From Okeania sp. KiyG1 (GTDB lineage Bacteria; Cyanobacteriota; Cyanobacteriia; Cyanobacteriales; Microcoleaceae), in assembly GCF_014132355.1 (NCBI RefSeq), contig NZ_BLZO01000153.1:1-64000 (forward strand): 64,000 nt of DNA. Reading direction: 5' to 3'. Of this stretch, positions 1 to 64,000 are shown piece after piece. The position numbers and the translations under genes were made by a program. The notes under the pieces were generated by a model that saw nothing but the letters and a program-made list of their open reading frames with translations, did no database searches and was not told the origin of the DNA. Each line of letters begins with the position of its first letter. The stretch's first letter is position 1.

Positions 1-99
1 ACCATGAATGTTCAGTATATTATTCGCAACAATTGATACTTCATCTATCAGCTTTTCCTGAAAACTAAAATCAATATCATCTAAATTTATATCAATCAT
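1..99 (-). CDS. Truncated CDS at the window edge, unknown function
   Basis: An open frame runs from an ATG at 99 to the window edge, with a GAGGAG ribosome binding site at 106-111. The 33 visible residues start MIDINLDDIDFSFQ and are acidic and amphipathic; I do not recognise a family. The gene lies 16 bases downstream of the 261-aa gene in the same direction, so it is probably the next cistron of the transfer operon that contains the coupling protein. It is too short to be in most ORF listings, but the ribosome binding site and operon spacing support it. Confidence 0.5.
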   Translation of the reverse strand, partial: MIDINLDDIDFSFQEKLIDEVSIVANNILNIHG

Positions 100-115
100 A
101 AAATATCTCCTCTTA

Positions 116-901
116 TCAACGACTAATGTTCTTACTAACAGCTTTAGTGGGTTCTGGTGCTTCTAATTGTGGAGCGACTTGATTTTCCAGATGCTCCACA
201 TACTCTTTACTCAAACTCGAATTGAAGGATTCTACTTGTTTGTGTGAATCAAACAAAATCTCCATATTCTCCTCTCCCTCTACAGTTAATTTGCGATCGA
301 GGATAGACCAAGTAACAGAATTGCGTTCGCCTTCGAGCCGGATGTCCAGACCCATATTGGAGACAACTCCATAACGGTTCAGAGCAGCAAAAAGGATAGG
401 AACTGCTCGTTGGACTAAGTCTTGTTGTAAAGGATCGTCGTCTATCAGTTCCTCAGTATCCGAAATGCCAGATTCTTCAGGTTCTTCTTTAGGTTCTTCT
501 TTCTCCTTAAATTTATCAGTGGCATTGTTTATAGCCGGATTTGCTGTTATAGGTTTATGATGTGTTTCTGTATCAATAGTATTAACAGTGACTCCACTAG
601 CAGCATCACTACTACTAGCAGTAGAATTCTTATCACCCGAAACTGAAGGAAAAAAATCAATCTGTAGCCAATTTGAGGATGAATTCTCACGCTCATCAAG
701 CAAAGCTTGCCTAGTTTCCTCCCATAATTCCTCAGACATACCCTCAGAAAGACTTTGCTCTTTAATTTGCTCAGAAAACCCGCGATATTGTTGGGCAAAA
801 ACAGCCCAGTCATCCCCAAGGGTTTCTAGTGCTGTGGCTGTCAATTCAAATCCCACAGCACGCCGAACAGTATTAGGTATTTCGATGCTTATTTCACTCA
901 T
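116..901 (-). CDS. Unknown acidic protein in the transfer operon (261 aa)
   Basis: I do not recognise a family. The protein has a globular-looking N-terminal part (residues 1-75), a low-complexity acidic and Ser/Thr-rich middle (about 85-155, with runs of Glu, Lys and Asp) and a second folded part (about 160-240). No signal peptide or membrane segment is visible, so it is probably cytoplasmic. It starts at an ATG at 901, 7 bases after the stop of the VirD4-like coupling protein gene, so the two are very likely co-transcribed. By position it may be a transfer accessory factor; that is inference only. Confidence 0.6.
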   Translation of the reverse strand: MSEISIEIPNTVRRAVGFELTATALETLGDDWAVFAQQYRGFSEQIKEQSLSEGMSEELWEETRQALLDERENSSSNWLQIDFFPSVSGDKNSTASSSDAASGVTVNTIDTETHHKPITANPAINNATDKFKEKEEPKEEPEESGISDTEELIDDDPLQQDLVQRAVPILFAALNRYGVVSNMGLDIRLEGERNSVTWSILDRKLTVEGEENMEILFDSHKQVESFNSSLSKEYVEHLENQVAPQLEAPEPTKAVSKNISR

Positions 902-908
902 AATTTAC

Positions 909-2726
909 TTAAATATCTATAGGTAAAGGGTTACTGCGACGCGAACTAATTGTTGCGGAAGATCTTGGATCTTCGGGTAAAGGGAGAAGTTCTTCTGCTA
1001 GAGCAATACGCTTATTCATTTCTTCAGCCATGCGCTCATCCAACTCATCATAACTGCTAATTTCTAATCGTTTGAACTCAGAGGCAATTAAGCGAGGTTC
1101 TATTTTCTCCTGCCACATCTTTTCGTTTCCCTGAAAGCGTTTTACCTGCTTTAGTGGCAACTTGATTTCGGGTTTGATATGCCAGGGAACGCTGCCCTCT
1201 TGAGAGCTTCCGACGGCCGGATTAATAAAAACACAGCTACGCTTAAACTTGAGCAGAACTTCCTTACTCATCAACGGCACGATCTGAATAGACTGATTTT
1301 TAGAACGTGACCCCCCCGCAGCACCAGTACCAAAATTATGAGAAACATTTTGAGTAGAGTAGGTGATTTCCGACTCTCCCAAGTATTTGGAAATCTCCTC
1401 TGCCGTCTCCACATGGCCGGGATTAAAGAAAAACTTGGTCGCCATGTTCGCCTGTATGATTGTGGCTCCTTCCTTTCCATACCTTTGTTCTAGCTGTTTA
1501 TTATTCTGGAAACCAATAATAGTACCACACCCCTTAGACCTAAACTCTGCTGCATATTGCGCTACATTGACTTTTATGGTAGGCAACTCATCAAACATCA
1601 AAACTAAGCCACTCTGGCGCTGCTTTGCAAAGTTTTGCAAAACAATCATGTGAATAGTTCCTGCCAGTACGGGAGCTAGAGCATCTTGACGGGCAATGTC
1701 ATTCTCAACCACAAGCATCATACCGTCATCGATGTAGGTCTGAATACTTGAATCACCAATAGTACAGGCCATTAATTGAGGTTGTACCAAAGGCTGTAAT
1801 AAGTTGTACGCTCCAGCAATAATACCTCCAGTAGTTTTTCCTGCATCCTCCTTAGCTAAAGAAGCTATTTGATTGAATTGATACCAAAGGAAAGGAGAAT
1901 ATTTTTCCCGTTTGCGAGTTGCTTCTAATAGTCTTTTTTCTAAATCAGAAAGCTGGATTAAAGCATAGCACATAGCTAAATCAGGGTAGTCCGTCGCCCG
2001 CGCCAGTTGAATTAACGCCTGCAACAGTTGCTGACTGGCGGGTTCAAAAAATGGGTCTCCGCCCGAATTATCTTTGGAGCCATTTTGATATAAAACCTCT
2101 GCTAATTGTTTAGCTCCAAAATTATCAGTAGCACTACGAATGAAATCCTTGATAGGATTGATACAACAACTATATGGTTTTCCTGGGGCAAAAACCCTCA
2201 CATTTTTGTAACCATTCTGCAATGCTTCAGTCGCTACAACCCACTTTTGTTCTCCCTTATAGTCATAGAGAAGAAAACCAAGATTTTGAGCGATCGCTGC
2301 TGAGGCCAAAGGATTTAGAACTCCAAAAGTTTTACCACACCCTGCACCTCCGACAACCATTACACCTCGATTGATTGTACACACGGGAATAGTAGGAGGA
2401 TTGCCAGAAAAGAAAGTGCCGATAGAACTCCGTTTCCTGAGTTTCCAGTCCCCACAGTAGAGGCCAATTTCAGAAACTTTTCGCTTTTTAATTTCGGAAC
2501 ATAATTTACCAATAGCAGAAGCTTTTTCTCCTCTTCCTGCCCAATGTGCGGTGGTGAGCTTTTGTTTCTTGTCGCCACCGAGAAGTTGCATTACTAAAAG
2601 TATCCCTCCCATAGTCAGAATTAGAGGTAGATTTTCTCCCCCAAAGACATTGCCAAAGGCGCTGCCTATATCGCCTGCAATATTGTTAGATGGTGGTGGT
2701 TGAGTAGTTTGTGCTAAGATTTTCAA
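909..2726 (-). CDS. VirD4/TraG-type conjugative coupling protein ATPase
   Basis: This is the type IV coupling protein that links the relaxosome to the mating channel at the inner membrane. A hydrophobic segment (about residues 43-60, counted from a TTG at 2756) is followed by a Walker A motif GGAGCGKT (about 136-143) and a Walker B stretch LVLMFDELPTI (about 384-394), the order expected for the VirD4/TraG/TraD family; the length (about 605 aa) also fits. The frame is open to a TTG at 2756, but an AGGAGG at 2738-2743 favours the TTG at 2726 as start, since no ATG is available. The 261-aa gene follows after 7 bases. Upstream is a 0.65-kb repeat-rich gap, so it probably has its own promoter. Confidence 0.85.
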   Translation of the reverse strand: MKILAQTTQPPPSNNIAGDIGSAFGNVFGGENLPLILTMGGILLVMQLLGGDKKQKLTTAHWAGRGEKASAIGKLCSEIKKRKVSEIGLYCGDWKLRKRSSIGTFFSGNPPTIPVCTINRGVMVVGGAGCGKTFGVLNPLASAAIAQNLGFLLYDYKGEQKWVVATEALQNGYKNVRVFAPGKPYSCCINPIKDFIRSATDNFGAKQLAEVLYQNGSKDNSGGDPFFEPASQQLLQALIQLARATDYPDLAMCYALIQLSDLEKRLLEATRKREKYSPFLWYQFNQIASLAKEDAGKTTGGIIAGAYNLLQPLVQPQLMACTIGDSSIQTYIDDGMMLVVENDIARQDALAPVLAGTIHMIVLQNFAKQRQSGLVLMFDELPTIKVNVAQYAAEFRSKGCGTIIGFQNNKQLEQRYGKEGATIIQANMATKFFFNPGHVETAEEISKYLGESEITYSTQNVSHNFGTGAAGGSRSKNQSIQIVPLMSKEVLLKFKRSCVFINPAVGSSQEGSVPWHIKPEIKLPLKQVKRFQGNEKMWQEKIEPRLIASEFKRLEISSYDELDERMAEEMNKRIALAEELLPLPEDPRSSATISSRRSNPLPIDI

Positions 2727-2744
2727 TTTAGGATTTTCCTCCTG

Positions 2745-3138
2745 AATAATTAACAATTAATAATTAACAATTAATAACCACCTCTGATCAATAAATAATT
2801 AACCAACAATGCAGGGTAGTTTCATTCTTAACTGTGCTATTTTATGTATTAATAAAACAAGGATTTTCAAGGTTTAGGAAATTTATATTTCGCTGTATGG
2901 AAATAAATAAATTAATTACAAAAATCTAGAATTAAATGATGATGCCAACAATAAATCATAAGTTATACTATCTTATGATTTTTTTACACTTTTTTAAACA
3001 AGTAAATGAGTGAGTAAAGCAGAAACAAACAGAAATATTAGATGAAAAAAATCTAATTAGGCAATGATTTATTTGTTGGTTTTAATTATTGAACAACTGA
3101 AGTATCAGCTAAGTATAGCATTACTTTTTATTGGTATT
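2745..3138. repeat. A/T heptamer repeats and hairpin in the gap upstream of the coupling protein gene
   Basis: No gene is visible between 2757 and 3384. The left part holds TAATTAACAATTAATAA-type short repeats (2745-2775), similar runs recur at 3355-3390, and there is a hairpin at 2953-2981 whose arms AAATCATAAG/CTTATGATTT enclose a 9-nt loop and end in a run of T on the forward strand. The hairpin could act as a terminator for forward-strand transcription, but no forward gene precedes it. The rest of the gap is the MITE-like element listed separately. Confidence 0.45.
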
Positions 3139-3260
3139 ATATAGAATTCGGTTATATAGTATATGTTGATAATTCTATAATTACTTAAATATTTAATCTC
3201 CCCCACTCCCCTACTCCCCTACTCCCAACTATACAATAACTATTCAACCGGATTCTATAT
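3139..3260. mobile_element. MITE-like inverted-repeat element, about 122 bp
   Basis: The left end ATATAGAATTCGGTT (3139-3153) is repeated in inverted orientation, with one mismatch, as AACCGGATTCTATAT (3246-3260). The interior has no coding capacity and holds a pyrimidine tract with tandem CCCCTACT units (about 3198-3227). Size, terminal inverted repeats and lack of genes fit a miniature inverted-repeat transposable element. A second element with different ends but a similar CTACTCC tract occurs at 31409-31542. Confidence 0.55.
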
Positions 3261-3384
3261 TACCCCCATGAATCCGCGACTCAATTATTACTTATTAATC
3301 TCAATCGAAAAGGGAGGCTTTTTACCTGATTTTTGAAATCAATAATTATTAAATATTTAATCAACAATTATTAATTATTAATTA

Positions 3385-3981
3385 TTAATTACCAATAACA
3401 CTATTTCTGGTTTCCACAATCTTGTAAACTTGTCCGTCGAAACATTCGGTAATTTGTTGCAGGGTATTGTTTGTGGGATGTGTTTGGAAAAATCGCAAGC
3501 AAGGTAGGGAACTTTTAGCAATAACACCATTAGGTGGCTCTTTCAGTAATTGGATTTGAGTAGTATTTTTAGGAAGAAGCGGATTGATATATCGCCTCAA
3601 AATAGGTCTATACTCTCCCGGAGTTTCTTCTAGATAGGCAAGATGTAGACATCCAAAATATCCACAAAAAGATGGTGAATTTATCTTAAATAAAGTAAGT
3701 TTATTAGTCAGACGAATTGCTTCTAATTGCTTATAAGTGTTCTCGTTAGCCTTTTCGGACGAATTATCAGCAATAATTTGCTTTGCTGTATCTTCAGAAA
3801 CGACTGTAGTAGCAGGTTTCCAACCACTAATAGCTTGAGCATGGGAGCCACACCCAATAATTCCGAATAATCCACTCAGGATGAGAAATAGAGCAAATCC
3901 TTTAATAAAAGGGACTATAAGGTAAATATATTTTTTGATTGTGAGGGTGTCATGATTTTTCAACAAATTAGTTAGTGGCAC
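3385..3981 (-). CDS. Probable lipoprotein of the transfer region (198 aa)
   Basis: A hydrophobic N-terminal segment (about residues 18-43) ends in a lipobox-like IIGC, so the mature protein is probably a lipid-anchored envelope protein. The rest is a small globular domain with several Cys residues (for example FCGYFGC); I do not recognise a family. The start is a GTG at 3981, overlapping by 14 bases the 3' end of the exported 600-aa gene, so translational coupling is likely. A small lipoprotein beside mating-channel genes invites comparison with VirB7, but this one is much longer than VirB7 and sequence similarity is not evident; that link is speculation. Confidence 0.6.
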   Translation of the reverse strand: MPLTNLLKNHDTLTIKKYIYLIVPFIKGFALFLILSGLFGIIGCGSHAQAISGWKPATTVVSEDTAKQIIADNSSEKANENTYKQLEAIRLTNKLTLFKINSPSFCGYFGCLHLAYLEETPGEYRPILRRYINPLLPKNTTQIQLLKEPPNGVIAKSSLPCLRFFQTHPTNNTLQQITECFDGQVYKIVETRNSVIGN

Positions 3982-5770
3982 AGCTAACTACAGTGCCACC
4001 ATGAGAGTTGTAATAAGTCCTTACTTTCTGGCCCAATTTCAGTATAGTTAGGCTATTGTCAGCATTTGCTACCCTAGAGTCAATGGGGGTGAACAACCCA
4101 CCAGCAAAAATTTGAGCAGTTCTTTCAATCAAGCGATCGCCACAAAAATACTTGTCGGTAGTAGGATCGATTTCGCTGCGAGCTAATAGAGCAGCTTCAC
4201 CAATAATTAGTCGCATCACCTCATCTTGTTTGGATGGGGGAAAAAATTTGTTTAGAGCTGTGGGTGTAGGATGGTTGGATTTTATTAAATTCAAGAGAAA
4301 TTTTTCACCCCCATCATGCAGAGTAATACTTTCTATTACTTTTTGGTGAGTAGAGTGTAGATGGTATTTGCCAAGAGATTTTCCACAGCGATCGCCCAAA
4401 CAAGTGATTGGGGGAAAATCAGATTGACTATTGCTATAACCCACGCTTAGAATCTTGATAATTCCTTCTGCCAAAATAGATGGAGAAATTCCACCTGCCA
4501 CTTCCTCCCCAGTAATGATATTGCCTCGCATTGATATACTTGGTTGCTGCCTTCTCACCTGCTGCTGTGCCAACCGTTGTTGTGTCCGTATAGGCAGCCG
4601 ATTACTTGGAGGATTACTGCGCAAGCTACCAATAGGAATCATGGCATCTCTCTTATACTCCATGAAAGGTATAGGGCCAATATTGTATGGCGTGCAACCT
4701 CCAGTGTTACAGTAACGCAAAAACAAGACAAATTGTGCCGAGTCGTTTGTCTCATCAACCTCCCATAATACCATCTTTGCAAAACCTCCAAATGGAAATC
4801 GTCCGGTAGGTTCTAATCCAGGTTTAGCGACGGGTGACAGAACTGCCATTTTAAGTAATCCAGAACCACCATCAACCCACTGCTGCTGGCCGTTAATCCA
4901 AGCTTTTCCCTCAAATGGAGACGAGACAGTCGCACCCAGGTTTTCTGGATCGTCAAGTTCTATGTGGGAACAGGACTCTGTATTTTCCGAGGTTTTATTG
5001 CACGGGAACTCAAAACCTACCTCCGAACTACCTGTAACAGTCCGCCCCCAATTGGCTTCAGCGGGACCTCTCACAGTGTCAATTCTAGCAATGATGCTAA
5101 TACTGCTCAAATTCAAAGGATTGGGAAACTGAGAGAGTGGAATATCCGAGATTCCGGGAATGCTGTCTAAACTAAAATTCTCCCAATCAACAAAATTCTT
5201 AAGGGGAGTATTTCCCAGGTTTGGGATGCTGCCTATTTTGAGGTTCCCCAATTCGTTCAATTGTATATTGGCAGCAATGGGATTGTTGGCCACAAATTGA
5301 CCTAAATTTTGTGAAAGTTGGATATCTTCAAATTGAGGATTGTTCTTAAAAAAAGTAGCAAGGGGTTTTATTTGCTTGATTTTGTACTGATCTAAATAGG
5401 GAACCCCGGCTGATGAAATGCCATCACCCAAAACTAAATTGCCCAGGGTTTGTTCTCCCATCAGTGGTAATTGGTTCAGAGTTAATTGATTGACATCCAC
5501 CCCTAAAAAAGCAGATGTTTGTTCTAAAGTAAATTCGGAAGCTCCCAGGGAGGATAAGGAGCCTAATTTGAGTAGTTGGGATGGAGCATCCATACCCTCT
5601 ATATTAGGCATAGAATTGAATGTCCAGTTCTCTATGTCCGGCATAGCTACTTGCTGCTCCCCCACCTGCTGCACTGTGATAGTATTGGGATTGCTAGAAG
5701 CAGTTGTAGTGGTTAGTAGTAGGATTAGCCCAGTAAATCCAGTAAATATGGTTGCTATTTTTAGATTCAT
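3968..5770 (-). CDS. Exported 600-aa protein of the transfer region, unknown
   Basis: A signal peptide (about residues 1-27, ending TTTTASS) indicates export. The N-terminal third (about 40-215) is built from short imperfect repeats rich in Leu, Gly and Pro (patterns such as LGNLVLGDG and SIPGISDIPLSQF) that resemble solenoid turns. A Cys-containing middle and C-terminal domain (about 220-600) follow, with paired cysteines such as CNTGGC and CLGDRC that could form disulfides in the periplasm. I do not recognise a family. It lies between the AAA+ ATPase gene and the lipoprotein gene in the same operon, 4 bases after the former. A peptidoglycan- or pilus-associated role would fit the context but is not shown by the sequence. 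Confidence 0.6.
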   Translation of the reverse strand: MNLKIATIFTGFTGLILLLTTTTASSNPNTITVQQVGEQQVAMPDIENWTFNSMPNIEGMDAPSQLLKLGSLSSLGASEFTLEQTSAFLGVDVNQLTLNQLPLMGEQTLGNLVLGDGISSAGVPYLDQYKIKQIKPLATFFKNNPQFEDIQLSQNLGQFVANNPIAANIQLNELGNLKIGSIPNLGNTPLKNFVDWENFSLDSIPGISDIPLSQFPNPLNLSSISIIARIDTVRGPAEANWGRTVTGSSEVGFEFPCNKTSENTESCSHIELDDPENLGATVSSPFEGKAWINGQQQWVDGGSGLLKMAVLSPVAKPGLEPTGRFPFGGFAKMVLWEVDETNDSAQFVLFLRYCNTGGCTPYNIGPIPFMEYKRDAMIPIGSLRSNPPSNRLPIRTQQRLAQQQVRRQQPSISMRGNIITGEEVAGGISPSILAEGIIKILSVGYSNSQSDFPPITCLGDRCGKSLGKYHLHSTHQKVIESITLHDGGEKFLLNLIKSNHPTPTALNKFFPPSKQDEVMRLIIGEAALLARSEIDPTTDKYFCGDRLIERTAQIFAGGLFTPIDSRVANADNSLTILKLGQKVRTYYNSHGGTVVSCATN

Positions 5771-5774
5771 TAAA

Positions 5775-7402
5775 TTACTTCGAGTGATTTAGGTTGACGG
5801 TTGAGCTTTGTCGTACCTGTCCCCTGGTTTTCGCTCCAGACTGCTCGAACATTCCTCGATTAATTCGAGCAAAACGAGATGTATCTCTCCCTGAAGTCGG
5901 GCGAGCAAAATCGGCATCTTGCTTAATGGCATAAAGTTGATCGCTGATGGCTTTATTAGCTGAAGCAGGCGTGAAATTCTGCCGTTCAGTCAGCAAATCT
6001 TCTAAGGAAATTTGGGGTAAATATTTTCGAGGATTGAAGGCTTTTCCTTGTTCCTTTGCACTTTGTACTTGGTGGTGAAAGTTTGTTTCTAGAGTTCTTT
6101 CAACGGCCTTACCAATCTCATCCGGAGAACAACCTCGGTACTCATCAAGTAAAATTCGCCATTGTGAATCAGTAAAACGCAAATTGGGACAATATTTGCC
6201 TAGATGTATTTGAAAAATTTCATACAACGCTCCATTATGGGGATTGCCCAAAAACCACACATATTTGAAGCGCCGGACTAATTCTGCCGGGAGCAATCCT
6301 AATCTGTTGATTGTTGCCAGCATAAACACGGGAGTAGTATGGTCTTGCAGCCAAGACAATAATTCCCCAGTCATCTTGGCCATCGCCCCGCCACTACCGC
6401 CAGACTCCCACCCCACAAAGTTTTTCTCAAATTCATCAAAAATAAGACTACATTGCCAGAATTATCTGCCAAATCTAGGAGGTGCTTGAGATTCTGTAAC
6501 GATTCTGATACAGTAGAGCCTACAAGTTGGTTGAAGTCTACCGCTATCATCTTTGCTCTGATGCGTTGGGCAATCATCTTTGCCACAAGGGATTTTCCTG
6601 TCCCCGGCAATCCCCAAAGCAAGCCACCATTAGGATTGCGTAATTTCCAAGAAGATGCACGAGGATCGAATAGTGATGCTATTTTATCTATATCTTTATC
6701 AAGTAAATCCAAGCCAGCAGCCTTGGGTACGTCAGGAGGAGGCAAAATCCTAACACCTTTACCCGCTAATTTTTGTTTAGCATACTCCAAAACCGAATCT
6801 GCAAACTCTTCCAGGGTACTAGCTTCACCTACCAACCGATTCAGAACAAGGGTAATCTCGCCTTCTGGCAGTCCCGTACAAGCTTGAAGCAATGGTAAAG
6901 GATCGGATTCTTTTTTGAAAGGATGTTCCTGACAGAATTGAGCTACCAACTCCTCAAGTTCTTTGGACGAAGGAAAAGGCTTCTCCAACTGAGGAATTAA
7001 GGGATACAAATTCATCGGTATGTCCAAAAGTGCATCAAACAGCACTATAAAAGTTAGGCTGTCCCTCTGTGTTAGGGCATCGTGGGCATTCCGTAGTTGC
7101 AGGTCTATGAGAGGATCAACGCTCTGGACGATACCTTCAACCAAGAAAATCCCATCCCGACTAGCGTTACAGATAGTACCAAGAATATTATCCTCAACTG
7201 CAGTAGGAGTAGGGGTAATCTTGCCTGAACGAAATTCTTGGACATATTTATATCCGGCATTCCATAGGTATAGGGGCAATTCCATATCCAAACCCCATTG
7301 CTCAAACTGCTTAAAAAAGCATTGTCGGTCTGAGGGCGAGACGGCGATCGCCGTTAACGGACTCTCTAGTAGAGGCCAATGTGTATAATGTCTTCTAGTC
7401 AT
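5775..7402 (-). pseudogene. Ycf46-like AAA+ ATPase, split by a 1-nt frameshift
   Basis: Two overlapping frames (6371-7402 and 5775-6416) together make one AAA+ ATPase. The first has an N-terminal helical region and Walker A (GLPGTGKS). It runs out of frame at a T5 homopolymer (A5 on the forward strand, 6438-6442), exactly in Walker B. One extra T would give VLFFDEFEKNFVG and continue into the second frame, which carries the sensor region ATINRL and the AAA lid, for a total of about 542 aa. The architecture resembles cyanobacterial Ycf46-like ATPases. It sits in the transfer operon and may power assembly or remodelling. Assembly error, real inactivation and slippage cannot be told apart here. 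Confidence 0.75.
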
Positions 7403-7421
7403 CGCAACTTTCTTTGCATAA

Positions 7422-7853
7422 TTATTCAGCTACTTTCTGAGGCTCCGTTTCACGGGGACTTCTCACAAAAATTGCACAAACTCCTCGTGTAGCTTGGATA
7501 CCATCAATGGCCAGAGTGATACGATCGCGTTTCGCTTCGATTTCGCATTTTCGAGACACCAAGCGATCGCCATTCCATTCAATCAATTGCCGGGCGAATT
7601 CCCCCTGCTTTGATTTGGCCCAATTAAGAAGATGATTGTCTGTAGTAGGATTAATGGGGTTTTTACTGCTCAGAAAAGAACTGATGAAAAGACCCAACAC
7701 TAGGCCAATAATTCCACTTGAAGCAACGATCGCGCTATGCGCTAATTTATGAGTTGCAATTTTGAGGCCCTGTACAGACTTATCTTCTTTATCTTCTGTT
7801 TCAGAAGGACTATCAAAACGCTCCGCAACCAACCGTTCTGCCATCCAACTCAT
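7422..7853 (-). CDS. Small single-span membrane protein, unknown (143 aa)
   Basis: I recognise no family. A clear transmembrane segment (about residues 40-62, SGIIGLVLGLFISSFLSS) separates a short polar N-terminal part from a C-terminal domain of about 75 residues. In the C-terminal domain a short basic and acidic stretch (KCEIEAKRDRITLAIDG) looks like a small beta-rich fold. The start ATG at 7853 lies 8 bases after the stop of the 99-aa gene and 19 bases before the AAA+ gene start, so it is part of the same leftward operon. Confidence 0.6.
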   Translation of the reverse strand: MSWMAERLVAERFDSPSETEDKEDKSVQGLKIATHKLAHSAIVASSGIIGLVLGLFISSFLSSKNPINPTTDNHLLNWAKSKQGEFARQLIEWNGDRLVSRKCEIEAKRDRITLAIDGIQATRGVCAIFVRSPRETEPQKVAE

Positions 7854-7861
7854 TCGTGCCT

Positions 7862-8161
7862 CTATCTCTGCGGATAAAGCTTGCTGGTAACTTTCTCTTT
7901 TGAATCAAATTCAGTTCCAATCCTTTTAAACATATTTGATTCAGCTATTTCAAAGGCAGAACGGATTTCATCAGGTTTGTTGCGTATTACATAGGCTAAA
8001 TAAGCGTTTGCTGCAATCTGACTGCAAAACGGATCTTCAAGCGCAGAACCACTTTGAGTAAGAAAACTATGGACCCATACTTTTGCTTCTTCTGGTTCGC
8101 CATCCAAAAGGTGATTCAAGGCTTTCTGGTTCTGCTCAATCCACTGACTCGGGGTTGACAT
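7862..8161 (-). CDS. Small helical protein in the transfer operon, unknown (99 aa)
   Basis: The product is predicted to be cytoplasmic and mostly alpha-helical (repeated A/L/E patterns, for example IEQNQKALNHLLDGEPEEAKVW), reminiscent of a TPR-like hairpin, but too short to assign. There is no signal peptide or membrane segment. The gene lies between the 82-aa gene (24 bases upstream) and the 143-aa membrane protein gene (8 bases downstream), which supports it as a real cistron. Function unknown. Confidence 0.55.
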   Translation of the reverse strand: MSTPSQWIEQNQKALNHLLDGEPEEAKVWVHSFLTQSGSALEDPFCSQIAANAYLAYVIRNKPDEIRSAFEIAESNMFKRIGTEFDSKEKVTSKLYPQR

Positions 8162-8185
8162 AAGCTGTTTCTCTTAGTATGGAAA

Positions 8186-8434
8186 TTAGTTAGATTTAGA
8201 TCCAGATTCAGCCGGGATTTTGTCTCGAAGCTTCTGATACTGTTCGTTGGACAGGTTAAGTGTCTCTTCAGACACATTTAATTTTGCTGCTAATTCTTTC
8301 AGATTTTTGGTATTAGTGATCGCTGACTCAATAGAGCTGATATCTTTTTTGAGTTGATTGGCCAAATCATCTAAAGTAACCTTCTTCTGACTTTTTTTAG
8401 GGACTTTTAACTTACCCTCAACAAGATTCGGCAA
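8186..8434 (-). CDS. Small basic/helical protein directly after the ParA-like gene (82 aa)
   Basis: The reading frame is in phase with the ParA-like gene just upstream: after that gene's TAA at 8461-8459, translation would continue through TFDQIFEQ into a TTG at 8434, so no independent ATG exists. The product has a Lys-rich start (KVPKKSQKK) and a helical, coiled-coil-like rest. It may be a true small gene starting at TTG, or the C-terminal tail of the ParA-like protein cut off by a stop codon. There is no family match by eye. Confidence 0.45.
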   Translation of the reverse strand: MPNLVEGKLKVPKKSQKKVTLDDLANQLKKDISSIESAITNTKNLKELAAKLNVSEETLNLSNEQYQKLRDKIPAESGSKSN

Positions 8435-8458
8435 CTGTTCAAAAATCTGGTCAAAGGT

Positions 8459-9130
8459 TTAGTTGTACTGATTGACAAAAAATCTTGCTCGTCGCGCTAA
8501 CAAACTATTCGCAGTGTCTATAGCTTGTCGAAATGTTAGATTTTTGCGGTCTAATTCAAATAGTACGGGTGTTGCCACTAAAGGAAAATCAGCTACTAAT
8601 ATACAGTGCTTCTCGAACAATTCCCGATACTCAGGCACGTTATTAAGGTAATTCCAATCAGGAGAACTCATTAAGTGCCCCGAATTACGAATCAAAACAT
8701 GAGGAAGGTTATCATTATGTTCGCTCAAAGATTTTTGAAGCAATTGAATGGAAGACCAACAACCGTCGGTGATGAAAAACTGGATAAATTGGGGTCTGCC
8801 TTCAGGAGCTTTTCGAGTTTGAATACTTCCAGTGGTTATTAGCCATTCCAGAAGTGGCTGATATGTGTTACCGGGCAGATTAACTACTATGTAGTCGGGA
8901 TTGGTCTCGGCCATCTCTAAAATTTTATCCGGTTCCATTGCCCGCCTCAAATCGTCAGAAAATCCAATTGATTCAGAATCATAAAGTTCGGACACATCTT
9001 GAACTTCTCGGTCTGAATCTACGGCAATAACAGACTTACCCGTTGATTCAAGATATTCTATACAGGTACGGCACACGAGGGTTTTTCCCACGCCACCCTT
9101 AATTCCTCCTACGAGGATGATATATGTCAT
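8459..9130 (-). CDS. ParA/MinD-superfamily P-loop ATPase of the transfer operon (VirC1/StbB-like)
   Basis: The N-terminus carries a deviant Walker A (GGIKGGVGKT, residues 8-17) with the first signature lysine, followed by VIAVDSD, typical of ParA/MinD/SRPI ATPases. The length (223 aa) suits the short ParA-like class found beside relaxosome genes (VirC1, StbB and TraL types), which help position conjugative DNA; the assignment to that class is inference from context. The start is an ATG at 9130 with a strong AAGGAG upstream. It lies downstream of an actin-like ATPase in the same operon, so two different filament- or gradient-type ATPases sit side by side. A second, classical parA is at 29055-29939. 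Confidence 0.75.
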   Translation of the reverse strand: MTYIILVGGIKGGVGKTLVCRTCIEYLESTGKSVIAVDSDREVQDVSELYDSESIGFSDDLRRAMEPDKILEMAETNPDYIVVNLPGNTYQPLLEWLITTGSIQTRKAPEGRPQFIQFFITDGCWSSIQLLQKSLSEHNDNLPHVLIRNSGHLMSSPDWNYLNNVPEYRELFEKHCILVADFPLVATPVLFELDRKNLTFRQAIDTANSLLARRARFFVNQYN

Positions 9131-9142
9131 GCGTTGTTCTCC

Positions 9143-9567
9143 TTAATCAATATTGAAACTGTTGAATAATTGGACTCCTATTTGTTCGGTCTCAGACAGC
9201 GGGATATCGTTGTCTGAGGTAACATTTTGAGGTTCAATTGTAGGTGCAGGAGAGAGAGAATACGAATTAAATTGATTAGTTTGACGGGGTATCAATCCAA
9301 CTGTCTCTGTGAGGTAATTGATATGGCCTTGTGATATATTGATACAGATTGTGTGGCTAGACGTGTAGCTTCTTCTATGGAGCCATATTTGTATAAACCA
9401 AGAGGGGTATGTATTAACTGGAAAGCTTCTATAATTGCGCTGTTTATATCACCTACATACGAACTATCTGAACATAATATATAGGCATAATATAGGGGAT
9501 CTTTTTTATCAGCGTAGATTGCTCGATTGAGTCTGAGTCTACCTACGGGATCTTGGGTATGAGTCAT
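9143..9567 (-). pseudogene. Small unknown gene with probable 1-nt frameshift (about 141 aa if repaired)
   Basis: From the ATG at 9567 a 91-aa frame runs to a stop at 9292. A second open frame, shifted by one base, begins about where the first loses character (near 9326, after the residues SIYHK) and continues for about 60 codons to a TAA at 9143-9145, only 13 bases before the ParA-like gene start. One added base would join them into about 141 aa, filling an otherwise empty 160-bp gap in a tight operon. The N-terminal part (DPLYYAYILCSD) is helical; no family is recognised. Confidence 0.5.
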
Positions 9568-9598
9568 AATGAGTGAGTATGTAAAATGTTAAAATTTT

Positions 9599-10765
9599 CT
9601 AGACTGGAGTTGGTATAGACTTTTGATTTTGAGAATCGTGGAGGCTTTTTAGTTGGTAGGAGTGGGCAGCATAGGCATCTACTAATCGAAATGCTAGGAT
9701 ATCTCTGCATTCTTCATGTAGATCTAAATTTTTGAATTGAGGAGAAGCTTCGATCAGGTCTTGCCAATCAGTCCCCCAGTAGGTTGAAATGGTAGAAAAG
9801 TGTTCCTGCAATCTATGATACAGGTATTTTCCTGCTCCCCCTGCAACGACCACTTCACTTAAGGATTTTGGAACTTGTTTTTGCAGCCATTGACTGATTA
9901 ACGCCCAATAGTATTGCTGCGCTGTGCGAATGGCAACAATAATTTCATCTTTTTCTCTCTGCTGATTTTGGGGTATTTGTGACATACATAGCTGGTTTAG
10001 GATGGGATTATCGGGATTTACGGGATCTCCTAATTGGTAAACTATTTTATTTAATAGTTTTCGGTCAAGACCGGAAGTTAGTTCGATAATCCGGTCTATG
10101 AGGCGAAAAAAACCTAAATTGGTGGTATCAGCTTCAATCATCATTCCTCTCTGGTATGTGAGGATACTGGTATTACGGTGTCCGAATACTAGCGTGGTAA
10201 TGAATCTGCTGCTTTGAATAAGTATTCCTGTATACCTATTCAGGGTAATACCTGCTCCTTCAGGTATGCACATACAATTTAAACCCCGCAAGTTTATAGG
10301 CTTACCTGTAAACAAAAATGATTTGGCTTCTTTCTTGATTTGCTCCTTCAGCTTAGATTGATCGTTCCACTCTGACCATGGCAATAAGATGGTCAGGTTA
10401 ATTGCTAGCCTGAATTTGGTTTGTTCGGCAATAACCCCCAAGACGGCAAGAATTTTGTACAAAGCTGATTCGTATTTGAGAGCTTTTAGGTTGGCCTCGG
10501 CTAGCAGGGCAGAAGCCAAGAACCCAATAGCAAAACTACTTTGCTTATTGTCTTTAAGATTTACCCACGCATCATCCTTGCTGGCACTGTTTAGGTTGAT
10601 ACGTTTTGATCGGTATGTGTCTAAGTGCCCATGTTCGCACTCTATGATCTCGGGTTCCATGGTGAGAAAGTTAATGTCTGGTGAATTATCCAAACTCCAG
10701 ACAACTTTGGTGAGACTACTACCAAGATCGATACAGATGGTGATTGTTTGTGTCTCCTTAGCCAC
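9599..10765 (-). CDS. Actin-like (ParM-type) ATPase
   Basis: The N-terminus contains an actin-fold phosphate-1 loop (CIDLGSSLTKV, about residues 11-21), and a second motif, VVVAGGAGKYL (about 308-318), matches the adenosine-binding region of ParM/Alp-type plasmid actins; the 388-aa length fits. Such proteins form filaments that move plasmid DNA. The GTG start at 10765 has a GGAGG just upstream. It is the first gene of the leftward operon, and a 21-bp repeat array (10981-11126) lies directly in front of it, as parC lies in front of parM. The 98-aa ribbon-helix-helix protein across the array could be its adaptor. Confidence 0.7.
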   Translation of the reverse strand: MAKETQTITICIDLGSSLTKVVWSLDNSPDINFLTMEPEIIECEHGHLDTYRSKRINLNSASKDDAWVNLKDNKQSSFAIGFLASALLAEANLKALKYESALYKILAVLGVIAEQTKFRLAINLTILLPWSEWNDQSKLKEQIKKEAKSFLFTGKPINLRGLNCMCIPEGAGITLNRYTGILIQSSRFITTLVFGHRNTSILTYQRGMMIEADTTNLGFFRLIDRIIELTSGLDRKLLNKIVYQLGDPVNPDNPILNQLCMSQIPQNQQREKDEIIVAIRTAQQYYWALISQWLQKQVPKSLSEVVVAGGAGKYLYHRLQEHFSTISTYWGTDWQDLIEASPQFKNLDLHEECRDILAFRLVDAYAAHSYQLKSLHDSQNQKSIPTPV

Positions 10766-10884
10766 TGTGTACCTCCGCCAATAACTTTGTTGATTTAGTC
10801 TCCTTGATACCTCAAAAAAAAATGAATTGGATAGTGTTTATGTTTTTTAATATTGCTAAGTTGAATAACGCAATTGTCAGAGTT

Positions 10885-10910
10885 TTTCCGATAGCATTTG
10901 CTATCGGAAA
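10885..10910. repeat. 26-nt perfect palindrome (copy 1 of a dispersed hairpin family)
   Basis: Arms TTTCCGATAGC (10885-10895) and GCTATCGGAAA (10900-10910) flank a 4-nt loop. The same 26-mer occurs in opposite orientation at 59237-59262, and diverged relatives are at 32455-32480 and 32616-32649. On the reverse strand it is followed by no clear T run. It lies 120 bp upstream of the actin-like gene. Confidence 0.7.
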
Positions 10911-10980
10911 GAAAAACTAACTATTACATAAAGTTAAGAAGTATATGAAAATTAACAAAAAAATAGAGTGTATTAATTTG

Positions 10981-11126
10981 TATGAAAATATCGCGTGTGT
11001 TTATGAAAATATCGTGTGTGTGTATGAAAAAGTAAGCTAAAAAATAAGCTCGGAAGAAAAAAAAGAAATAATGTGCATAAGTTTGTATAAAAATATCGCG
11101 TGTGTGTATAAAAATATCGCTTGTGT
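10981..11126. repeat. 21-bp-phased iteron-like array, candidate parC or oriT accessory site
   Basis: Four strong copies of a 20-bp unit (pattern TATRAAAATATCGCGTGTGT) start at 10981, 11002, 11086 and 11107. Spacing is 21 bp within each pair and 84 bp (4 x 21) between pairs, so all are on the same face of the helix. A degenerate start TATGAAAAA at 11023 keeps the phase. The array lies in the divergent gap between the actin-like ATPase gene and the mobC-like/relaxase genes. It is probably bound by the 98-aa ribbon-helix-helix protein, either as a ParR-type centromere, as relaxosome DNA, or both. Confidence 0.65.
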
Positions 11127-11141
11127 GTAAAAGGTAAGACC

Positions 11142-11150
11142 ATATCCTAG
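11142..11150 (+). other. Possible nic-like site of an oriT
   Basis: The sequence ATATCCTAG resembles the core of MOBP-family nic sites (ATCCTG/Y) except for A in place of G. It lies just after the 21-bp repeat array and about 150 bp upstream of the MobC-like and relaxase genes, where an oriT would be expected. No clear inverted repeat flanks it. This is a positional and motif guess only. Confidence 0.25.
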
Positions 11151-11297
11151 TTCGTCTAATACTTTTGCCATTGCTTGCAAGTTTTTTTGAGACCTGTTCT
11201 AGGGGTTGCAATTTCTAAAATCAGCGACTAAGTTAAAAACAAGCTCAAGGATTGTGTGAGGTATCTCCTGAATCATGGATGAAATTTAATCTAACTA

Positions 11298-11594
11298 ATG
11301 AAAAGAGATTGTCATTTGAGAGTTCGGTTAACGTTCTCCGAGTACAATGTCCTAAAAGCATTGGCAGAAAGGAGTGAAAAGAGTCTTAGCTCGGTAGTTC
11401 GAGAAAAGTTGTTCACTCCTAATTGCCTCACAGATTTCATTGAGCAAAGGTTGAAATTTAGGAAACAGCAAGTAGAATTGCAAACTCTACTTCATCTGGT
11501 ACGAGATTTAATCTCTACTGAAGAGTTTTCCCCCCAAACTCTTAAGGTTGTTCAAGATATTCAATGCTTGTTGGATGAGCATCATGATTGGTAA
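11298..11594 (+). CDS. MobC-like ribbon-helix-helix relaxosome accessory protein (98 aa)
   Basis: The N-terminal part (HLRVRLTFSEYNVLKALAER, then SLSSVVREKLF) has the beta-strand, helix, helix pattern of ribbon-helix-helix DNA-binding proteins, followed by a helical tail, as in MobC/NikA-type accessory factors that assist the relaxase at oriT. It overlaps the relaxase start by 11 bases (stop at 11594, relaxase ATG at 11584), a strong sign of a translationally coupled mobC-relaxase pair. The 21-bp repeat array upstream is its most likely binding site. Alternatively it could be the ParR adaptor for the neighbouring actin-like ATPase. Confidence 0.7.
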   Translation: MKRDCHLRVRLTFSEYNVLKALAERSEKSLSSVVREKLFTPNCLTDFIEQRLKFRKQQVELQTLLHLVRDLISTEEFSPQTLKVVQDIQCLLDEHHDW

Positions 11595-13614
11595 AGTCAC
11601 ACGAAACACTAAATTTCATAGTGTCGCCAGCTATATATTTGGCAAGCCGGGAGCCGAAGTACTTCTTGAGAATGTGTTTGAAGGCAAGACGGTAGCAGAA
11701 AAAGCTGCGGCGATGCAATGGGTGGCGAGTCGTAATAACAGAGTTAAGCGTCCAGCATATCACTTGTCTTTGTCTCCCTCAGCCGGAGATAATTTGAGCC
11801 GGGGTGAATGGGCAGCAATTTGTAGCCAAGTTATTGACGATCTAAATCTTGATAAGAACCAGGTGCTGGTAGGTTTGCATAACGATGTAAATTATCCAGG
11901 CTCGGAAAAAACGCGCACTCATGCTCATCTATTGATTAATTTGGTGGATGATAATGGCAAGTGTGCTAATACTAGCTGGGATTATTATAAGATTCCCAAA
12001 ATCTTGCGGACTGTGGAGCGCAAGTATGGTTTGCAAGCTGTTCCAGATATTGGAGAACTTGAAGAGCAGTCAAATACTATCAAGCCAACTAAGCGCAGTA
12101 TCCGGCAAAAGCTTCAGAATATTATTGATGAAAGCCTAGAACCGGGAAGTTCCTTTGAAGATTTGACTGCTGCGATGGAATCTTTAGGAGTAGAGGTACA
12201 TCCTACATCACAGGGGTGGTGGATGCGATATGAAGGTATCCCTTTTGCCGGATATCAACTAGGTCGTAAATACACAAAACCCTCTATATTGAAGCGTTTG
12301 GAGGTTAAACAGGTGGATGAATCTGAAGATCGGGAGCCAAGGAGTGAGTCAGTAAGTACACCTATTTCGTCAATGAAGGATGTATTTACTGTCGATGAAC
12401 CCTCTTTGGGCAAAGATTATTCACCTGAATTGAACTCCGAACAGGATGAAACGTCTCAAAATGAGGAACAGTTTAGTTTAGAAAATATAGATGTAGAGGT
12501 AGCTCCTGGAAATTTAATCCAGATGATGAAGCAACAGGCAAATCATCTTGAGCAAAGTGACTATATAGATGGCAGGTTCTATGCGGGAATGTTTCTTGAT
12601 GTGACGGCGCACCTGGCAGAAGTTGTTGAAATTGGCAGAGAAGTTTGGGGCTCGGAGCAGGAGCAAGAGCAAGAGACAGAAACGCAATTGGAGGAGAATT
12701 CTCGGCCTTCAGTAGAAAGATCTCAATCTGAGAGTGATGATGATTGGCTCCATGACGAGGAAGCCTTACGTCATTTTGATGAACGGTTAGCTCAAGTAAA
12801 AGTTGACACTGAAACCCCAAGCTCCGATGTCCCAACCAACTTTCAGGAAAGTCCTCAAGCTGTAGCAGAGTCATTAAGACAGTTTGTTCGTGTACGGGCC
12901 ACTGCACATGACTTGAATCAGGATGAGCCTATTGAAACTAACTTAGGTGTCCTCCACTTCAACTCTGACGAGAATACTATTAGTATTACTCAAAACGTTA
13001 CTGTAGCAAGTTGGGATGAAAATTTACAGGACTGGCAGGCCGATAGCGAGTTATCTGAGGCACATAAAGCCAATGTGGCACGATTGCTTGATAATCAGGC
13101 AGTTGATGCTGAAGGATATCAATTTTCTTCAGACGAAAAAGAACGAACCATCACTTATAAACAGGTGCGGTTTCGGGCTGAACAAACCGATGAAGGTTGG
13201 CAGATTTCCGATAATTCTCTATCGTCGGAAGAACAAAATCGCATTCTTCAGTTACCTCAAACAGAGTCAGAGTATACCCGAAATGTTGATAGTAAGGATT
13301 TAATTGATTACTTCCAACGCCATGCCCCAGAACAGTTTAGGACGGATATTGGCTCTATCCATTGGACGGATACTAATGGAGAGTTTGAACGTGTCTTTGA
13401 AATTTCAAAGCAGTCAGACCTATCGTATCAATTAGAAGGATTTGATTTAAAGCAAACCGATGAATGGGGGAACCCCCGTAAGATTTTTAGTGCCTCCATT
13501 GAAGCTGACAATTTCGTGCGATGCGATACTTGTGAAATTCCTTCTTCAGATGTGGATGATTTGCTGACACAGGAGTCTCAACATCGGGAAAAAAGGCCAG
13601 AAATGGAGCGTTAA
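11584..13614 (+). CDS. Conjugative relaxase, MobP/VirD2-like (676 aa)
   Basis: The enzyme would nick oriT and attach to the transferred strand through a tyrosine. The N-terminal domain shows the family motifs: a candidate catalytic Tyr17 (SVASYIFG), HLSLSPS (60-66) and the metal-binding THAHLLIN with His113 and His115 (H99 nearby may be the third ligand). The open frame extends back to 11548, but the ATG at 11584 gives the natural family start and couples to mobC. The C-terminal half (about 230-676) is highly acidic and contains two or three repeats of a 90-120-residue pattern (short helix, aromatic, beta strands such as NTISITQ and RTITYKQ) that resembles the repeats in the acidic protein at 26506-27552. 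Confidence 0.85.
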   Translation: MIGKVTRNTKFHSVASYIFGKPGAEVLLENVFEGKTVAEKAAAMQWVASRNNRVKRPAYHLSLSPSAGDNLSRGEWAAICSQVIDDLNLDKNQVLVGLHNDVNYPGSEKTRTHAHLLINLVDDNGKCANTSWDYYKIPKILRTVERKYGLQAVPDIGELEEQSNTIKPTKRSIRQKLQNIIDESLEPGSSFEDLTAAMESLGVEVHPTSQGWWMRYEGIPFAGYQLGRKYTKPSILKRLEVKQVDESEDREPRSESVSTPISSMKDVFTVDEPSLGKDYSPELNSEQDETSQNEEQFSLENIDVEVAPGNLIQMMKQQANHLEQSDYIDGRFYAGMFLDVTAHLAEVVEIGREVWGSEQEQEQETETQLEENSRPSVERSQSESDDDWLHDEEALRHFDERLAQVKVDTETPSSDVPTNFQESPQAVAESLRQFVRVRATAHDLNQDEPIETNLGVLHFNSDENTISITQNVTVASWDENLQDWQADSELSEAHKANVARLLDNQAVDAEGYQFSSDEKERTITYKQVRFRAEQTDEGWQISDNSLSSEEQNRILQLPQTESEYTRNVDSKDLIDYFQRHAPEQFRTDIGSIHWTDTNGEFERVFEISKQSDLSYQLEGFDLKQTDEWGNPRKIFSASIEADNFVRCDTCEIPSSDVDDLLTQESQHREKRPEMER

Positions 13615-13729
13615 TTGTATGTATGCGGAATAAGAGGTTTGTGAGACCTAAATAATTTGATAGCTATAGCCCGTGCGCATCTAGAATGCGGAGATTACTT
13701 GATATATCCCGCAGAAAAACTCAGCGTGT

Positions 13730-14377
13730 GTGTCTCAATTTGAAAAAGAAAAATGGAGTAAGTTTATGCAACTACGTTATGAAGGGCAAAACAGCGGTGA
13801 CTATCCTATAAGCTACCGTCGTCGTCCAGAAACTTTGGAATCAAAACTAAGTAAAGCATTAGGAATGCCTATTGAGAAAGGAGACTTATGGTTGCTTGCG
13901 TTTGTTATTGCCGGACTTACCTTTATCGGTATTCAGAATCCAGCAATGATGACTGTGTATTTAATTGTGTGCTTAATTGCACATAGCGTAAAAATGATGA
14001 TTGATTATTTCCCGCCACTAGGTAAGTTAATCGGTGTAAGATTTAAGGCCCATCATGTAGCAGCACTTGTCTTGATTTGTTGTATGATATTTTCCAGCAT
14101 AGGGATGCCCGCTCATGCCCTATTATTCGATGCTATTGAGGCAAAGGTGAATGAGATTCTCACAGGCTCGGGTTCGACTGTCGATCCTGCAACAGTTACC
14201 CTGATTTTTACTGTGTTGCGGGTGATCGTGATTTTGGGGATATTGGTAGGGGGTATATTTTTGGTATCACAAGCTATGCAGGGTGGGGACTGGAAACCAA
14301 TTGGCAACATGATGGCTATAGGTGTAGGCTTCGTGTTGGCGATTGAGGTAATGACACAGCTCATACTGGGTGCGTAG
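13730..14377 (+). CDS. VirB2-like pilin candidate, polytopic (215 aa)
   Basis: The C-terminal 90 residues look like a two-helix VirB2/TrbC pilin: a signal-like hydrophobic stretch ending in MPAHA (about residues 106-128), then two membrane helices (about 157-180 and 192-213) separated by a short loop containing GGDWKPIG. Unusually, a 125-residue N-terminal extension with two more hydrophobic segments (about 52-90) precedes it. The start is a GTG at 13730. It is the first channel gene after the relaxase and precedes the VirB3-like exon, matching virB2-virB3-virB4 order, which is the main support for the call. Confidence 0.6.
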   Translation: MSQFEKEKWSKFMQLRYEGQNSGDYPISYRRRPETLESKLSKALGMPIEKGDLWLLAFVIAGLTFIGIQNPAMMTVYLIVCLIAHSVKMMIDYFPPLGKLIGVRFKAHHVAALVLICCMIFSSIGMPAHALLFDAIEAKVNEILTGSGSTVDPATVTLIFTVLRVIVILGILVGGIFLVSQAMQGGDWKPIGNMMAIGVGFVLAIEVMTQLILGA

Positions 14378-14465
14378 CCTTATAATTCAAAACTTTTCTT
14401 GTCTGACAGAGAAAGCAAGAAATTTCTTACTTTCTCTTGAAAAAATAGCTATGGAGTTTCTGAAT

Positions 14466-14685
14466 ATGGAGAATCAGTCAGATTTTGTCAAAGTCTCTAA
14501 AATTTACCAACAAGAGGCATCCATAGGTCCAGTCCCCGCAGATCAATTAGTTCCATGGGGGCTCTTGATTGGCTTGAGCTTCTTCGTCTGTGAAATATTG
14601 CTATCTCTGGGATTGGCTGTATGGGGAGCAAGTTCGGTCTGGCTGATTGCCTCCTGGTGGTTCCTGACTGGCAAGAAGAGCTATA
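14466..14685 (+). CDS. VirB3-like domain, exon 1 of an intron-split VirB3-VirB4 gene
   Basis: The product has a short cytoplasmic start and two closely spaced membrane helices (GLLIGLSFFVCEILLSLG and an adjacent Val/Trp-rich one), as in VirB3. The frame is open from a GTG at 14370, but a GGAG at 14453-14456 favours the ATG at 14466. Without splicing, the frame reads 20 bases into the intron and stops at 14705. Joining base 14685 to 16887 continues in phase into the VirB4 ATPase frame with no stop, making one product of about 1046 aa. VirB3-VirB4 fusions are known in other type IV systems, so the fusion is plausible; the exact exon ends are inferred from group II consensus. Confidence 0.65.
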
Positions 14686-15297
14686 GTGCGACTCGTTCCT
14701 ATTAAGAGCCTCTAGAAACTAGAGGGGTATGAATAGGGTCTAACGAGGCCACGGAGGAAGAGCCTGCAATAAGTGAGGCCACCAAAGAAGAGCCTGTTAG
14801 ATAACTGAGTTATGGATGCTGGTGAGAATCCAGCCCGCTAAGGGAAAGCGGACTCCCGACCTGGCCACACCGAGCTAGAACTTTTCCACTAACGGAGTGA
14901 AGCTGGCATCAGGCCCCAACCAGAGCTAAGGGTGATAGGCACACTGGGGGTAATGGGGAGACGGCATGGGTACATTACGGAATGTCCTGAAAAAGCGTCT
15001 TAATTCTCGGCAAGGAGTCACTCCAAAATCTCCTGACCGCACACGATTATCCCCGCGTCAAATTTTATAGCGTTAAACGCATCCCTGGGGATCGTGTAGG
15101 CGAATTGGACAGCCCTAAACCGTCATAATAATCTGTAACTCGGAACGAGGAAAAACGTTGAGAGAGTCTCTAGGAAAGGTCGAATAAGAGAGTAGGTGGG
15201 AAAGCACGGAAACCTCTCCAACGGGTAGGATGCAAGCGCAAATTGCTTGCAGGGTAATCAGCGTAGTGAAATTTAGTAAGAGAGTACGTTTAGACAC

Positions 15298-16866
<1,569 letters not shown>

Positions 16867-16886
16867 TACCCTCCATCGACTCTAAC

Positions 16887-19807
16887 AATATACCGATTTG
16901 TGGATTATCCCTTTAAAAGATTGGGTAAATTTACCAACCATGTGGGTATCTGCGGAAGAAAAGCAATTTGAGCAAAAATGTAAAATGATGATGAAGGAAA
17001 AAGTAGCGGTTGCTTCTGTAGATGGAAAAAAAACTACAACTTACCGACCTTTTCAACTTGAAAGTAATCTTCATGTTACGCTTCGGGTTACTATAGGTGG
17101 ACAAAGTTTCGGCTGCTGGCTGCTGAATGAGGATGGAGATAAATGGTCAGCAGTGATTCCATTTAAACTATGTGGATTTCATCCGCAGCTTCATACTGAG
17201 GAAATAGTCGAATATTCGGAAGCGATCACTGAAGCTTTCAAAGAATTTCCCTCTGATGAAAAAATCACATTCCATATGGGATGCTTCCGAAATAAAGCTC
17301 CTCGAAAAAAAGAACTCGAACAACTTGCGGAAAAGGCATTACAAAATGAAATGTTACCTATATCGGTTTTAGTAAATAATGAGAAAATTAGGATTGATGA
17401 ATTAGATGAAATAGGTAATCGGAAGTTTTGGGAAATTTGGGTATTCTGTACTTGGACTGGCAATAAAAATTATCGCGAGAAAGATGGGTTTACAGATAAA
17501 ATCCTGCGAACAGTGGCGAGAAAAATTGGCAAAACAACCCGAACTTTTATGGGGACTCAAGGGGAATGGGAAGAAAATCTATATTGTCAGCTAGCTAAAG
17601 ATATTTATGAAAATGGGTATCTGCCTTGGCGGTTACTCCTGGAGACAAAAGTCGGACTTTCTCTTGAAAATCCAGCCGATGATGATTTATGGCATTGGCT
17701 ATGGTATAGGTTCAATGGAAGATGTACTGTTGCTCCTGAAATCCCCCAAATTATTAAAGTCTCAGAAATGGGCCAAGGTCTTCAGCGTCAAATTATAACG
17801 AATACTCAAAAAGATACGTTGTCAGTGGCGCTGTCTGGATTTGACGGAAAAACATCTTGCCCACAACATAATGGCAGTCGGGAGTACATTTACTTAAATC
17901 ATACTATCGGGGCGGTATTAACAATGGAAGAAGCTCCCACTGGATGGCGCGATCGTCGTTCACAACTCCGGTGGCAGTTTGATTGCTTGGCAGCTTCTTT
18001 TGTTTACGACACCGAAGTTTGGCTAGAAATGGAGCCTGGATCAAAGGCAGCGATGCGATATAATTTGGAAAAAATAGCAAAACAAGCTGAGGCTAGCAAT
18101 CAGCATACTGTTGAGCAGGGTGGTGGTTTGGACGTAGGTTCGGTAGTCCGAGAGGAGGAAAGTTTTGAGGCACAAAGGAAATTAGTAACGGGCGCTACAC
18201 CTATGATGTGCGCTCCGCTGTATGTGATTTACCGCGATACAGAAGCTCAATTGGATAAGGCTTGTGCTTTGATGTGCAGGAGTTTTGGCATAGCAAGTGT
18301 AATTCGAGAAACTAATATTGCATGGAGGCTGTGGGTAGAAACTTTGCCTATTAATAGATTAAAGCTGCTGTGTCAAACCAGTTTATTTTCAAACAGACGG
18401 ATTATCTTGGATACAGATACTGTGGCTGGTTTGTTACCTCTAACCTGCTATCGACCTTTTCACAAAGGTGGTCGTGGTGTGGAGTTTATTACTGACAAGG
18501 GCGGACAACCTATCTATGTAGATTTGTTTCGGAAGACAGAGCGGGCTATTATTACTGCCACTTCTGGAGGAGGTAAGTCGGTTTTGGGTTTTCGCTTTAT
18601 TGTGGATGCCCTTGCTCAAGGTATTCCAGTAGTGGGAATGGACATTTCCACTGGTGGCGATTCTACCTTTGCTACAGCTTGTCGGATGTTGGGGGATAAG
18701 GCTGCTTTTTTCAACATGGCTAACCAAAGTTACAACCTAGTGGAGCCTCCTGACTTGAGAGGAATGGATAGAAAAGTAGTAGCAGAAAGGTTGAATCGTT
18801 GGAAACAGTTTCTTCAACAAGCATTAGTCGGTATTGCTATGGGGTCTATCCACGACCCGAAGTTGCAAGAAAGAGTTAACGCTTTGGTAGTAAAGATGAT
18901 TCAGGTTTTTACCACCAATCCTCAAATTATCGATCGCTACAACTTTGCTTTTGAGCAAGGTTTTCATTCTAATGCCTGGCAAAATATCCCAACCCTGCAC
19001 GATTTGCTTAATTTCTGTTCTAAGGAAAAGTTGGGATTGAAGTCTTTTGAGGAAATTGACAGACTGGCAATTAATCAAATTGTCAACCAAATTTCAGCAA
19101 AACTGGACGATCCAGAGATTGGGCAGGCTATTGGTCGCCCTAGTACAATACCGCCAGACCCTATGGTAAAGATATTTGCTCTGTCAGGTTTGAATAATGA
19201 CAGTAATGCTCAAATCATGTCTTTATTGGCAGCTATGGCTTGCGTGACCAACGGATTGTCCCATCCTAGAAGTTTGTTTGTGGGAGATGAATTGAGTGTA
19301 TTGCTGAGTAAGCCTGGATTTGCAGAAATGGTCGGGACAATTTGGGCTACTGGCCGTAAGGATGGTATTTCAGGGCTATTAATCTTACAGGATGTTAATG
19401 CTATTGCTGCTTGCTCTGCTGCCAGTAAAATTTTCCAAAATACTTCTATTGAGATGGTAGGAAAAACTACGGCTGCTGCTGCTTCCGCTTATGTTAAATA
19501 CTGTGAGTATGACCCCGATACTATCAGAGTAAACGCGACTGAAGCATTTGATCCTGATGCGTCGGAATATTTTACTAAGTGGTTGTTAAAGGTAGGCGAT
19601 CGCTATTGGAGTCCTTTGCGATATTATCCCGGAGCAATGATTCTGGCTGCGGTGGCTAATTCAGAAGATGAAAAAGCTGCTAGGCAAAGGTTTATCAATC
19701 AATATCCTCAGAGTCAAGTAGGGGTTCTTAAAGGAACCAGAGATTTTGCTGCTGCTTATATCAAGGTATTAAGAGGAGGTGTTTCTATTAAAGAAATTGG
19801 AAAGTAG
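16887..19807 (+). CDS. VirB4-family channel ATPase, exon 2 of the VirB3-VirB4 gene
   Basis: VirB4/TraC ATPases energise pilus biogenesis and DNA transfer at the inner membrane. Walker A is TATSGGGKS (about residues 553-561 counted from the TTG at 16898), and Walker B is SLFVGDELSVLLS; the roughly 300-residue spacing fits VirB4. If translated separately, the most likely start is the ATG at 16940, giving about 955 aa. After intron removal the frame is continuous with the VirB3-like exon. A different downstream frame could give a short free VirB3 tail ending at 16969-16971, but the group II boundary consensus (AC at 16885-16886) supports the fusion. The VirB5-like gene follows after 21 bases. 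Confidence 0.85.
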
Positions 19808-19828
19808 TATTTTTAAGGAGAAAAAAGG

Positions 19829-20710
19829 ATGAAAACTCTACGGATTTTCAAACTATTAGTTAGTGGGGCAACAGTAGCAAGTATAGCTATTGCAAAACCT
19901 GCATTCGCTGCTTCTTTCAGCTTTGAAGATATCTTGGGATTGAATCCTGAAGATATTCTGAGTGATGCACAAGGGAAAATAGAGGATCAGATCAATGATT
20001 TAATTGGCCCTATATCCGAATTACTGGCGATCGATCCTAATGATTTTTTGGATGATGCTTTGAACGAATTAAATCTTCCGGATTTAGAGATTTCTGGTAT
20101 TTATGGAGACATGAATATTCCCGATCCTAATAAATTATTGGAGGAATTAAAAAACGCTGGGACTGAAGATTTTACCTTTGGGATGCAATTAGGTTCTAGT
20201 GTCGAGGATAATTTGCTACTCCTTAATGAAGCAAGTGTCGAGTTGACGGGAAAACTAGCAAAAGCTGTGGCCTCCTCGTCAGCTTTGGGAGAGGACGCTC
20301 AGGAAAAAATCAAAGAAAAAATAGAATTTGGAGATCAAACTACTCAAACTTCTGCTCTTATGGCTGCTGCTACACAAAAACTAGCCGAGCAAGGCAAAAT
20401 TTTGGTATCAGAAGGAGAAAGTACGGATGTTACTCAAGACTTGGAGAGACTTCAATTAGATGCAATGGGGCTGAAGTTACAAGCAGAGGCAGCTCAATCT
20501 AATCAGCTATCCATCTTATCCGCCCAACAAGCTGCAATATTTACTGAAACTCAGCAAAACCGAATTGATAATGCTTATCGAAATCAAATCCTCAGTGATA
20601 TTTCGACAACTTTGCAGGGTGGCAATGCTGGAAATCGAGTTGAAAAATCTGCCAATATTCGAGCTTTGGCTAACGGCTCTCAATTTTCCACTTTCAAGGA
20701 ACCTGAGTAA
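19829..20710 (+). CDS. VirB5/TrbJ-like exported helical protein (293 aa)
   Basis: A signal peptide (about residues 1-28, ending PAFAASF) leads to the periplasm. The mature part is helical, and its C-terminal half (about 190-275, rich in Gln, Ala and Asn) forms a long amphipathic coiled coil like the VirB5/TrbJ minor-pilin family. The ribosome binding site AAGGAG is at 19817-19822. It lies between the VirB4 gene and a polytopic VirB6-like gene, the expected place for VirB5. Sequence similarity itself is weak by eye, so the call rests on architecture and order. Confidence 0.6.
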   Translation: MKTLRIFKLLVSGATVASIAIAKPAFAASFSFEDILGLNPEDILSDAQGKIEDQINDLIGPISELLAIDPNDFLDDALNELNLPDLEISGIYGDMNIPDPNKLLEELKNAGTEDFTFGMQLGSSVEDNLLLLNEASVELTGKLAKAVASSSALGEDAQEKIKEKIEFGDQTTQTSALMAAATQKLAEQGKILVSEGESTDVTQDLERLQLDAMGLKLQAEAAQSNQLSILSAQQAAIFTETQQNRIDNAYRNQILSDISTTLQGGNAGNRVEKSANIRALANGSQFSTFKEPE

Positions 20711-20717
20711 GTGAAAA

Positions 20718-21809
20718 ATGGCTAACTTAACAGGAAGTGACTTAATTAATCTTGGTTCCGAACTAAACCAAAGCACCACTCAAGCTTGGGGTGAACTATG
20801 GGGTGAAGCTATTTCCTCCAGTAGTCCTCTCTGGCAAGCCTTGAATGATTTGGGATTATTGCTGGCAGGAATCTCACTACTGTACTTAGCTATTGAAAAG
20901 ATTCAGCCTTTGCTTGAAAAACAAAGTTGGAGTGCTTTGGCTGATTTGCTGATTATGCCACTCATAGTAGTGTGTCTGCTTGGAGGGAATGGAACTTTGG
21001 CAGCGGGGGTGGTGCAAACCTTTTACGGTATTGGTTCTTACAATGTTCAGTTTGTCCTTACTCAACAGATTGGCTCTTCTTCACTGGATGCTCAAACTGC
21101 CCTAAATGAAATACGACAGGAGAATGCCGAACAGGCGATCGAGCAAGAGATATACGCGGATTGTATGAATCTACCACCCGCAGAGCAACAACAGTGTATG
21201 GAAGATCCAGCTAGGGAAGAGGCAGCAAATGAAGCGGGGGTTGATGTACCTTCCCCTACTGTGAGTGGTGGAAATCCCTTGACAAATGGCTTGCGCTCTG
21301 CTCTGATTACCCTCCTGATGATGTTTTTGTATGCCATTCAGTGGGCATTTATTAATTGTATGGAAGCTGCGTTACTAATGACAGCACTGTTATTTCCACC
21401 TGCTTTAGGTATTAGTATCCTCCCGGTGGCAGGTAAAACTGTCTTTGCTTGGGCTTCTGCGATGGTGGGGATGTTCGCTACCATGCTCAGTTACAACATC
21501 ATTGTGGGTTTAACGGCTATTGTTGTCAAAAAAGCTCAAGTTGCAGCCGGACAGGATATGGGTGGGACTAGCTTCCGAGATATTGCTTTTGCTGCTTTCA
21601 TTGCTGTTGCTAGTCCTGTACTAGCAATCTATCTAGGGCAGATGGGTGGTGTGGCCTTATTCCAAGCTATTAGTAAGCAAGCTGCTGCTGTTGTTTCCGG
21701 GGTGGGGAGCTTTGCTATGGGAGCGGGAGTCGCGACGACAAGAGTAGTAGCTCAATCAGGAGCGGGGCGGGCGTTTGCTCGCAGAATCCGGCAAGCATTC
21801 CAGAAATAA
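20718..21809 (+). CDS. VirB6/TrbL-like polytopic membrane protein (363 aa)
   Basis: About six hydrophobic segments are visible: two near residues 45-95, then four from about 190 to 320 (for example MMFLYAIQWAFINCMEAALL and a long helix around MVGMFATMLSYNIIVGL). A hydrophilic Glu- and Pro-rich loop (about 130-185) separates the groups. This layout and the position after the VirB5-like gene fit the VirB6/TrbL channel component. The C-terminal tail is Gly/Ala- and Arg-rich. The gene starts 7 bases after the VirB5-like stop. Confidence 0.7.
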   Translation: MANLTGSDLINLGSELNQSTTQAWGELWGEAISSSSPLWQALNDLGLLLAGISLLYLAIEKIQPLLEKQSWSALADLLIMPLIVVCLLGGNGTLAAGVVQTFYGIGSYNVQFVLTQQIGSSSLDAQTALNEIRQENAEQAIEQEIYADCMNLPPAEQQQCMEDPAREEAANEAGVDVPSPTVSGGNPLTNGLRSALITLLMMFLYAIQWAFINCMEAALLMTALLFPPALGISILPVAGKTVFAWASAMVGMFATMLSYNIIVGLTAIVVKKAQVAAGQDMGGTSFRDIAFAAFIAVASPVLAIYLGQMGGVALFQAISKQAAAVVSGVGSFAMGAGVATTRVVAQSGAGRAFARRIRQAFQK

Positions 21810-22428
21810 TGAATAATTAATAATTAATAATTGCCTATTTTTTCAAGAAAACCAAGCTTTTTATGTGGCAATAATAGCAGTAAAAAAATGGATTTTAATC
21901 CCTGTTTAATTGAATTGATAGTTTCAAAAAAAACTGTTAAAATCTCTGACTACTGACTATTAGAAACATTCAAACTATTTGTGGTAACTATCGTTGGCCT
22001 CTGTTCAATAATTAATAATTGAGTTGCGTATGTGTAGGGAGATAGTCTCCCCTTGTAATTAATAATGAATAATTATTCATTGTTAAGCTCCCTAACCGAA
22101 TAATTAATAATGAATAATTAAATGATTCAGGTTTTAATATTCCCCCTTGAAGGGGAAAAACAAATTGTTTTCTTTGTTCCTCAATCCTCTCCCTAAAAGG
22201 TAGAGGTAATTATTAATTATTAATTGTTAATTGCTGAAAAAATTGTTTACCTACCCTAATTTGATGTGAGCCTACAGTATAAGGATTTCAGTCTGACAAA
22301 AAGCGTAATTAATTTGGTAATGTGCTTAATTGTTAATGCTCCGGCGAGCGATAATTATTAATTGTTAATTATTTAGGAGAGGTAATTATTGATTATTAAT
22401 TATTAATTGTTAATTATTAATTAGTATC
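21810..22428. repeat. Gene-free gap filled with A/T heptamer repeats
   Basis: No gene is visible between the VirB6- and VirB8-like genes. The stretch holds repeated runs of TAATTATTAATTATTAATT-type sequence (about 21808-21831, 22008-22020, 22055-22125, 22205-22235 and 22350-22425) separated by unique sequence. Such heptamer short tandem repeats are common in filamentous cyanobacteria. The last run ends only a few bases before the VirB8-like start, leaving no recognisable Shine-Dalgarno there. Confidence 0.65.
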
Positions 22429-23130
22429 ATGGCCAATATTCTTATTCCAGAAAAAGATACTCCTAAATTTCTGATTGCTTTATTACTTCTGGCAGGTAGC
22501 CTGTGTTTTGGTACTATGGGAGCTTTGATTTTAGTTTTGAATAATCGCTCCTTAGCTACGATGGAAAGAACTTATGTGCAGATGAGTGATGGTACTGCAC
22601 ACGACATTGTACAGGTAGAGCCACTACATCGGGAGCCAGGAGTTCTTAAATCTACGGCTGAATCATTTATCCAGCTCATGTTTGAGTGGGATAATAAATT
22701 GCCGAATGGTGAGAAGGATGCGGGTGTATCAGTTGTGGGTGTGAAAGTTCCTTCAAAAGTATACATGGCAAGCTTTTTAATGGAACCTCGATTTCGCACC
22801 GAATTCCTGAAGTTAATGGGAAGTCAGATAATTCCAAAGGCAGTCCTTGATGGATTTCTAGAGTCTTCGGTTGTTATTTATGAGGTTTCTGAGCCTGTGG
22901 AAATTGCCCCGGGTAGGTGGGAAGTAAGAGTTCTTGCTGCACGCTTTGAGACCAATAATCAAGGCGAACAAGGGCAGGTTATTATCAGTAGGCGTATCAG
23001 TCTAAAAGCTATACCAGAACAGGTTTCAGTATTATTGCCAGCCGATCAAACTAGCCCTTTTCGAGAGAGTCTGCGGTTGTTGCTTAGAAATAAAGTTATG
23101 GTCACGAGTGTTGTTGAAGATGGTTTTTAA
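22429..23130 (+). CDS. VirB8/TraE-like inner-membrane channel protein (233 aa)
   Basis: One membrane helix near the N-terminus (about residues 14-36) is followed by a periplasmic domain of about 190 residues with mixed alpha/beta character. This is the single-span topology of VirB8 and TraE assembly factors, and the following genes look like VirB10 and VirB9. The ATG at 22429 follows an A/T repeat run without a clear ribosome binding site. VirB8 identity rests on topology, size and gene order; no diagnostic motif is visible. Confidence 0.6.
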   Translation: MANILIPEKDTPKFLIALLLLAGSLCFGTMGALILVLNNRSLATMERTYVQMSDGTAHDIVQVEPLHREPGVLKSTAESFIQLMFEWDNKLPNGEKDAGVSVVGVKVPSKVYMASFLMEPRFRTEFLKLMGSQIIPKAVLDGFLESSVVIYEVSEPVEIAPGRWEVRVLAARFETNNQGEQGQVIISRRISLKAIPEQVSVLLPADQTSPFRESLRLLLRNKVMVTSVVEDGF

Positions 23131-23192
23131 TGTGAGAGGTTTCAACGATTAATAATCACCTTTATACAGAATAGGATAGGCTAAAAGGAGGA

Positions 23193-24911
23193 ATGGACGT
23201 GAGTGTAATTCAGGATGAAAAGGGGACTCAAGTTATCTCAGGGACAGAAGAGGATAGTCTGTCGATAGAAGAGCTTGCAGATACCACAGGAAGCGCGGAC
23301 ACTTCAAAAAGCTCGGTATCAGAATTAGAATCTGATGCTGACACTTTATTGAGTCCAGAGGATTTACATCATCCCATACGGGGAGAACCACGAGCGGACG
23401 TTACCAAGAATCCTCTAGCAAAAACAGTATTTGTGGGTGGGCTGTTTGCTGTTGTGGTAGTTGCTATTTCCCTTGTTGTGATGCTATTCAATTCCACGGG
23501 GAACAAACAAATAGCCAAAACTTCCACGAATGAAGCAGGAGAGACTGATGCTAGTGCTGAAGAAATTAAGCGACTGCAAGATGAATTATATAAAGAAAGA
23601 GCTGCTGTAGCTGTGAGGAATCTTCAGTCACCTTTACAGGAAAACCAAGAGAAACCTAAAAGGTCTAGGACTGCTAAAAAGGCTGAAAAAACTGAGGAGA
23701 CTCCTTCTCAAAAACCTACTCCAAAGCCTACCTCTACTCCAAAGTCTACTCCTACTCCAAAGCCTACTCCTAGAGCTGCTCCTAGACCTGCTCCTACTCC
23801 TGTGCCTAGAACTGCTCCTGCTCCAAGACCTGCTCCTACTCCTGTGCCTAGAACTGCTCCTGTTCCTAGAGCTGCTCCTGCTCCTGTTCCTAGAGCTGCT
23901 CCTGCTCCTGCTCCTAGAACTGCTCCTGCTCCTAGACCTACTCCTATTCCTAGAGCTGCTCCGACTCCTGCTCCAGAACCCGAACAGTTTGACGATCTGA
24001 GCGCCTGGACAGAACTAGCAGCACTTGGTCAGGTTCAGCGAAAGGAGTTTGAGGAGAAAGAAGTAGTTTCTGAATCTGAAACTCCTCAAACACAAGCAAA
24101 ACCAACCCCCGCAATTGCACCGACAAATAATCTTATTGCTTCGGTTGTTGTAGGAGAATCAATCAAGGATGGCTTGACACCAGGAATGCAAGGCATTATT
24201 AATCAGAGTTCTGAATTTACGGGCTACAAGGATATTGAGGTTACTATTGGTACAACTGCAGAAGGTAGGGTGGTTGTACCTCTGCACTGGAACCAGGAAA
24301 TCGATGGTACAGATGGATTGTTTTTGGTGGAGCTAACAGAGCCTTTGGTGGCATCGGATGGTACCCATGCTCTGAAAAAGGGCAGCCAGCTAATTGTATC
24401 GGTGTCATTTATCTCTGATGCCGGACAAGTCTTTCAATCTGTGGTGGCTGTTGTTCATCCCGACGGACGCCAGGAAACTATTCCTACAACAGGTTCCGGG
24501 TATAATGATGCGCCCACAACTCCTTTGGTAATTCGAGGTAAGAAAGGTAACGTATTGATTGCTAAAAAAATCAAAGGCTCGGATGCAGGCCCGGGATTGG
24601 GTAGTGATATTGCTGTGGGATTAATGGCAGGAATTGCGGAGGCTGCCGATAACATAACACAGCCAGAACAGGAGGTACAAACACAAACTACAGGATTGTC
24701 TTCTACTACGACAGCTCAACAAAATAGGCAAGAACCAAGGGCAGCATTTATTAAAGGTTTAGCCGAGACTCTAACAGAAAGGATGACGGAACGACTGGAC
24801 TCTAAGCCCAAGGATTTAAAAATATTCCAGGTTCGTAGGGGAGAAAAAGTACAGTTGTTCGTGAATAGCTTTGTGACGTTTAGAGTTCCGAAAAAAGGGG
24901 GGCTCAGATGA
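23193..24911 (+). CDS. VirB10/TrbI-like channel scaffold protein (572 aa)
   Basis: VirB10 spans both membranes and gates the channel. The protein has a cytoplasmic acidic start, one membrane helix (about residues 75-100), a long Pro/Ala/Arg-rich spacer (about 165-265, made of repeated APRPAPTPVPR-type units) and a C-terminal beta-rich domain (about 310-470, with LKKGSQLIVSVSF) like the VirB10/TrbI fold. The ATG at 23193 has AGGAGG right in front. The Pro-rich repeats are encoded by near-identical CCTGCTCCTA units and may vary in number between strains. The stop overlaps the next start by 4 bases. Confidence 0.75.
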   Translation: MDVSVIQDEKGTQVISGTEEDSLSIEELADTTGSADTSKSSVSELESDADTLLSPEDLHHPIRGEPRADVTKNPLAKTVFVGGLFAVVVVAISLVVMLFNSTGNKQIAKTSTNEAGETDASAEEIKRLQDELYKERAAVAVRNLQSPLQENQEKPKRSRTAKKAEKTEETPSQKPTPKPTSTPKSTPTPKPTPRAAPRPAPTPVPRTAPAPRPAPTPVPRTAPVPRAAPAPVPRAAPAPAPRTAPAPRPTPIPRAAPTPAPEPEQFDDLSAWTELAALGQVQRKEFEEKEVVSESETPQTQAKPTPAIAPTNNLIASVVVGESIKDGLTPGMQGIINQSSEFTGYKDIEVTIGTTAEGRVVVPLHWNQEIDGTDGLFLVELTEPLVASDGTHALKKGSQLIVSVSFISDAGQVFQSVVAVVHPDGRQETIPTTGSGYNDAPTTPLVIRGKKGNVLIAKKIKGSDAGPGLGSDIAVGLMAGIAEAADNITQPEQEVQTQTTGLSSTTTAQQNRQEPRAAFIKGLAETLTERMTERLDSKPKDLKIFQVRRGEKVQLFVNSFVTFRVPKKGGLR

Positions 24912-25723
24912 ATTGGAAAGGAACCATTTGGGGTGCAATTGCAAGTTTTGCTATTATGTCAAACCGAGCTTTATCCGTACCTCCCGCTATAGAAACTGTG
25001 AACGCTCCAAAAGCATTAGCGGAGACTACAGAAATAGTCTTGGTTCCTGGGCGTCAGAGTGTGATTGAATTTAGGAATGGGGAAACGATTCAATTTATTT
25101 CTCTGGCTGATGTACATCAAATCGTATTTTCTACCGATTTGCCTGTGGATACTGGCCGGGCATCGTTAATTGTGCTGAAAACCATTGAACCTCTGCGGTT
25201 GAAGGGTGTGGTAGAAACTCCATCTATAAGGTCTGTTCGCGAAGAGGATTATCCTTATGAGACTATTTATCCTACTAATTTGGTGGTTGTTACGTCTAAT
25301 CAAAATAATGAGAAGCGTACCTATACTTTTGATTTAACTATTTCTTTGACAAGAACTCCTCAAATTTCTAATGGAGTTGCTATTGTGCCAGAAGTTTTGC
25401 CACCAACTGAGGAGCTTCTCACTTTAACTGATGGGCGGCAGGCAAGCTTGCTAGATATCCGACGTGGTTATGTAGAGGCTCTCAAAGGAAAGTACACAGC
25501 TTATAAAGACCCCGTTGTCGATAAAATCAAAAAATTTCTAGATTTAGCTCGTCATGGTGTGACTTTTCTAGAAGCTGCCCAGAGAGCTGAGTTGCCTTTT
25601 GCCGTGATTGAATCGCTTGCTGAGATTGGTTTGCAAACTGCTGCGACAGAAGTGATTGATGATAAGCAACCCTCACTTCTGAGAGGATTGATTCCACCAG
25701 TTCGGAGCCGTTCCAAATTTTAG
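24908..25723 (+). CDS. VirB9/TraK-like outer channel protein (271 aa)
   Basis: An N-terminal signal-like stretch (about residues 1-24) is followed by a beta-rich domain (about 40-155, including LVPGRQSVIEFRNGETIQF), which resembles the N-terminal domain of VirB9/TraK/CagX. The C-terminal part is helical. The start ATGA overlaps the VirB10-like stop, so the two are translationally coupled. The order VirB8, VirB10, VirB9 is the reverse of the usual VirB9, VirB10. It is the last recognisable channel gene; no VirB11 or VirB1 was found in the window. Confidence 0.65.
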   Translation: MNWKGTIWGAIASFAIMSNRALSVPPAIETVNAPKALAETTEIVLVPGRQSVIEFRNGETIQFISLADVHQIVFSTDLPVDTGRASLIVLKTIEPLRLKGVVETPSIRSVREEDYPYETIYPTNLVVVTSNQNNEKRTYTFDLTISLTRTPQISNGVAIVPEVLPPTEELLTLTDGRQASLLDIRRGYVEALKGKYTAYKDPVVDKIKKFLDLARHGVTFLEAAQRAELPFAVIESLAEIGLQTAATEVIDDKQPSLLRGLIPPVRSRSKF

Positions 25724-25788
25724 AAAAATTATGAAAAGTCGATCGATCTGAGAATATTGAAATCAACTATGTGTGTCCTTCTTCTTGT

Positions 25789-25833
25789 CCCCCTCCGTTA
25801 AAACTGGTCCGACGACGGTAGCAAGGGAGGGGG
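25789..25833. terminator. Inverted repeat downstream of the channel operon, possible terminator
   Basis: Arms CCCCCTCC (25789-25796) and GGAGGGGG (25826-25833) could pair around a 29-nt loop that itself contains CCG/CGG. It lies 65 bases after the last channel gene. There is no U tract, so it is not a canonical intrinsic terminator; it may stabilise the 3' end. Confidence 0.35.
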
Positions 25834-25940
25834 TTAGGAAGTGGGTTTTGCCGGGGCGTGGGAGGATGTGGCATACATTAAAAATGCTCTGTAACACTTA
25901 GTAAATTTGATGTTTCGGAGCAGACTATATAGAACTGTTG

Positions 25941-25956
25941 TAACTAACGTTAGTTA
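25941..25956. promoter_or_regulatory. 16-bp perfect palindrome, probable operator
   Basis: TAACTAACGTTAGTTA is perfectly palindromic and lies 15 bases upstream of the ATG of the 70-aa gene. Its TAACGTTA core also appears in the ParB-site-like palindrome at 28536-28555. It may be bound by a plasmid regulator or by ParB. Confidence 0.5.
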
Positions 25957-25971
25957 ACGAGAGAAAAACCT

Positions 25972-26184
25972 ATGGAAGTAAAAGTAGAGATCAAGCCGGA
26001 GGAAATAATGTGGGCAATTTCCCACATAGCAAAATATGGAACTATTGAAGAAGTACGAATGCTTTTACCCAAGTTGCAATCGGCTGTGAGTGCCCTCAAT
26101 TTGCGATTAGCTAGAGATTCAAAGATGCTGACACAGAGACGGAACCAAGAAAAAGACGCCTGGTCAGTTAACAATTACATATAA
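25972..26184 (+). CDS. Small helical protein, unknown (70 aa)
   Basis: The product begins MEVKVEIKPEEIMWAISHIA and is predicted to be helical throughout, ending in a basic stretch (SKMLTQRRNQEK) that could touch nucleic acid. No family is recognised. An ATG at 25972 preceded by a 16-bp palindrome and a plausible AGAG supports it as a real, regulated gene. Confidence 0.5.
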   Translation: MEVKVEIKPEEIMWAISHIAKYGTIEEVRMLLPKLQSAVSALNLRLARDSKMLTQRRNQEKDAWSVNNYI

Positions 26185-26505
26185 TATTTTCTAGGCTGTT
26201 TGGAAAAGGAGAATTAACAAACAAACCATTTCCTCCCAGCGATCGCCCAGAGAATAAATTTCAAAGCGATCGCCATTACCAAACTCAATCTATGTACTTG
26301 CTTTGAGTTGAGACCAAAACGATAAGGAACGGGAGTTAGAGTTATTTTGTATTGGTCTCTCCAGCTTTTCCAGACTGTATAAATTTTGTTAGAAGTTATC
26401 ATAGAACAATAATATTAAGATTCTGGTTGCATTTTAGTACAGTTGTCAGGGTCTGACAAGAAATCCCGAACTATTTCAATAATAAAAACGACGTGTGGAG
26501 GAAAC
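26185..26505. other. Gap without a convincing gene
   Basis: This 321-bp stretch holds two GCGATCGC (HIP1) palindromes about 30 bp apart (near 26239 and 26267). A 62-codon reverse frame (26214-26402) has no ribosome binding site or recognisable domain. A GGAGG at 26497-26501 belongs to the next forward gene. Confidence 0.5.
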
Positions 26506-27552
26506 ATGGATAATACGAGTATTGATGATGATATGACTAATTTAATACTAGATCCAAGTACAGAGTTGCAGGATTTTGATGAACGCTCAAAAACTTCATC
26601 AACCACCCCTGAACTAAGTGAAAAAGAAAAAATGGAGCTAGAAAATTTTGATGTACAACTTGAAGCCTCATCACAAATTAATCCAGAACTTGCTAATTTT
26701 GATAATCAGCTAGAGCAAATTGACAACAGCTCTGCGCATCAAACTATAGCGGATGGAATTAACAACTTCCTGGAGCTACTTCAAACAGATCGTTATGAGA
26801 CGGAGAATTACATCTTGGAAAAGGGTGATGAGGAAATTTCAATTAACACTAAAGACGATAGAGGTGAAGTTTTTCATCAAGATGCACAAGGAAATATTGA
26901 ATCTAATCTCACTCAAGATGAAACTGAAAAGTTTGTTGATTTTAGCGAACAAGTCCAAGAAAAAAGTAACAATTTAGAAGGAAATAATGAAACAAACAAA
27001 GCCTTGGAGTTAGAGAATGACTACGAACAGTCAGAAAATAAGCTTATTGTAGATGGGGTAGATAATTTTTTGACAATGCAAGAGTCGGAACGGTATGAAA
27101 CTGCTAATTATATACTAGAAAAGTCTGAAAATGGAGAAATATCAATTAGCGCTCGTGATGGCGACAACGAGAATAAATTGTTTACTGTGGATGAGGGTGG
27201 TACTATAACAAACCAACTTAGTGCAGAACAAACAGAAGATTTCGTGACTTTTGCTGAGAAAGTAGACGAAGCTGCTAATAAAAAAATACTTGAAGCTGTT
27301 GACAATTTTCTTGACCTCCAAGAAAGTGATTATCACGGGACTACTAATTACTTTTTTGAAAGAACAAGTGATGGTGATATTTCTATCACATCTAAATCAA
27401 GTGGAGAGGAAGTATTTCAAGGTTCAGCAGATGGAAATATTGTCGAAGAAAATCTGAGTCCAGAAGAGACTAAGAAGTTTTTAGAGTTTGCTAATACTGT
27501 CGAGCAAGCTGTTGAACAGAAAGAGTATACTGCCTCGCAAAAAGAACGTTGA
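26506..27552 (+). CDS. Acidic protein with three tandem repeats, unknown (348 aa)
   Basis: I know no family for it. The frame is open from 26443, but the ATG at 26506 has GGAGG in front and is the better start. After an acidic leader with two LxxFD-type motifs (about residues 45-70), three repeats of about 70 residues follow (81-151, 181-253, 261-332), each with the pattern (I/V)xxxxxNFLxxxxxxxYxTxNYxxE, then an IS(I/T) strand, then LxxxxTxxFxxFxxxV. The protein is strongly acidic (Asp/Glu far exceed Lys/Arg). The repeat resembles units in the acidic C-terminal half of the relaxase. A DNA-mimic or relaxosome-partner role is possible but speculative. Confidence 0.6.
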   Translation: MDNTSIDDDMTNLILDPSTELQDFDERSKTSSTTPELSEKEKMELENFDVQLEASSQINPELANFDNQLEQIDNSSAHQTIADGINNFLELLQTDRYETENYILEKGDEEISINTKDDRGEVFHQDAQGNIESNLTQDETEKFVDFSEQVQEKSNNLEGNNETNKALELENDYEQSENKLIVDGVDNFLTMQESERYETANYILEKSENGEISISARDGDNENKLFTVDEGGTITNQLSAEQTEDFVTFAEKVDEAANKKILEAVDNFLDLQESDYHGTTNYFFERTSDGDISITSKSSGEEVFQGSADGNIVEENLSPEETKKFLEFANTVEQAVEQKEYTASQKER

Positions 27553-27823
27553 CATACCCCGACGTTGCTATATTCGCGAGCCGTTCTTAGAAACCTACGA
27601 TAATCTATAGAAATTTATGATTATCTGTTCCAATCCTGCTTCATTAGATATAACAATTATAGCCGGAGCAAAGCATCATTAATTATTTGAGTTATGAGGG
27701 TGTCTAGTAAATATGTCTATTACTCACAAGACAGTATACAAAAACATTTAAAATAGATAGTTTATAGTTTAATATTAATTATTTGTTCATTCATATCAAC
27801 TTATTTCTACTTATCTGAAGTAG

Positions 27824-28078
27824 TTAAATTTCCATGATAATTTTCTCAACTCTCCAAGCTGTTGCACCTCCTATTTTTCCCACTTTGATGAACTGCCAAC
27901 TACCATGAGTGTAAATATTAGAACCTTTTTGACAATAAGGCTTGACTCCTATTAAATGTTTAACTTCCGCAGTGGAAAGTAACCATCCCCCAATAGCAGC
28001 TTTCTCTAATTCGTCGTGGTACCAAATTGGACTTTTAGCTTGAATATTCGCAGCGATCGCTCCGACTAGCTGTTCCAA
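27824..28078 (-). CDS. Small HTH-like protein downstream of parB (84 aa)
   Basis: The sequence WLLSTAEVKHLIGVKPY, then FIKVGKIGGATAWRVEKI, follows a pattern seen in small cyanobacterial proteins: a winged or MerR-like helix-turn-helix followed by a basic strand. It is probably a DNA-binding protein. It lies 47 bases downstream of parB in the same direction and may belong to the partition operon. The 271-bp gap on its other side (27553-27823) shows no gene. Confidence 0.5.
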   Translation of the reverse strand: MEQLVGAIAANIQAKSPIWYHDELEKAAIGGWLLSTAEVKHLIGVKPYCQKGSNIYTHGSWQFIKVGKIGGATAWRVEKIIMEI

Positions 28079-28125
28079 TAATTCAATATATTTAGTGTTA
28101 TTACTTTGAGTAATAGATAAATTTC

Positions 28126-29058
28126 TTATTCTCCGCTAACAAGTTTTTCTATCTGAACCAATAACTTTTCTAATTGTCTTCTTTTTTTAGTATTATCCCA
28201 AATTCTCGAACTCTTAATTAAACGATAGGTATTGTCCAGACCACTTTTCAAGGTATCTTCTTGTTTTACAGTCTGATTAATTTCTGCCACTCTTTGTCGA
28301 ATCCCCGACAAAGACAGTGAATTTTCTATTACTTCTTCCAGTAAACTTTGTCTCATGGCCTCGTCTTTGACTTTAGCTATTGCTACTGCCTTTGTATAAT
28401 CTAGCTTTCCAGAGCGCAGAACCTCTAGAATATCTGGGGGTAATTTTAACAATGGAAGGCGATTTTTAACAAAGGATTGCCAGTTCATCAGTCCCAGGTC
28501 TTCAAATACTGATTCTATGATTTGAGCAGTAGGGCTACCCATAACGTTAGGGGTAACTTTTCCTTTTTCCTCATTTTGCATTCTGTTTAACAACTTTACC
28601 ACAGAGGGAATATTTTCATCTATCTGGACAGCCAATAGTTGCAAAATACCTTCAGTTTCTTCAAGAGGGTTGAGGTCTTCTCTTAGTAGATTTTCTATCA
28701 ACGATAATTGCCAGGCATCCTCATCATTGAGAGAGCGGATAATTACAGGCACAGAAGTTAGTCCAGCCATTTTTGAAGCTCTTAAACGTCTCTCCCCTGC
28801 GACTAACTCATATAAGTTGTTGTTAGTAGGTCGGACTAATAGTGGTTCAAGTACGCCAAACTGAGAAATAGAAGCACTTAGTTGAGCTAGTTTCTCTGGG
28901 TCGAAATAGCGTCGTGGTTGAGATGGGGGTAAAACAATTTCTTCTATGGATATTTCTTGTTGTCCTGTAGTGGACTGTAAGGAAGTGGTGGACATAGAAG
29001 AAGTTTCTTTTGTGTCAAATATAAAGTTACGGAGTGGATTTCTTTTTGTCATCGTCAA
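28126..29058 (-). CDS. parB: ParB-family plasmid partition protein (310 aa)
   Basis: ParB binds parS, loads with CTP and works with ParA to segregate the plasmid. The ParB/sulfiredoxin-type domain starts near residue 33 (ISIEEIVLPPSQPRRYFD), with GVLEPLLVRP and the arginine-rich ELVAGERRLRAS box (CTP/nucleotide motif), then LIENLLREDLNPLEE. A helix-turn-helix region follows, including KLDYTKAVAIAKV. The 5' end overlaps the parA stop by 4 bases, so they are coupled. A ParB-site-like palindrome lies inside this gene at 28536-28555. Confidence 0.92.
   Translation of the reverse strand: MTMTKRNPLRNFIFDTKETSSMSTTSLQSTTGQQEISIEEIVLPPSQPRRYFDPEKLAQLSASISQFGVLEPLLVRPTNNNLYELVAGERRLRASKMAGLTSVPVIIRSLNDEDAWQLSLIENLLREDLNPLEETEGILQLLAVQIDENIPSVVKLLNRMQNEEKGKVTPNVMGSPTAQIIESVFEDLGLMNWQSFVKNRLPLLKLPPDILEVLRSGKLDYTKAVAIAKVKDEAMRQSLLEEVIENSLSLSGIRQRVAEINQTVKQEDTLKSGLDNTYRLIKSSRIWDNTKKRRQLEKLLVQIEKLVSGE
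28536..28555. promoter_or_regulatory. parS-like 20-bp imperfect palindrome inside parB
   Basis: TACCCATAACGTTAGGGGTA is self-complementary except for one mismatched pair. The same site, with one change, occurs at 29852-29871 inside the parA reading frame; both encode the peptide TPNVMG. Two near-identical palindromes in a partition locus are good candidates for ParB-binding sites. Confidence 0.5.
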
Positions 29059-29939
29059 GAAACTTTGGACTTAGAAGATTTAGATTTCGGCTTAGATTTA
29101 GCTCTAGTCTTAGTAGATTTGGTAGACCTAGTAGATTTGCTTTTTGTTGCAGGGTTTTTCATTTCTATTCCTGCGGTAGAAAATGCTTCTGTAAATAATG
29201 AGTCAAATTCAGATGCAGAGGAAGTAGCCATAGCGCCGGACATTTGAAATGTTGTCTTGTTTTGTCCAGGGGCATCAGCGAGGCATTGTCTCTGATAGAT
29301 TACGGCTTGCAGGGTTGGAATGGAAGATTCTGCTAGGACTTGCCGAGATTCTCTAAGGAGAATTGTACCTTTGGTGGCTCGGTTAAGATAGAGAAAAGCT
29401 TTTGGCACACCCTGACGTAGTTCTTGAGCCTGGTTAATAAAGCGTAGTGTTTTATTACTACTACGGAGGTCGAGACCGGATGGTTGACAGGGTACTAGAG
29501 CAATATCACAACGGGATAATATAGCTTTGGAAACTTCACTCATTCCTCCAGGCCCGTCTACTACTACGTTGTCATATTCTTTGGCTAGGATTGGGAGAGC
29601 ATCAAAGATTTCTTCTGGGTCGCTGATAATTTGAAAAGGCATTTGGAGTGTTTCTGCCCAGACTGAACTACTGTTTTGGGCATCTGCATCTACAAGAATA
29701 ACTGAACCACGTTGCATTAACCAGTAGACTAGATGGATGGCCGAAGTGGACTTTCCTGTGCCTCCTTTCTGATTGACAAAGGCTATAATCATGTGTTTTT
29801 TCTGGGTAATATGGTGCTGTAATTGAATACTATCAGAAAGTGGTTCTGATTTACCCATAACATTAGGGGTAAAATTATTATTGATAAAGAGATTATCTAT
29901 TATCATATATGTAGATAGATATAAATCTAGACAAAACAA
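29055..29939 (-). CDS. parA: ParA-family plasmid partition ATPase (294 aa or shorter)
   Basis: The deviant Walker A motif NQKGGTGKST and the following VILVDADAQNSSS identify a ParA/Soj-type ATPase. VVDGPGG matches the second ParA motif. The longest frame starts at 29939, but two later ATGs (for example at MIIDNLF and at MIIAFVNQKGG) are also possible; the second would place the P-loop at the extreme N-terminus, as in short ParAs. The C-terminus is a Lys/Ser/Thr-rich tail (about residues 262-294) that probably binds DNA non-specifically. It is coupled to parB. The long start would put it only 3 bases from the divergent HNH gene. Confidence 0.9.
   Translation of the reverse strand: MFCLDLYLSTYMIIDNLFINNNFTPNVMGKSEPLSDSIQLQHHITQKKHMIIAFVNQKGGTGKSTSAIHLVYWLMQRGSVILVDADAQNSSSVWAETLQMPFQIISDPEEIFDALPILAKEYDNVVVDGPGGMSEVSKAILSRCDIALVPCQPSGLDLRSSNKTLRFINQAQELRQGVPKAFLYLNRATKGTILLRESRQVLAESSIPTLQAVIYQRQCLADAPGQNKTTFQMSGAMATSSASEFDSLFTEAFSTAGIEMKNPATKSKSTRSTKSTKTRAKSKPKSKSSKSKVS
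29850..29873. promoter_or_regulatory. parS-like imperfect palindrome at the parA 5' end
   Basis: The core TACCCATAACATTAGGGGTA at 29852-29871 differs by one base from the site in parB, and the flanks TT/AA extend the symmetry. It overlaps the first 30 codons of the longest parA frame; if parA starts later, this is the promoter/operator region, where ParB- or ParA-mediated autoregulation would act. Confidence 0.5.
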
Positions 29940-29942
29940 TTA

Positions 29943-30368
29943 ATGCCAATAAATCTAAATTTGTATCCAGACAACTGGAAAGAAATCGCTTTATCCATTA
30001 AACAAGCAGCAAATTGGACTTGCGAATGGTGCGGGCGACCGTGTAGACCTCCTGGAATCTCTCAAAAGGAGACTGAACAATGGCTGATGGATAATCATCC
30101 AGAGTGGTTGGTTCATCTTTACAAAGTAGTGGAAGACGATGAACACGGCACTATCAGAATTACCAAACCTCAACGATTTACTTTAACAACGGCTCATTTA
30201 GATCATAATCCTAACAACTGTGAAGCTGACAATCTTAAAGCGCTCTGCTCAGTCTGCCATCTTAATTTCGACCGTAATGACTGGAACCGAACCCAGAAGG
30301 TACGGAGAATGAAGTTGTGGGAACAATACGGGCAGTTAACTCTTGATTTGGATTTGGAAGTTCAGTAA
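29943..30368 (+). CDS. HNH-endonuclease-like protein (141 aa)
   Basis: Two zinc-binding pairs (CEWC at residues 27-30 and CSVCH near 112-116) enclose the HNH core (TTAHLDHNPNN and DNLKALC). This is the arrangement of small HNH nucleases. The substrate is unknown. It is transcribed away from parA with at most a few bases between the annotated starts, so their promoters must overlap or parA must start later. The closing FDRNDWN is also typical of these small cyanobacterial HNH proteins. Confidence 0.75.
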   Translation: MPINLNLYPDNWKEIALSIKQAANWTCEWCGRPCRPPGISQKETEQWLMDNHPEWLVHLYKVVEDDEHGTIRITKPQRFTLTTAHLDHNPNNCEADNLKALCSVCHLNFDRNDWNRTQKVRRMKLWEQYGQLTLDLDLEVQ

Positions 30369-30439
30369 TTAATAATTAACAATTAATAAGAAAAAAATCA
30401 ACTCTAACATTCGTTCCTTTATTTATAAACAATATAACT

Positions 30440-31396
30440 ATGAGATTTATCAGTCCGAAAACCGACTTTGCCTTTAAAAAAATCTTCGGTTCAAACCGCA
30501 GTAAACAAATATTAATTAGTTTTCTCAATGCCATAGTTTATGACAATCATAAAACTATACAATCTCTGGAAATAATTGACCCCTATAATCCAGGCATTAC
30601 TCAAACTCTTAAGGATACTTATCTAGATGTTAGAGCCGTATTAGATAATGGCTCTACAGTCATAATTGAGATGCAAGTATTGAACGTTGAAGCATTTGAA
30701 AAAAGAGTAATTTATAACTTAGCTAAAGCTTATGGTAACCAGCTAGATACTGGGGAAGGATATCGAACTTTAAAACCTTTTATTGCTTTAACTATTACAG
30801 ACTTTGTGCTATTTAAAGAAGCCAAAAAAATGATTAACAAATTTAGATTCAAGGAGGAGAAAGATTCATTGTACTATCGAGACGAGTTAAAACTAATATT
30901 TTTAGAATTACCCAAATTTAACAAAGAATTATCAGAGTTAGAAACCGAGAGTGATAAATGGATTTATTTCCTTAAATCTGCTCCTAATTTAGAAGTAATT
31001 CCTGATTTTCTTGGAGAAGTAGCAGAAATCGAAGCAGCGTTAAATATTGCTAGCCGAGCTAATTTAAGTAATGAAGAATTAGAGGAGTTACATAAACAAG
31101 AAGTATTTATTGGAGATAGAAAAGGTGAAATTAGTTTAGCAATACAGGAGGGTCGAGAAGAAGGCCGAGAAGAAGGTCGAGAAGAAGGTCGAGAAGAAGG
31201 AAAAATTGAGGAAGCAGTTAAACAAATATTGCGTCTAATTCGGCGAATGTTAGGAGAAATTTCTCCAGAAGTGGAGAGTCAAATCCAACAATTATCTTTG
31301 GCCAAATTAGATATTTTAGGGGAGGAAATTTTTGACATGAAAACTATTGCAGATGTAGAAAATTGGTTAGATAATCAAAGAGAAAAAGAGGAGTAA
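30440..31396 (+). CDS. Rpn/PD-(D/E)XK nuclease-family protein (318 aa)
   Basis: The start MRFISPKTDFAFKKIFG and the core YLDVRAVLDNGSTVIIEMQV contain the Asp and Glu-x-Gln expected of the Rpn (recombination-promoting nuclease, formerly transposase_31) PD-(D/E)XK family. A Lys/Glu-rich linker with four tandem EEGR units (about residues 235-253, encoded by tandem GTCGAGAAGAAG repeats at 31150-31200) precedes a helical C-terminal tail. Such proteins are frequent on cyanobacterial mobile DNA. The EEGR repeats are a likely site of length variation. Confidence 0.85.
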   Translation: MRFISPKTDFAFKKIFGSNRSKQILISFLNAIVYDNHKTIQSLEIIDPYNPGITQTLKDTYLDVRAVLDNGSTVIIEMQVLNVEAFEKRVIYNLAKAYGNQLDTGEGYRTLKPFIALTITDFVLFKEAKKMINKFRFKEEKDSLYYRDELKLIFLELPKFNKELSELETESDKWIYFLKSAPNLEVIPDFLGEVAEIEAALNIASRANLSNEELEELHKQEVFIGDRKGEISLAIQEGREEGREEGREEGREEGKIEEAVKQILRLIRRMLGEISPEVESQIQQLSLAKLDILGEEIFDMKTIADVENWLDNQREKEE

Positions 31397-31408
31397 ACAA
31401 TTAATAAT

Positions 31409-31542
31409 TATAGCGCTTTTCACATGGATAGACTACAGTTAATATGGCCAACTCCAAAGCATTTTTCTACTCCCTACTCCCTACTCCCTACTCTAAGCGC
31501 CAAAAATAATTTTGTGGTCTACTAATCATGAAAAACGCTGTA
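31409..31542. mobile_element. MITE-like inverted-repeat element, about 134 bp
   Basis: The left end TATAGCGCTTTTCACATG (31409-31426) is mirrored by CATGAAAAACGCTGTA (31527-31542). The interior holds tandem CTACTCC units (about 31469-31495), as does the element at 3139-3260, and it is flanked on both sides by ATTAATAATTA-type repeats. There is no coding capacity. The rest of the 31397-31731 gap shows no gene. Confidence 0.55.
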
Positions 31543-31731
31543 ATAATTAATAATTACCTCTTCTTGTAAGGGTATCGGTAGCAAATTTACAGAAAACCAC
31601 GCGCTTTTTTAAAGAAGTCCAACCTATATTACTGAAAAGGAAGGGCATTCCTTGTTAGCTCAGTTTATGTCTACATAGTAGAGTCGCGCTCGTAGCCCAC
31701 ACGCTCTGCTAGTCTCAGTGCCCGGAGTATG

Positions 31732-32208
31732 TCACTCTAATAAGATTTTATATACGAAATCAACAATTTTTTTTCCTAAAGTAAATCCTATTGACATAAA
31801 TAATACACCTAATAAATAGTCTTGAGAAATCTCCCATACATTTGATTCTATATATAGTTTATAGTTATCTTCAAAGTTATAAACTAAGTTATATATAGCT
31901 GAGATCGAATGTTTTACAATTATGATAAATAAAAACAATATTATATTTTGGCTAACTATTAAACTCGCTTCATAATGTATGTCATCTTCAAGTCTATCAA
32001 CGGGAAACAATAATAATAAAAAGGTGAAAAAATTACCACTGAACCATTGATAAATATCAATTAATTTATCAGAAAATTTGTACAGTTTTATAGATCTAAA
32101 AATTGCAATTAAGAATACTATAAAGATTAAAAATATAATAGTAGATATGACTACTGGCATTACTAAAATACTTTTTAAAAAGTTTATTAATTTTGTATAA
32201 ATTTGCAT
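31732..32208 (-). CDS. Small integral membrane protein, unknown (158 aa)
   Basis: Three to four membrane helices are visible: a long one near residues 15-40 (very Ile/Phe-rich), one near 57-70, one near 86-105 and one near 133-150. It is markedly A/T-rich with Ile, Phe and Lys bias compared with its neighbours, suggesting a separate origin. The start is the ATG at 32208. No family is recognised. Confidence 0.5.
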   Translation of the reverse strand: MQIYTKLINFLKSILVMPVVISTIIFLIFIVFLIAIFRSIKLYKFSDKLIDIYQWFSGNFFTFLLLLFPVDRLEDDIHYEASLIVSQNIILFLFIIIVKHSISAIYNLVYNFEDNYKLYIESNVWEISQDYLLGVLFMSIGFTLGKKIVDFVYKILLE

Positions 32209-32454
32209 AATTAGTAATTACTGGAGTTTAGACCAGGGCAAATGCATCTAAATTGTGGAAGCTTCTGCCGTTAAGCTTTAGAATAGTAATGAGTAGAAAT
32301 ACTTAAAATATGGGAATTAGTTGTCTGGGAATCTTTTTCTTGAAATATACCTCTATAAATAGGTATATTTAGGTCAAATTTTTCCATCTATTATAACTAA
32401 TAATATCAAAAATTAGATGATAAAAATGATTGATTTACAATTTTTCACTATGTC

Positions 32455-32480
32455 TTTTCGATAGAGTATGCAATCGAAAA
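32455..32480. repeat. Dispersed hairpin family, diverged copy
   Basis: Arms TTTTCGAT (32455-32462) and ATCGAAAA (32473-32480) flank a 10-nt centre containing GAGTATGC. That centre is the reverse complement of the centre of the hairpin at 32616-32649, so the two are inverted copies. Confidence 0.5.
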
Positions 32481-32615
32481 ATTTGACAAATACAGGATAT
32501 TGGAAAACAAAAATACAGACATCATCAGGATTATAACGGTTCATCACTTACACAGATGTATCAAAAACCTACTACTGAATTGCCTTTTCTACTTACGGTT
32601 GAGGTAAGCTCCTAC

Positions 32616-32649
32616 ATATTTTCCGGTAGCATACTCTATCGGAAAATAT
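32616..32649. repeat. Dispersed hairpin family, long copy
   Basis: Fourteen-base arms (32616-32629 and 32636-32649, containing TTTTCCGGTAG and CTATCGGAAAA, one G-T pair) enclose a 6-nt loop. It is related to the 26-nt palindromes at 10885 and 59237. Confidence 0.55.
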
Positions 32650-32789
32650 CATAGTAAGAGTTTTCTCTTGATACACATATATGTAGCACAGCTTCTTAGC
32701 TATACATCCTATAAAAATATTGATGTATAAAGCTTTCAAAAATCAATATTTCGTCTCATGTCAAGTCTATCTGTAACAACCAAATTTGA

Positions 32790-32919
32790 ACACAATCCAG
32801 GCAAAACTTTTAGCGTTAGCGCCCCAACCGCCCCGCCTCACCAACAACTTTTGTTTTCTGCATTAATTTAACTAGGGGCGTGTTGGGGAAAAGTTTTAGC
32901 GGAGCGGCCTGGATTGTGT
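32790..32919. repeat. Long inverted-repeat structure, possible MITE remnant
   Basis: ACACAATCCAGGC (32790-32802) is repeated in inverted orientation at 32907-32919. Inside, AAAACTTTTAGCG on the left and AAAAGTTTTAGCGG on the right form a further partly inverted, partly direct pair. No gene lies inside. It may be a transposon remnant or a structured RNA. Confidence 0.4.
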
Positions 32920-32976
32920 GTGGAGCCGACTATAGAGGTTAATCAGAGCGCGTTAATAAATAACCTCTGACTCAAT

Positions 32977-33249
32977 TTACTCAATTTCTGGAGAAGGCTC
33001 TACAATTTTTATTTCTTTCCAAAAAGCAGGAGGATAGTTGTATCTCTCGTCTCCACAATCCCAAACATATACATTGTAGTTATCTTTATCTTTGTAGACA
33101 TAATAGGTGCCTATTTTATAAGTCCACTCTCCTTTTTTTCGATAAGCCAGCAGTAACAAATTACTACTCCTTTTATTATCTCTCCAAGGTCCTGTGGGGA
33201 TATCATTAATTTCTGATTCGTCGTGCCATCTAGTTTCAATTTTACACAT
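32977..33249 (-). CDS. Small soluble protein, unknown (90 aa)
   Basis: The product is rich in Trp and Tyr (for example WTYKIGTYYVYKDKDNYNV and WDCGDERYNYPPAFW) and looks like a compact beta-sheet domain. No signal peptide or membrane segment is visible. The ATG at 33249 and the stop at 32977 leave it isolated between non-coding stretches. No family is recognised; an anti-phage or immunity role cannot be judged. Confidence 0.5.
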   Translation of the reverse strand: MCKIETRWHDESEINDIPTGPWRDNKRSSNLLLLAYRKKGEWTYKIGTYYVYKDKDNYNVYVWDCGDERYNYPPAFWKEIKIVEPSPEIE

Positions 33250-33364
33250 GGTTTCAAAGGATAAATTTATAAATTATGATGAGCTGCGACCGCGCCCATT
33301 TGATGGACAGCTAGCACGCTGAGTAGTTCGCGACCGCTTTGAGTTTAGAACAAATAGACTTCAA

Positions 33365-33646
33365 TTAATTTTCTAACAAATCTAGAAAATCTACATATTT
33401 TTTGATAAATTTTGTCTGAACAAATGCTTGCTCCTTACTAATTTTGGTTATTTTTATTTTTTGATGATCGATACAAAATTTTACCTCATAACAATAATTA
33501 TCAGTGTTAAACACATAAGTATGCCCTTTTTCTTCGGAGTAAATATCATCGAGGTAATGTGTGAATTCCCAGTCAAATTCATTCAAATATTGCCTAATTT
33601 GATTTTTGATTTTGATGAATTCTAAGTAATCAGTTATTGTGTTCAT
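33365..33646 (-). CDS. Small acidic/aromatic protein, unknown (93 aa)
   Basis: The N-terminal half is helical (DYLEFIKIKNQIRQYLNEF), the middle is a beta-like segment (HTYVFNTDNYCYEVKFCID) and the end is a second helix. There is no recognised family. It is similar in size and direction to the 90-aa gene beside it and may be part of the same cargo islet. Confidence 0.5.
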   Translation of the reverse strand: MNTITDYLEFIKIKNQIRQYLNEFDWEFTHYLDDIYSEEKGHTYVFNTDNYCYEVKFCIDHQKIKITKISKEQAFVQTKFIKKYVDFLDLLEN

Positions 33647-33670
33647 ATTAATCAGCTATTATCATAAAGA

Positions 33671-33694
33671 CTATTCGCGGGACAGCGCGAATAG
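33671..33694. terminator. Perfect 9-bp hairpin between small cargo genes
   Basis: CTATTCGCG (33671-33679) and CGCGAATAG (33686-33694) pair around a 6-nt loop. It lies just downstream of the three-gene operon ending at 33725 and upstream of the 93-aa gene, consistent with a terminator although no U tract follows on the reverse strand. Confidence 0.45.
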
Positions 33695-33724
33695 CTGAAG
33701 GCTCTTGACTACCAGACGAAACCC

Positions 33725-34048
33725 CTAACGGACAGATGGATCTCCTAATCTGTGCATAATTAATTTCAATACTGCAATCTGAGCTGCATCTGCGCTAGCT
33801 TCTGAAATATCTTCGTCCAGGCTAGTTGTCAATTCCACAACTTTCGTGGATAAATCAGTATCTTCAATACAACAGGCTAGATTATCCAGAATTTGATAAG
33901 CTGAAACCAACAATTCTTCAAAGTTCATCTGGGGAATCAATTCATCAAGTTGATCGAGTGCTTGTTGGTCTTGGTCTGAAGGCTTTTTACTTACAAAATA
34001 ATTGACCGATTTCATCATTATTGCTCCTATTTGTGTAGAATTTGACAT
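33725..34048 (-). CDS. Small helical protein, third gene of an operon, unknown (107 aa)
   Basis: The product is Asp/Glu/Leu-rich and predicted helical (DQQALDQLDELIPQMNFEELLVS). No motif is recognised. It starts 3 bases after the stop of the 63-aa gene and is the last member of a three-gene operon (34564 to 33725) transcribed away from a ribbon-helix-helix gene. Confidence 0.55.
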   Translation of the reverse strand: MSNSTQIGAIMMKSVNYFVSKKPSDQDQQALDQLDELIPQMNFEELLVSAYQILDNLACCIEDTDLSTKVVELTTSLDEDISEASADAAQIAVLKLIMHRLGDPSVR

Positions 34049-34051
34049 AGG

Positions 34052-34243
34052 TTAGATTTCTACGACTGCTTCCAACCAGTCGGTTATGTAGGTTTGAAAA
34101 ATTCTTCTTGGTATGGTGATGATTGCGTCGGGTGTCAGTATTGATATATCCTCACCTACCCTTATTGCTGCCTCTATGTATTCTGGATAGATTATTCTAC
34201 CTAGTTCCATAGAAGCAGCGATCGCTACCTCTATGCTCGTCAT
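34052..34243 (-). CDS. Small protein, second gene of an operon, unknown (63 aa)
   Basis: The sequence (IEVAIAASMELGRIIYPEYIEAA, then TPDAIITIPRRIFQTYI) suggests two helices with a short basic turn. It lies 9 bases after the 103-aa gene and 3 bases before the 107-aa gene, and the tight spacing supports translation. No family is recognised. Confidence 0.5.
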   Translation of the reverse strand: MTSIEVAIAASMELGRIIYPEYIEAAIRVGEDISILTPDAIITIPRRIFQTYITDWLEAVVEI

Positions 34244-34252
34244 GGCGAGTAC

Positions 34253-34564
34253 CTAGAATTCGTCGTAGTCATCGGGTGATGCGGATGCTTTAAACTCTTC
34301 TACCTCTCGCCATATCTGCTCTGGTGTTTTGCCTGGTTCATTGGAGTAACAGTCTAGGTCTTCCTCGTACAGAGGGAGTTTATATGCAGTAGTTTCTACC
34401 TCAGTGCAAATGTTGTAAGGAGCTTGAGAGTAGTCTGTATACAACCAGGCTTCATCTGTACCTGCATAAAGCCAGTTATCGTTGCTTTGAGGTGGTTGTA
34501 CGGGTGGTGCGACTAGCTTCAGTTGAGGTGGGGCTGGCCTTTTTGTCTGTATTTGTGTTAACAT
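34253..34564 (-). CDS. Small Pro-rich protein, first gene of an operon, unknown (103 aa)
   Basis: The N-terminus is basic and Pro/Gln-rich (KRPAPPQLKLVAPPVQPPQ) and the rest is acidic and aromatic (NDNWLYAGTDEAWLYTDYS), probably disordered with short helices. A TCTCCT on the forward strand (34571-34576) gives AGGAGA upstream of the ATG at 34564. The operon shares its upstream region with the divergent ribbon-helix-helix gene and its palindromic operators, so the two are probably co-regulated. Confidence 0.55.
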   Translation of the reverse strand: MLTQIQTKRPAPPQLKLVAPPVQPPQSNDNWLYAGTDEAWLYTDYSQAPYNICTEVETTAYKLPLYEEDLDCYSNEPGKTPEQIWREVEEFKASASPDDYDEF

Positions 34565-34663
34565 TGTAGTTCTCCTATGTCTGATGTAGGGGGTGGGACA
34601 TCACTTTGCTTTTCCAGGGCTTGGGTGGTGTCCCTTTTGGTTTTTCCCTTTCCTATATCTATA

Positions 34664-34771
34664 TATTATCCTAGTATACTAGGATAATACAACCCTTTAC
34701 CGATTAGAATTATCCTGGTATACCTGAAGATATGATAACTTCAGCTTATATATCCTAGTATACCAGGATAT
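34664..34771. promoter_or_regulatory. Operator cluster: one perfect and two imperfect palindromes
   Basis: A perfect 26-bp palindrome at 34664-34689 (core TCCTAGTATACTAGGA) is followed by a half-preserved copy at 34711-34724 (TATCCTGGTATACC) and a 22-bp imperfect copy at 34750-34771. The third copy would cover the -35 region of the promoter at 34777-34782. This is the layout of an autoregulated divergent promoter, with the ribbon-helix-helix protein as the probable repressor. Confidence 0.75.
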
Positions 34772-34776
34772 TCGGA

Positions 34777-34782
34777 TATAAT
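34777..34782 (+). promoter_or_regulatory. -10 box of the ribbon-helix-helix gene
   Basis: TATAAT stands 28 bases upstream of the ATG at 34810, with an AGGAG at 34798-34802. The operator copy at 34750-34771 overlaps the expected -35 position, so binding there would block RNA polymerase. Confidence 0.55.
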
Positions 34783-34809
34783 GGAGTAATAATTTATAGG
34801 AGAAGTATT

Positions 34810-35052
34810 ATGGCTAAAGGTAATCGCAACCCAAAACCAAAAGACTCAGTATTTCATCAAACTAAAAGAGTAGCTATAAGCGATCGTTCATTAGGAGAGT
34901 TAGCAAAAAAACCTGTATCGGTCAAGTTGGAAGTAGATGTAGATGAATATATCAGGGGGCTACCTCAAAAAGATAGAGTTACTTTTCTGAGAGAATCAAT
35001 TACCAATGCTGCAAGAGCGGAGATGGCTAACCAACATTCTGAGGAGATGTGA
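34810..35052 (+). CDS. Ribbon-helix-helix-like regulator (80 aa)
   Basis: After a basic, probably disordered start (KGNRNPKPKDS), the segment KPVSVKLEVDVDEYIRGLPQ, then DRVTFLRESITNAARAE, matches the strand-helix-helix plan of small CopG/Arc-type repressors. It starts at 34810 behind a clear TATAAT and AGGAG and is preceded by three palindromic operators, so it most likely represses itself and the divergent three-gene operon. The gap to the next gene (35053-35198) shows no gene. Confidence 0.65.
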   Translation: MAKGNRNPKPKDSVFHQTKRVAISDRSLGELAKKPVSVKLEVDVDEYIRGLPQKDRVTFLRESITNAARAEMANQHSEEM

Positions 35053-35198
35053 TCTGCTAATTCCATTTCTGCTCTCTTTTTTTTTGCACATTAAAAGCGA
35101 ACTGCTCACATTTAGTTTGAGCGATTTGTGTAGCGCTCCGTTCCGGAATTGCCATCAATCTAATTCAAAACAATTACTTTCTTTGAAATAATTCAAAT

Positions 35199-35450
35199 AT
35201 GTATCAACTAACCATTAATATACCTGAAGAAACAGCCCTAGCGTTAAAATTAACCCCAGAACAACTTAGTCAAGAAATGCAACTAATTGCTGCTATTAAA
35301 CTTTATGAATTAGGTCGTCTTTCTTCTGGGGCTGCTGCAAATTTAGCTGGAATTCCTAAAGTCTTATTTTTAACAAAATTAGCTGATTATGGTGTAGACA
35401 CTTTTCAACTCACTGAAGCTGAATTAGCTGAGGAATTCAGACGTGCCTAA
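35199..35450 (+). CDS. UPF0175-family antitoxin (83 aa)
   Basis: MYQLTINIPEETALALKLTP, then the helix-turn-helix-like ALKLYELGRLSSG-type segment (here IKLYELGRLSSGAAANLAG), identifies UPF0175, which usually pairs with a DUF3368/PIN-like protein. The stop overlaps the next start by 8 bases. It is expected to neutralise its partner and repress the operon. Confidence 0.85.
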   Translation: MYQLTINIPEETALALKLTPEQLSQEMQLIAAIKLYELGRLSSGAAANLAGIPKVLFLTKLADYGVDTFQLTEAELAEEFRRA

Positions 35451-35928
35451 TATTATTGTCAATACTTCACCTATTCAATATCTCTACCAAGCTCATTTAC
35501 TTGATTTACTCCATAATTTATATGGTCAAATTATTGTGCCTGAATCTGTCGCTGATGAATTAGCAGTTGGTCTTTCCCTCGGAATTTCTCTACCAGATAT
35601 TTATTCTATTTCTTGGATTGAAATTCGTTCAGCTCAATCTAAAGCTATTTTACCTCTTGTGACTGAATTAGGAGCTGGAGAGCGAGAGGCACTGGCTTTA
35701 GGCTTAGAAATACCTGAAAGTTTTATAATTTTAGATGATGGTTTAGCCAGACGTTATGCCCAGTTATTAAAATTAGAGTATATTGGCACATTAGGGATTC
35801 TTCTAAAAGCAAAACAAAAGGGATATTTAGAGCGAGTTAAACCTATTCTGGAACGATTAGATACTTTAAAATTTCGTTTAGCATTATCGACTCGGAATAA
35901 GATTCTCAAACTAGCTGGAGAAGAATAA
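35443..35928 (+). CDS. DUF3368/PIN-like toxin (161 aa)
   Basis: The N-terminal NIIVNTSPIQYL and the acidic ELGAGEREALALGLE and IILDDGLARRYA match DUF3368, a PIN-fold family that acts as a putative RNase toxin with a UPF0175 antitoxin. Asn stands at the first acidic position (NTSP, where classical PIN domains have Asp), a variant I recall as frequent in this family. The pair forms a type II toxin-antitoxin module that would stabilise the plasmid. Confidence 0.82.
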   Translation: MPNIIVNTSPIQYLYQAHLLDLLHNLYGQIIVPESVADELAVGLSLGISLPDIYSISWIEIRSAQSKAILPLVTELGAGEREALALGLEIPESFIILDDGLARRYAQLLKLEYIGTLGILLKAKQKGYLERVKPILERLDTLKFRLALSTRNKILKLAGEE

Positions 35929-36389
35929 GAATAACTACAGTAAATCCTGGATATTTTACAACTGGAGTTTAGACTAAATAGGTGGAAATCAAAGAATAAA
36001 TCATAAATTTGCCAGGAGAATTCCTCTATTAATAATTGTTTTTTGCGTTGGTAAATCAAGAGATGAAACTTTAAGAGTAATCTGTCTCTAATACCTCTAA
36101 ATATTTAACCAGAGTACAAATGTTGTTGATTGGGTTGAATCTGAGGTAGGGATGGGGCAGTAGTGAAGTATCCACTCAATATGATGGGGTAGGCAATGAT
36201 TTATAACTGCCAAGACCAACCAAAGGAATTAACAGAGCCATATCATCGGACTAATACCCTGTAATACGACTTTGAGTTGGTAGATAACGGGTTCGGAGTA
36301 ATCAGACATTTGTCCATCTTACCATATACTGTCATCTCCCCCGATTTTTTTCACTCTCCTACATTTTGTTGTGTGGAATGTGGGTTTAA
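35929..36389. other. 461-bp gap, no recognisable gene
   Basis: No frame with a recognisable product or ribosome binding site is seen on either strand. The sequence from about 36110 to 36330 has less A/T bias than true spacer and may be a decayed gene remnant, but I cannot name it. Confidence 0.4.
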
Positions 36390-38714
36390 TCACCAAGGAC
36401 TACCAATAATAGTAAAGCCTGCCCAATAATAAGGATGAGATAAATTTTGACTCTCCTGATTTGCTAACGCAGGGGGTAATACCACTACTACTCCACGACC
36501 TTCAACTCTTCTTAACTTCCCATCTGCAATCACCACCTCCCCTCTTAGCATTGCTAACTGAGCTTGTCTTAGTGCCTCTGCTTTAATCTTGACATCATTC
36601 AAATGAGTATAAAACTCCATCATCAACCCCAATGTACCTTCATCACTCACATCCCACAAACTAGCTAAAGCCGACTTCACTCCTGCTGCTATTGATAACC
36701 CTGCAAACCCTAATTCTGCATTTCTGTCTCCAATAGCAGTAGTGCAAGCTGACAAGACCAACAAATCAACCGCAGGTTGACTCCAACCTAACTTCCTAAT
36801 TTGGTCTAATTTTATTTGTTCATTACCCCACAGTTGAATATAAGAATTACTCGCTTTATCAGGTAAAAATTTTGCATGAGTAGCTAAATGAATAATAGGA
36901 TAAGGATAATTTTGTCGTTGAATTAGTAGGTTATTACGAGTAAAATCTTCATTAAGGAACATATTACCCTGCCATAACTTTTGGGAGATAGTTTGTATCT
37001 CTACGGGTACTCCTGGTAATGGCTTTTGTTCCAGAAATTCACTTGCTCCCATTGCTAATACCTGAGTATCTTGAAGTGGGCGATAGTTAGTATCCATTAA
37101 ACTCACACTAGGAATCAAACTGAGGCTATATTTTTCAATTAAAAATTGTTCCCCATCATGTAACGCTGCTATAGGTAAGCTCCGCAAACCTTCATCCATA
37201 CTAAACAGTAAAGTATCAATATTTGCTGCTTCTAATTCTGCTGATATAGGTGCAATTAACCAATCATATAATTGTTGTGCTGTTGATAGATACTTATCAG
37301 AATGACTAGCGGGATTTTCAATGTCTCCCAGTAATTCGCTAACAAATTTGAGTAATTTTTGGCGTCCAACTTCAGGTTCAAGAATAGTTTTAAGAATTGG
37401 CTTCCCTGATTTAGTATATAAAATGATTTGTAATTGATTGTCATAAGCATTAATATAAACAACTGCAGATTCTTTTCCAGTTTTAGTAGCCATGCCTGCC
37501 AAAATATCTCGGATGTTTTTTGTATTAACTAATTTGTCCTTAAAGTCTTCTCCAAAGTAATTTGAATATTCTTTTACGCGGTTTTCTTCTAACATATTTA
37601 CTATTTGATCTGAACTTTCGGCTGCCATGATAGGATTGGTGTTAACCGTATCAATTATGTTCAATATTTGTTGAGTGTCTATGGTATTGTTGATAGACTT
37701 TTCCATTTGTGATTTAGGTGTGCTAGTATTTACTATTTCGTTATTGTTACTGGGGATTGTATCATTAAGATTGACTGATATCTGGCTTGTATTTTGATTG
37801 GTTTCTTGGGTCTGAATATTGATAGAATTATTGCCAATATTTTGATTGATTTCTCCAATATTTTCTTGGCTACCTGCATTTTGAATATTGGTAGCATTAT
37901 TTCCTGCTGTTTGAGTAACGTTGCTAATATTTTGTTGGTTACCTGCATTTTGAATATTGGTAGCATTATTTCCTGCTGTTTGATTGATATTTCCTGTGGT
38001 AATGTCACTAAATGTAGCTTGAATATTAGTTGCATCATTTCCGGCATTTTGAGTGATGTTTTCTGTGGTAATGTCTCCACCTATAACTGAAATATTGGTA
38101 TTATCATTAGTAGTAATTTGTCCAGTGTTAGTCTGAAGATTAATAGTGTTATTGTTAGTATTGTTAACGCCTGTGTTTTGATTGTTGATGGCATCATTGC
38201 TAGCAGTCTGATTAATATTTCCTGTGTCTATATTACCTGTATTTACTTGAAGATTGGCAGTGTTATTGTTAGCTATATCTCCTGTGTTAGTTTGAATGGT
38301 AGCTGTGTTGTTTGTGGTAGTATTAACTCCTGTATTTTGAGTGTTGATAACATCATTGCTAGCAGTCTGATTAATATTTCCTGTGTCTATATTACCTGTA
38401 TTTACTTGAAGATTGGTAGTGTTATCATTGGCTATATCTCCTGTGTTAGTTTGAATGGTAGCTGTGTTGTTTGTGGTAGTATTAACTCCTGTATTTTGAT
38501 TGTTGATGGCATCATTGCTGGCAGTTTGATTAATATTTCCTGTGTCTATATTACCTGTGTTTACTTGAAGATTGGCAGTGTTATCATTGGCTATATCTCC
38601 TGTGTTAGTTTGAATGGTAGCTGTGTTGTTTGTGGTAGTATTAACTCCTGTATTTTGATTGTTGATGGCATCATTGCTGGCAGTTTGATTAATAATCCGT
38701 GCATCCTTTGCCAA
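36390..38714 (-). pseudogene. CHAT-protease protein with 53-aa N-terminal repeats, 5'-truncated
   Basis: The C-terminal part (about residues 470-774) is a CHAT caspase-like protease with the catalytic His in IIHLATHAKF (about 611) and Cys in LLVLSACTTA (about 656). The N-terminal 340 residues are Asn/Thr-rich repeats of about 53 residues (NQTASNDAINNQNTGVN-type), as in cyanobacterial surface or hemagglutinin-like CHAT proteins. The only start is a weak TTG at 38714, inside foreign sequence of a truncated Tn3 transposase; the true N-terminus, probably with a signal peptide, is missing. It is likely non-functional or expressed poorly. Helper or substrate genes are not obvious nearby. Confidence 0.75.
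38098..38694. repeat. 159-bp tandem repeat encoding the CHAT protein's 53-aa units
   Basis: Near-identical units recur every 159 bp, for example TGTTGATGGC at 38501 and 38660. The last copy stops abruptly at 38694, where the Tn3-derived sequence begins. Such repeats are prone to length change by slippage or recombination. Confidence 0.7.
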
Positions 38715-40552
38715 CCACTACCGCCGGATGATTCCCCTACTCCTAGAGACCTTAGAATTTCGCTCCAACAACGACATTCATCGCCCCGTAATTCAAGCAA
38801 TAGAGCTACTCAAGAAATACGCTCAAAGTAAAGCTAGATACTATGAAAATGGAGAAAATATACCCATTGATGGAGTGTTAAAAAGTGGTTGGAAAGAAAT
38901 CCTTTTAGAAAAAGAGGAAGATGGAAAAGAACGCATTAACCGCATTAATTACGAAATCAGTGTTTTACAAACCCTTCGAGAAAGATTATCCTGTAAAGAA
39001 ATCTGGGTAACAGGAGCATATCGCTATCGAAATCCTGATGAAGATTTACCTACAGATTTTGAACAACATCGTCAAGTTTATTATCAAGCTTTAACCTTAC
39101 CAGAAGATGTAGAAACCTTCGTCCGTAACCTACAACAAAAAATGGCTGACTCCTTAGAAAAATTAGACAAAGGAATGCCTGATAACCCAGATGTTAATAT
39201 TGTCGGAAAAAATCAAGGTTTAATTAGACTTAGCCCATTCCCTGCAGTAAATGAACCTCTAAACCTCAAACAACTAAAAGGAGAAATTAATCGTATTTGG
39301 CATCAAACCAGCTTATTAGATATTCTCAAAGAGACAGATTTAAGGGTTAATTTTACTCGGAACTTCAAGAGTATGGGAACACGGGAAATTATTGATAGAG
39401 AAACGCTACAAAAAAGATTACTGCTTTGCCTCTACGGTATGGGAACAAATACAGGATTGAAACGCATTAATACAGGTATCAATGGCGAAAACTATCAAGA
39501 TTTACTCTATGTCCGCCGTCGCTATATTCATAAAGAACAATTACGCAGTGCCATTACTGAAGTTATTAATGGTATCTTTGAGATTCGTTTACCACAGATT
39601 TGGGGAGAGGGAACCACAACTTGTGCCAGTGACAGTAAACATTTTGGAGCTTGGGAACAGAATTTAATGAACCAATACCACCTCCGTTATAGAGGTCGAG
39701 GAGTGATGATTTATTGGCACGCCATCGAAAAACTCAGCCTGCATTTATTCTCAACTCAAAACTTGTTCTTCAAGCGAGGTGACTGCAATGATTGAGGGTG
39801 TTTTACGTCATTGTTCTAGTATGGAAGTTGAGAAAAACTATGTAGATAGTCACGGACAAAGTGAGATAGCTTTTGCTTTTACCCATTTGTTAGGATTTCA
39901 ATTAATGCCACGGTTAAAGCGAATTAAGGTACAAAAATTGTATCGTCATTATGTTGGCCAGCCAGAAGCTTATCCTAATTTACAACCAATTCTTACCCGT
40001 CCTATTAATTGGGATTTAATTCGGACTCAGTATGACCAAATGGTAAAATATGCCACAGCCTTGAGATTAGGAACGGCAGAAACAGAAGCTATTTTAAAAC
40101 GTTTTAGAAAAAATTCTTTCAAACATCCAACTTATTTAGCTTTAATAGAATTAGGAAGAGTTATTAAAACAATTTTTTTGTGTGAATATCTTAATTCAGA
40201 AGCAGTACGAAGGGAAATAAATGAAGGTTTAAATGTTGTGGAAAGATGGAATGGGGTGAATGATTTTATTTTCTACGGAAAAGGGGGTGAATTTGCTTCT
40301 AATCGTCTAGAAACTCAGGAATTATCAGTATTATCTTTGCATTTATTACAAAATTGTTTGGTGTATGTGAATACCTTGATGATTCAGAGTGTATTGGCAG
40401 AGCCACATTGGTTTAAAAGGTTGACGGAGACAGATTTACGGGCTATTACACCTTTGATTTTTAGTCATGTTAATCCTTATGGTACATTCAAGCTAGACCT
40501 CAAAGAAAGAATTGCTCAGTTGAGCAATTCTTCTGTGGCGATCAGAAACTAG
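38695..40552 (+). pseudogene. tnpA: Tn3-family transposase fragment, 5'-truncated and frameshifted
   Basis: Two overlapping frames (from 38695 to 39795 and from 39779 to 40552) carry the C-terminal two-thirds of a Tn3-type TnpA: NHYRRMIPLLLETLEFRSNN at the start, ASDSKHFGAWEQNLMNQYHL (a catalytic Asp region), then [19 protein letters not shown] and the closing [16 protein letters not shown]. The N-terminal third is missing. A frameshift at an A5 run (39728-39732) breaks the rest; one more A would rejoin [14 protein letters not shown]. No Tn3 terminal repeat, resolvase or res site was seen. The fragment begins exactly at the break point of the CHAT gene. Confidence 0.85.
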
Positions 40553-40708
40553 AGATAATAATGAGTCTGACGGTACTCTGCAACGTGGAGTGAATAGTTT
40601 TTGAGGGAACGGGCGCGCGGACAAACTTGGCTCTAACCTATACTACATAATACTTGTAGCTACATTTCACACTTGAGATACACGCGCTCAACACTCACTT
40701 TTCAGAGC

Positions 40709-40729
40709 AAGAGTATTATTAATACTCTT
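40709..40729. terminator. Hairpin with T run between the transposase fragment and the recombinase fragment
   Basis: AAGAGTATT (40709-40717) and AATACTCTT (40721-40729) pair around a 3-nt loop and continue into a T-rich run on the forward strand. It lies between two convergent genes, so it can serve as a bidirectional terminator. The rest of the 40553-40778 gap holds no gene. Confidence 0.5.
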
Positions 40730-40778
40730 TTATTATGGGAAAATTTTGTCGCATTAATATATATTAAATATATACTTA

Positions 40779-41259
40779 TCAGTCATTTTTTAATAGTATT
40801 TGTAAAGCGTTTTGAGCAACTTGTTCTGCTCTTAATGATGTAACTTTTTGATACTTTAGAGTAGTTTGAATGTGAGAATGACCCATCAAGGCCCGTAGTT
40901 CCTCAATTCCCATTAAACCCACTCTTTCTGTGGCAAAAGTATGACGTAAATCATGTAGCCTCACTCCTGTTAATATGGGACTTTGATTGGTTAATTCTCG
41001 CCATAAGCTATAAACTCGATGATAGGATAATCGGGTAATAATTTCGGTTAATGGATGTTTTGCTGTAAATAGGGCTTTATGAGGTTTGTGTCGATAATAT
41101 TGGATATATTTTTCTAAAAGAATAGCAGAATCTTTACTATAAAAACACCAGCGTTTTTTATTCCCTTTACCTATGACTTGAAATTTACAATTATCTCGGT
41201 CAATATCTTCTAAATTTAAGGACAATAATTCACTGATTCTTGCTCCTGTGCGATGTAGA
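40779..41259 (-). pseudogene. Tyrosine recombinase fragment (C-terminal catalytic half)
   Basis: The conserved catalytic residues are visible: Arg in RTGARISELL at the upstream end, HDLRHTFATE, the His/Trp-type box in LMGHSHIQTT and the nucleophile Tyr in LKYQKV. The frame is open up to 41259, where it meets the mini-element, and the N-terminal half is absent on the other side of that element. The only start in the frame is a TTG at 41225. It is therefore a truncated integrase, probably inactive alone. Confidence 0.8.
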
Positions 41260-42305
41260 TGTAACGGCTCGCAAACAAAAACGCTTCAGCTCGCAAACAA
41301 GGCAATTTTCAGCTCACATTAACTGCAAATAAAAACACCCTTCAGCTCACATTAACTGCAAATAAGCTCAGATTATTTGCAAACAGCTCACAAACAAGAT
41401 TTTCAGCTCACATTAATTGCAAATAAGCTGTAAGCTTTTTGATGCCTAGATTACAAACTTTAAAACATACACTGTCCCCACTGTAAAGACAAATGTCTAC
41501 AGCTAATCCTCACTCCACAAGGGCAGAGTAGTATCAATACTCTGTCCATAACATAATTTTCCAAGTTAAAAATATATTTAGAGGTATATTATTACAGCAA
41601 TTAATTTGAGGGTTTATTATCTAAATTTGTCAAGATAATTTAAGCTTTTTATACAGCTTATTTTTCACATAATTGAATAGCTTTTTCAGACGCTACAAGA
41701 GCAGAAACATTATTATCAATTAAACTATTAATTTTGCTAATCTCTATCAGATTAACTCTTCCTAAATAGCTAAATCCTGTTGAAATTATTGAGATTTCAA
41801 CTTTTAAGCCTAATATGTTGGGCAATTTAATTGTGGATTTACTGTATACTTTCAACGAAAATAATTATGCAAATTGCCTAGTAAGTACATTTTTAAAAAT
41901 TGATAATATAAGTATAAAACAAGGTAATTAATGTTTAATATGTAGTAGAATATATTCATTAAATATATATACTAATTAGTCAATAATATATATACTTTTA
42001 TATATATTATTGACTAGAGAAAAGACCTCAATTAGGGATAAAACGTCGTTTTACTATCAAAAAGGCACTTAATTGGACATTATATGGCCAATGATTTAGA
42101 CAAAAAGACTATAATACTTTCTGTGTCAAAGTTACAGGCTATTTGCAGTTAATGTGAGCTGAAAATTCTGTTTGCGAGCTATTTGCAAATAATTTGAGCT
42201 GATTTGCAGATAATGTGAGCTGAAAGCTGTTTTTATTTGCAGTTAATGTGAGCTGAAAATTAGCTTGTTTGCAAGCTGAGGCGTTTTTGTTTGCAAGCCG
42301 TTACA
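41260..42305. mobile_element. Mini-element A, Tn7-like ends with repeated internal sites (1046 bp)
   Basis: The left end TGTAACGGCTCGCAAACAAA is repeated inverted at the right end (last bases TTTGCAAGCCGTTACA). Inward of both ends are several copies of a roughly 22-bp site with core CACATTAACTGCAAAT (left at about 41311, 41344, 41365 and 41405; right at about 42140, 42181, 42203 and 42235). TGT...ACA termini with multiple internal transposase-binding repeats are typical of Tn7-like elements. No transposase is inside. The flanks (GTAGA and CCTAT) show no 5-bp target duplication, so the element sits at a rearrangement boundary. It truncates the recombinase gene on its left. Confidence 0.65.
41658..41855 (-). 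CDS. Small ORF inside mini-element A, unknown (65 aa)
   Basis: The frame lies in the middle of mini-element A. The product starts MKVYSKSTIKLPNILGLKVEI and has a beta-strand-like start and a helical end (ALVASEKAIQLCE). There is no recognised family and no strong ribosome binding site. It is the only plausible cargo of this element. Confidence 0.3.
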   Translation of the reverse strand: MKVYSKSTIKLPNILGLKVEISIISTGFSYLGRVNLIEISKINSLIDNNVSALVASEKAIQLCEK

Positions 42306-42359
42306 CCTATATCTTAATCCATTTAGGATTGCTATATAACTTTTATTTAAGGAAAATTG

Positions 42360-43718
42360 ATGACACAAACCGTTAGTTCCACTACTGAGGAAAATCTGAA
42401 TTTAGGTATTCTCGCTAAAGAAGCTGGAATTGCCCTAGTCATAAAATTTGCGGGTATTCTTCTGACTTATTTAGTGCAAGTTTTCCTCGCCCGATGGATT
42501 GGCAGAACCGAGTATGGCATTTATGAATATGTCGTTGCTTGGTCTGTCCTCTTAGCCATTCCCGCAGGATTGGGTTTACCCCATACCGTTTTGCGATTTG
42601 TCTCCCAGTACCGGGTGAAAGAAGAATGGGAACTGTTGCGGGGGATCGTGCGCAGCAGTTGGTTGATGACTATTCTAGCTAGTCTCTTAGTTAGCTTGCT
42701 AGCTGCTGGTGTAATTTTACTGCTCAATTATTACCACCCCTTTGCTTATGCCATTCCTTTATTAATCGGTATCGGTCTCATCCCGCTACAAGCCCTAGTG
42801 AAGTTGCAATTAGAAACAGCTAGAGCGGCCAAGGATGTTACTTTAGGTTATGCGCCATCACAAATAATTTGGCCAGTCTTGCTAATCTGTGGCGCATTTC
42901 TGTTCTTAGAGACCAATCGCGCTCTCACAGGAATTTCTGCGATCGCTATCTCTCAAATAACCTTGCTAGCAGTTGTCTTATTCCAGTTGGGATTATTATT
43001 GCTGAAGTTAAACCAAGAATTTGTTGCTAGCAAACCGATCTATGCCATTCGAGAGTGGTTGGGTGTTGCTTTTGTGGTGTTATTACAGTCCGGTTGTTTC
43101 CTCATTCTCAGTAAAACTGACACGATTATGGTGGGTTCAATATTGGGACCGTCCGAAGCAGGGATGTACGCTGCGGCACTGAAGACGGCTAAATGGGTTG
43201 GTTTTGTACCGACAATTATCAATATAGTCGCCGCTCCTAGTTTCGCAGCCCTGTATGCTAAAGAGGATATTGACGGTCTCCAAAAAGTGGTTGGAACAGT
43301 TGCCTTGTGGATTTTCTGGCCTTCTTTGGCTATTTCCTTATTTCTAATCCTCTTCAGTCAACCGGTTTTAGGAATATTTGGCTCGGAATTTATTACCGCC
43401 AATTGGCAGTTAAAGATTTTGGTGTTAGGACGGGCGATTAACTCTTGGTGCGGTCCTGTCTCCACCTTGATGATTATGACGGGGAATCAAAATAAATCCG
43501 CGATGGTTTTTGTTTATGCAACTGCCATCAATATCGTGTTAAATGCGATCGCGATTCCTCTCATTGGCGCGATCGGTGCAGCTATGGTTACAACTCTTAC
43601 TTTCGCCATGTGGAATATTTTGCTGAGTTTTTTAGTCGTGAAATATGTGGGAGTAAGTCCCCTAGTTTTCAGGGGACTTTTTCAACGGGATTCCTCAAAA
43701 TCTGAGATAGGGACCTAA
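42360..43718 (+). CDS. Wzx/MurJ-like (MOP superfamily) flippase of the NRPS cassette (452 aa)
   Basis: Twelve or more hydrophobic segments of the polysaccharide/oligosaccharide flippase (PST/MOP) type are visible, beginning near residue 30 (ALVIKFAGILLTYLVQVFLA) with the family-like IGRTEYGIYEYV shortly after. The ATG at 42360 has AAGGA in front; the frame is also open from a TTG at 42357. It probably exports a lipid-linked or peptide product across the membrane. The 3' end overlaps the 3' end of the NRPS gene by 24 bases in convergent orientation. A role in exporting the NRPS product is inferred from location. Confidence 0.75.
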   Translation: MTQTVSSTTEENLNLGILAKEAGIALVIKFAGILLTYLVQVFLARWIGRTEYGIYEYVVAWSVLLAIPAGLGLPHTVLRFVSQYRVKEEWELLRGIVRSSWLMTILASLLVSLLAAGVILLLNYYHPFAYAIPLLIGIGLIPLQALVKLQLETARAAKDVTLGYAPSQIIWPVLLICGAFLFLETNRALTGISAIAISQITLLAVVLFQLGLLLLKLNQEFVASKPIYAIREWLGVAFVVLLQSGCFLILSKTDTIMVGSILGPSEAGMYAAALKTAKWVGFVPTIINIVAAPSFAALYAKEDIDGLQKVVGTVALWIFWPSLAISLFLILFSQPVLGIFGSEFITANWQLKILVLGRAINSWCGPVSTLMIMTGNQNKSAMVFVYATAINIVLNAIAIPLIGAIGAAMVTTLTFAMWNILLSFLVVKYVGVSPLVFRGLFQRDSSKSEIGT

Positions 43719-46700
43719 TCCCTTCGCTAAGGCTTCACTGTAGATTATAGAGTAATGGTCGCCAGCAATTTTGTGGATATTGATGCCACCAGCAGCTAGA
43801 GAACTCCAACCTTGAATGTGTTCTTCAGCTAATTGTTCCAATGTTTTCTCCGCACAGAAAAGATTAATCCGACCCGAGTAAGGCTGGGGTACATAACTAT
43901 AGCTGGCTAGGCTGTTAGCTTGGTAAACGGCAAATAGCTGACGAATCTGCTCTAGACCCATTTCTGGTGGCAAAAGTTGAACTCTTGTTCCCTCCTTAAA
44001 AATATAGTTTAATTTCTCGTCCAACCCCAGTTGCTCCAGTCGATTTGCTGACACTGGCAGTTCTTTGTGAAAAAGACGACTTAGAGACCCGGCAAAAGAA
44101 GTTACAAGCCTGGCTTCATCTGGTAATGGTTTTTTGAACAAGAAAGGAGAAAAGGGATCTATCAATGCCAAGAGTGATATTTCATGTCCTAAAGAGCTTA
44201 ACTGTTGGGCTATCTCAAAAGCGATCTTAGCACCCAAACAGAAACCGCCAAGTTGGTATGGTCCTTGAGGTCTAACAGTTTGTATTGTTTTGATAAAAGA
44301 GGTAGCCATGTCCTCAAAGCTAGTTAAAGGCTTTTCTTCTCCATTGAGTCCAACAGATTGCAGAGCATAGAAAGGTTGTTCCACACCCAATTGGCGAGCT
44401 AAGTCTGCTAAACACAGAACAATGCCTCCCCTGGGATGAACGCAGAAAAATGGTGGCTTTGAACCGGTTTGCCGAATTGGAACTAAAGGTGAAAAACTTT
44501 GAGTATTGGGGGTACTAGTGAGTAAACGACCTTGGCTTTCAATGGTAGGTTCGGTAAACAGAGTTGTCAAAGGCAGTCTCATTCCAAACTGTTGTTCGAT
44601 GCTCGCCATTAAGCGCAACCCTAACAGGGAATGACCGCCTAAGTCAAAGAAGTTATCTCGCACTCCCACGGAGGGTAGATTGAGAACCTCCGACCAAATT
44701 TGTGCCAGTTGCAGTTCTGTGGTGGTACGGGGGGGGATTTCTCCTACTTCCTGGGTAGAAACATCCGGTGCGGGTAAAGCATGTCGGTTTACCTTGCCAT
44801 TGGGAGTCAAGGGCAGAGACTCCAAGATGACAAAAGCTGCCGGAATCATGTAATCGGGTAGCTTGCTTTTCGCGAAGCTGCGCAATTCACTCATGACCGG
44901 TTGAGAGCCCTTGGCTACTACATAGGTAACCAGGCGTTTATTCCCGGGATTATCTTCGAGGGCAATAACCACCGCTTCTTTGACTTGAGGGTGCTGTGCC
45001 AGTACCGCTTCGATTTCTCCCAGTTCAATCCGGTACCCCCTCAGCTTGACCTGGAAATCTTTGCGCCCGAGAAATTCAATCCCGCCATCGGGTCCCAGGC
45101 GACCGATATCTCCCGTGCGGTAAATTCGCTTGTTGCCCCCTTCTGGGTCGGCTATAAAAACCTTATCAGTCCGCTGAGGTTGCCGCCAATAGCCCAGGGC
45201 GATATAGGGACTGCGAATCCCGATTTCCCCATAGAAATCCGTGACCTGGCCGTTGTCGTCGAACAAGATAATTTCTGTTTCTTCGATCGGATAACCTACG
45301 GGAACCCGATGACCTACTTCTGTTTGTCGATCGATAAAATATTGTAAGGTAACAGTCGATTCTGTCGGTCCCAGACCATTGACCAAGATACAGTCCCCAC
45401 CGAAGTACTGTTGGTAAATTTGCACATCTTGGGGTGTGACCTCCTCTCCTCCGAGGACAATTAAACGCATCTGCGGCAACTTTTGTGCTACCGTCAGGTG
45501 ACTCTCCAAGTGCCGGAATACAGTGGGGGTGGAGTGATAAATGGTAATCCCGGACTGCTGAAGATAAGTAGGCAGAGGAACTAAACCTTCAGACTTGATG
45601 TCGAAGGGATACAGGGTCGCACCATTTAACAAGGCAGCAAAGATATCCATAATTGCCGCATCAAAGGATATGGATGACAGCAGGGTTAACTTATCAGAGG
45701 AGGTGATTTTGAGATTATTGGTATAGTTCCTGATGAAATGCAGCACGTTGCGATGATTTTGCATCACCCCTTTAGGAACTCCAGTAGAACCGGACGTGTA
45801 GAGTATATATGCGAGTTGGTCTGGGGAAATTTCCGGTTTCATTACAGAGCCATCATCTGTGACATCTTCCTTATCAATATTGATGATGGTTATTGCCTCG
45901 GGGCATAATTCCACCGCTAATTCCCGATTCCGGTTGTTGGTCGCTATTGCCGTTGCCTGAGAATCTTCGAGAATATAAGCGAGTCTTTCTCTGGGATAGC
46001 TCGGGTCGAGGGGCACATAGGTTTTTCCGGCTTTGAGTACTCCTAAAATTGCTGCTATTGCCGGGGCATCATGTTCCAATAGCAGGGCAATTCGTTGTTG
46101 GGCACCACCGCATTTGTTGAGGACTATTCCTGCGACCCCCTCGGCCTTCCGTTCTAGTTCTGTATAAGTCCATTGGTAATTTGGGGTTTTGATGGCTAGA
46201 TTCTGGGGATATTGCCGAACCTGTTGAGCAAATCGCTCTGGGAGCGATCGCTCTATTTCTGTTCGCGCAAATTCCCTAAAGGCAAGGCTTGGAGAAATCT
46301 GCTCCCTGAGATCGGGATAATGCTTATGTTCGGTTCTTAATAGAGCCAAACCTGAGAGCCTCTGTTGGGGTACGTTGACTATCTGCTCTAATAAATACTG
46401 ATAGTGTTCCAGCAGTTGAGACATTCTCAGGGAACTAAATAGCTCGGCGTTGTACGATAATGTCAGTTGGATACTCTCATTGGTTTGGAGAACGTACAGG
46501 GTTAAGTCAAACTTAGACTGAGCAACTCCTAAAGAGAGTTTTTCTACTGTCAGCCCTGGGAGTGACAAGGGACGACGGGGCACGTTCACCATATCGAACC
46601 AAACTTGAAAGAGAGGATTGCGACTTAAATCTCGCTCCGGTTGCAACTGTTCGACGAGCTTCTCAAAGGGCATATCTTTATGAACATAAGCCCCCAAGGT

Positions 46701-49700
46701 TACTTCCCGCACTCGTCCTAATAATTCCCCAAAGCTGGGATTACCCCCCAAGTCAGTTCGCAACACTAGGGTATTGACAAAAAACCCGATCGAACCTTCG
46801 AGTTCCGTGCGATCGCGGTTGGCTATGGGGGTGCCGATAATGATATCCGACTGCCCCGAATAGCGCGATAGCAATACTTTGAATGCTGCCAGTAAGGTCA
46901 TGTACAATGTCACGCCTGACTGACGACTTAACTCTTTGAGGGATGATGTGAGTTCTTCTGATAGTTGGAAAGATTCTTTCCCACCGGTGTAAGTTTGCAC
47001 TCTGGGACGGGGGTAATCTAGGGGCAGTTCTAAGACCGGTAGCTCTCCTCCTAATTGCTGTTTCCAGTAGTTGAGTTGGGTTTCTAATACTTCCCCTTGT
47101 AACCACTGCCTCTGCCAGGCGGCATAGTCGCCATATTGAATGGGCAATTCTGCTAATGGTGACGGTTTACCACAACTGAAAGCTTGATAGATCGCGGACA
47201 ACTCTTGGCGCAAAATTCCCCTCGACCAGCCATCAAAAGCAATATGATGCACGTTCAATAGCAAAATATGCTTTTGGTCTTCTAGTTGCAATATACTCGC
47301 CCGCAGTAAAGGCGCTTGTTCTAAATCAAACGGTTGCTTGGCGAATGCTTCTGTCAACTTTTGCACTTCCAGCGATCGGTCCGGTTCTGATAATTCCCGT
47401 AGGTCGATGACCGGTACAGTTAGTTGACAGTCTGGTGCGATCGCCATCCGCGCCACACCAGAGACTGACTTAAAGCTAGTCCCCAGGACTGAGTGGCGAC
47501 GGATTATTTCTGTGAGGGATTGTTCGAGGGCATCTATGTTGAGTCCCCCAGTTAGCTGCCATACCGTCGGCATATTGTAGGCAGAGGTATCTCCTGCTTC
47601 TAGTTGGTGGAGGAACCACAGTCGTTCTTGGGCAAAACTTAAGGGCAAATCTTGCTCGCTCGATACCCTCTCGATGGCTGGGGCGATGGCCAGTTGCTCA
47701 TCATTTTGACTCCTGCGGTTGAGTTGTGCTTCTAGTTCGGCTACTGTGGGGGCTTCAAAGATACTGCGTAGGGGGATTTCTACCTCGAAGGTTTCTCGCA
47801 ACCTGGAAATGACTTGAGTTGCGAACAGAGAATGTCCTCCCAGTTCAAAAAAGTTGTCGTGAATTCCGCAGCCTTCGATGCCCAAGACAGATGAGATGAT
47901 TTCGGCGAGTAACTCTTGGGCTGGAGTTTGGGGGCCGACAAAAGAAGCCGATGTGGTGGAGTCTAGTTCCGGTGCTTTTAAGGCACGTCGGTTCACCTTG
48001 CCGTTGGGAGTTAAGGGTAGAGATTCCAAGATGACAAAAACAGCCGGAATCATGTAATCGGGTAGCTTACTTTTGAGGAAGGAGCGCAATTCACTCTTGA
48101 CCGGTTGAGATCCCTTGGCTACTACATAGGCAACAAGGCGCTTCTCTGAGGGATTGTCTTGGAGGGCAATAACCACGGCTTCTTTGACTTGAGGGCGTTG
48201 TGCCAGCGCAGCTTCTATTTCCCCCAGTTCAATCCGGTATCCCCTGAGCTTGACCTGGAAATCTTTGCGCCCGAGAAATTCGAGGCTGCCATCCGGTCTC
48301 AGGCGACCGATATCTCCCGTGCGGTAAATCCGTCGGTTGCCCCCGTCTGGGTCGGCCAAAAAAACCTTGTCGGTCAGCTGAGGTTGCCGCCAATAGCCCA
48401 GGGCGATATAGGGACTGCGAATCCCGATTTCCCCGTAGAAATCCGTGACCTGGCCGTTGTCGTCGAACAAGATAATTTCTGTTTCTGCGAGGGGATAACC
48501 TACTGGAACTTGATTACCGACCTCTGTTTGGCGATCGATAAAATACTGTAAGCTAATGGTCGATTCTGTCGAACCCATCAGATTGACTAAGATACAGTTC
48601 TCACTGAAGTGCTGAAGGTAGATCTCGACATCTTGAGGTTTGACCTCCTCTCCTCCTAAGACGATTAAACGCATCGGCGACAAACAGTCTGCTGCCGTCA
48701 GGTGGCTCTTCAAGTGCCGGAATACAGTGGGGGTGGAGTGATAAATTGTCATCCCGGACTGCTGAAGATAAGTAGGCAAAGGAGCTAGACCTTCAGACTT
48801 GATGTCGAAGGGATACAGGGTCGCACCATTTAACAAGGCTGCAAATATGTCCACAATTGCCGCATCAAAGCAGAGGGATGACAGCAGGGTTAACTTATCA
48901 TTGGGCGTAATTTTGAGATTATTGGTGTAGTTCCTGATGAAATGCAGCACGTTGCGATGATTTTGCATTACCCCTTTAGGAACTCCGGTAGAACCTGAGG
49001 TGTAGAGTATGTATGCGAGTTGGTCTGGGGCAATTTCCGGTTTCATCACAGAGCCATCATCTGTTACATCTTCCTTATCAATATTGATGAGGGTTATTGC
49101 CTCCGGGCATAATTCCACTGCCAATTCCCGATTCGCGTTGTTGGTCGCTATGGCCGTTGCCTGAGAATCTTCGAGAATATAAGCGAGTCTTTCTCTCGGA
49201 TAGTTCGGGTCGAGGGGCACATAAGTTTTTCCGGCTTTGAGGACTCCTAAAATTGCTGCTATTGCCAGGGCATCATGTTCCAATAGCAGGGCTATGCGTT
49301 GTTGGGCGCCACCGCATTTGTCGAGGACTATTCGTGCCACTCCCTCCGCCGTCCGTTCTAGTTCCGTATAAGTCCATTGGTAATTCTTGGTTTTGATGGC
49401 TAGATTCTGGGGATATTGCCTCACCTGTTGAGAAAATCGCTCTGGGATCGATCGCTCTATTTCTGTGCGTACAAATTCCCTAAATTCTTTCTCCGCAGGA
49501 ATCTGGTTCGCCAGGAGAGGAGTATGCTTATGTTCGGTTCTTAATAGAGCCAAACCTGAGAGCCTCTGTTGGGGATTATTGACAATCTGCTCTAATAAAT
49601 ACTGATAGTGTTCCAGCAGTTGGTCCATTCTCAGGGAACTAAATAGCTCGGCGTTGTACGATAATGTTAGTTGAATGCTCTCATGGGCTTCTCGAACATA

Positions 49701-50645
49701 TAGAGTTAAGTCAAACTTAGACTGAGCAGCTCCTAAAGAGAGGTTTTCTACTGTCATTCCTGGGAGTGACAAGGGACGACGGGGCACGTTCACCATGTCG
49801 AACCAAACTTGAAATAGGGGATTGCGACTCAAATCTCGCTCGGGTTGCAACTGTTCGACCAGCTTCTCAAAGGGCATATCTTTATGAGCATAAGCCCCCA
49901 AGGTTACTTCTCGCACTCGTCCTAATAATTCCCCAAAGCTGGGATTACCCCCCAAGTCAGTTCGCAACACTAGGGTATTGACAAAAAAGCCGATAAGACC
50001 TTCGAGTTCCGTGCGATCGCGGTTGGCTATGGGGGTGCCTACAATCATATCTGACTGCCCCGAATAACGTGATAGCAATACTTTGAATGCTGCCAGTAAA
50101 CTCATGTACAACGTCACCCCTTCCTGGCGGCTCAACTCTTTGAGGGATGATGTGAGTTCTTGGGAAAGTTGCAAATATTTTTTGCCGCCCCTGTAGGTTT
50201 GCACTTTGGGACGGGGGTAATCTAGGGGCAGTTCTAATACCGGTAGCTCCGGTGATAATTGCTGTTTCCAGTAGTTGATTTGGCTTTCTAATACTTCCCC
50301 TTGTAACCACTGCCTTTGCCAGGCTGCATAGTCGGCATATTGGAGCGGTAATTCTGCTAATGGTGACGGTTTACCACAACTCAAAGCTTGATAAATCACC
50401 GACAACTCTTGGCGCAAAATTCCCCTCGACCAGCCATCAAAAGCAATATGATGCACGTTCAATAGTAAAACATGCTTTTGCTCTTCTAGTTGCAATATCT
50501 TCCCCCGCAGTAACGGTGCTTGTTCTAAATCAAACGGTTGCTTACCTTCGGCCTCTGTCAACTTTTGCACTTGCAGGGATTGGTCCGGTTGTGATAATTC
50601 CCGTAGGTCGATGACAGCCAAAGTTAGTTGACACTCTGGTGCCAG
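43695..50645 (-). CDS. NRPS modules 2 and 3 with terminal thioesterase (C-A-T-C-A-T-TE)
   Basis: Residue numbers refer to the open frame that extends back to 50825; its first 60 residues are out-of-frame noise. Condensation motif HHIAFDG at 125-131, adenylation core YTSGSTGVPKG at about 608-618, carrier LGGHSL with Ser999; then C3 (HHIAFDG 1193-1199), A3 (about 1676) and T3 (about Ser2066, LGGHSLL). A type I thioesterase closes it (about 2100-2376) with GGFCLG, so Cys2196 replaces the usual Ser, plus Asp2223 and His2356. It continues the frame of the upstream NRPS gene after an indel near 50640-50655. The product is a peptide; all three adenylation pockets look alike and unlike codes I know. 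Confidence 0.85.
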   Translation of the reverse strand: MAPECQLTLAVIDLRELSQPDQSLQVQKLTEAEGKQPFDLEQAPLLRGKILQLEEQKHVLLLNVHHIAFDGWSRGILRQELSVIYQALSCGKPSPLAELPLQYADYAAWQRQWLQGEVLESQINYWKQQLSPELPVLELPLDYPRPKVQTYRGGKKYLQLSQELTSSLKELSRQEGVTLYMSLLAAFKVLLSRYSGQSDMIVGTPIANRDRTELEGLIGFFVNTLVLRTDLGGNPSFGELLGRVREVTLGAYAHKDMPFEKLVEQLQPERDLSRNPLFQVWFDMVNVPRRPLSLPGMTVENLSLGAAQSKFDLTLYVREAHESIQLTLSYNAELFSSLRMDQLLEHYQYLLEQIVNNPQQRLSGLALLRTEHKHTPLLANQIPAEKEFREFVRTEIERSIPERFSQQVRQYPQNLAIKTKNYQWTYTELERTAEGVARIVLDKCGGAQQRIALLLEHDALAIAAILGVLKAGKTYVPLDPNYPRERLAYILEDSQATAIATNNANRELAVELCPEAITLINIDKEDVTDDGSVMKPEIAPDQLAYILYTSGSTGVPKGVMQNHRNVLHFIRNYTNNLKITPNDKLTLLSSLCFDAAIVDIFAALLNGATLYPFDIKSEGLAPLPTYLQQSGMTIYHSTPTVFRHLKSHLTAADCLSPMRLIVLGGEEVKPQDVEIYLQHFSENCILVNLMGSTESTISLQYFIDRQTEVGNQVPVGYPLAETEIILFDDNGQVTDFYGEIGIRSPYIALGYWRQPQLTDKVFLADPDGGNRRIYRTGDIGRLRPDGSLEFLGRKDFQVKLRGYRIELGEIEAALAQRPQVKEAVVIALQDNPSEKRLVAYVVAKGSQPVKSELRSFLKSKLPDYMIPAVFVILESLPLTPNGKVNRRALKAPELDSTTSASFVGPQTPAQELLAEIISSVLGIEGCGIHDNFFELGGHSLFATQVISRLRETFEVEIPLRSIFEAPTVAELEAQLNRRSQNDEQLAIAPAIERVSSEQDLPLSFAQERLWFLHQLEAGDTSAYNMPTVWQLTGGLNIDALEQSLTEIIRRHSVLGTSFKSVSGVARMAIAPDCQLTVPVIDLRELSEPDRSLEVQKLTEAFAKQPFDLEQAPLLRASILQLEDQKHILLLNVHHIAFDGWSRGILRQELSAIYQAFSCGKPSPLAELPIQYGDYAAWQRQWLQGEVLETQLNYWKQQLGGELPVLELPLDYPRPRVQTYTGGKESFQLSEELTSSLKELSRQSGVTLYMTLLAAFKVLLSRYSGQSDIIIGTPIANRDRTELEGSIGFFVNTLVLRTDLGGNPSFGELLGRVREVTLGAYVHKDMPFEKLVEQLQPERDLSRNPLFQVWFDMVNVPRRPLSLPGLTVEKLSLGVAQSKFDLTLYVLQTNESIQLTLSYNAELFSSLRMSQLLEHYQYLLEQIVNVPQQRLSGLALLRTEHKHYPDLREQISPSLAFREFARTEIERSLPERFAQQVRQYPQNLAIKTPNYQWTYTELERKAEGVAGIVLNKCGGAQQRIALLLEHDAPAIAAILGVLKAGKTYVPLDPSYPRERLAYILEDSQATAIATNNRNRELAVELCPEAITIINIDKEDVTDDGSVMKPEISPDQLAYILYTSGSTGVPKGVMQNHRNVLHFIRNYTNNLKITSSDKLTLLSSISFDAAIMDIFAALLNGATLYPFDIKSEGLVPLPTYLQQSGITIYHSTPTVFRHLESHLTVAQKLPQMRLIVLGGEEVTPQDVQIYQQYFGGDCILVNGLGPTESTVTLQYFIDRQTEVGHRVPVGYPIEETEIILFDDNGQVTDFYGEIGIRSPYIALGYWRQPQRTDKVFIADPEGGNKRIYRTGDIGRLGPDGGIEFLGRKDFQVKLRGYRIELGEIEAVLAQHPQVKEAVVIALEDNPGNKRLVTYVVAKGSQPVMSELRSFAKSKLPDYMIPAAFVILESLPLTPNGKVNRHALPAPDVSTQEVGEIPPRTTTELQLAQIWSEVLNLPSVGVRDNFFDLGGHSLLGLRLMASIEQQFGMRLPLTTLFTEPTIESQGRLLTSTPNTQSFSPLVPIRQTGSKPPFFCVHPRGGIVLCLADLARQLGVEQPFYALQSVGLNGEEKPLTSFEDMATSFIKTIQTVRPQGPYQLGGFCLGAKIAFEIAQQLSSLGHEISLLALIDPFSPFLFKKPLPDEARLVTSFAGSLSRLFHKELPVSANRLEQLGLDEKLNYIFKEGTRVQLLPPEMGLEQIRQLFAVYQANSLASYSYVPQPYSGRINLFCAEKTLEQLAEEHIQGWSSLAAGGINIHKIAGDHYSIIYSEALAKGLGPYLRF
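46511..47477. repeat. Copy 2 of a 967-bp duplicated condensation-domain segment
   Basis: This stretch (condensation domain of module 3) appears identical to 52912-53878 (module 1), offset by 6401 bp. The flanking NRPS sequence diverges at both ends. It indicates recent gene conversion or duplication between modules, or an assembly collapse. Confidence 0.7.
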
Positions 50646-53600
50646 CGACCTATACGGGCCACACCTGAGACCGACTGAAAGCTCGTCCGTAGAACTTCGT
50701 GACGTCTGATTATTTCTGTGAGGGATTGTTCGAGGGCATCTATGTTGAGTTTCCCAGTTAGCTGCAATATACTCGGCATATTGTAGGCAGAGGTATCTCC
50801 TTGTTCTAGTTGGTGGAGGAACCACAGTCGTTCTTGGGCAAAACTTAAGGGCTTCTCGGAGTTCTCTACCCTCCCGATGACTGGGGCGATGGGGAGTTGC
50901 CCCTCATTTTGACGGTTGAGTTGTGCTTCTAGTTGGGCAACCGTGGGCGCTTCAAAGATACTGCGTAGGGGCATTTCTACCGCAAAGGTTTCTCGCAACC
51001 TGGAAATGACTTGAGTTCCGAACAGGGAATGTCCCCCCAGTTCAAAGAAGTTGTCGTGAATTCCGACTTGTTCAATTCCCAAGACTGATGCGTAGATGTC
51101 CGCCAGTAACTCTTGGGCTGGAGTTTGGGGGCCGACAAAAGGAGCCGATGTGCTGGAATCTAGTTCCGGTGCTTTTAAGGCACGTCGGTTCACCTTGCCG
51201 TTGGGAGTCAAGGGCAGAGACTCCAGCATGACAAAAGCTGCCGGAATCATGTAATCGGGTAGCTTGCTTTTCGCGAAGCTGCGCAATTCACTCATCACCG
51301 GTTGAGAGCCCTTGGCTACTACATAGGCTACCAGCCGTTTATCCCCGGGATTGTCTTCGCGGGCAATAACCACGGCTTCTTTGACTTGAGGATGTTTTAG
51401 CAGCACTGCTTCTATTTCCCCCAGTTCAATCCGGTACCCCCTCAGCTTGACCTGGAAATCTTTGCGCCCTACAAATTCAATCCGGCCATCGGGTCCCAGG
51501 CGACCGATATCTCCCGTGCGGTAAATTCGCTTGTTGCCCCCTTCCGGGTCGGCAATAAAAACCTTGTCGGTTAGTTGAGGTTGCCGCCAATAGCCCAGGG
51601 CGAGGTAGGGACTGCGAATCCCGATTTCTCCATAGAAAGGAGTGACCTGGCCGTTGTCGTCGAACAAGATAATTTCTGTTTCTTCGAGGGGATAACCTAC
51701 TGGAACTTTATTGCCGACCTCTGTTTGGCGATCGATAAAATATTGTAAGCTAATGGTCGATTCTGTCGAACCCATCAGATTTACCAATCTACAGTTTTCA
51801 TGGAAGTGCTGTTGGTAAATCTGCACCTCTTGGTGTTTAACCTCCTCTCCTCCCAGGACAATGAAACGCATCTGGGGTAAACTGTCTGGTTCCGAAAGGT
51901 GGTTCGTCCAGTGTCGGTAAACGGTGGGGATGGAGTGATAAATGGTAATCTCTTCGTGCTGAAGATAAGTAGGCACTGGAGCTAGACCTTCAGACTTGAG
52001 GTCGAATGGGTACAGGGTCGCACCATTTAATAAGGCCGCAAATATGTCCACAATTGCCCCATCAAAGCAGAGGGATGACAGCAGGGTTAACTTATCAGAG
52101 GAGGTTATTTTGAGATTATTGGTGTAGTTCCTGATAAAATGCAGCACGTTGCGATGATTTTGCATCACTCCTTTGGGTCGTCCGGTGGAACCCGACGTGT
52201 AGAGTATGTATGCGAGTTGCTCTGGGGCAATTTCTGGTTTGCTGTGGGACCAATCTCCCGCTACATCCATAATATCGATATTGATGAGCCTCATTTCCTC
52301 TGGCAGCAATTCCACCGCCAATTCCCAATTCTGGTTGTTGGTTACCACCGCCGTTGTCTGAGAATCTTCTAAGATATAAGCCAGCCTTTCTCTGGGATAG
52401 CTTGGGTCTAGAAAAACATAAGTTTTTCCGGCTAAGAGGACTCCTAAAATTGCTGCTATTGCTGGGGCATCATGTTCCAATAGCAGGGCAATTCGTTGTT
52501 GGGCACCACCGCATTTGTTGAGGACTATTCCTGCGACTCCCTCCGCTTTACGTTCTAGTTCTGTATAAGTCCATTGGTAATTTGGGGTTTTGATGGCTAT
52601 ATTCTGGGGATATTGCCGAACCTGTTGAGAAAATCGCTCTGGGAGCGATTGAGAGATTTCTGTTCGCGCAAATTCCCTAAAGGCAAGGCCCGGAGCAATC
52701 TGCTCCCTAAGCTCGGGATAATGCTTCTGGGAGGTTCTTAATAGAGCCAAACCTGAGAGCCTCTGTTGGGGTAAGTTGACTATCTGCTCTAATAAATACT
52801 GATAGTGTTCCAGCAGTTGAGACATTCTCAGGGAACTAAATAGCTCGGCATTGTACGCCAATGTTAGTTGAATGCTGCGATCTGTTTCTCGAATATATAG
52901 AGTTAAGTCAAACTTGGACTGAGCAACTCCTAAAGAGAGTTTTTCTACTGTCAGCCCTGGGAGTGACAAGGGACGACGGGGCACGTTCACCATATCGAAC
53001 CAAACTTGAAAGAGAGGATTGCGACTTAAATCTCGCTCCGGTTGCAACTGTTCGACGAGCTTCTCAAAGGGCATATCTTTATGAACATAAGCCCCCAAGG
53101 TTACTTCCCGCACTCGTCCTAATAATTCCCCAAAGCTGGGATTACCCCCCAAGTCAGTTCGCAACACTAGGGTATTGACAAAAAACCCGATCGAACCTTC
53201 GAGTTCCGTGCGATCGCGGTTGGCTATGGGGGTGCCGATAATGATATCCGACTGCCCCGAATAGCGCGATAGCAATACTTTGAATGCTGCCAGTAAGGTC
53301 ATGTACAATGTCACGCCTGACTGACGACTTAACTCTTTGAGGGATGATGTGAGTTCTTCTGATAGTTGGAAAGATTCTTTCCCACCGGTGTAAGTTTGCA
53401 CTCTGGGACGGGGGTAATCTAGGGGCAGTTCTAAGACCGGTAGCTCTCCTCCTAATTGCTGTTTCCAGTAGTTGAGTTGGGTTTCTAATACTTCCCCTTG
53501 TAACCACTGCCTCTGCCAGGCGGCATAGTCGCCATATTGAATGGGCAATTCTGCTAATGGTGACGGTTTACCACAACTGAAAGCTTGATAGATCGCGGAC

Positions 53601-54289
53601 AACTCTTGGCGCAAAATTCCCCTCGACCAGCCATCAAAAGCAATATGATGCACGTTCAATAGCAAAATATGCTTTTGGTCTTCTAGTTGCAATATACTCG
53701 CCCGCAGTAAAGGCGCTTGTTCTAAATCAAACGGTTGCTTGGCGAATGCTTCTGTCAACTTTTGCACTTCCAGCGATCGGTCCGGTTCTGATAATTCCCG
53801 TAGGTCGATGACCGGTACAGTTAGTTGACAGTCTGGTGCGATCGCCATCCGCGCCACACCAGAGACTGACTTAAAGCTCGTTCGTAGAACTTCGTGACGT
53901 CTGATTATTTCTGTGAGGGATTGTTCGAGGGCATCTATGTTGAGTCCCCCAGTTAGCTGCGATACCGTCGGCATATTGTAGGCAGAGGTATCTCCTGCTT
54001 CTAGTTGATGAAGGAACCACAATCGTTCTTGGGCAAAAGAAGGAGGAATGTCACTGCGGTCATCTATTCGTTTGATAGTGCGATAATTCGTATTAGAAGT
54101 TCGTCCAAAGCGATCGCTTTGTAAAAAAGCAATTATTTCTGCTTTTTGCTCTTTAATTTGGACTCGCAACTCTGGAGTTAGCGATCCTTTTGGAGCGTTA
54201 AACTTAAGGCGATCGCCCTCTACCCAGAGTTTGATATCCAAACTGCCAATGTAAGATAAAAGTTCTGCTGTTGCCTTAAATTTTTTCAT
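50624..54289 (-). CDS. NRPS module 1 (TubC dock, C-A-T) and start of module 2
   Basis: A TubC-type N-terminal docking domain (about residues 1-58, LWVEGDRLKF and LTPELRVQIKEQK) shows that an upstream synthetase subunit is expected. Then come condensation (HHIAFDG 214-220), adenylation (YTSGSTGRPKG 697-707, GK at 1031-1032), carrier (LGGHSL, Ser1088) and the first 90 residues of a second condensation domain. The frame ends by a 2-nt excess near 50640-50655 at what would otherwise be a GCGATCGC site; the next frame continues the same domain. Repaired, the two frames make one NRPS of about 3531 residues (C-A-T)x3-TE. It starts 2 bases after the sulfotransferase fragment. Confidence 0.85.
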   Translation of the reverse strand: MKKFKATAELLSYIGSLDIKLWVEGDRLKFNAPKGSLTPELRVQIKEQKAEIIAFLQSDRFGRTSNTNYRTIKRIDDRSDIPPSFAQERLWFLHQLEAGDTSAYNMPTVSQLTGGLNIDALEQSLTEIIRRHEVLRTSFKSVSGVARMAIAPDCQLTVPVIDLRELSEPDRSLEVQKLTEAFAKQPFDLEQAPLLRASILQLEDQKHILLLNVHHIAFDGWSRGILRQELSAIYQAFSCGKPSPLAELPIQYGDYAAWQRQWLQGEVLETQLNYWKQQLGGELPVLELPLDYPRPRVQTYTGGKESFQLSEELTSSLKELSRQSGVTLYMTLLAAFKVLLSRYSGQSDIIIGTPIANRDRTELEGSIGFFVNTLVLRTDLGGNPSFGELLGRVREVTLGAYVHKDMPFEKLVEQLQPERDLSRNPLFQVWFDMVNVPRRPLSLPGLTVEKLSLGVAQSKFDLTLYIRETDRSIQLTLAYNAELFSSLRMSQLLEHYQYLLEQIVNLPQQRLSGLALLRTSQKHYPELREQIAPGLAFREFARTEISQSLPERFSQQVRQYPQNIAIKTPNYQWTYTELERKAEGVAGIVLNKCGGAQQRIALLLEHDAPAIAAILGVLLAGKTYVFLDPSYPRERLAYILEDSQTTAVVTNNQNWELAVELLPEEMRLINIDIMDVAGDWSHSKPEIAPEQLAYILYTSGSTGRPKGVMQNHRNVLHFIRNYTNNLKITSSDKLTLLSSLCFDGAIVDIFAALLNGATLYPFDLKSEGLAPVPTYLQHEEITIYHSIPTVYRHWTNHLSEPDSLPQMRFIVLGGEEVKHQEVQIYQQHFHENCRLVNLMGSTESTISLQYFIDRQTEVGNKVPVGYPLEETEIILFDDNGQVTPFYGEIGIRSPYLALGYWRQPQLTDKVFIADPEGGNKRIYRTGDIGRLGPDGRIEFVGRKDFQVKLRGYRIELGEIEAVLLKHPQVKEAVVIAREDNPGDKRLVAYVVAKGSQPVMSELRSFAKSKLPDYMIPAAFVMLESLPLTPNGKVNRRALKAPELDSSTSAPFVGPQTPAQELLADIYASVLGIEQVGIHDNFFELGGHSLFGTQVISRLRETFAVEMPLRSIFEAPTVAQLEAQLNRQNEGQLPIAPVIGRVENSEKPLSFAQERLWFLHQLEQGDTSAYNMPSILQLTGKLNIDALEQSLTEIIRRHEVLRTSFQSVSGVARIGRWHQSVN
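52912..53878. repeat. Copy 1 of a 967-bp duplicated condensation-domain segment
   Basis: This copy encodes about 320 residues of the module 1 condensation domain, from SVSGVARMA to AQSKFDLTLY. It is apparently identical to 46511-47477. The boundary at 53878/47477 is marked by differing bases (TTAAAGCTCG against TTAAAGCTAG). Confidence 0.7.
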
Positions 54290-54291
54290 TG

Positions 54292-54805
54292 TTAAATTTC
54301 TCCTTCTTCTCGGTTGTTATCTGTAACATTCATTTTTTCATACCCCAACTCTTCTGCCACCTGCCAAGTTTCTTCTGCTAAAAAATCGACTTGGTAATCT
54401 TCCTTCCAGCGATCGGCAGCTTTAGCATCAATACTCTTGTGAGTATGAAACTTGGGGTCGCCCACCATTCTAGATACAGAATCAATACTATCACTCATAC
54501 GCTGTTTCTTTTCCTTATACGGTTGGAGCATATCGACATGGAAATCCAACCCTATAAATTCACATAACAGATTAACAGTGCTTTGGGGTTGTTGCACTAA
54601 ATCTTCATACTTAACCCGATGCTGACGGGAACTCGGTACATTTTTCAGGAATTTTAGTATATTGTCATGACATATCGACCACATTAATTCTCCCTTTTGT
54701 TTGACCGAGAATCTCATATCGTCGGTGTCTTCTGCCATCCCTAGTAACAAATCTAACCTTATCTCTTCCACAGAATGAATCATGGCCAAGGGATGACGCA
54801 GTAGG
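54292..54805 (-). pseudogene. Sulfotransferase, N-terminally truncated by mini-element B
   Basis: The remaining part, LLRHPLAMIHSVEEIRLDLL to the C-terminus (RWKEDYQVDFLAEETWQVAE), matches sulfotransferases found in cyanobacterial NRPS/PKS clusters, including the WSICHDNILKFL and PYKEKKQRMSDS blocks. The N-terminal PAPS-binding part is absent: the frame runs into mini-element B at 54805/54806 and continues only as noise to 54894. It lies 2 bases upstream of the NRPS module 1 gene, so it was probably its partner or the tail of a larger synthetase. It is likely inactive. Confidence 0.8.
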
Positions 54806-55344
54806 TGTAGCGGCCAGCAATAAGATGTAGCGACCAGCAATCTTATTGCCCTCGACCAGCAATAACGAACTTTTTGAGCCAAGATTAACTGCAACTATAT
54901 TTGTGTTTGAGCCAGAATTAACTGCAACTAGCCAGCAATAACTTTTTTAGGCCAGAGTTAATTGCAAATAGTCTAAAACTTTTGTAGCATCTACATTTCC
55001 CAACAAAGGAATTGTTGGTGTGGTAAATTAACTCGTCATTAATCACAATACTTTTACTTTGAAAGATTTACGGCTTTCTTAACTTGAAAAAGCCGATTTT
55101 CTCGTTGACTCAGGTATATGAACCAGGAGTAAAAAAACGTTCGTTTTCTTTACACGTCTAGTTGCAGTTAATTCTGGCTCAAAAAAGTTATTGCTGTCTG
55201 GTTGCATTTAATTCTGGCTCAGTTGCAGTTAATTCTGGCTCAGTTGCAGTTAATTCTGGCTCAAACGTTAATCTAGTTGCAATTAATCCTGGCTCAAAAG
55301 TTCGTTATTGCTGGTCCGGGGCTTTCTTATTGCTGGTCGCTACA
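54806..55344. mobile_element. Mini-element B, Tn7-like ends with repeated internal sites (539 bp)
   Basis: The left end TGTAGCGGCCAGCAATAAGA matches, inverted, the right end TATTGCTGGTCGCTACA. Internal copies of AGCCAGAATTAACTGCAACT-type sites occur twice near the left end (54876 and 54910, plus a variant at 54951) and five times near the right (about 55159-55294). The TTAACTGCAA core and the TGTARCGGC ends are shared with mini-element A, so both belong to one transposon family. No transposase is inside. The flanks (GTAGG and GGTAA) show no target duplication. It truncates genes on both sides. Confidence 0.65.
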
Positions 55345-56167
55345 GGTAATTAATTCTTTGATGTTTTGATTAGAGATGATATAATCTTCTGGATTATCTT
55401 CATATTTGTTATTAAAAATATCCGTAATTAAATCTTCTGCTAATATTGAATATTTTTCAAATAATAGATGATTTAATTGTTCATCTATCACTATGTCTGA
55501 AGAATCAATAACCTTGATAGTTCCTAAGTCATCACCGAGCCAATCTCCCAATCGTTCATCATTATAAAATTTGAATATTTCTCCCTGACGAACTATCACT
55601 AAATCATTCATGTTTGATAGGGAGTGTAGAGCATTTTGGATAATATCTGCTTTGTTGAATTCCACTCCTAATTTACCTATACCCATTAGGTAATCATTTG
55701 GGTTTATTTCTCCTTGAGATTGAATATCTTCTATTAAGTTGTCAATGTCGATACTATATGTATCTCTGAGTAGTTGTTTTTCCCGTTCTGGTAGTTCCAA
55801 TCTTTCATCATCCTTAAAAAAATACTGTGCCAAATAATTCTTTGTCTTGGTGTATATATGCTGTAGTAGAATTATTTCGGGTGGCAATTAAGTCGGTATT
55901 ATACCCGTTCAGGATATCAATAAAATACTCTAAACTATCAATGATGTCTTGATTAAACCACCATGCTGCTCTTTCTACAGCCTCTTCTATAGTTTTTGTA
56001 TGGTTTGAAAATGCTGTTTCATGGCTTATGAAGAATAGACCTTTACTTTCGTCTTTATCGGTGATTTTTACCCAGTCACTACTATTTTTATCATCTGTTT
56101 CATAGAGCATTACTTGGCTATCATCAATAGCTTCTAATGTCCAGTTTTCTGATACTAATGGTTCGAT
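55345..56167 (-). pseudogene. 3' part of the adenine-methyltransferase gene, frameshifted and cut by mini-element B
   Basis: A frame starting IEPLVSENWTLEAIDDSQV continues the methyltransferase gene if one A is removed from a run of eight (56168-56175). It covers about 113 codons and ends TVFF at a second homopolymer (A7, 55816-55822). Removing one T there continues into KDDERLELPEREKQLL and about 160 further residues, which end at the mini-element border (ELIT, then CSDQQ from the element). The region is acidic and helical with no recognised domain. Repaired, the whole gene would be about 768 aa. It is probably a broken single gene rather than two separate small genes. Confidence 0.6.
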
Positions 56168-57635
56168 TTTTTTTGATTATTGGTATAGTAGTTTCAACTT
56201 CTGTGTGCTGACTATTTGTTGAAGTTTTTACCTCTCCATATTTGCTAAAAACTTCATTGAATTTGTTTGTGTTTTCTCCCCAATAGACTAGACAATGTGA
56301 CTGACGTGCAGGTAGTTTTGGTTGGTAATTAACGTCTAGGAATTTAATCCTTCCTTTCCAGAAACAGATGGGTTGATTCCACAGTGGGGCAAACCATTTT
56401 GTGTCTGTTGATGCTGGCAGGAGGGCGATCGCTTCTGTGACGTTACTATCATTAACTTCTGTTAGGAGTTTCTCTATCCATTTACCAGGACAGCTATAGG
56501 GTGGGTTGATGAATACTTTCCCAAACCATACACAAGCAAGTCCATCTTCTCTTATGGTTTTGTGGTATTTTGCTGGTATGTGTTTCCCGTCGTCGGAACA
56601 GGGGTCTAGGTCTATTTTTCCTAATACAAGTTCTACTAATTCAACAATCTCTGGTGGTGTGTACCAACAGTCGGAAGGCTTGGAGGAGTTTGGAGCTTTG
56701 TTCGCTTCAGCAGTTTCTATTTGGGTGATTGCTGCTGTCTTATGTTGAGGAGTTACGCGATCGCTTGATTTCTGTGACTCTAAAACTATATCTGTCTTTA
56801 AGCCTTTCAATATTTCAGTAAACGCATGAATATTTCCAGAACAGTAAACTTTGTTGCGACCAGGACGGATATACCAAAAGTTACCGTCGTTATGACCTAC
56901 CTCGATATCTTCATTCTCGATCTGAAAAACGCCAAAAGTTTCATTTAGATGGAAAGTGCCGGAAGTACCTAAATTACATAAAGAAGCAGTAAACTTACCT
57001 CCTACTTCCTCTGCTGCTTCGTACAATTTCTGTCGAAAATTTTCAGCAGGTTTTCCTAGTTTGAATTCTTTCTCCACCCTATCTATTAAGGGTTGAGTAG
57101 TGGGATTGATATCTTTACTCCACCTCTTGGCGGATTCAGATTTTTTGAGACCTACTTGATGTTGATTTTGTTTGTTGTTCCAAAGTACCCGGAAATACCT
57201 TCGTTCGTTCCCTACACTTACTTCTCCACTGATGGAGTTGTACCAAGTTATATCAACATCTTTTGATGCGTTACTTGTTGCAGGCAGTTCTGTCTGATTG
57301 TCTAGACTATTATCATCTAGACAATTACTACTTTCGTTATATTTTGAGGGTTTTGTGTCCGAGACTACATTTTTTTGTTCGTCTTTTCGATAATCGCCAT
57401 CAACTATTTCAATTACTCGCAGTGTTGGTGACGGTAATGTTGGTAAGATTAATCCGAGTTGTTCGGCAACTTCGGATCGATATACGGGATATTTTGCGAG
57501 TATTGGAGCTAATTCTCCTGTTAATGCAGAAATTTTCGTATCTGCATTACTCATGTCTTCTAGACGTTCTTGTTCTTGCTGTAGCTGGATTTGAAGAATT
57601 CTCACCAGCTCTTGTTGGCTTTGTAGATGTATCAT
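56124..57635 (-). CDS. Dam-like phage-type adenine methyltransferase, large version (503 aa)
   Basis: The catalytic domain (about residues 325-460) follows the phage DNA N-6-adenine-methyltransferase pattern: CWYTPPEIVELVELVLG, DPCSDDGK and the catalytic FINPPYS (an NPPY motif). Methylation of adenine in DNA is expected. The N-terminal 300 residues are unusual: a coiled coil (about 5-30), a low-complexity linker and an RNA- or DNA-binding-like central part. The frame ends in KNRTISIRKLDIRSY after an A8 homopolymer, which looks like a frameshift into the downstream 55345-56167 frames. No restriction enzyme gene is adjacent, so it may act in protection or regulation. Confidence 0.8.
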   Translation of the reverse strand: MIHLQSQQELVRILQIQLQQEQERLEDMSNADTKISALTGELAPILAKYPVYRSEVAEQLGLILPTLPSPTLRVIEIVDGDYRKDEQKNVVSDTKPSKYNESSNCLDDNSLDNQTELPATSNASKDVDITWYNSISGEVSVGNERRYFRVLWNNKQNQHQVGLKKSESAKRWSKDINPTTQPLIDRVEKEFKLGKPAENFRQKLYEAAEEVGGKFTASLCNLGTSGTFHLNETFGVFQIENEDIEVGHNDGNFWYIRPGRNKVYCSGNIHAFTEILKGLKTDIVLESQKSSDRVTPQHKTAAITQIETAEANKAPNSSKPSDCWYTPPEIVELVELVLGKIDLDPCSDDGKHIPAKYHKTIREDGLACVWFGKVFINPPYSCPGKWIEKLLTEVNDSNVTEAIALLPASTDTKWFAPLWNQPICFWKGRIKFLDVNYQPKLPARQSHCLVYWGENTNKFNEVFSKYGEVKTSTNSQHTEVETTIPIIKKNRTISIRKLDIRSY

Positions 57636-57940
57636 AATGAATTTTATTGATATCGTTTACAGAATTTCCTGGTTGCAGACAGTGGGAATTCCGTGTACAT
57701 CAGAGAGTGGTGGGTTGCGGGGGTTAATTGAAAATCTTGTATATACGATTCGCGATCTGAAATAACACAACTGCAGCTATATTTTATATAGTGAGTTTTT
57801 CTGCTATCAATCGATCAGTAGTTCAAGATTTTTAACATGGATGCAATATCACTATGATGCAACGGAGATACGGTTGGAGTGATGCTCGACTCAAGTGTAG
57901 TTAGTTGCACTTGTTTACACGGGGGAGCGATCGCTACATC
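57636..57940. other. 305-bp gap, no gene seen
   Basis: The stretch is A/T-rich in its centre and holds a GCGATCGC (HIP1) site near 57927. It probably includes the promoter of the methyltransferase gene and the 3' end region of the HTH gene. No hairpin or repeat stands out. Confidence 0.4.
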
Positions 57941-58348
57941 CTATCCGGTTAGTACAACCCACTTTTGATTCAGTTGATGGGCCAATCGGCGTACTTTTCG
58001 AGATGGTTTGTTCTGGCCATTAATCCAGTGGCCAATAGCTCTAACCGAAACTCCTAGAGCCTCAGCTAATGTAAAACGGGAAATATTGAAATTTTTGAGC
58101 AGTTGTAGCGGGTCCAATTCTGCTGTTTCTAATTGAGGAGGAAATGGTAGGGACCAGTTCTTGTAGATTTGAAAAAGTTCCGAGGCTAGTCGTTGGATAG
58201 TTTGGCTTGGTCTTGTGGCCCCGCAGAGCCATCTCGATACGGCAGATGGATTTACTCCCAGGGCTTTGGCTAGTTGTGTTTGCGATAGCCACTGGAACTG
58301 CAAAAGTAGGGAGACTGGATTTGTCTCCTCGAAATGTGCTATATTCAT
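57941..58348 (-). CDS. Protein with two helix-turn-helix domains (135 aa)
   Basis: Two XRE-like helix-turn-helix units are visible: WLSQTQLAKALGVNPSAVSR (about residues 20-39) and FTLAEALGVSVRAIGHWING (about 96-115), joined by a helical linker. Each could read a half-site, so one polypeptide may bind a direct or inverted repeat. It is transcribed away from the RHH-HTH gene at 58533, and the shared 184-bp gap has several TATGACA/TATGTCA-type repeats. It is probably a regulator of this divergent pair. Confidence 0.7.
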   Translation of the reverse strand: MNIAHFEETNPVSLLLQFQWLSQTQLAKALGVNPSAVSRWLCGATRPSQTIQRLASELFQIYKNWSLPFPPQLETAELDPLQLLKNFNISRFTLAEALGVSVRAIGHWINGQNKPSRKVRRLAHQLNQKWVVLTG

Positions 58349-58532
58349 AATTCAAGAATTTTTTAAGAGGTTTAAGCTATAGGGAAGCTCGTAACTTCCT
58401 TGTAGCTTGTTTTATTTTTTTGACACTTCCAACTATGACACAGTTACGCTACTATGTCAATTACTTAGTTGTGATATTTGGTGATTTTCTGCTACATAAT
58501 AGATAATGGAGTAGTTGCGCAATTACTTCAAA
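58349..58532. promoter_or_regulatory. Divergent promoter region with TATGACA-type repeats
   Basis: The gap between two divergent regulator genes holds TTGACA (about 58419), ACTATGACA (about 58432) and ACTATGTCA (about 58451), related in direct and inverted orientation. They are candidate operators for either regulator. Confidence 0.45.
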
Positions 58533-58916
58533 ATGCCCGAATCTGAAGAAAAAGTCAGACTTACCGTATTTGTTCCTCCCTGGGTGAGGACTGCTCTGAA
58601 GCAAAAGCTAGCCCCTACTACTATAAGCCAAAGTCAATTTGTGGCCAATTTGCTCGAATCAGTTTTGCTTGAAGAGGGGTATGGCCCACAAGAGAAAAAA
58701 TATACAAGTTTGGTGGAATTGGTTGAATTCAACTATGAAACCTTGTTGGCTGATACCACTATCTCTAAACAAGTTCTGGATCAACTAATCAAAGGCAAGA
58801 GGCCAGATACTGTTACGGCTTTGCGGATCGCTTTGGCTCTTGATATGCAAGAGTCGGATATTAAAAATTTAACTGAAAACCAAGAAAGAAAGGAGGATGT
58901 CAAGAATAGTGTGTAA
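58533..58916 (+). CDS. Ribbon-helix-helix plus HTH-like regulator (127 aa)
   Basis: The N-terminal part (VRLTVFVPPWVRTALKQKLA, then TISQSQFVANLLESVLL) resembles a ribbon-helix-helix fold, and the C-terminal part (TISKQVLDQLIKGKRPDTVT, then ALRIALALDM) looks like an XRE-type helix-turn-helix. A fusion of both DNA-binding modules in one small protein is uncommon. The frame extends to a TTG at 58515, but the ATG at 58533 is the likely start. It is divergent from the double-HTH gene. Confidence 0.6.
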   Translation: MPESEEKVRLTVFVPPWVRTALKQKLAPTTISQSQFVANLLESVLLEEGYGPQEKKYTSLVELVEFNYETLLADTTISKQVLDQLIKGKRPDTVTALRIALALDMQESDIKNLTENQERKEDVKNSV

Positions 58917-59462
58917 AAGATTGCTGGGATGGGTATAGACGGTGTGATTCAATGGACGACTATTGCGAGTTGTGACGGTAGATAGATAATTTAAGAGGCG
59001 ATCGCGACTATGTTGCAGAGTTTGAACATAATCTTTGTAGTCTAAATGGAAAGCTTTGTCGATACCAGACCGACTATTATATTGGGAGTTTCGAGAAGAA
59101 GTCAGCAGTCTCAATAACTGGCAGATTTTGGAAAATTGGTGATGGTGGGCGCAAACTGGTAACTAATTAATAATGCACTTGCTAGAAATTTAGGCTTTAG
59201 AGTCATTGCAGGCCCGGTCGTTTAAGAGGATGAAATTTTCCGATAGCAAATGCTATCGGAAAGGTACAGTAACATAAAAATGTAGCTATGGGTTTGAGTA
59301 TGTAGTGTCTTTGCGTAAGTCTTGTATATACAAAGGTTCAGGATCTAAAAAAATGAATCACTTTAGAAATATTTAATAATTTTTGTAAAGCCTGAAACCT
59401 TTACGGCGACACAGAAAAATTATGCGTATAAAAATTTTAAGCAACTTGAGGATAATAACTCT
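58917..59462. other. 546-bp gap with one palindrome of the dispersed family
   Basis: No gene is recognised. It contains a GCGATCGC near 58998 and the 26-nt palindrome at 59237-59262. A/T-rich sequence from about 59340 leads to the ATG at 59463 and probably holds its promoter. Confidence 0.45.
59237..59262. repeat. 26-nt perfect palindrome (copy 2 of the dispersed hairpin family)
   Basis: Arms TTTCCGATAGC (59237-59247) and GCTATCGGAAA (59252-59262) around AAAT. It is the exact reverse complement of the palindrome at 10885-10910, about 48 kb away. Confidence 0.7.
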
Positions 59463-59831
59463 ATGACTAAAGTAACGCCAGCAGAATTTGAGAATTTTCG
59501 TTCTCAATTGGGGGAAACTTCAGAAGTAAAAGAATCTCTCTCAATTCTTGAGAATAACCTCGAAGAGTGCGACTGGATTTTAGAAGATGCTACAACATTG
59601 ATTGCAGTTGACTTTGAAGAATCAGTTCTCATGGGAGATTCTTTATTAGAGGATTTAGTAGAAAGAGCAAGAAAACATCTTTGCAAACCAGAGATCGAAA
59701 AAGGGTGGGATGACTTAAAAGATGTGCTTGAGCTTGTTAAAGAACTCTTACCAACTCCTGCACCCTTAGTTATGGCTTGTGTATTCAAACTCTGGGAAAT
59801 TGGCTTGAAGAATTTATGCAAGAATGAATGA
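59463..59831 (+). CDS. Small acidic helical protein beside the CHAT gene, unknown (122 aa)
   Basis: The product is acidic and helical in its first 85 residues and ends with a hydrophobic helix (PAPLVMACVFKLWEIGLKNL). There is no signal peptide or recognised family. It is convergent with the CHAT gene, with only 4 bases between the stops. Proteins that pair with CHAT proteases can be substrates; a link here would be a guess. Confidence 0.5.
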   Translation: MTKVTPAEFENFRSQLGETSEVKESLSILENNLEECDWILEDATTLIAVDFEESVLMGDSLLEDLVERARKHLCKPEIEKGWDDLKDVLELVKELLPTPAPLVMACVFKLWEIGLKNLCKNE

Positions 59832-59835
59832 TGAT

Positions 59836-60606
59836 TTAATATCCGGTGGCGATAAAACCTGACCAATAAAAAGGACTGGCAAAAGGACGGGGTTGGCACT
59901 TGCGATTCTCCAAAGAATTTTGAGCAATCTTGCGCTTACCTTTGGAAAGAGAAGCCCAAATTTCCTCAATTTGGGGGTTAAATTGATCGAGAAATTTATC
60001 AAAGTCTTCATGGGTTAAATCTCGCAGCCAAATTTGAGCTTGGTTGAGGGCGATCGCTACTTCCCCAGCTTCTCGTTGGGGAAATTTTTCCAGGTTTTTA
60101 TAGAATTTAATCATTAAGAAGGCAGTAGCTAACTCATCTACTTTCCAGAGACTATTGATGACACTGGGAGTCCCTGCAAACAGAAAGCCGCTAGGTAAAC
60201 CAATATATTCATCGCTGAGGCTATTGCGATCTGTTAAACCTGTTTCACACGCTGAGAGGGCGACGAGGCGACATTGATCGATATTCAGACCAAAGATTTC
60301 TCCTAATGTCAGAGGTTCTTTATTGGCTAGTTTCAAGCAAGACTCTAGGGGAGATTTTTCATCAAAATCACCGTGACAAGCAAAGTGAAGGCAGTGAGCA
60401 TCACGCAGCAATAATTTTTTATCATCACTTTCCTCATCCATCAATGCTGCTTTAGTTGCTGCTGTTTCTACGAGAACTTCTGTTGAGTCAAACTGTTGGC
60501 GAATTACCTCCACTTGCAGGTTGGCGTAGGTGAGGTCTTGAGTCGGGTTTTGAACTCCCAAGAAGTTGCTAAACTTTGACCGTTCCCTGTTTTGGGTTAA
60601 TTGCAA
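59836..60606 (-). pseudogene. CHAT protease domain of a broken TPR-CHAT gene
   Basis: The catalytic His (HFACHG) and Cys (LVALSACETG) of CHAT caspase-like proteases are present, with the closing PFASPFYWSGFIATG. Upstream in the same phase, VRYSPSCQLLQLTQN continues the domain to about 60630. There it meets the TPR part, which ends at a stop (60637) in another phase after KPKDVPQEITDR. The section that normally links TPR and CHAT is missing, so an internal deletion has fused and frame-broken the gene. The TPR half may still be made. Confidence 0.75.
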
Positions 60607-60636
60607 AAGTTGGCAACTTGGGCTATAGCGAACGCC

Positions 60637-61648
60637 TTAGCGATCAGTTATTTCTTGGGGAACGTCTTTAGGCTTGAGGTTCTGCTTTGCCAAGAGTTCT
60701 ACTAGGTTGCGGGCTTTGCTGCGTTCGACTGTTTTGATTGCTTTATCCCACTGGTTAATATTGATATAGGCTTGCACCTGTAACTGATAAACTATTATTG
60801 CTTCTGCCATAATCTCTTGACGGCGATCATCGTCATTAGCCCAACTGCGACTAAGTTCCACTGCAGTTATACCTTTTTCACAGGTTTTAATGGTTTTTCC
60901 CCAATTACTTTGGTAAAAGTAGAGAAGGCTTAAATTTTTGGAAGAGTAAATACACCTAAAAGGCTCTGCTTCTGGGGTGTAAACTGACAATGCTTGTTCA
61001 AAAGCAGCAATGGCTTGTTCTATATTCTCTGCTTTTTCACCACAGAAGGCAAGATTGATGTAGGCAAGACCCAGGTTGTTTTGAGTCATAGCCCAATCAT
61101 AGGGAAAGTTAGATTTAGTGTAAACTAACAACGCTTGTTCAGCAGCAGCAATAGCAAGTTTGAGATTTTCTGTTTCGTCACCATGAATTCTCTTAGTGTA
61201 GGCAGCAAGCAGGTTGTTTTGAGTTGTGGCCCAATCATCAGAAGATTTAGTGTAAACTAACAATGCTTGTTCATAACTAGCAATGGCTTGTTCTATATTC
61301 TCTGCCTTGTCACCACGGACTCTGTTACTGTAGATAGTACCTAGGTTGTTTTGGGCTGTTGCCCATTTATAGGGAAAGTCAGGTTTGGTGTAAACCAACA
61401 ATGCTTGTTCATAACTAGCAATGGCTTGTTCTATATTCTCTGCCTTGTTACCACGGATTCTGTCTCTGTAGATAACAGCCAGGTTGTTTTTGGTTGTTGC
61501 CCATTCATAGGGAAAGTCAGGTTTGGTGTAAACTGACAATGCTTGTTCAATCGCAGCAATAGCAAGTTCAAAATTCTCTGCTCTATCGCCACAGATTCTA
61601 TGAGTGTAAGTAGCAGCTAGGTTGTTTTGAGTTGTTGCCCATTCATAA
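60637..61648 (-). pseudogene. TPR part of the broken TPR-CHAT gene, 5' end cut by an insertion sequence
   Basis: It carries about six tetratricopeptide-like repeats of about 40 residues, with the pattern ENIEQAIASYEQALLVYTKP, then YEWATTQNNLG, each encoded by a roughly 120-bp DNA repeat. The C-terminal part (INQWDKAIKTVERSKARNLV) leads to the former CHAT linker. The insertion sequence at 61649-63830 splits it after NYEWATTQ; the preceding repeats resume at 63838. TPR-CHAT proteins are common in cyanobacteria and are linked to cell-death or defence signalling, but this copy is disrupted. Confidence 0.8.
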
Positions 61649-61752
61649 TTGGACTTTGGACAAAAAAAAGTAGTTAGCGTAATAGTTACACTAACTACCA
61701 AAATTAAGGTTTAAAGACCGAATTCATACTGGAATTATCTTTGTTTTTGACA

Positions 61753-62181
61753 TTATTTATCATCCCGAAGATCATAGGATGGGTCTGGTTCAATTTCTCC
61801 ACCAAAACAAATATCTAAATAACTTTCTTGAAGGGAATGAACAACTCTCTCCAACTCATCAATAAGATTCCTTCGACTCATTTTTTCAACTGCATCAATA
61901 TGAGCTTCACTACCCGCTTTGCCTAAATATTTATATTTAGTTTTTTTCTGACTATCAGTAGCCATAGGAAAAATCGGTGAAGCAGATTGTAATTTATAAT
62001 AATAGTAAAGTTTCTGATTTCTATTGACTTGATAACGGATGATATGAACTTCACGAGGAATCACCTCTCCTTCTCGTTCAATTTTCTTAATTTTCTGCTT
62101 CATCTGACGGATTAAACCCTGAATTTGTTTCCCTCTAATGGCTGCAGGTTGAGTGGTTTGCTTGGATTTCGGTGTAGACAT
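61753..62181 (-). CDS. Accessory protein of the insertion sequence, unknown (142 aa)
   Basis: The start is basic (RGKQIQGLIRQMKQKIKKIE) and could bind nucleic acid; YYYYKLQSASPIFP and KYKYLGKAGSEAHIDAV follow, then an acidic end. No family is recognised. It is divergent from the transposase gene, with 76 bases between the starts that contain one of the element's palindromes, so the two genes are probably regulated together. It could be a transposition helper or regulator. Confidence 0.6.
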   Translation of the reverse strand: MSTPKSKQTTQPAAIRGKQIQGLIRQMKQKIKKIEREGEVIPREVHIIRYQVNRNQKLYYYYKLQSASPIFPMATDSQKKTKYKYLGKAGSEAHIDAVEKMSRRNLIDELERVVHSLQESYLDICFGGEIEPDPSYDLRDDK

Positions 62182-62257
62182 GAGACTGAATAGTTAAGAA
62201 AGGATTTATGTTGGCGTAAAATATACACTAACATTCAGAGGTGTATTATTCACAACC

Positions 62258-63703
62258 ATGGAAAATCAAGAAAACAGTCAATCAATCAAGGAGTTCTTAT
62301 CCTGGAGGCAAAACCTTTATCATGGAGTTAATGCAAGAATTGAAACTATTATAGAATTAGTAGATGCCCTTTCATCAAACTCCATCGCAAGTTCGGTAGT
62401 AGAATTGTCTGAACATCCTTTATTTCGACGAAATTATAACAGTTTATATAAAGGAATTCAAGAATTTTTACCTGATAAAAATGATGATAATTACTCACAA
62501 CAAGTTAATTACTTATTAGAGGCTGCGTCTCAAACAATTCCTACTCCAGTTTCCCGACATTTTCATTTATTTGGAATTGATACAACTCCTTGTCCACGTC
62601 CTTTTTCAGCTACATTGGCCGACAAAACTTTTATCAATTATCCCAATCCAATTAAAGGAAATAAACCCATTAGTATTGGCCATTATTATTCAGTTATATG
62701 CGCTTTACCAGAGAGAATAGCAACAGGTAATGTACCTTGGGCTGTTCCCTTATTAGGAGAAAGGGTTCCCTCGTCAGAAAAGGCTACTAACATTGGTAAT
62801 AAACAACTGGAAAAAATCTTTAAAACTGCTTCTTTCTCTGGAGAGAAGTTATCAGTTTTAGTTGCTGACAGTTTCTACAGCCAAAGAAATTTTATTGGAG
62901 AACAAGTCAAGCATAAAAACTTAATTACCGTGACACGAGTGAGAAGCAATCGAGTCTTTTACCGTCAATTTATCAGGAAAGAACACCAAGCAATTACTTC
63001 AGGACATCCCCGTTGGTATGGAGATAAATTTGACCTGAAAGATGAGAATACTTGGCATGAACCTACGGAGGTTAGTCAATCCATTTTTACTACTAGAAAA
63101 GGTCGTCAATTGACAGTAACAATTTCGGGTTGGAACCAGATGTTAATGAAAGGAACTCAGAACTATAAAATGAATCGTTATCCTTTTACTTTACTACAAA
63201 TTAATATTACTGATGAAGTAGGTAATCAGATTGGGAAACCGATGTGGTTAATTGTTATTGGTTCTCGACGTCAAGAGTTAAGTTTGATTGATTGCTATGA
63301 ATCTTATCGGCAACGTTATGACATAGAACATCTGTTCCGATTTGGTAAACAAAGATTATTAATGACAGCTTATTCAACCCCTGATGTTGAACATGAAGAA
63401 AATTGGTTCAAATTAACATTAATTGCTTATGTTAATTTATGGGCTGCTAGGAATTTAGCCATTGTTTTACCCCGTCCTTGGGAACATTATTTGAAGACTA
63501 ATAAATCAGTTAAAATCACTCCCAGTTTAGTTCAAAGAGATTTTTATCGAATAATTTCGACTTTGGGTACAATGACGACATCTCCTAAACGTCGAGGTTA
63601 TTCTACCGGACGGATTAAAGGATATAAAACAACACCACGAACTCGTCATCAAGTTATCATCAAAGGCAAAAAAAAATCCAAAAAACAACGAAAAGTTTCT
63701 TAG
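62258..63703 (+). CDS. DDE transposase of the insertion sequence (481 aa)
   Basis: The expected acidic catalytic residues are visible in an RNase H-like order: FGIDTT, LVADSFYS and RYDIEHLFRFGKQR, the last being the C-terminal Glu region of DDE transposases. The start MENQENSQSIKEFLSWRQ and the overall length resemble a cyanobacterial family that annotation pipelines call NF041680-type putative transposase; that name is from memory. The frame is intact and the ends are intact, so the element may be active. Confidence 0.85.
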   Translation: MENQENSQSIKEFLSWRQNLYHGVNARIETIIELVDALSSNSIASSVVELSEHPLFRRNYNSLYKGIQEFLPDKNDDNYSQQVNYLLEAASQTIPTPVSRHFHLFGIDTTPCPRPFSATLADKTFINYPNPIKGNKPISIGHYYSVICALPERIATGNVPWAVPLLGERVPSSEKATNIGNKQLEKIFKTASFSGEKLSVLVADSFYSQRNFIGEQVKHKNLITVTRVRSNRVFYRQFIRKEHQAITSGHPRWYGDKFDLKDENTWHEPTEVSQSIFTTRKGRQLTVTISGWNQMLMKGTQNYKMNRYPFTLLQINITDEVGNQIGKPMWLIVIGSRRQELSLIDCYESYRQRYDIEHLFRFGKQRLLMTAYSTPDVEHEENWFKLTLIAYVNLWAARNLAIVLPRPWEHYLKTNKSVKITPSLVQRDFYRIISTLGTMTTSPKRRGYSTGRIKGYKTTPRTRHQVIIKGKKKSKKQRKVS

Positions 63704-63837
63704 TAGTGGGCGACAACTCTTAATTATTGCCATTTTTCAGTGATTAAATTCACTGGAGACAGAGAAATATTTCTCTAATATAGTTAGCGTAAATATTACG
63801 CTAACTGTTTTCTTTTTGTCCAAAGTCCAATTCATAA

Positions 63838-64000
63838 GGGAAGTCAGATTTAGTATAAACTGACAATACTTGTTCAAAAGTAGTAATGGCTTTTTCTATA
63901 TTCTCTGCCTTGTCACCACGGATTCTATTACTGTAGGCGAGGCCCAAGTTGTTTTGTGTTGTTGCCCATTCATAGGGAAAGTCAGATTTGGTGTAAACTG
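63838..64000 (-). pseudogene. Continuation of the TPR gene beyond the insertion sequence
   Basis: The reverse frame reads VYTKSDFPYEWATTQNNLG, then AYSNRIRGDKAENIEKAITT and on to DFPYE at the insertion point. These are the same TPR units as at 60637-61648, in the phase that would rejoin once the insertion sequence and one target copy are removed. The gene continues out of the window. Confidence 0.8.

What the first reader, a model, noticed from the sequence alone, without database searches (positions are those of the whole stretch)
41260..55344. NRPS cassette framed by two mini-elements of the same Tn7-like family
Seen: elements at 41260-42305 and 54806-55344 have TGTARCGGC ends, inverted repeats, and multiple inward-facing copies of a site with core TTAACTGCAA. 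Known: Tn7-like transposons have TGT/ACA ends with arrays of transposase-binding sites. Neither element has a transposase or a target duplication, and every gene touching them is truncated (recombinase, sulfotransferase, methyltransferase). Inference: they are deletion derivatives that served as recombination or one-ended transposition points for moving the flippase-NRPS block.
Basis: partly seen in the sequence, partly recalled or inferred. Interest (0 to 1): 0.75.

Follow-up and report, generated by a model that had tools for sequence, protein, structure and literature searches.

The report
Gutted jumping genes flanking NRPS genes
Two short stretches beside a natural-product gene block in a cyanobacterium are stripped-down copies of a widespread but little-described kind of transposon, and one of them sits at an apparent chromosome breakpoint whose other half lies elsewhere in the same genome.

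Summary
The two mini-elements are real. E1 is 41260-42305; E2 is 54826-55344, preceded by a 20-bp stub of another end (54806-54825). Both have symmetric TGT/ACA ends with arrays of one site.

Full elements with these ends exist. They are not Tn7-like in the strict sense: they encode a TnsB-like DDE transposase and a TnsC/MuB-like ATPase, no recognised TnsA, no firm TniQ, and duplicate 6 bp (NNTANN), not 5. The nearest label is "IS481-like ISAzs36". E2's kin carry a serine resolvase; E1's kin a tyrosine recombinase with an HTH/zinc-ribbon protein. E1 and E2 each keep both ends plus a dyad resembling the matching resolution site, so they are probably mobilisable in trans.

E2 marks a breakpoint. 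Its right flank and the left flank of its near-identical copy on contig C13 share GGTAAT; joined, they match one gene that is contiguous in four relatives. I favour replicative inversion or recombination between copies; misassembly at the 520-bp repeat remains possible.

Transfer of the NRPS block as a composite is not supported: its outer flanks (TGTAGA/GGTAAT) differ and E1 and E2 belong to different subfamilies. No orthologous block was seen in relatives (capped searches).

The parts
41260..42305 (.). Mini-element E1, derivative of the tyrosine-recombinase subfamily
   Evidence: Positions 1-432 match L134 4966-4533 reversed (82%), 828-1046 match L134 218-1 reversed (86%)
41260..41437 (+). 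E1 end array (recombinase side of the parent)
42128..42305 (-). E1 opposite end array
41525..41543 (+). Candidate tyrosine-recombinase core site AGAGTA-N7-TACTCT
   Evidence: Exactly 2 matches in the window, 0 in 100 shuffles; also in the parents L134 and L138
54826..55344 (.). Mini-element E2, derivative of the serine-resolvase subfamily
   Evidence: Near-identical copy on C13, 519 of 520 columns; ends 80-88% like the full element on C82/C64
54806..54825 (+). 20-bp stub of another end of the family
   Evidence: 20 of 20 bases match an end in L116; absent from the C13 copy
54826..54971 (+). E2 left end array, one 21-bp unit fewer
55157..55344 (-). E2 right end array, one 21-bp unit more
55129..55153 (.). 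Res-like dyad; core AAAACGTTCGTTTT at 55134-55147
   Evidence: Core found once in the window, 0 in 100 shuffles; same place between end and resolvase gene in the parents
55345..55350 (+). GGTAAT, candidate half of a 6-bp target duplication
   Evidence: Same six bases left of the C13 copy
55351..55887 (-). Part of gene M cut by E2; the rest is on C13
   Evidence: Joined protein contiguous in 4 of 59 other genomes; DNA alignment through the junction at 91-96%
38728..41259 (.). Tn3-family remnant with the C-terminal part of a tyrosine recombinase (40779-41225, minus) cut by E1, and its own AGAGTA-N7-TACTCT dyad at 40710-40728
42357..54804 (.). Flippase (42357-43718, plus), NRPS genes (minus) and truncated sulfotransferase (minus) between the two elements

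Best explanation
E1 and E2 are non-autonomous deletion derivatives of two subfamilies of one TnsB/TnsC-like, probably replicative, transposon family (nearest label IS481-like/ISAzs36). Each keeps both site-studded ends plus a dyad resembling the resolution site of its own recombinase type: a tyrosine-recombinase core in E1, a serine res-like dyad in E2. A full element supplying transposase and ATPase in trans could copy them, and the matching recombinase could resolve the cointegrate. Shown: parents, ends, the 6-bp NNTANN duplication rule, the retained dyads, the gene split between C153 and C13 with GGTAAT on both outer flanks, and its contiguous form in relatives. Inferred: that E2 copied itself into gene M within the chromosome, leaving one copy at each edge of a rearranged segment, so that the duplication is shared between two copies and each copy looks as if it had none. 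E1 and E2 thus mark joins between the NRPS block and unrelated DNA; they did not carry the block as a unit.
For: Parents and ends. Of 28 full elements with both flanks, 11 have an exact 6-bp duplication and TA stands at flank positions 3-4 in 27 of 28 left and 28 of 28 right flanks, against 6.6% background; 3 of 4 outer flanks of E1 and E2 also fit if the inner E2 end is used, 4 of 4 with the outer stub, and both flanks of the C13 copy fit. Retained dyads. Split gene M. The 20-bp stub is on the window copy only, as expected if the window-left/C13-right place was the donor.
Against: A second 6-bp match for the presumed donor flanks (ATAAGA/ATTAAA) is missing, so an earlier event must be assumed. 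The inner left flank ATAAGA lacks the central TA. In the complete genome HT-58-2 no exchanged 6-bp pair was found among six copies. E2 keeps the res dyad with one base less than its parents. Recombination between copies or a misassembly explain the C13/C153 pattern too. No full E1-type parent was found in this genome.
Confidence: 0.6

Rival explanations
1. Homologous or res-site recombination between two independently inserted E2 copies exchanged their flanks; transposition itself caused no rearrangement.
For: The two copies are 519/520 identical; only one pair of flanks matches over six bases, as for one simple insertion in gene M recombined with another copy.
Against: Needs two insertions plus a recombination instead of one event; no direct test.
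Confidence: 0.25
2. The C13/C153 exchange is a misassembly at the 520-bp repeat; in the cell E2 is a simple insertion in gene M with a GGTAAT duplication, and a second copy sits beside the sulfotransferase gene.
For: The repeat is nearly identical, the assembly has 198 contigs, and the alternative pairing restores an intact target gene.
Against: The assembly keeps apart two stretches of at least 13 kb that are 99.9% identical (C82/C64), which suggests long reads; this is inference. E1's junctions are not at such a repeat.
Confidence: 0.2
3. True Tn7-like or CAST-derived mini-elements.
For: TGT ends with site arrays; transposase model nearest ShCAST TnsB, ATPase model near MuB and ShTnsC. A TniQ match just under the cut-off (25 against 27 bits) in the HTH/zinc-ribbon protein of E1's kin, counted as over it (27.1-27.3) by the genome search's neighbour rule.
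Against: 6-bp duplication; no recognised TniQ or TnsA frame in the resolvase-type elements; symmetric ends; no TniQ match in the own genome, while the same search rings in 14 of 60 genomes.
Confidence: 0.06
4. E1 and E2 moved the 12.5-kb flippase-NRPS block as a composite transposon.
For: The block lies between two elements of one superfamily with outward copies of ends on both sides.
Against: Outer flanks TGTAGA and GGTAAT differ; E1 and E2 belong to subfamilies whose transposases are about 62% identical; GGTAAT pairs with C13 instead.
Confidence: 0.04

Closest known systems
ISAzs36-type ('IS481-like') transposons: recombinase family protein + DDE transposase + AAA ATPase
   Same: Gene order and about 60% transposase identity to the Azospirillum copy; 831 plasmid records match the transposase
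   Different: E1 and E2 lack all genes; E1's kin use a tyrosine recombinase. The transposases score far below the NCBIfam IS481 cut-off (77 and 43 bits against 224)
Tn7-like transposons and type V-K CASTs
   Same: TGT/ACA ends with arrays, TnsB-like and TnsC-like folds
   Different: 6-bp duplication, symmetric ends, resolvase genes, no recognised TnsA, no firm TniQ, no Cas gene seen in the complete elements
TIMEs (Tn3-derived miniature elements), PMC4133298 passages and PMC13367494 abstract
   Same: Non-autonomous, keep ends; some carry a resolution site
   Different: Derived from Tn3-family transposons with about 38-bp repeats; here long arrays of a TnsB-like family
Tn552 and Tn5053 families
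   Same: Recalled: transposase, ATPase and resolvase gene set
   Different: Not compared by sequence here; the review gives Tn5053 a TniQ (passages)
Tn4651-type Tn3 transposons (TnpS/TnpT)
   Same: Recalled: tyrosine recombinase with a divergent partner gene
   Different: Partner here is an HTH/zinc-ribbon protein; no sequence comparison with TnpT made

Membership tests
Tn7-like | 5-bp target duplication | tested here: not met
   11 of 28 full elements have an exact duplication, all of 6 bp
Tn7-like | TniQ-domain protein | tested here: inconclusive
   No other frame of 110 aa or more left unassigned in most resolvase-type elements, none recognised as TniQ; own genome 0 matches with ringing controls. 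E1's kin: HTH/zinc-ribbon protein at 25 bits, cut-off 27; profile comparison 2.7% on thin alignments
Tn7-like | TnsB-like transposase and TnsC-like ATPase | tested here: met
   Foldseek best matches; transposase model only pLDDT 70.5, pTM 0.44
Tn7-like | TGT/ACA ends with arrays of binding-like sites | tested here: met
   shared with IS481-like elements
Type V-K CAST | Cas12k gene and CRISPR array in the full element | tested here: not met
   Complete elements of 3.7-5.0 kb are filled by the named genes; no dedicated Cas12k search was run
IS481 (NCBIfam NF033577) | Score over the curated cut-off of 224 bits | tested here: not met
   28 and 43 bits for the two halves from C82, 77 bits for L134
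ISAzs36-type group | Same gene order and clear transposase homology | tested here: met
   for the parents of E2; E1's kin share transposase and ATPase only
Non-autonomous derivative (MITE/TIME-like) | Both ends kept, genes lost, parent known | tested here: met
Non-autonomous derivative (MITE/TIME-like) | Moves when transposase is given in trans | not testable with these tools
   Needs an assay
Composite transposon | Same short duplication outside both flanking elements | tested here: not met
   TGTAGA against GGTAAT
Tn552/Tn5053 | Transposase homology to TniA or p480 | not tested
   No such sequence was compared

The most novel reading that the evidence does not exclude
E1's parents are a new branch of heteromeric (TnsB/TnsC-like) transposons in which a module of tyrosine recombinase, HTH/zinc-ribbon protein and AGAGTA-N7-TACTCT core site, shared with Tn3-family elements, replaces the serine resolvase. 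Its HTH/zinc-ribbon protein is a TniQ relative, tying TniQ-type proteins to cointegrate resolution.
Probability: 0.15. Interest if true: 0.72.

Novelty: new variant of a known kind. Interest (0 to 1): 0.5.

Why it matters
It gives a working definition (ends, site geometry, 6-bp NNTANN target rule, alternative resolution modules) for a common TnsB/TnsC-like transposon family that I found in print only in passing. Members without a recognised TniQ are natural controls for what TniQ adds in Tn7 and CAST systems. The split gene shows how such elements could join biosynthetic genes to unrelated DNA without leaving an ordinary target duplication, so breakpoints can be paired by looking for the same 6 bp at another copy.

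Tried and rejected
Tn7-like or CAST origin: rejected in the strict sense on duplication length and gene content.

Composite transposition: outer flanks differ.

Open frames as proof of the split gene: rejected as proof. In one search other flank pairings also gave open frames (227 to 351 aa), so the case rests on the shared GGTAAT and on the relatives.

Exchanged duplications in HT-58-2 (six copies): three simple insertions, no 6/6 exchanged pair among the others.

C82 against C64 flanks as halves of one gene: 5/6 match only, and the patatin-like frame on C82 seems to start outside the element (read by eye); dropped.

The first recombinase census was faulty for the serine resolvase because the query file held several proteins; redone. 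The 26-base res pattern found nothing in the window, since E2's dyad is one base shorter; the 14-base core was then used.

Viral-contig scan: 43 stretches matched a pattern, none confirmed. VIA-align lists are dominated by retroviral integrase cores and are not evidence against other families.

Absence claims are limited: one search scored 40 of 401 candidates, 40 candidates per genome, only 4 per genome.

Papers: PMC11406308 passages, PMC4133298 passages, PMC13367494 abstract and outline. Other hits were seen as listings only; none of the listings shows a description of this family. Tn552, Tn4651 and their proteins are recalled.
Full report
Observation. The window holds 14 TTAAYTGCAA sites against 0.8 expected by shuffling; 12 lie inside the two reported elements and read inward. 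E1 (41260-42305) has long inverted arms, 90% complementary. E2 runs 54826-55344. Its long sites start at about +60 and +93 as in E1, and its left and right ends differ from the others by loss and gain of one 21-bp unit. The extra TGTAGCGGCCAGCAATAAGA at 54806-54825 is a stub of another end of the family; it matches 20 of 20 bases of an end in L116, titled Okeania SIO2B3.

Host. The window lies on contig C153 of a 10.98-Mb genome of 198 contigs. G022, which the tool places in another genus of the family, is titled Okeania too. This is inference.

Parents. Full elements with E2-type ends lie on C82 and C64 (3746 bp each): serine resolvase, rve-type DDE transposase, AAA ATPase. In C82 the transposase is split by a frameshift and the resolvase frame is whole; in C64 the transposase frame is open (555 aa) and the resolvase frame is cut short. 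Full elements with E1-type ends are L134 (4966 bp, all but the last base of its contig) and L138 (4969 bp): transposase, ATPase, a divergent HTH/zinc-ribbon gene and a tyrosine recombinase. The transposase was found in 7 of 60 genomes, the own one included, some as fragments.

Family features. Of 78 loci from the genome scan I analysed 61; 17 were left out (L169, L171, L172, L174-L187, mostly partial or weak matches). 31 of the 61 gave a TGT/ACA-bounded inverted repeat, and 28 of these have six bases on both sides; several are copies in one genome (six in HT-58-2). 11 of 28 carry an exact 6-bp duplication. TA stands at positions 3-4 in 27 of 28 left and 28 of 28 right flanks, against 6.6% TA in surrounding DNA. 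So full elements without a duplication nearly always still sit at proper targets, as expected when copies exchange flanks. Of the 31, 27 match one of two serine resolvase types (19 and 8), 3 a tyrosine recombinase (L119 at only 25% identity) and 1 (L141) neither. In plasmids 831 records match, and NCBI names include 'IS481-like element ISAzs36 family transposase'; but the transposases fall far below the NCBIfam IS481 cut-off. Predicted folds: transposase nearest ShCAST TnsB, then IstA, Tn7 TnsB and MuA by Foldseek (model pLDDT 70.5, pTM 0.44, and large rmsd over the full length, so the catalytic core is the firm part); ATPase nearest Cdc6/Orc1, MuB and ShTnsC (pLDDT 85.4).

What the mini-elements keep. 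E1 positions 1-432 match the recombinase-side end of L134 in reverse (82%), beyond the end array and into the 3' part of the recombinase gene, and include the dyad GGACAGAGTA-TTGATAC-TACTCTGCCC. AGAGTA-N7-TACTCT occurs exactly twice in the window, in E1 and beside the recombinase of the neighbouring Tn3-family remnant, and never in 100 shuffles. It was found in 20 of 208 fetched loci, which overlap: they cover this part of the window, E1-type elements or their fragments, and recombinase neighbourhoods. Tn3-family relatives L092 and L093 carry the same pair of recombinase and HTH/zinc-ribbon genes and the dyad; L094 has the gene pair but no dyad in the 165 bp looked at. E2 keeps a res-like dyad placed as in its parents; its 14-bp core occurs once in the window and never in shuffles, but the whole dyad is one base shorter than in the parents, and HT-58-2 elements lack this core. 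That these dyads are recombination sites is inference.

The breakpoint. A near-identical E2 (519 of 520 columns) lies on contig C13. The window's right flank begins GGTAAT and the C13 copy's left flank ends GGTAAT. Joining them over one GGTAAT gives a 381-aa frame; other pairings also gave open frames, so the frame alone proves little. The joined protein matches one contiguous gene in 4 of 59 other genomes at 87-93% over residues 15-381; the first 25 residues match in another frame, and two of the four hits contain one stop. The joined DNA aligns through the junction over about 1220 bp at 91-96% in those four. It is the only 6/6 match among the own-genome flank pairs compared. The 20-bp stub is on the window copy only. 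One copying event from window-left/C13-right into gene M explains all four junctions; recombination between two copies explains them too; a misjoin in the assembly is the third option. The presumed donor flanks (ATAAGA/ATTAAA) do not match each other, so some earlier event is needed in any of these readings.

The left border. E1 cuts the tyrosine recombinase gene of the Tn3-family remnant. Homologues whose frames run on exist in G005:C72, G002:C110 and G002:C22 (90-92%). In the own genome only the 90 bp up to the element were found with the rest of the gene and its neighbour as query, other hits being at one repeated stretch; only 40 of 401 candidates were scored. E1's outer flank TGTAGA and E2's outer flank GGTAAT do not match, so the block shows no sign of having entered as a composite. 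For the block itself only domain-level matches were seen in the 5 other genus genomes (67-72%), and for 50600-54805 in 61 other family genomes (best 67% over 1.0 kb, 4 candidates scored per genome). 'Ancestral or moved' therefore stays open on the block side; on the gene-M side the present adjacency is derived, if the assembly is right.

TniQ. The own genome gives no TniQ match, while the same search rings in 14 of 60 genomes, 10 of them over the cut-off; the 14 control genomes stay silent. Two of the 14 are the HTH/zinc-ribbon gene of E1's kin: just under the cut-off as a whole protein (25 against 27 bits), over it by the search's neighbour rule (27.1-27.3). Its Tn3-partnered relatives match TniQ weakly (L092, 15 bits) or not at all at E 1 (L093, L094), while plain HTH and zinc-ribbon models score well in all. 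A profile comparison with two larger TniQ proteins gave 2.7% probability on thin alignments. I leave this as a lead.

Verdict.

Noticed in passing
window 40710-41259; L092, L093, L134, L138: A module of tyrosine recombinase, divergent HTH/zinc-ribbon gene and AGAGTA-N7-TACTCT dyad is shared by Tn3-family elements and by the full relatives of E1, two unrelated transposon types.
   Followed up: partly
L042:5117-18198 and L043:1-13082 (contigs C82 and C64): Two contigs share at least 13 kb at 99.9% identity and part exactly at the end of the full transposon: a large duplication, a strain variant or an assembly fork.
   Followed up: partly
window 44764-54805: Long stretches of the NRPS genes repeat each other at 87-92% DNA identity, as if modules were recently duplicated.
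   Followed up: no
window 61649-63832; L041:11086-13268; L043:14807-16989: A 2.18-kb DDE_5-type transposase element is 99.95% identical in the window, on C13 near the E2 copy, and on C64; a further possible site for recombination between these contigs.
   Followed up: no
L041:14548-14740, L044:9040-9176, L045:527, L042:14154-14216: Lone or decayed ends of the same families elsewhere in the genome; the one on C13 is 94% like E1 and lies about 50 bp from the end of a PKS gene.
   Followed up: partly
L141:672-3918 (Halomicronema): A 3.2-kb member with a clean 6-bp duplication (TCTAGG) but no match to the serine resolvases or tyrosine recombinase tested.
   Followed up: no
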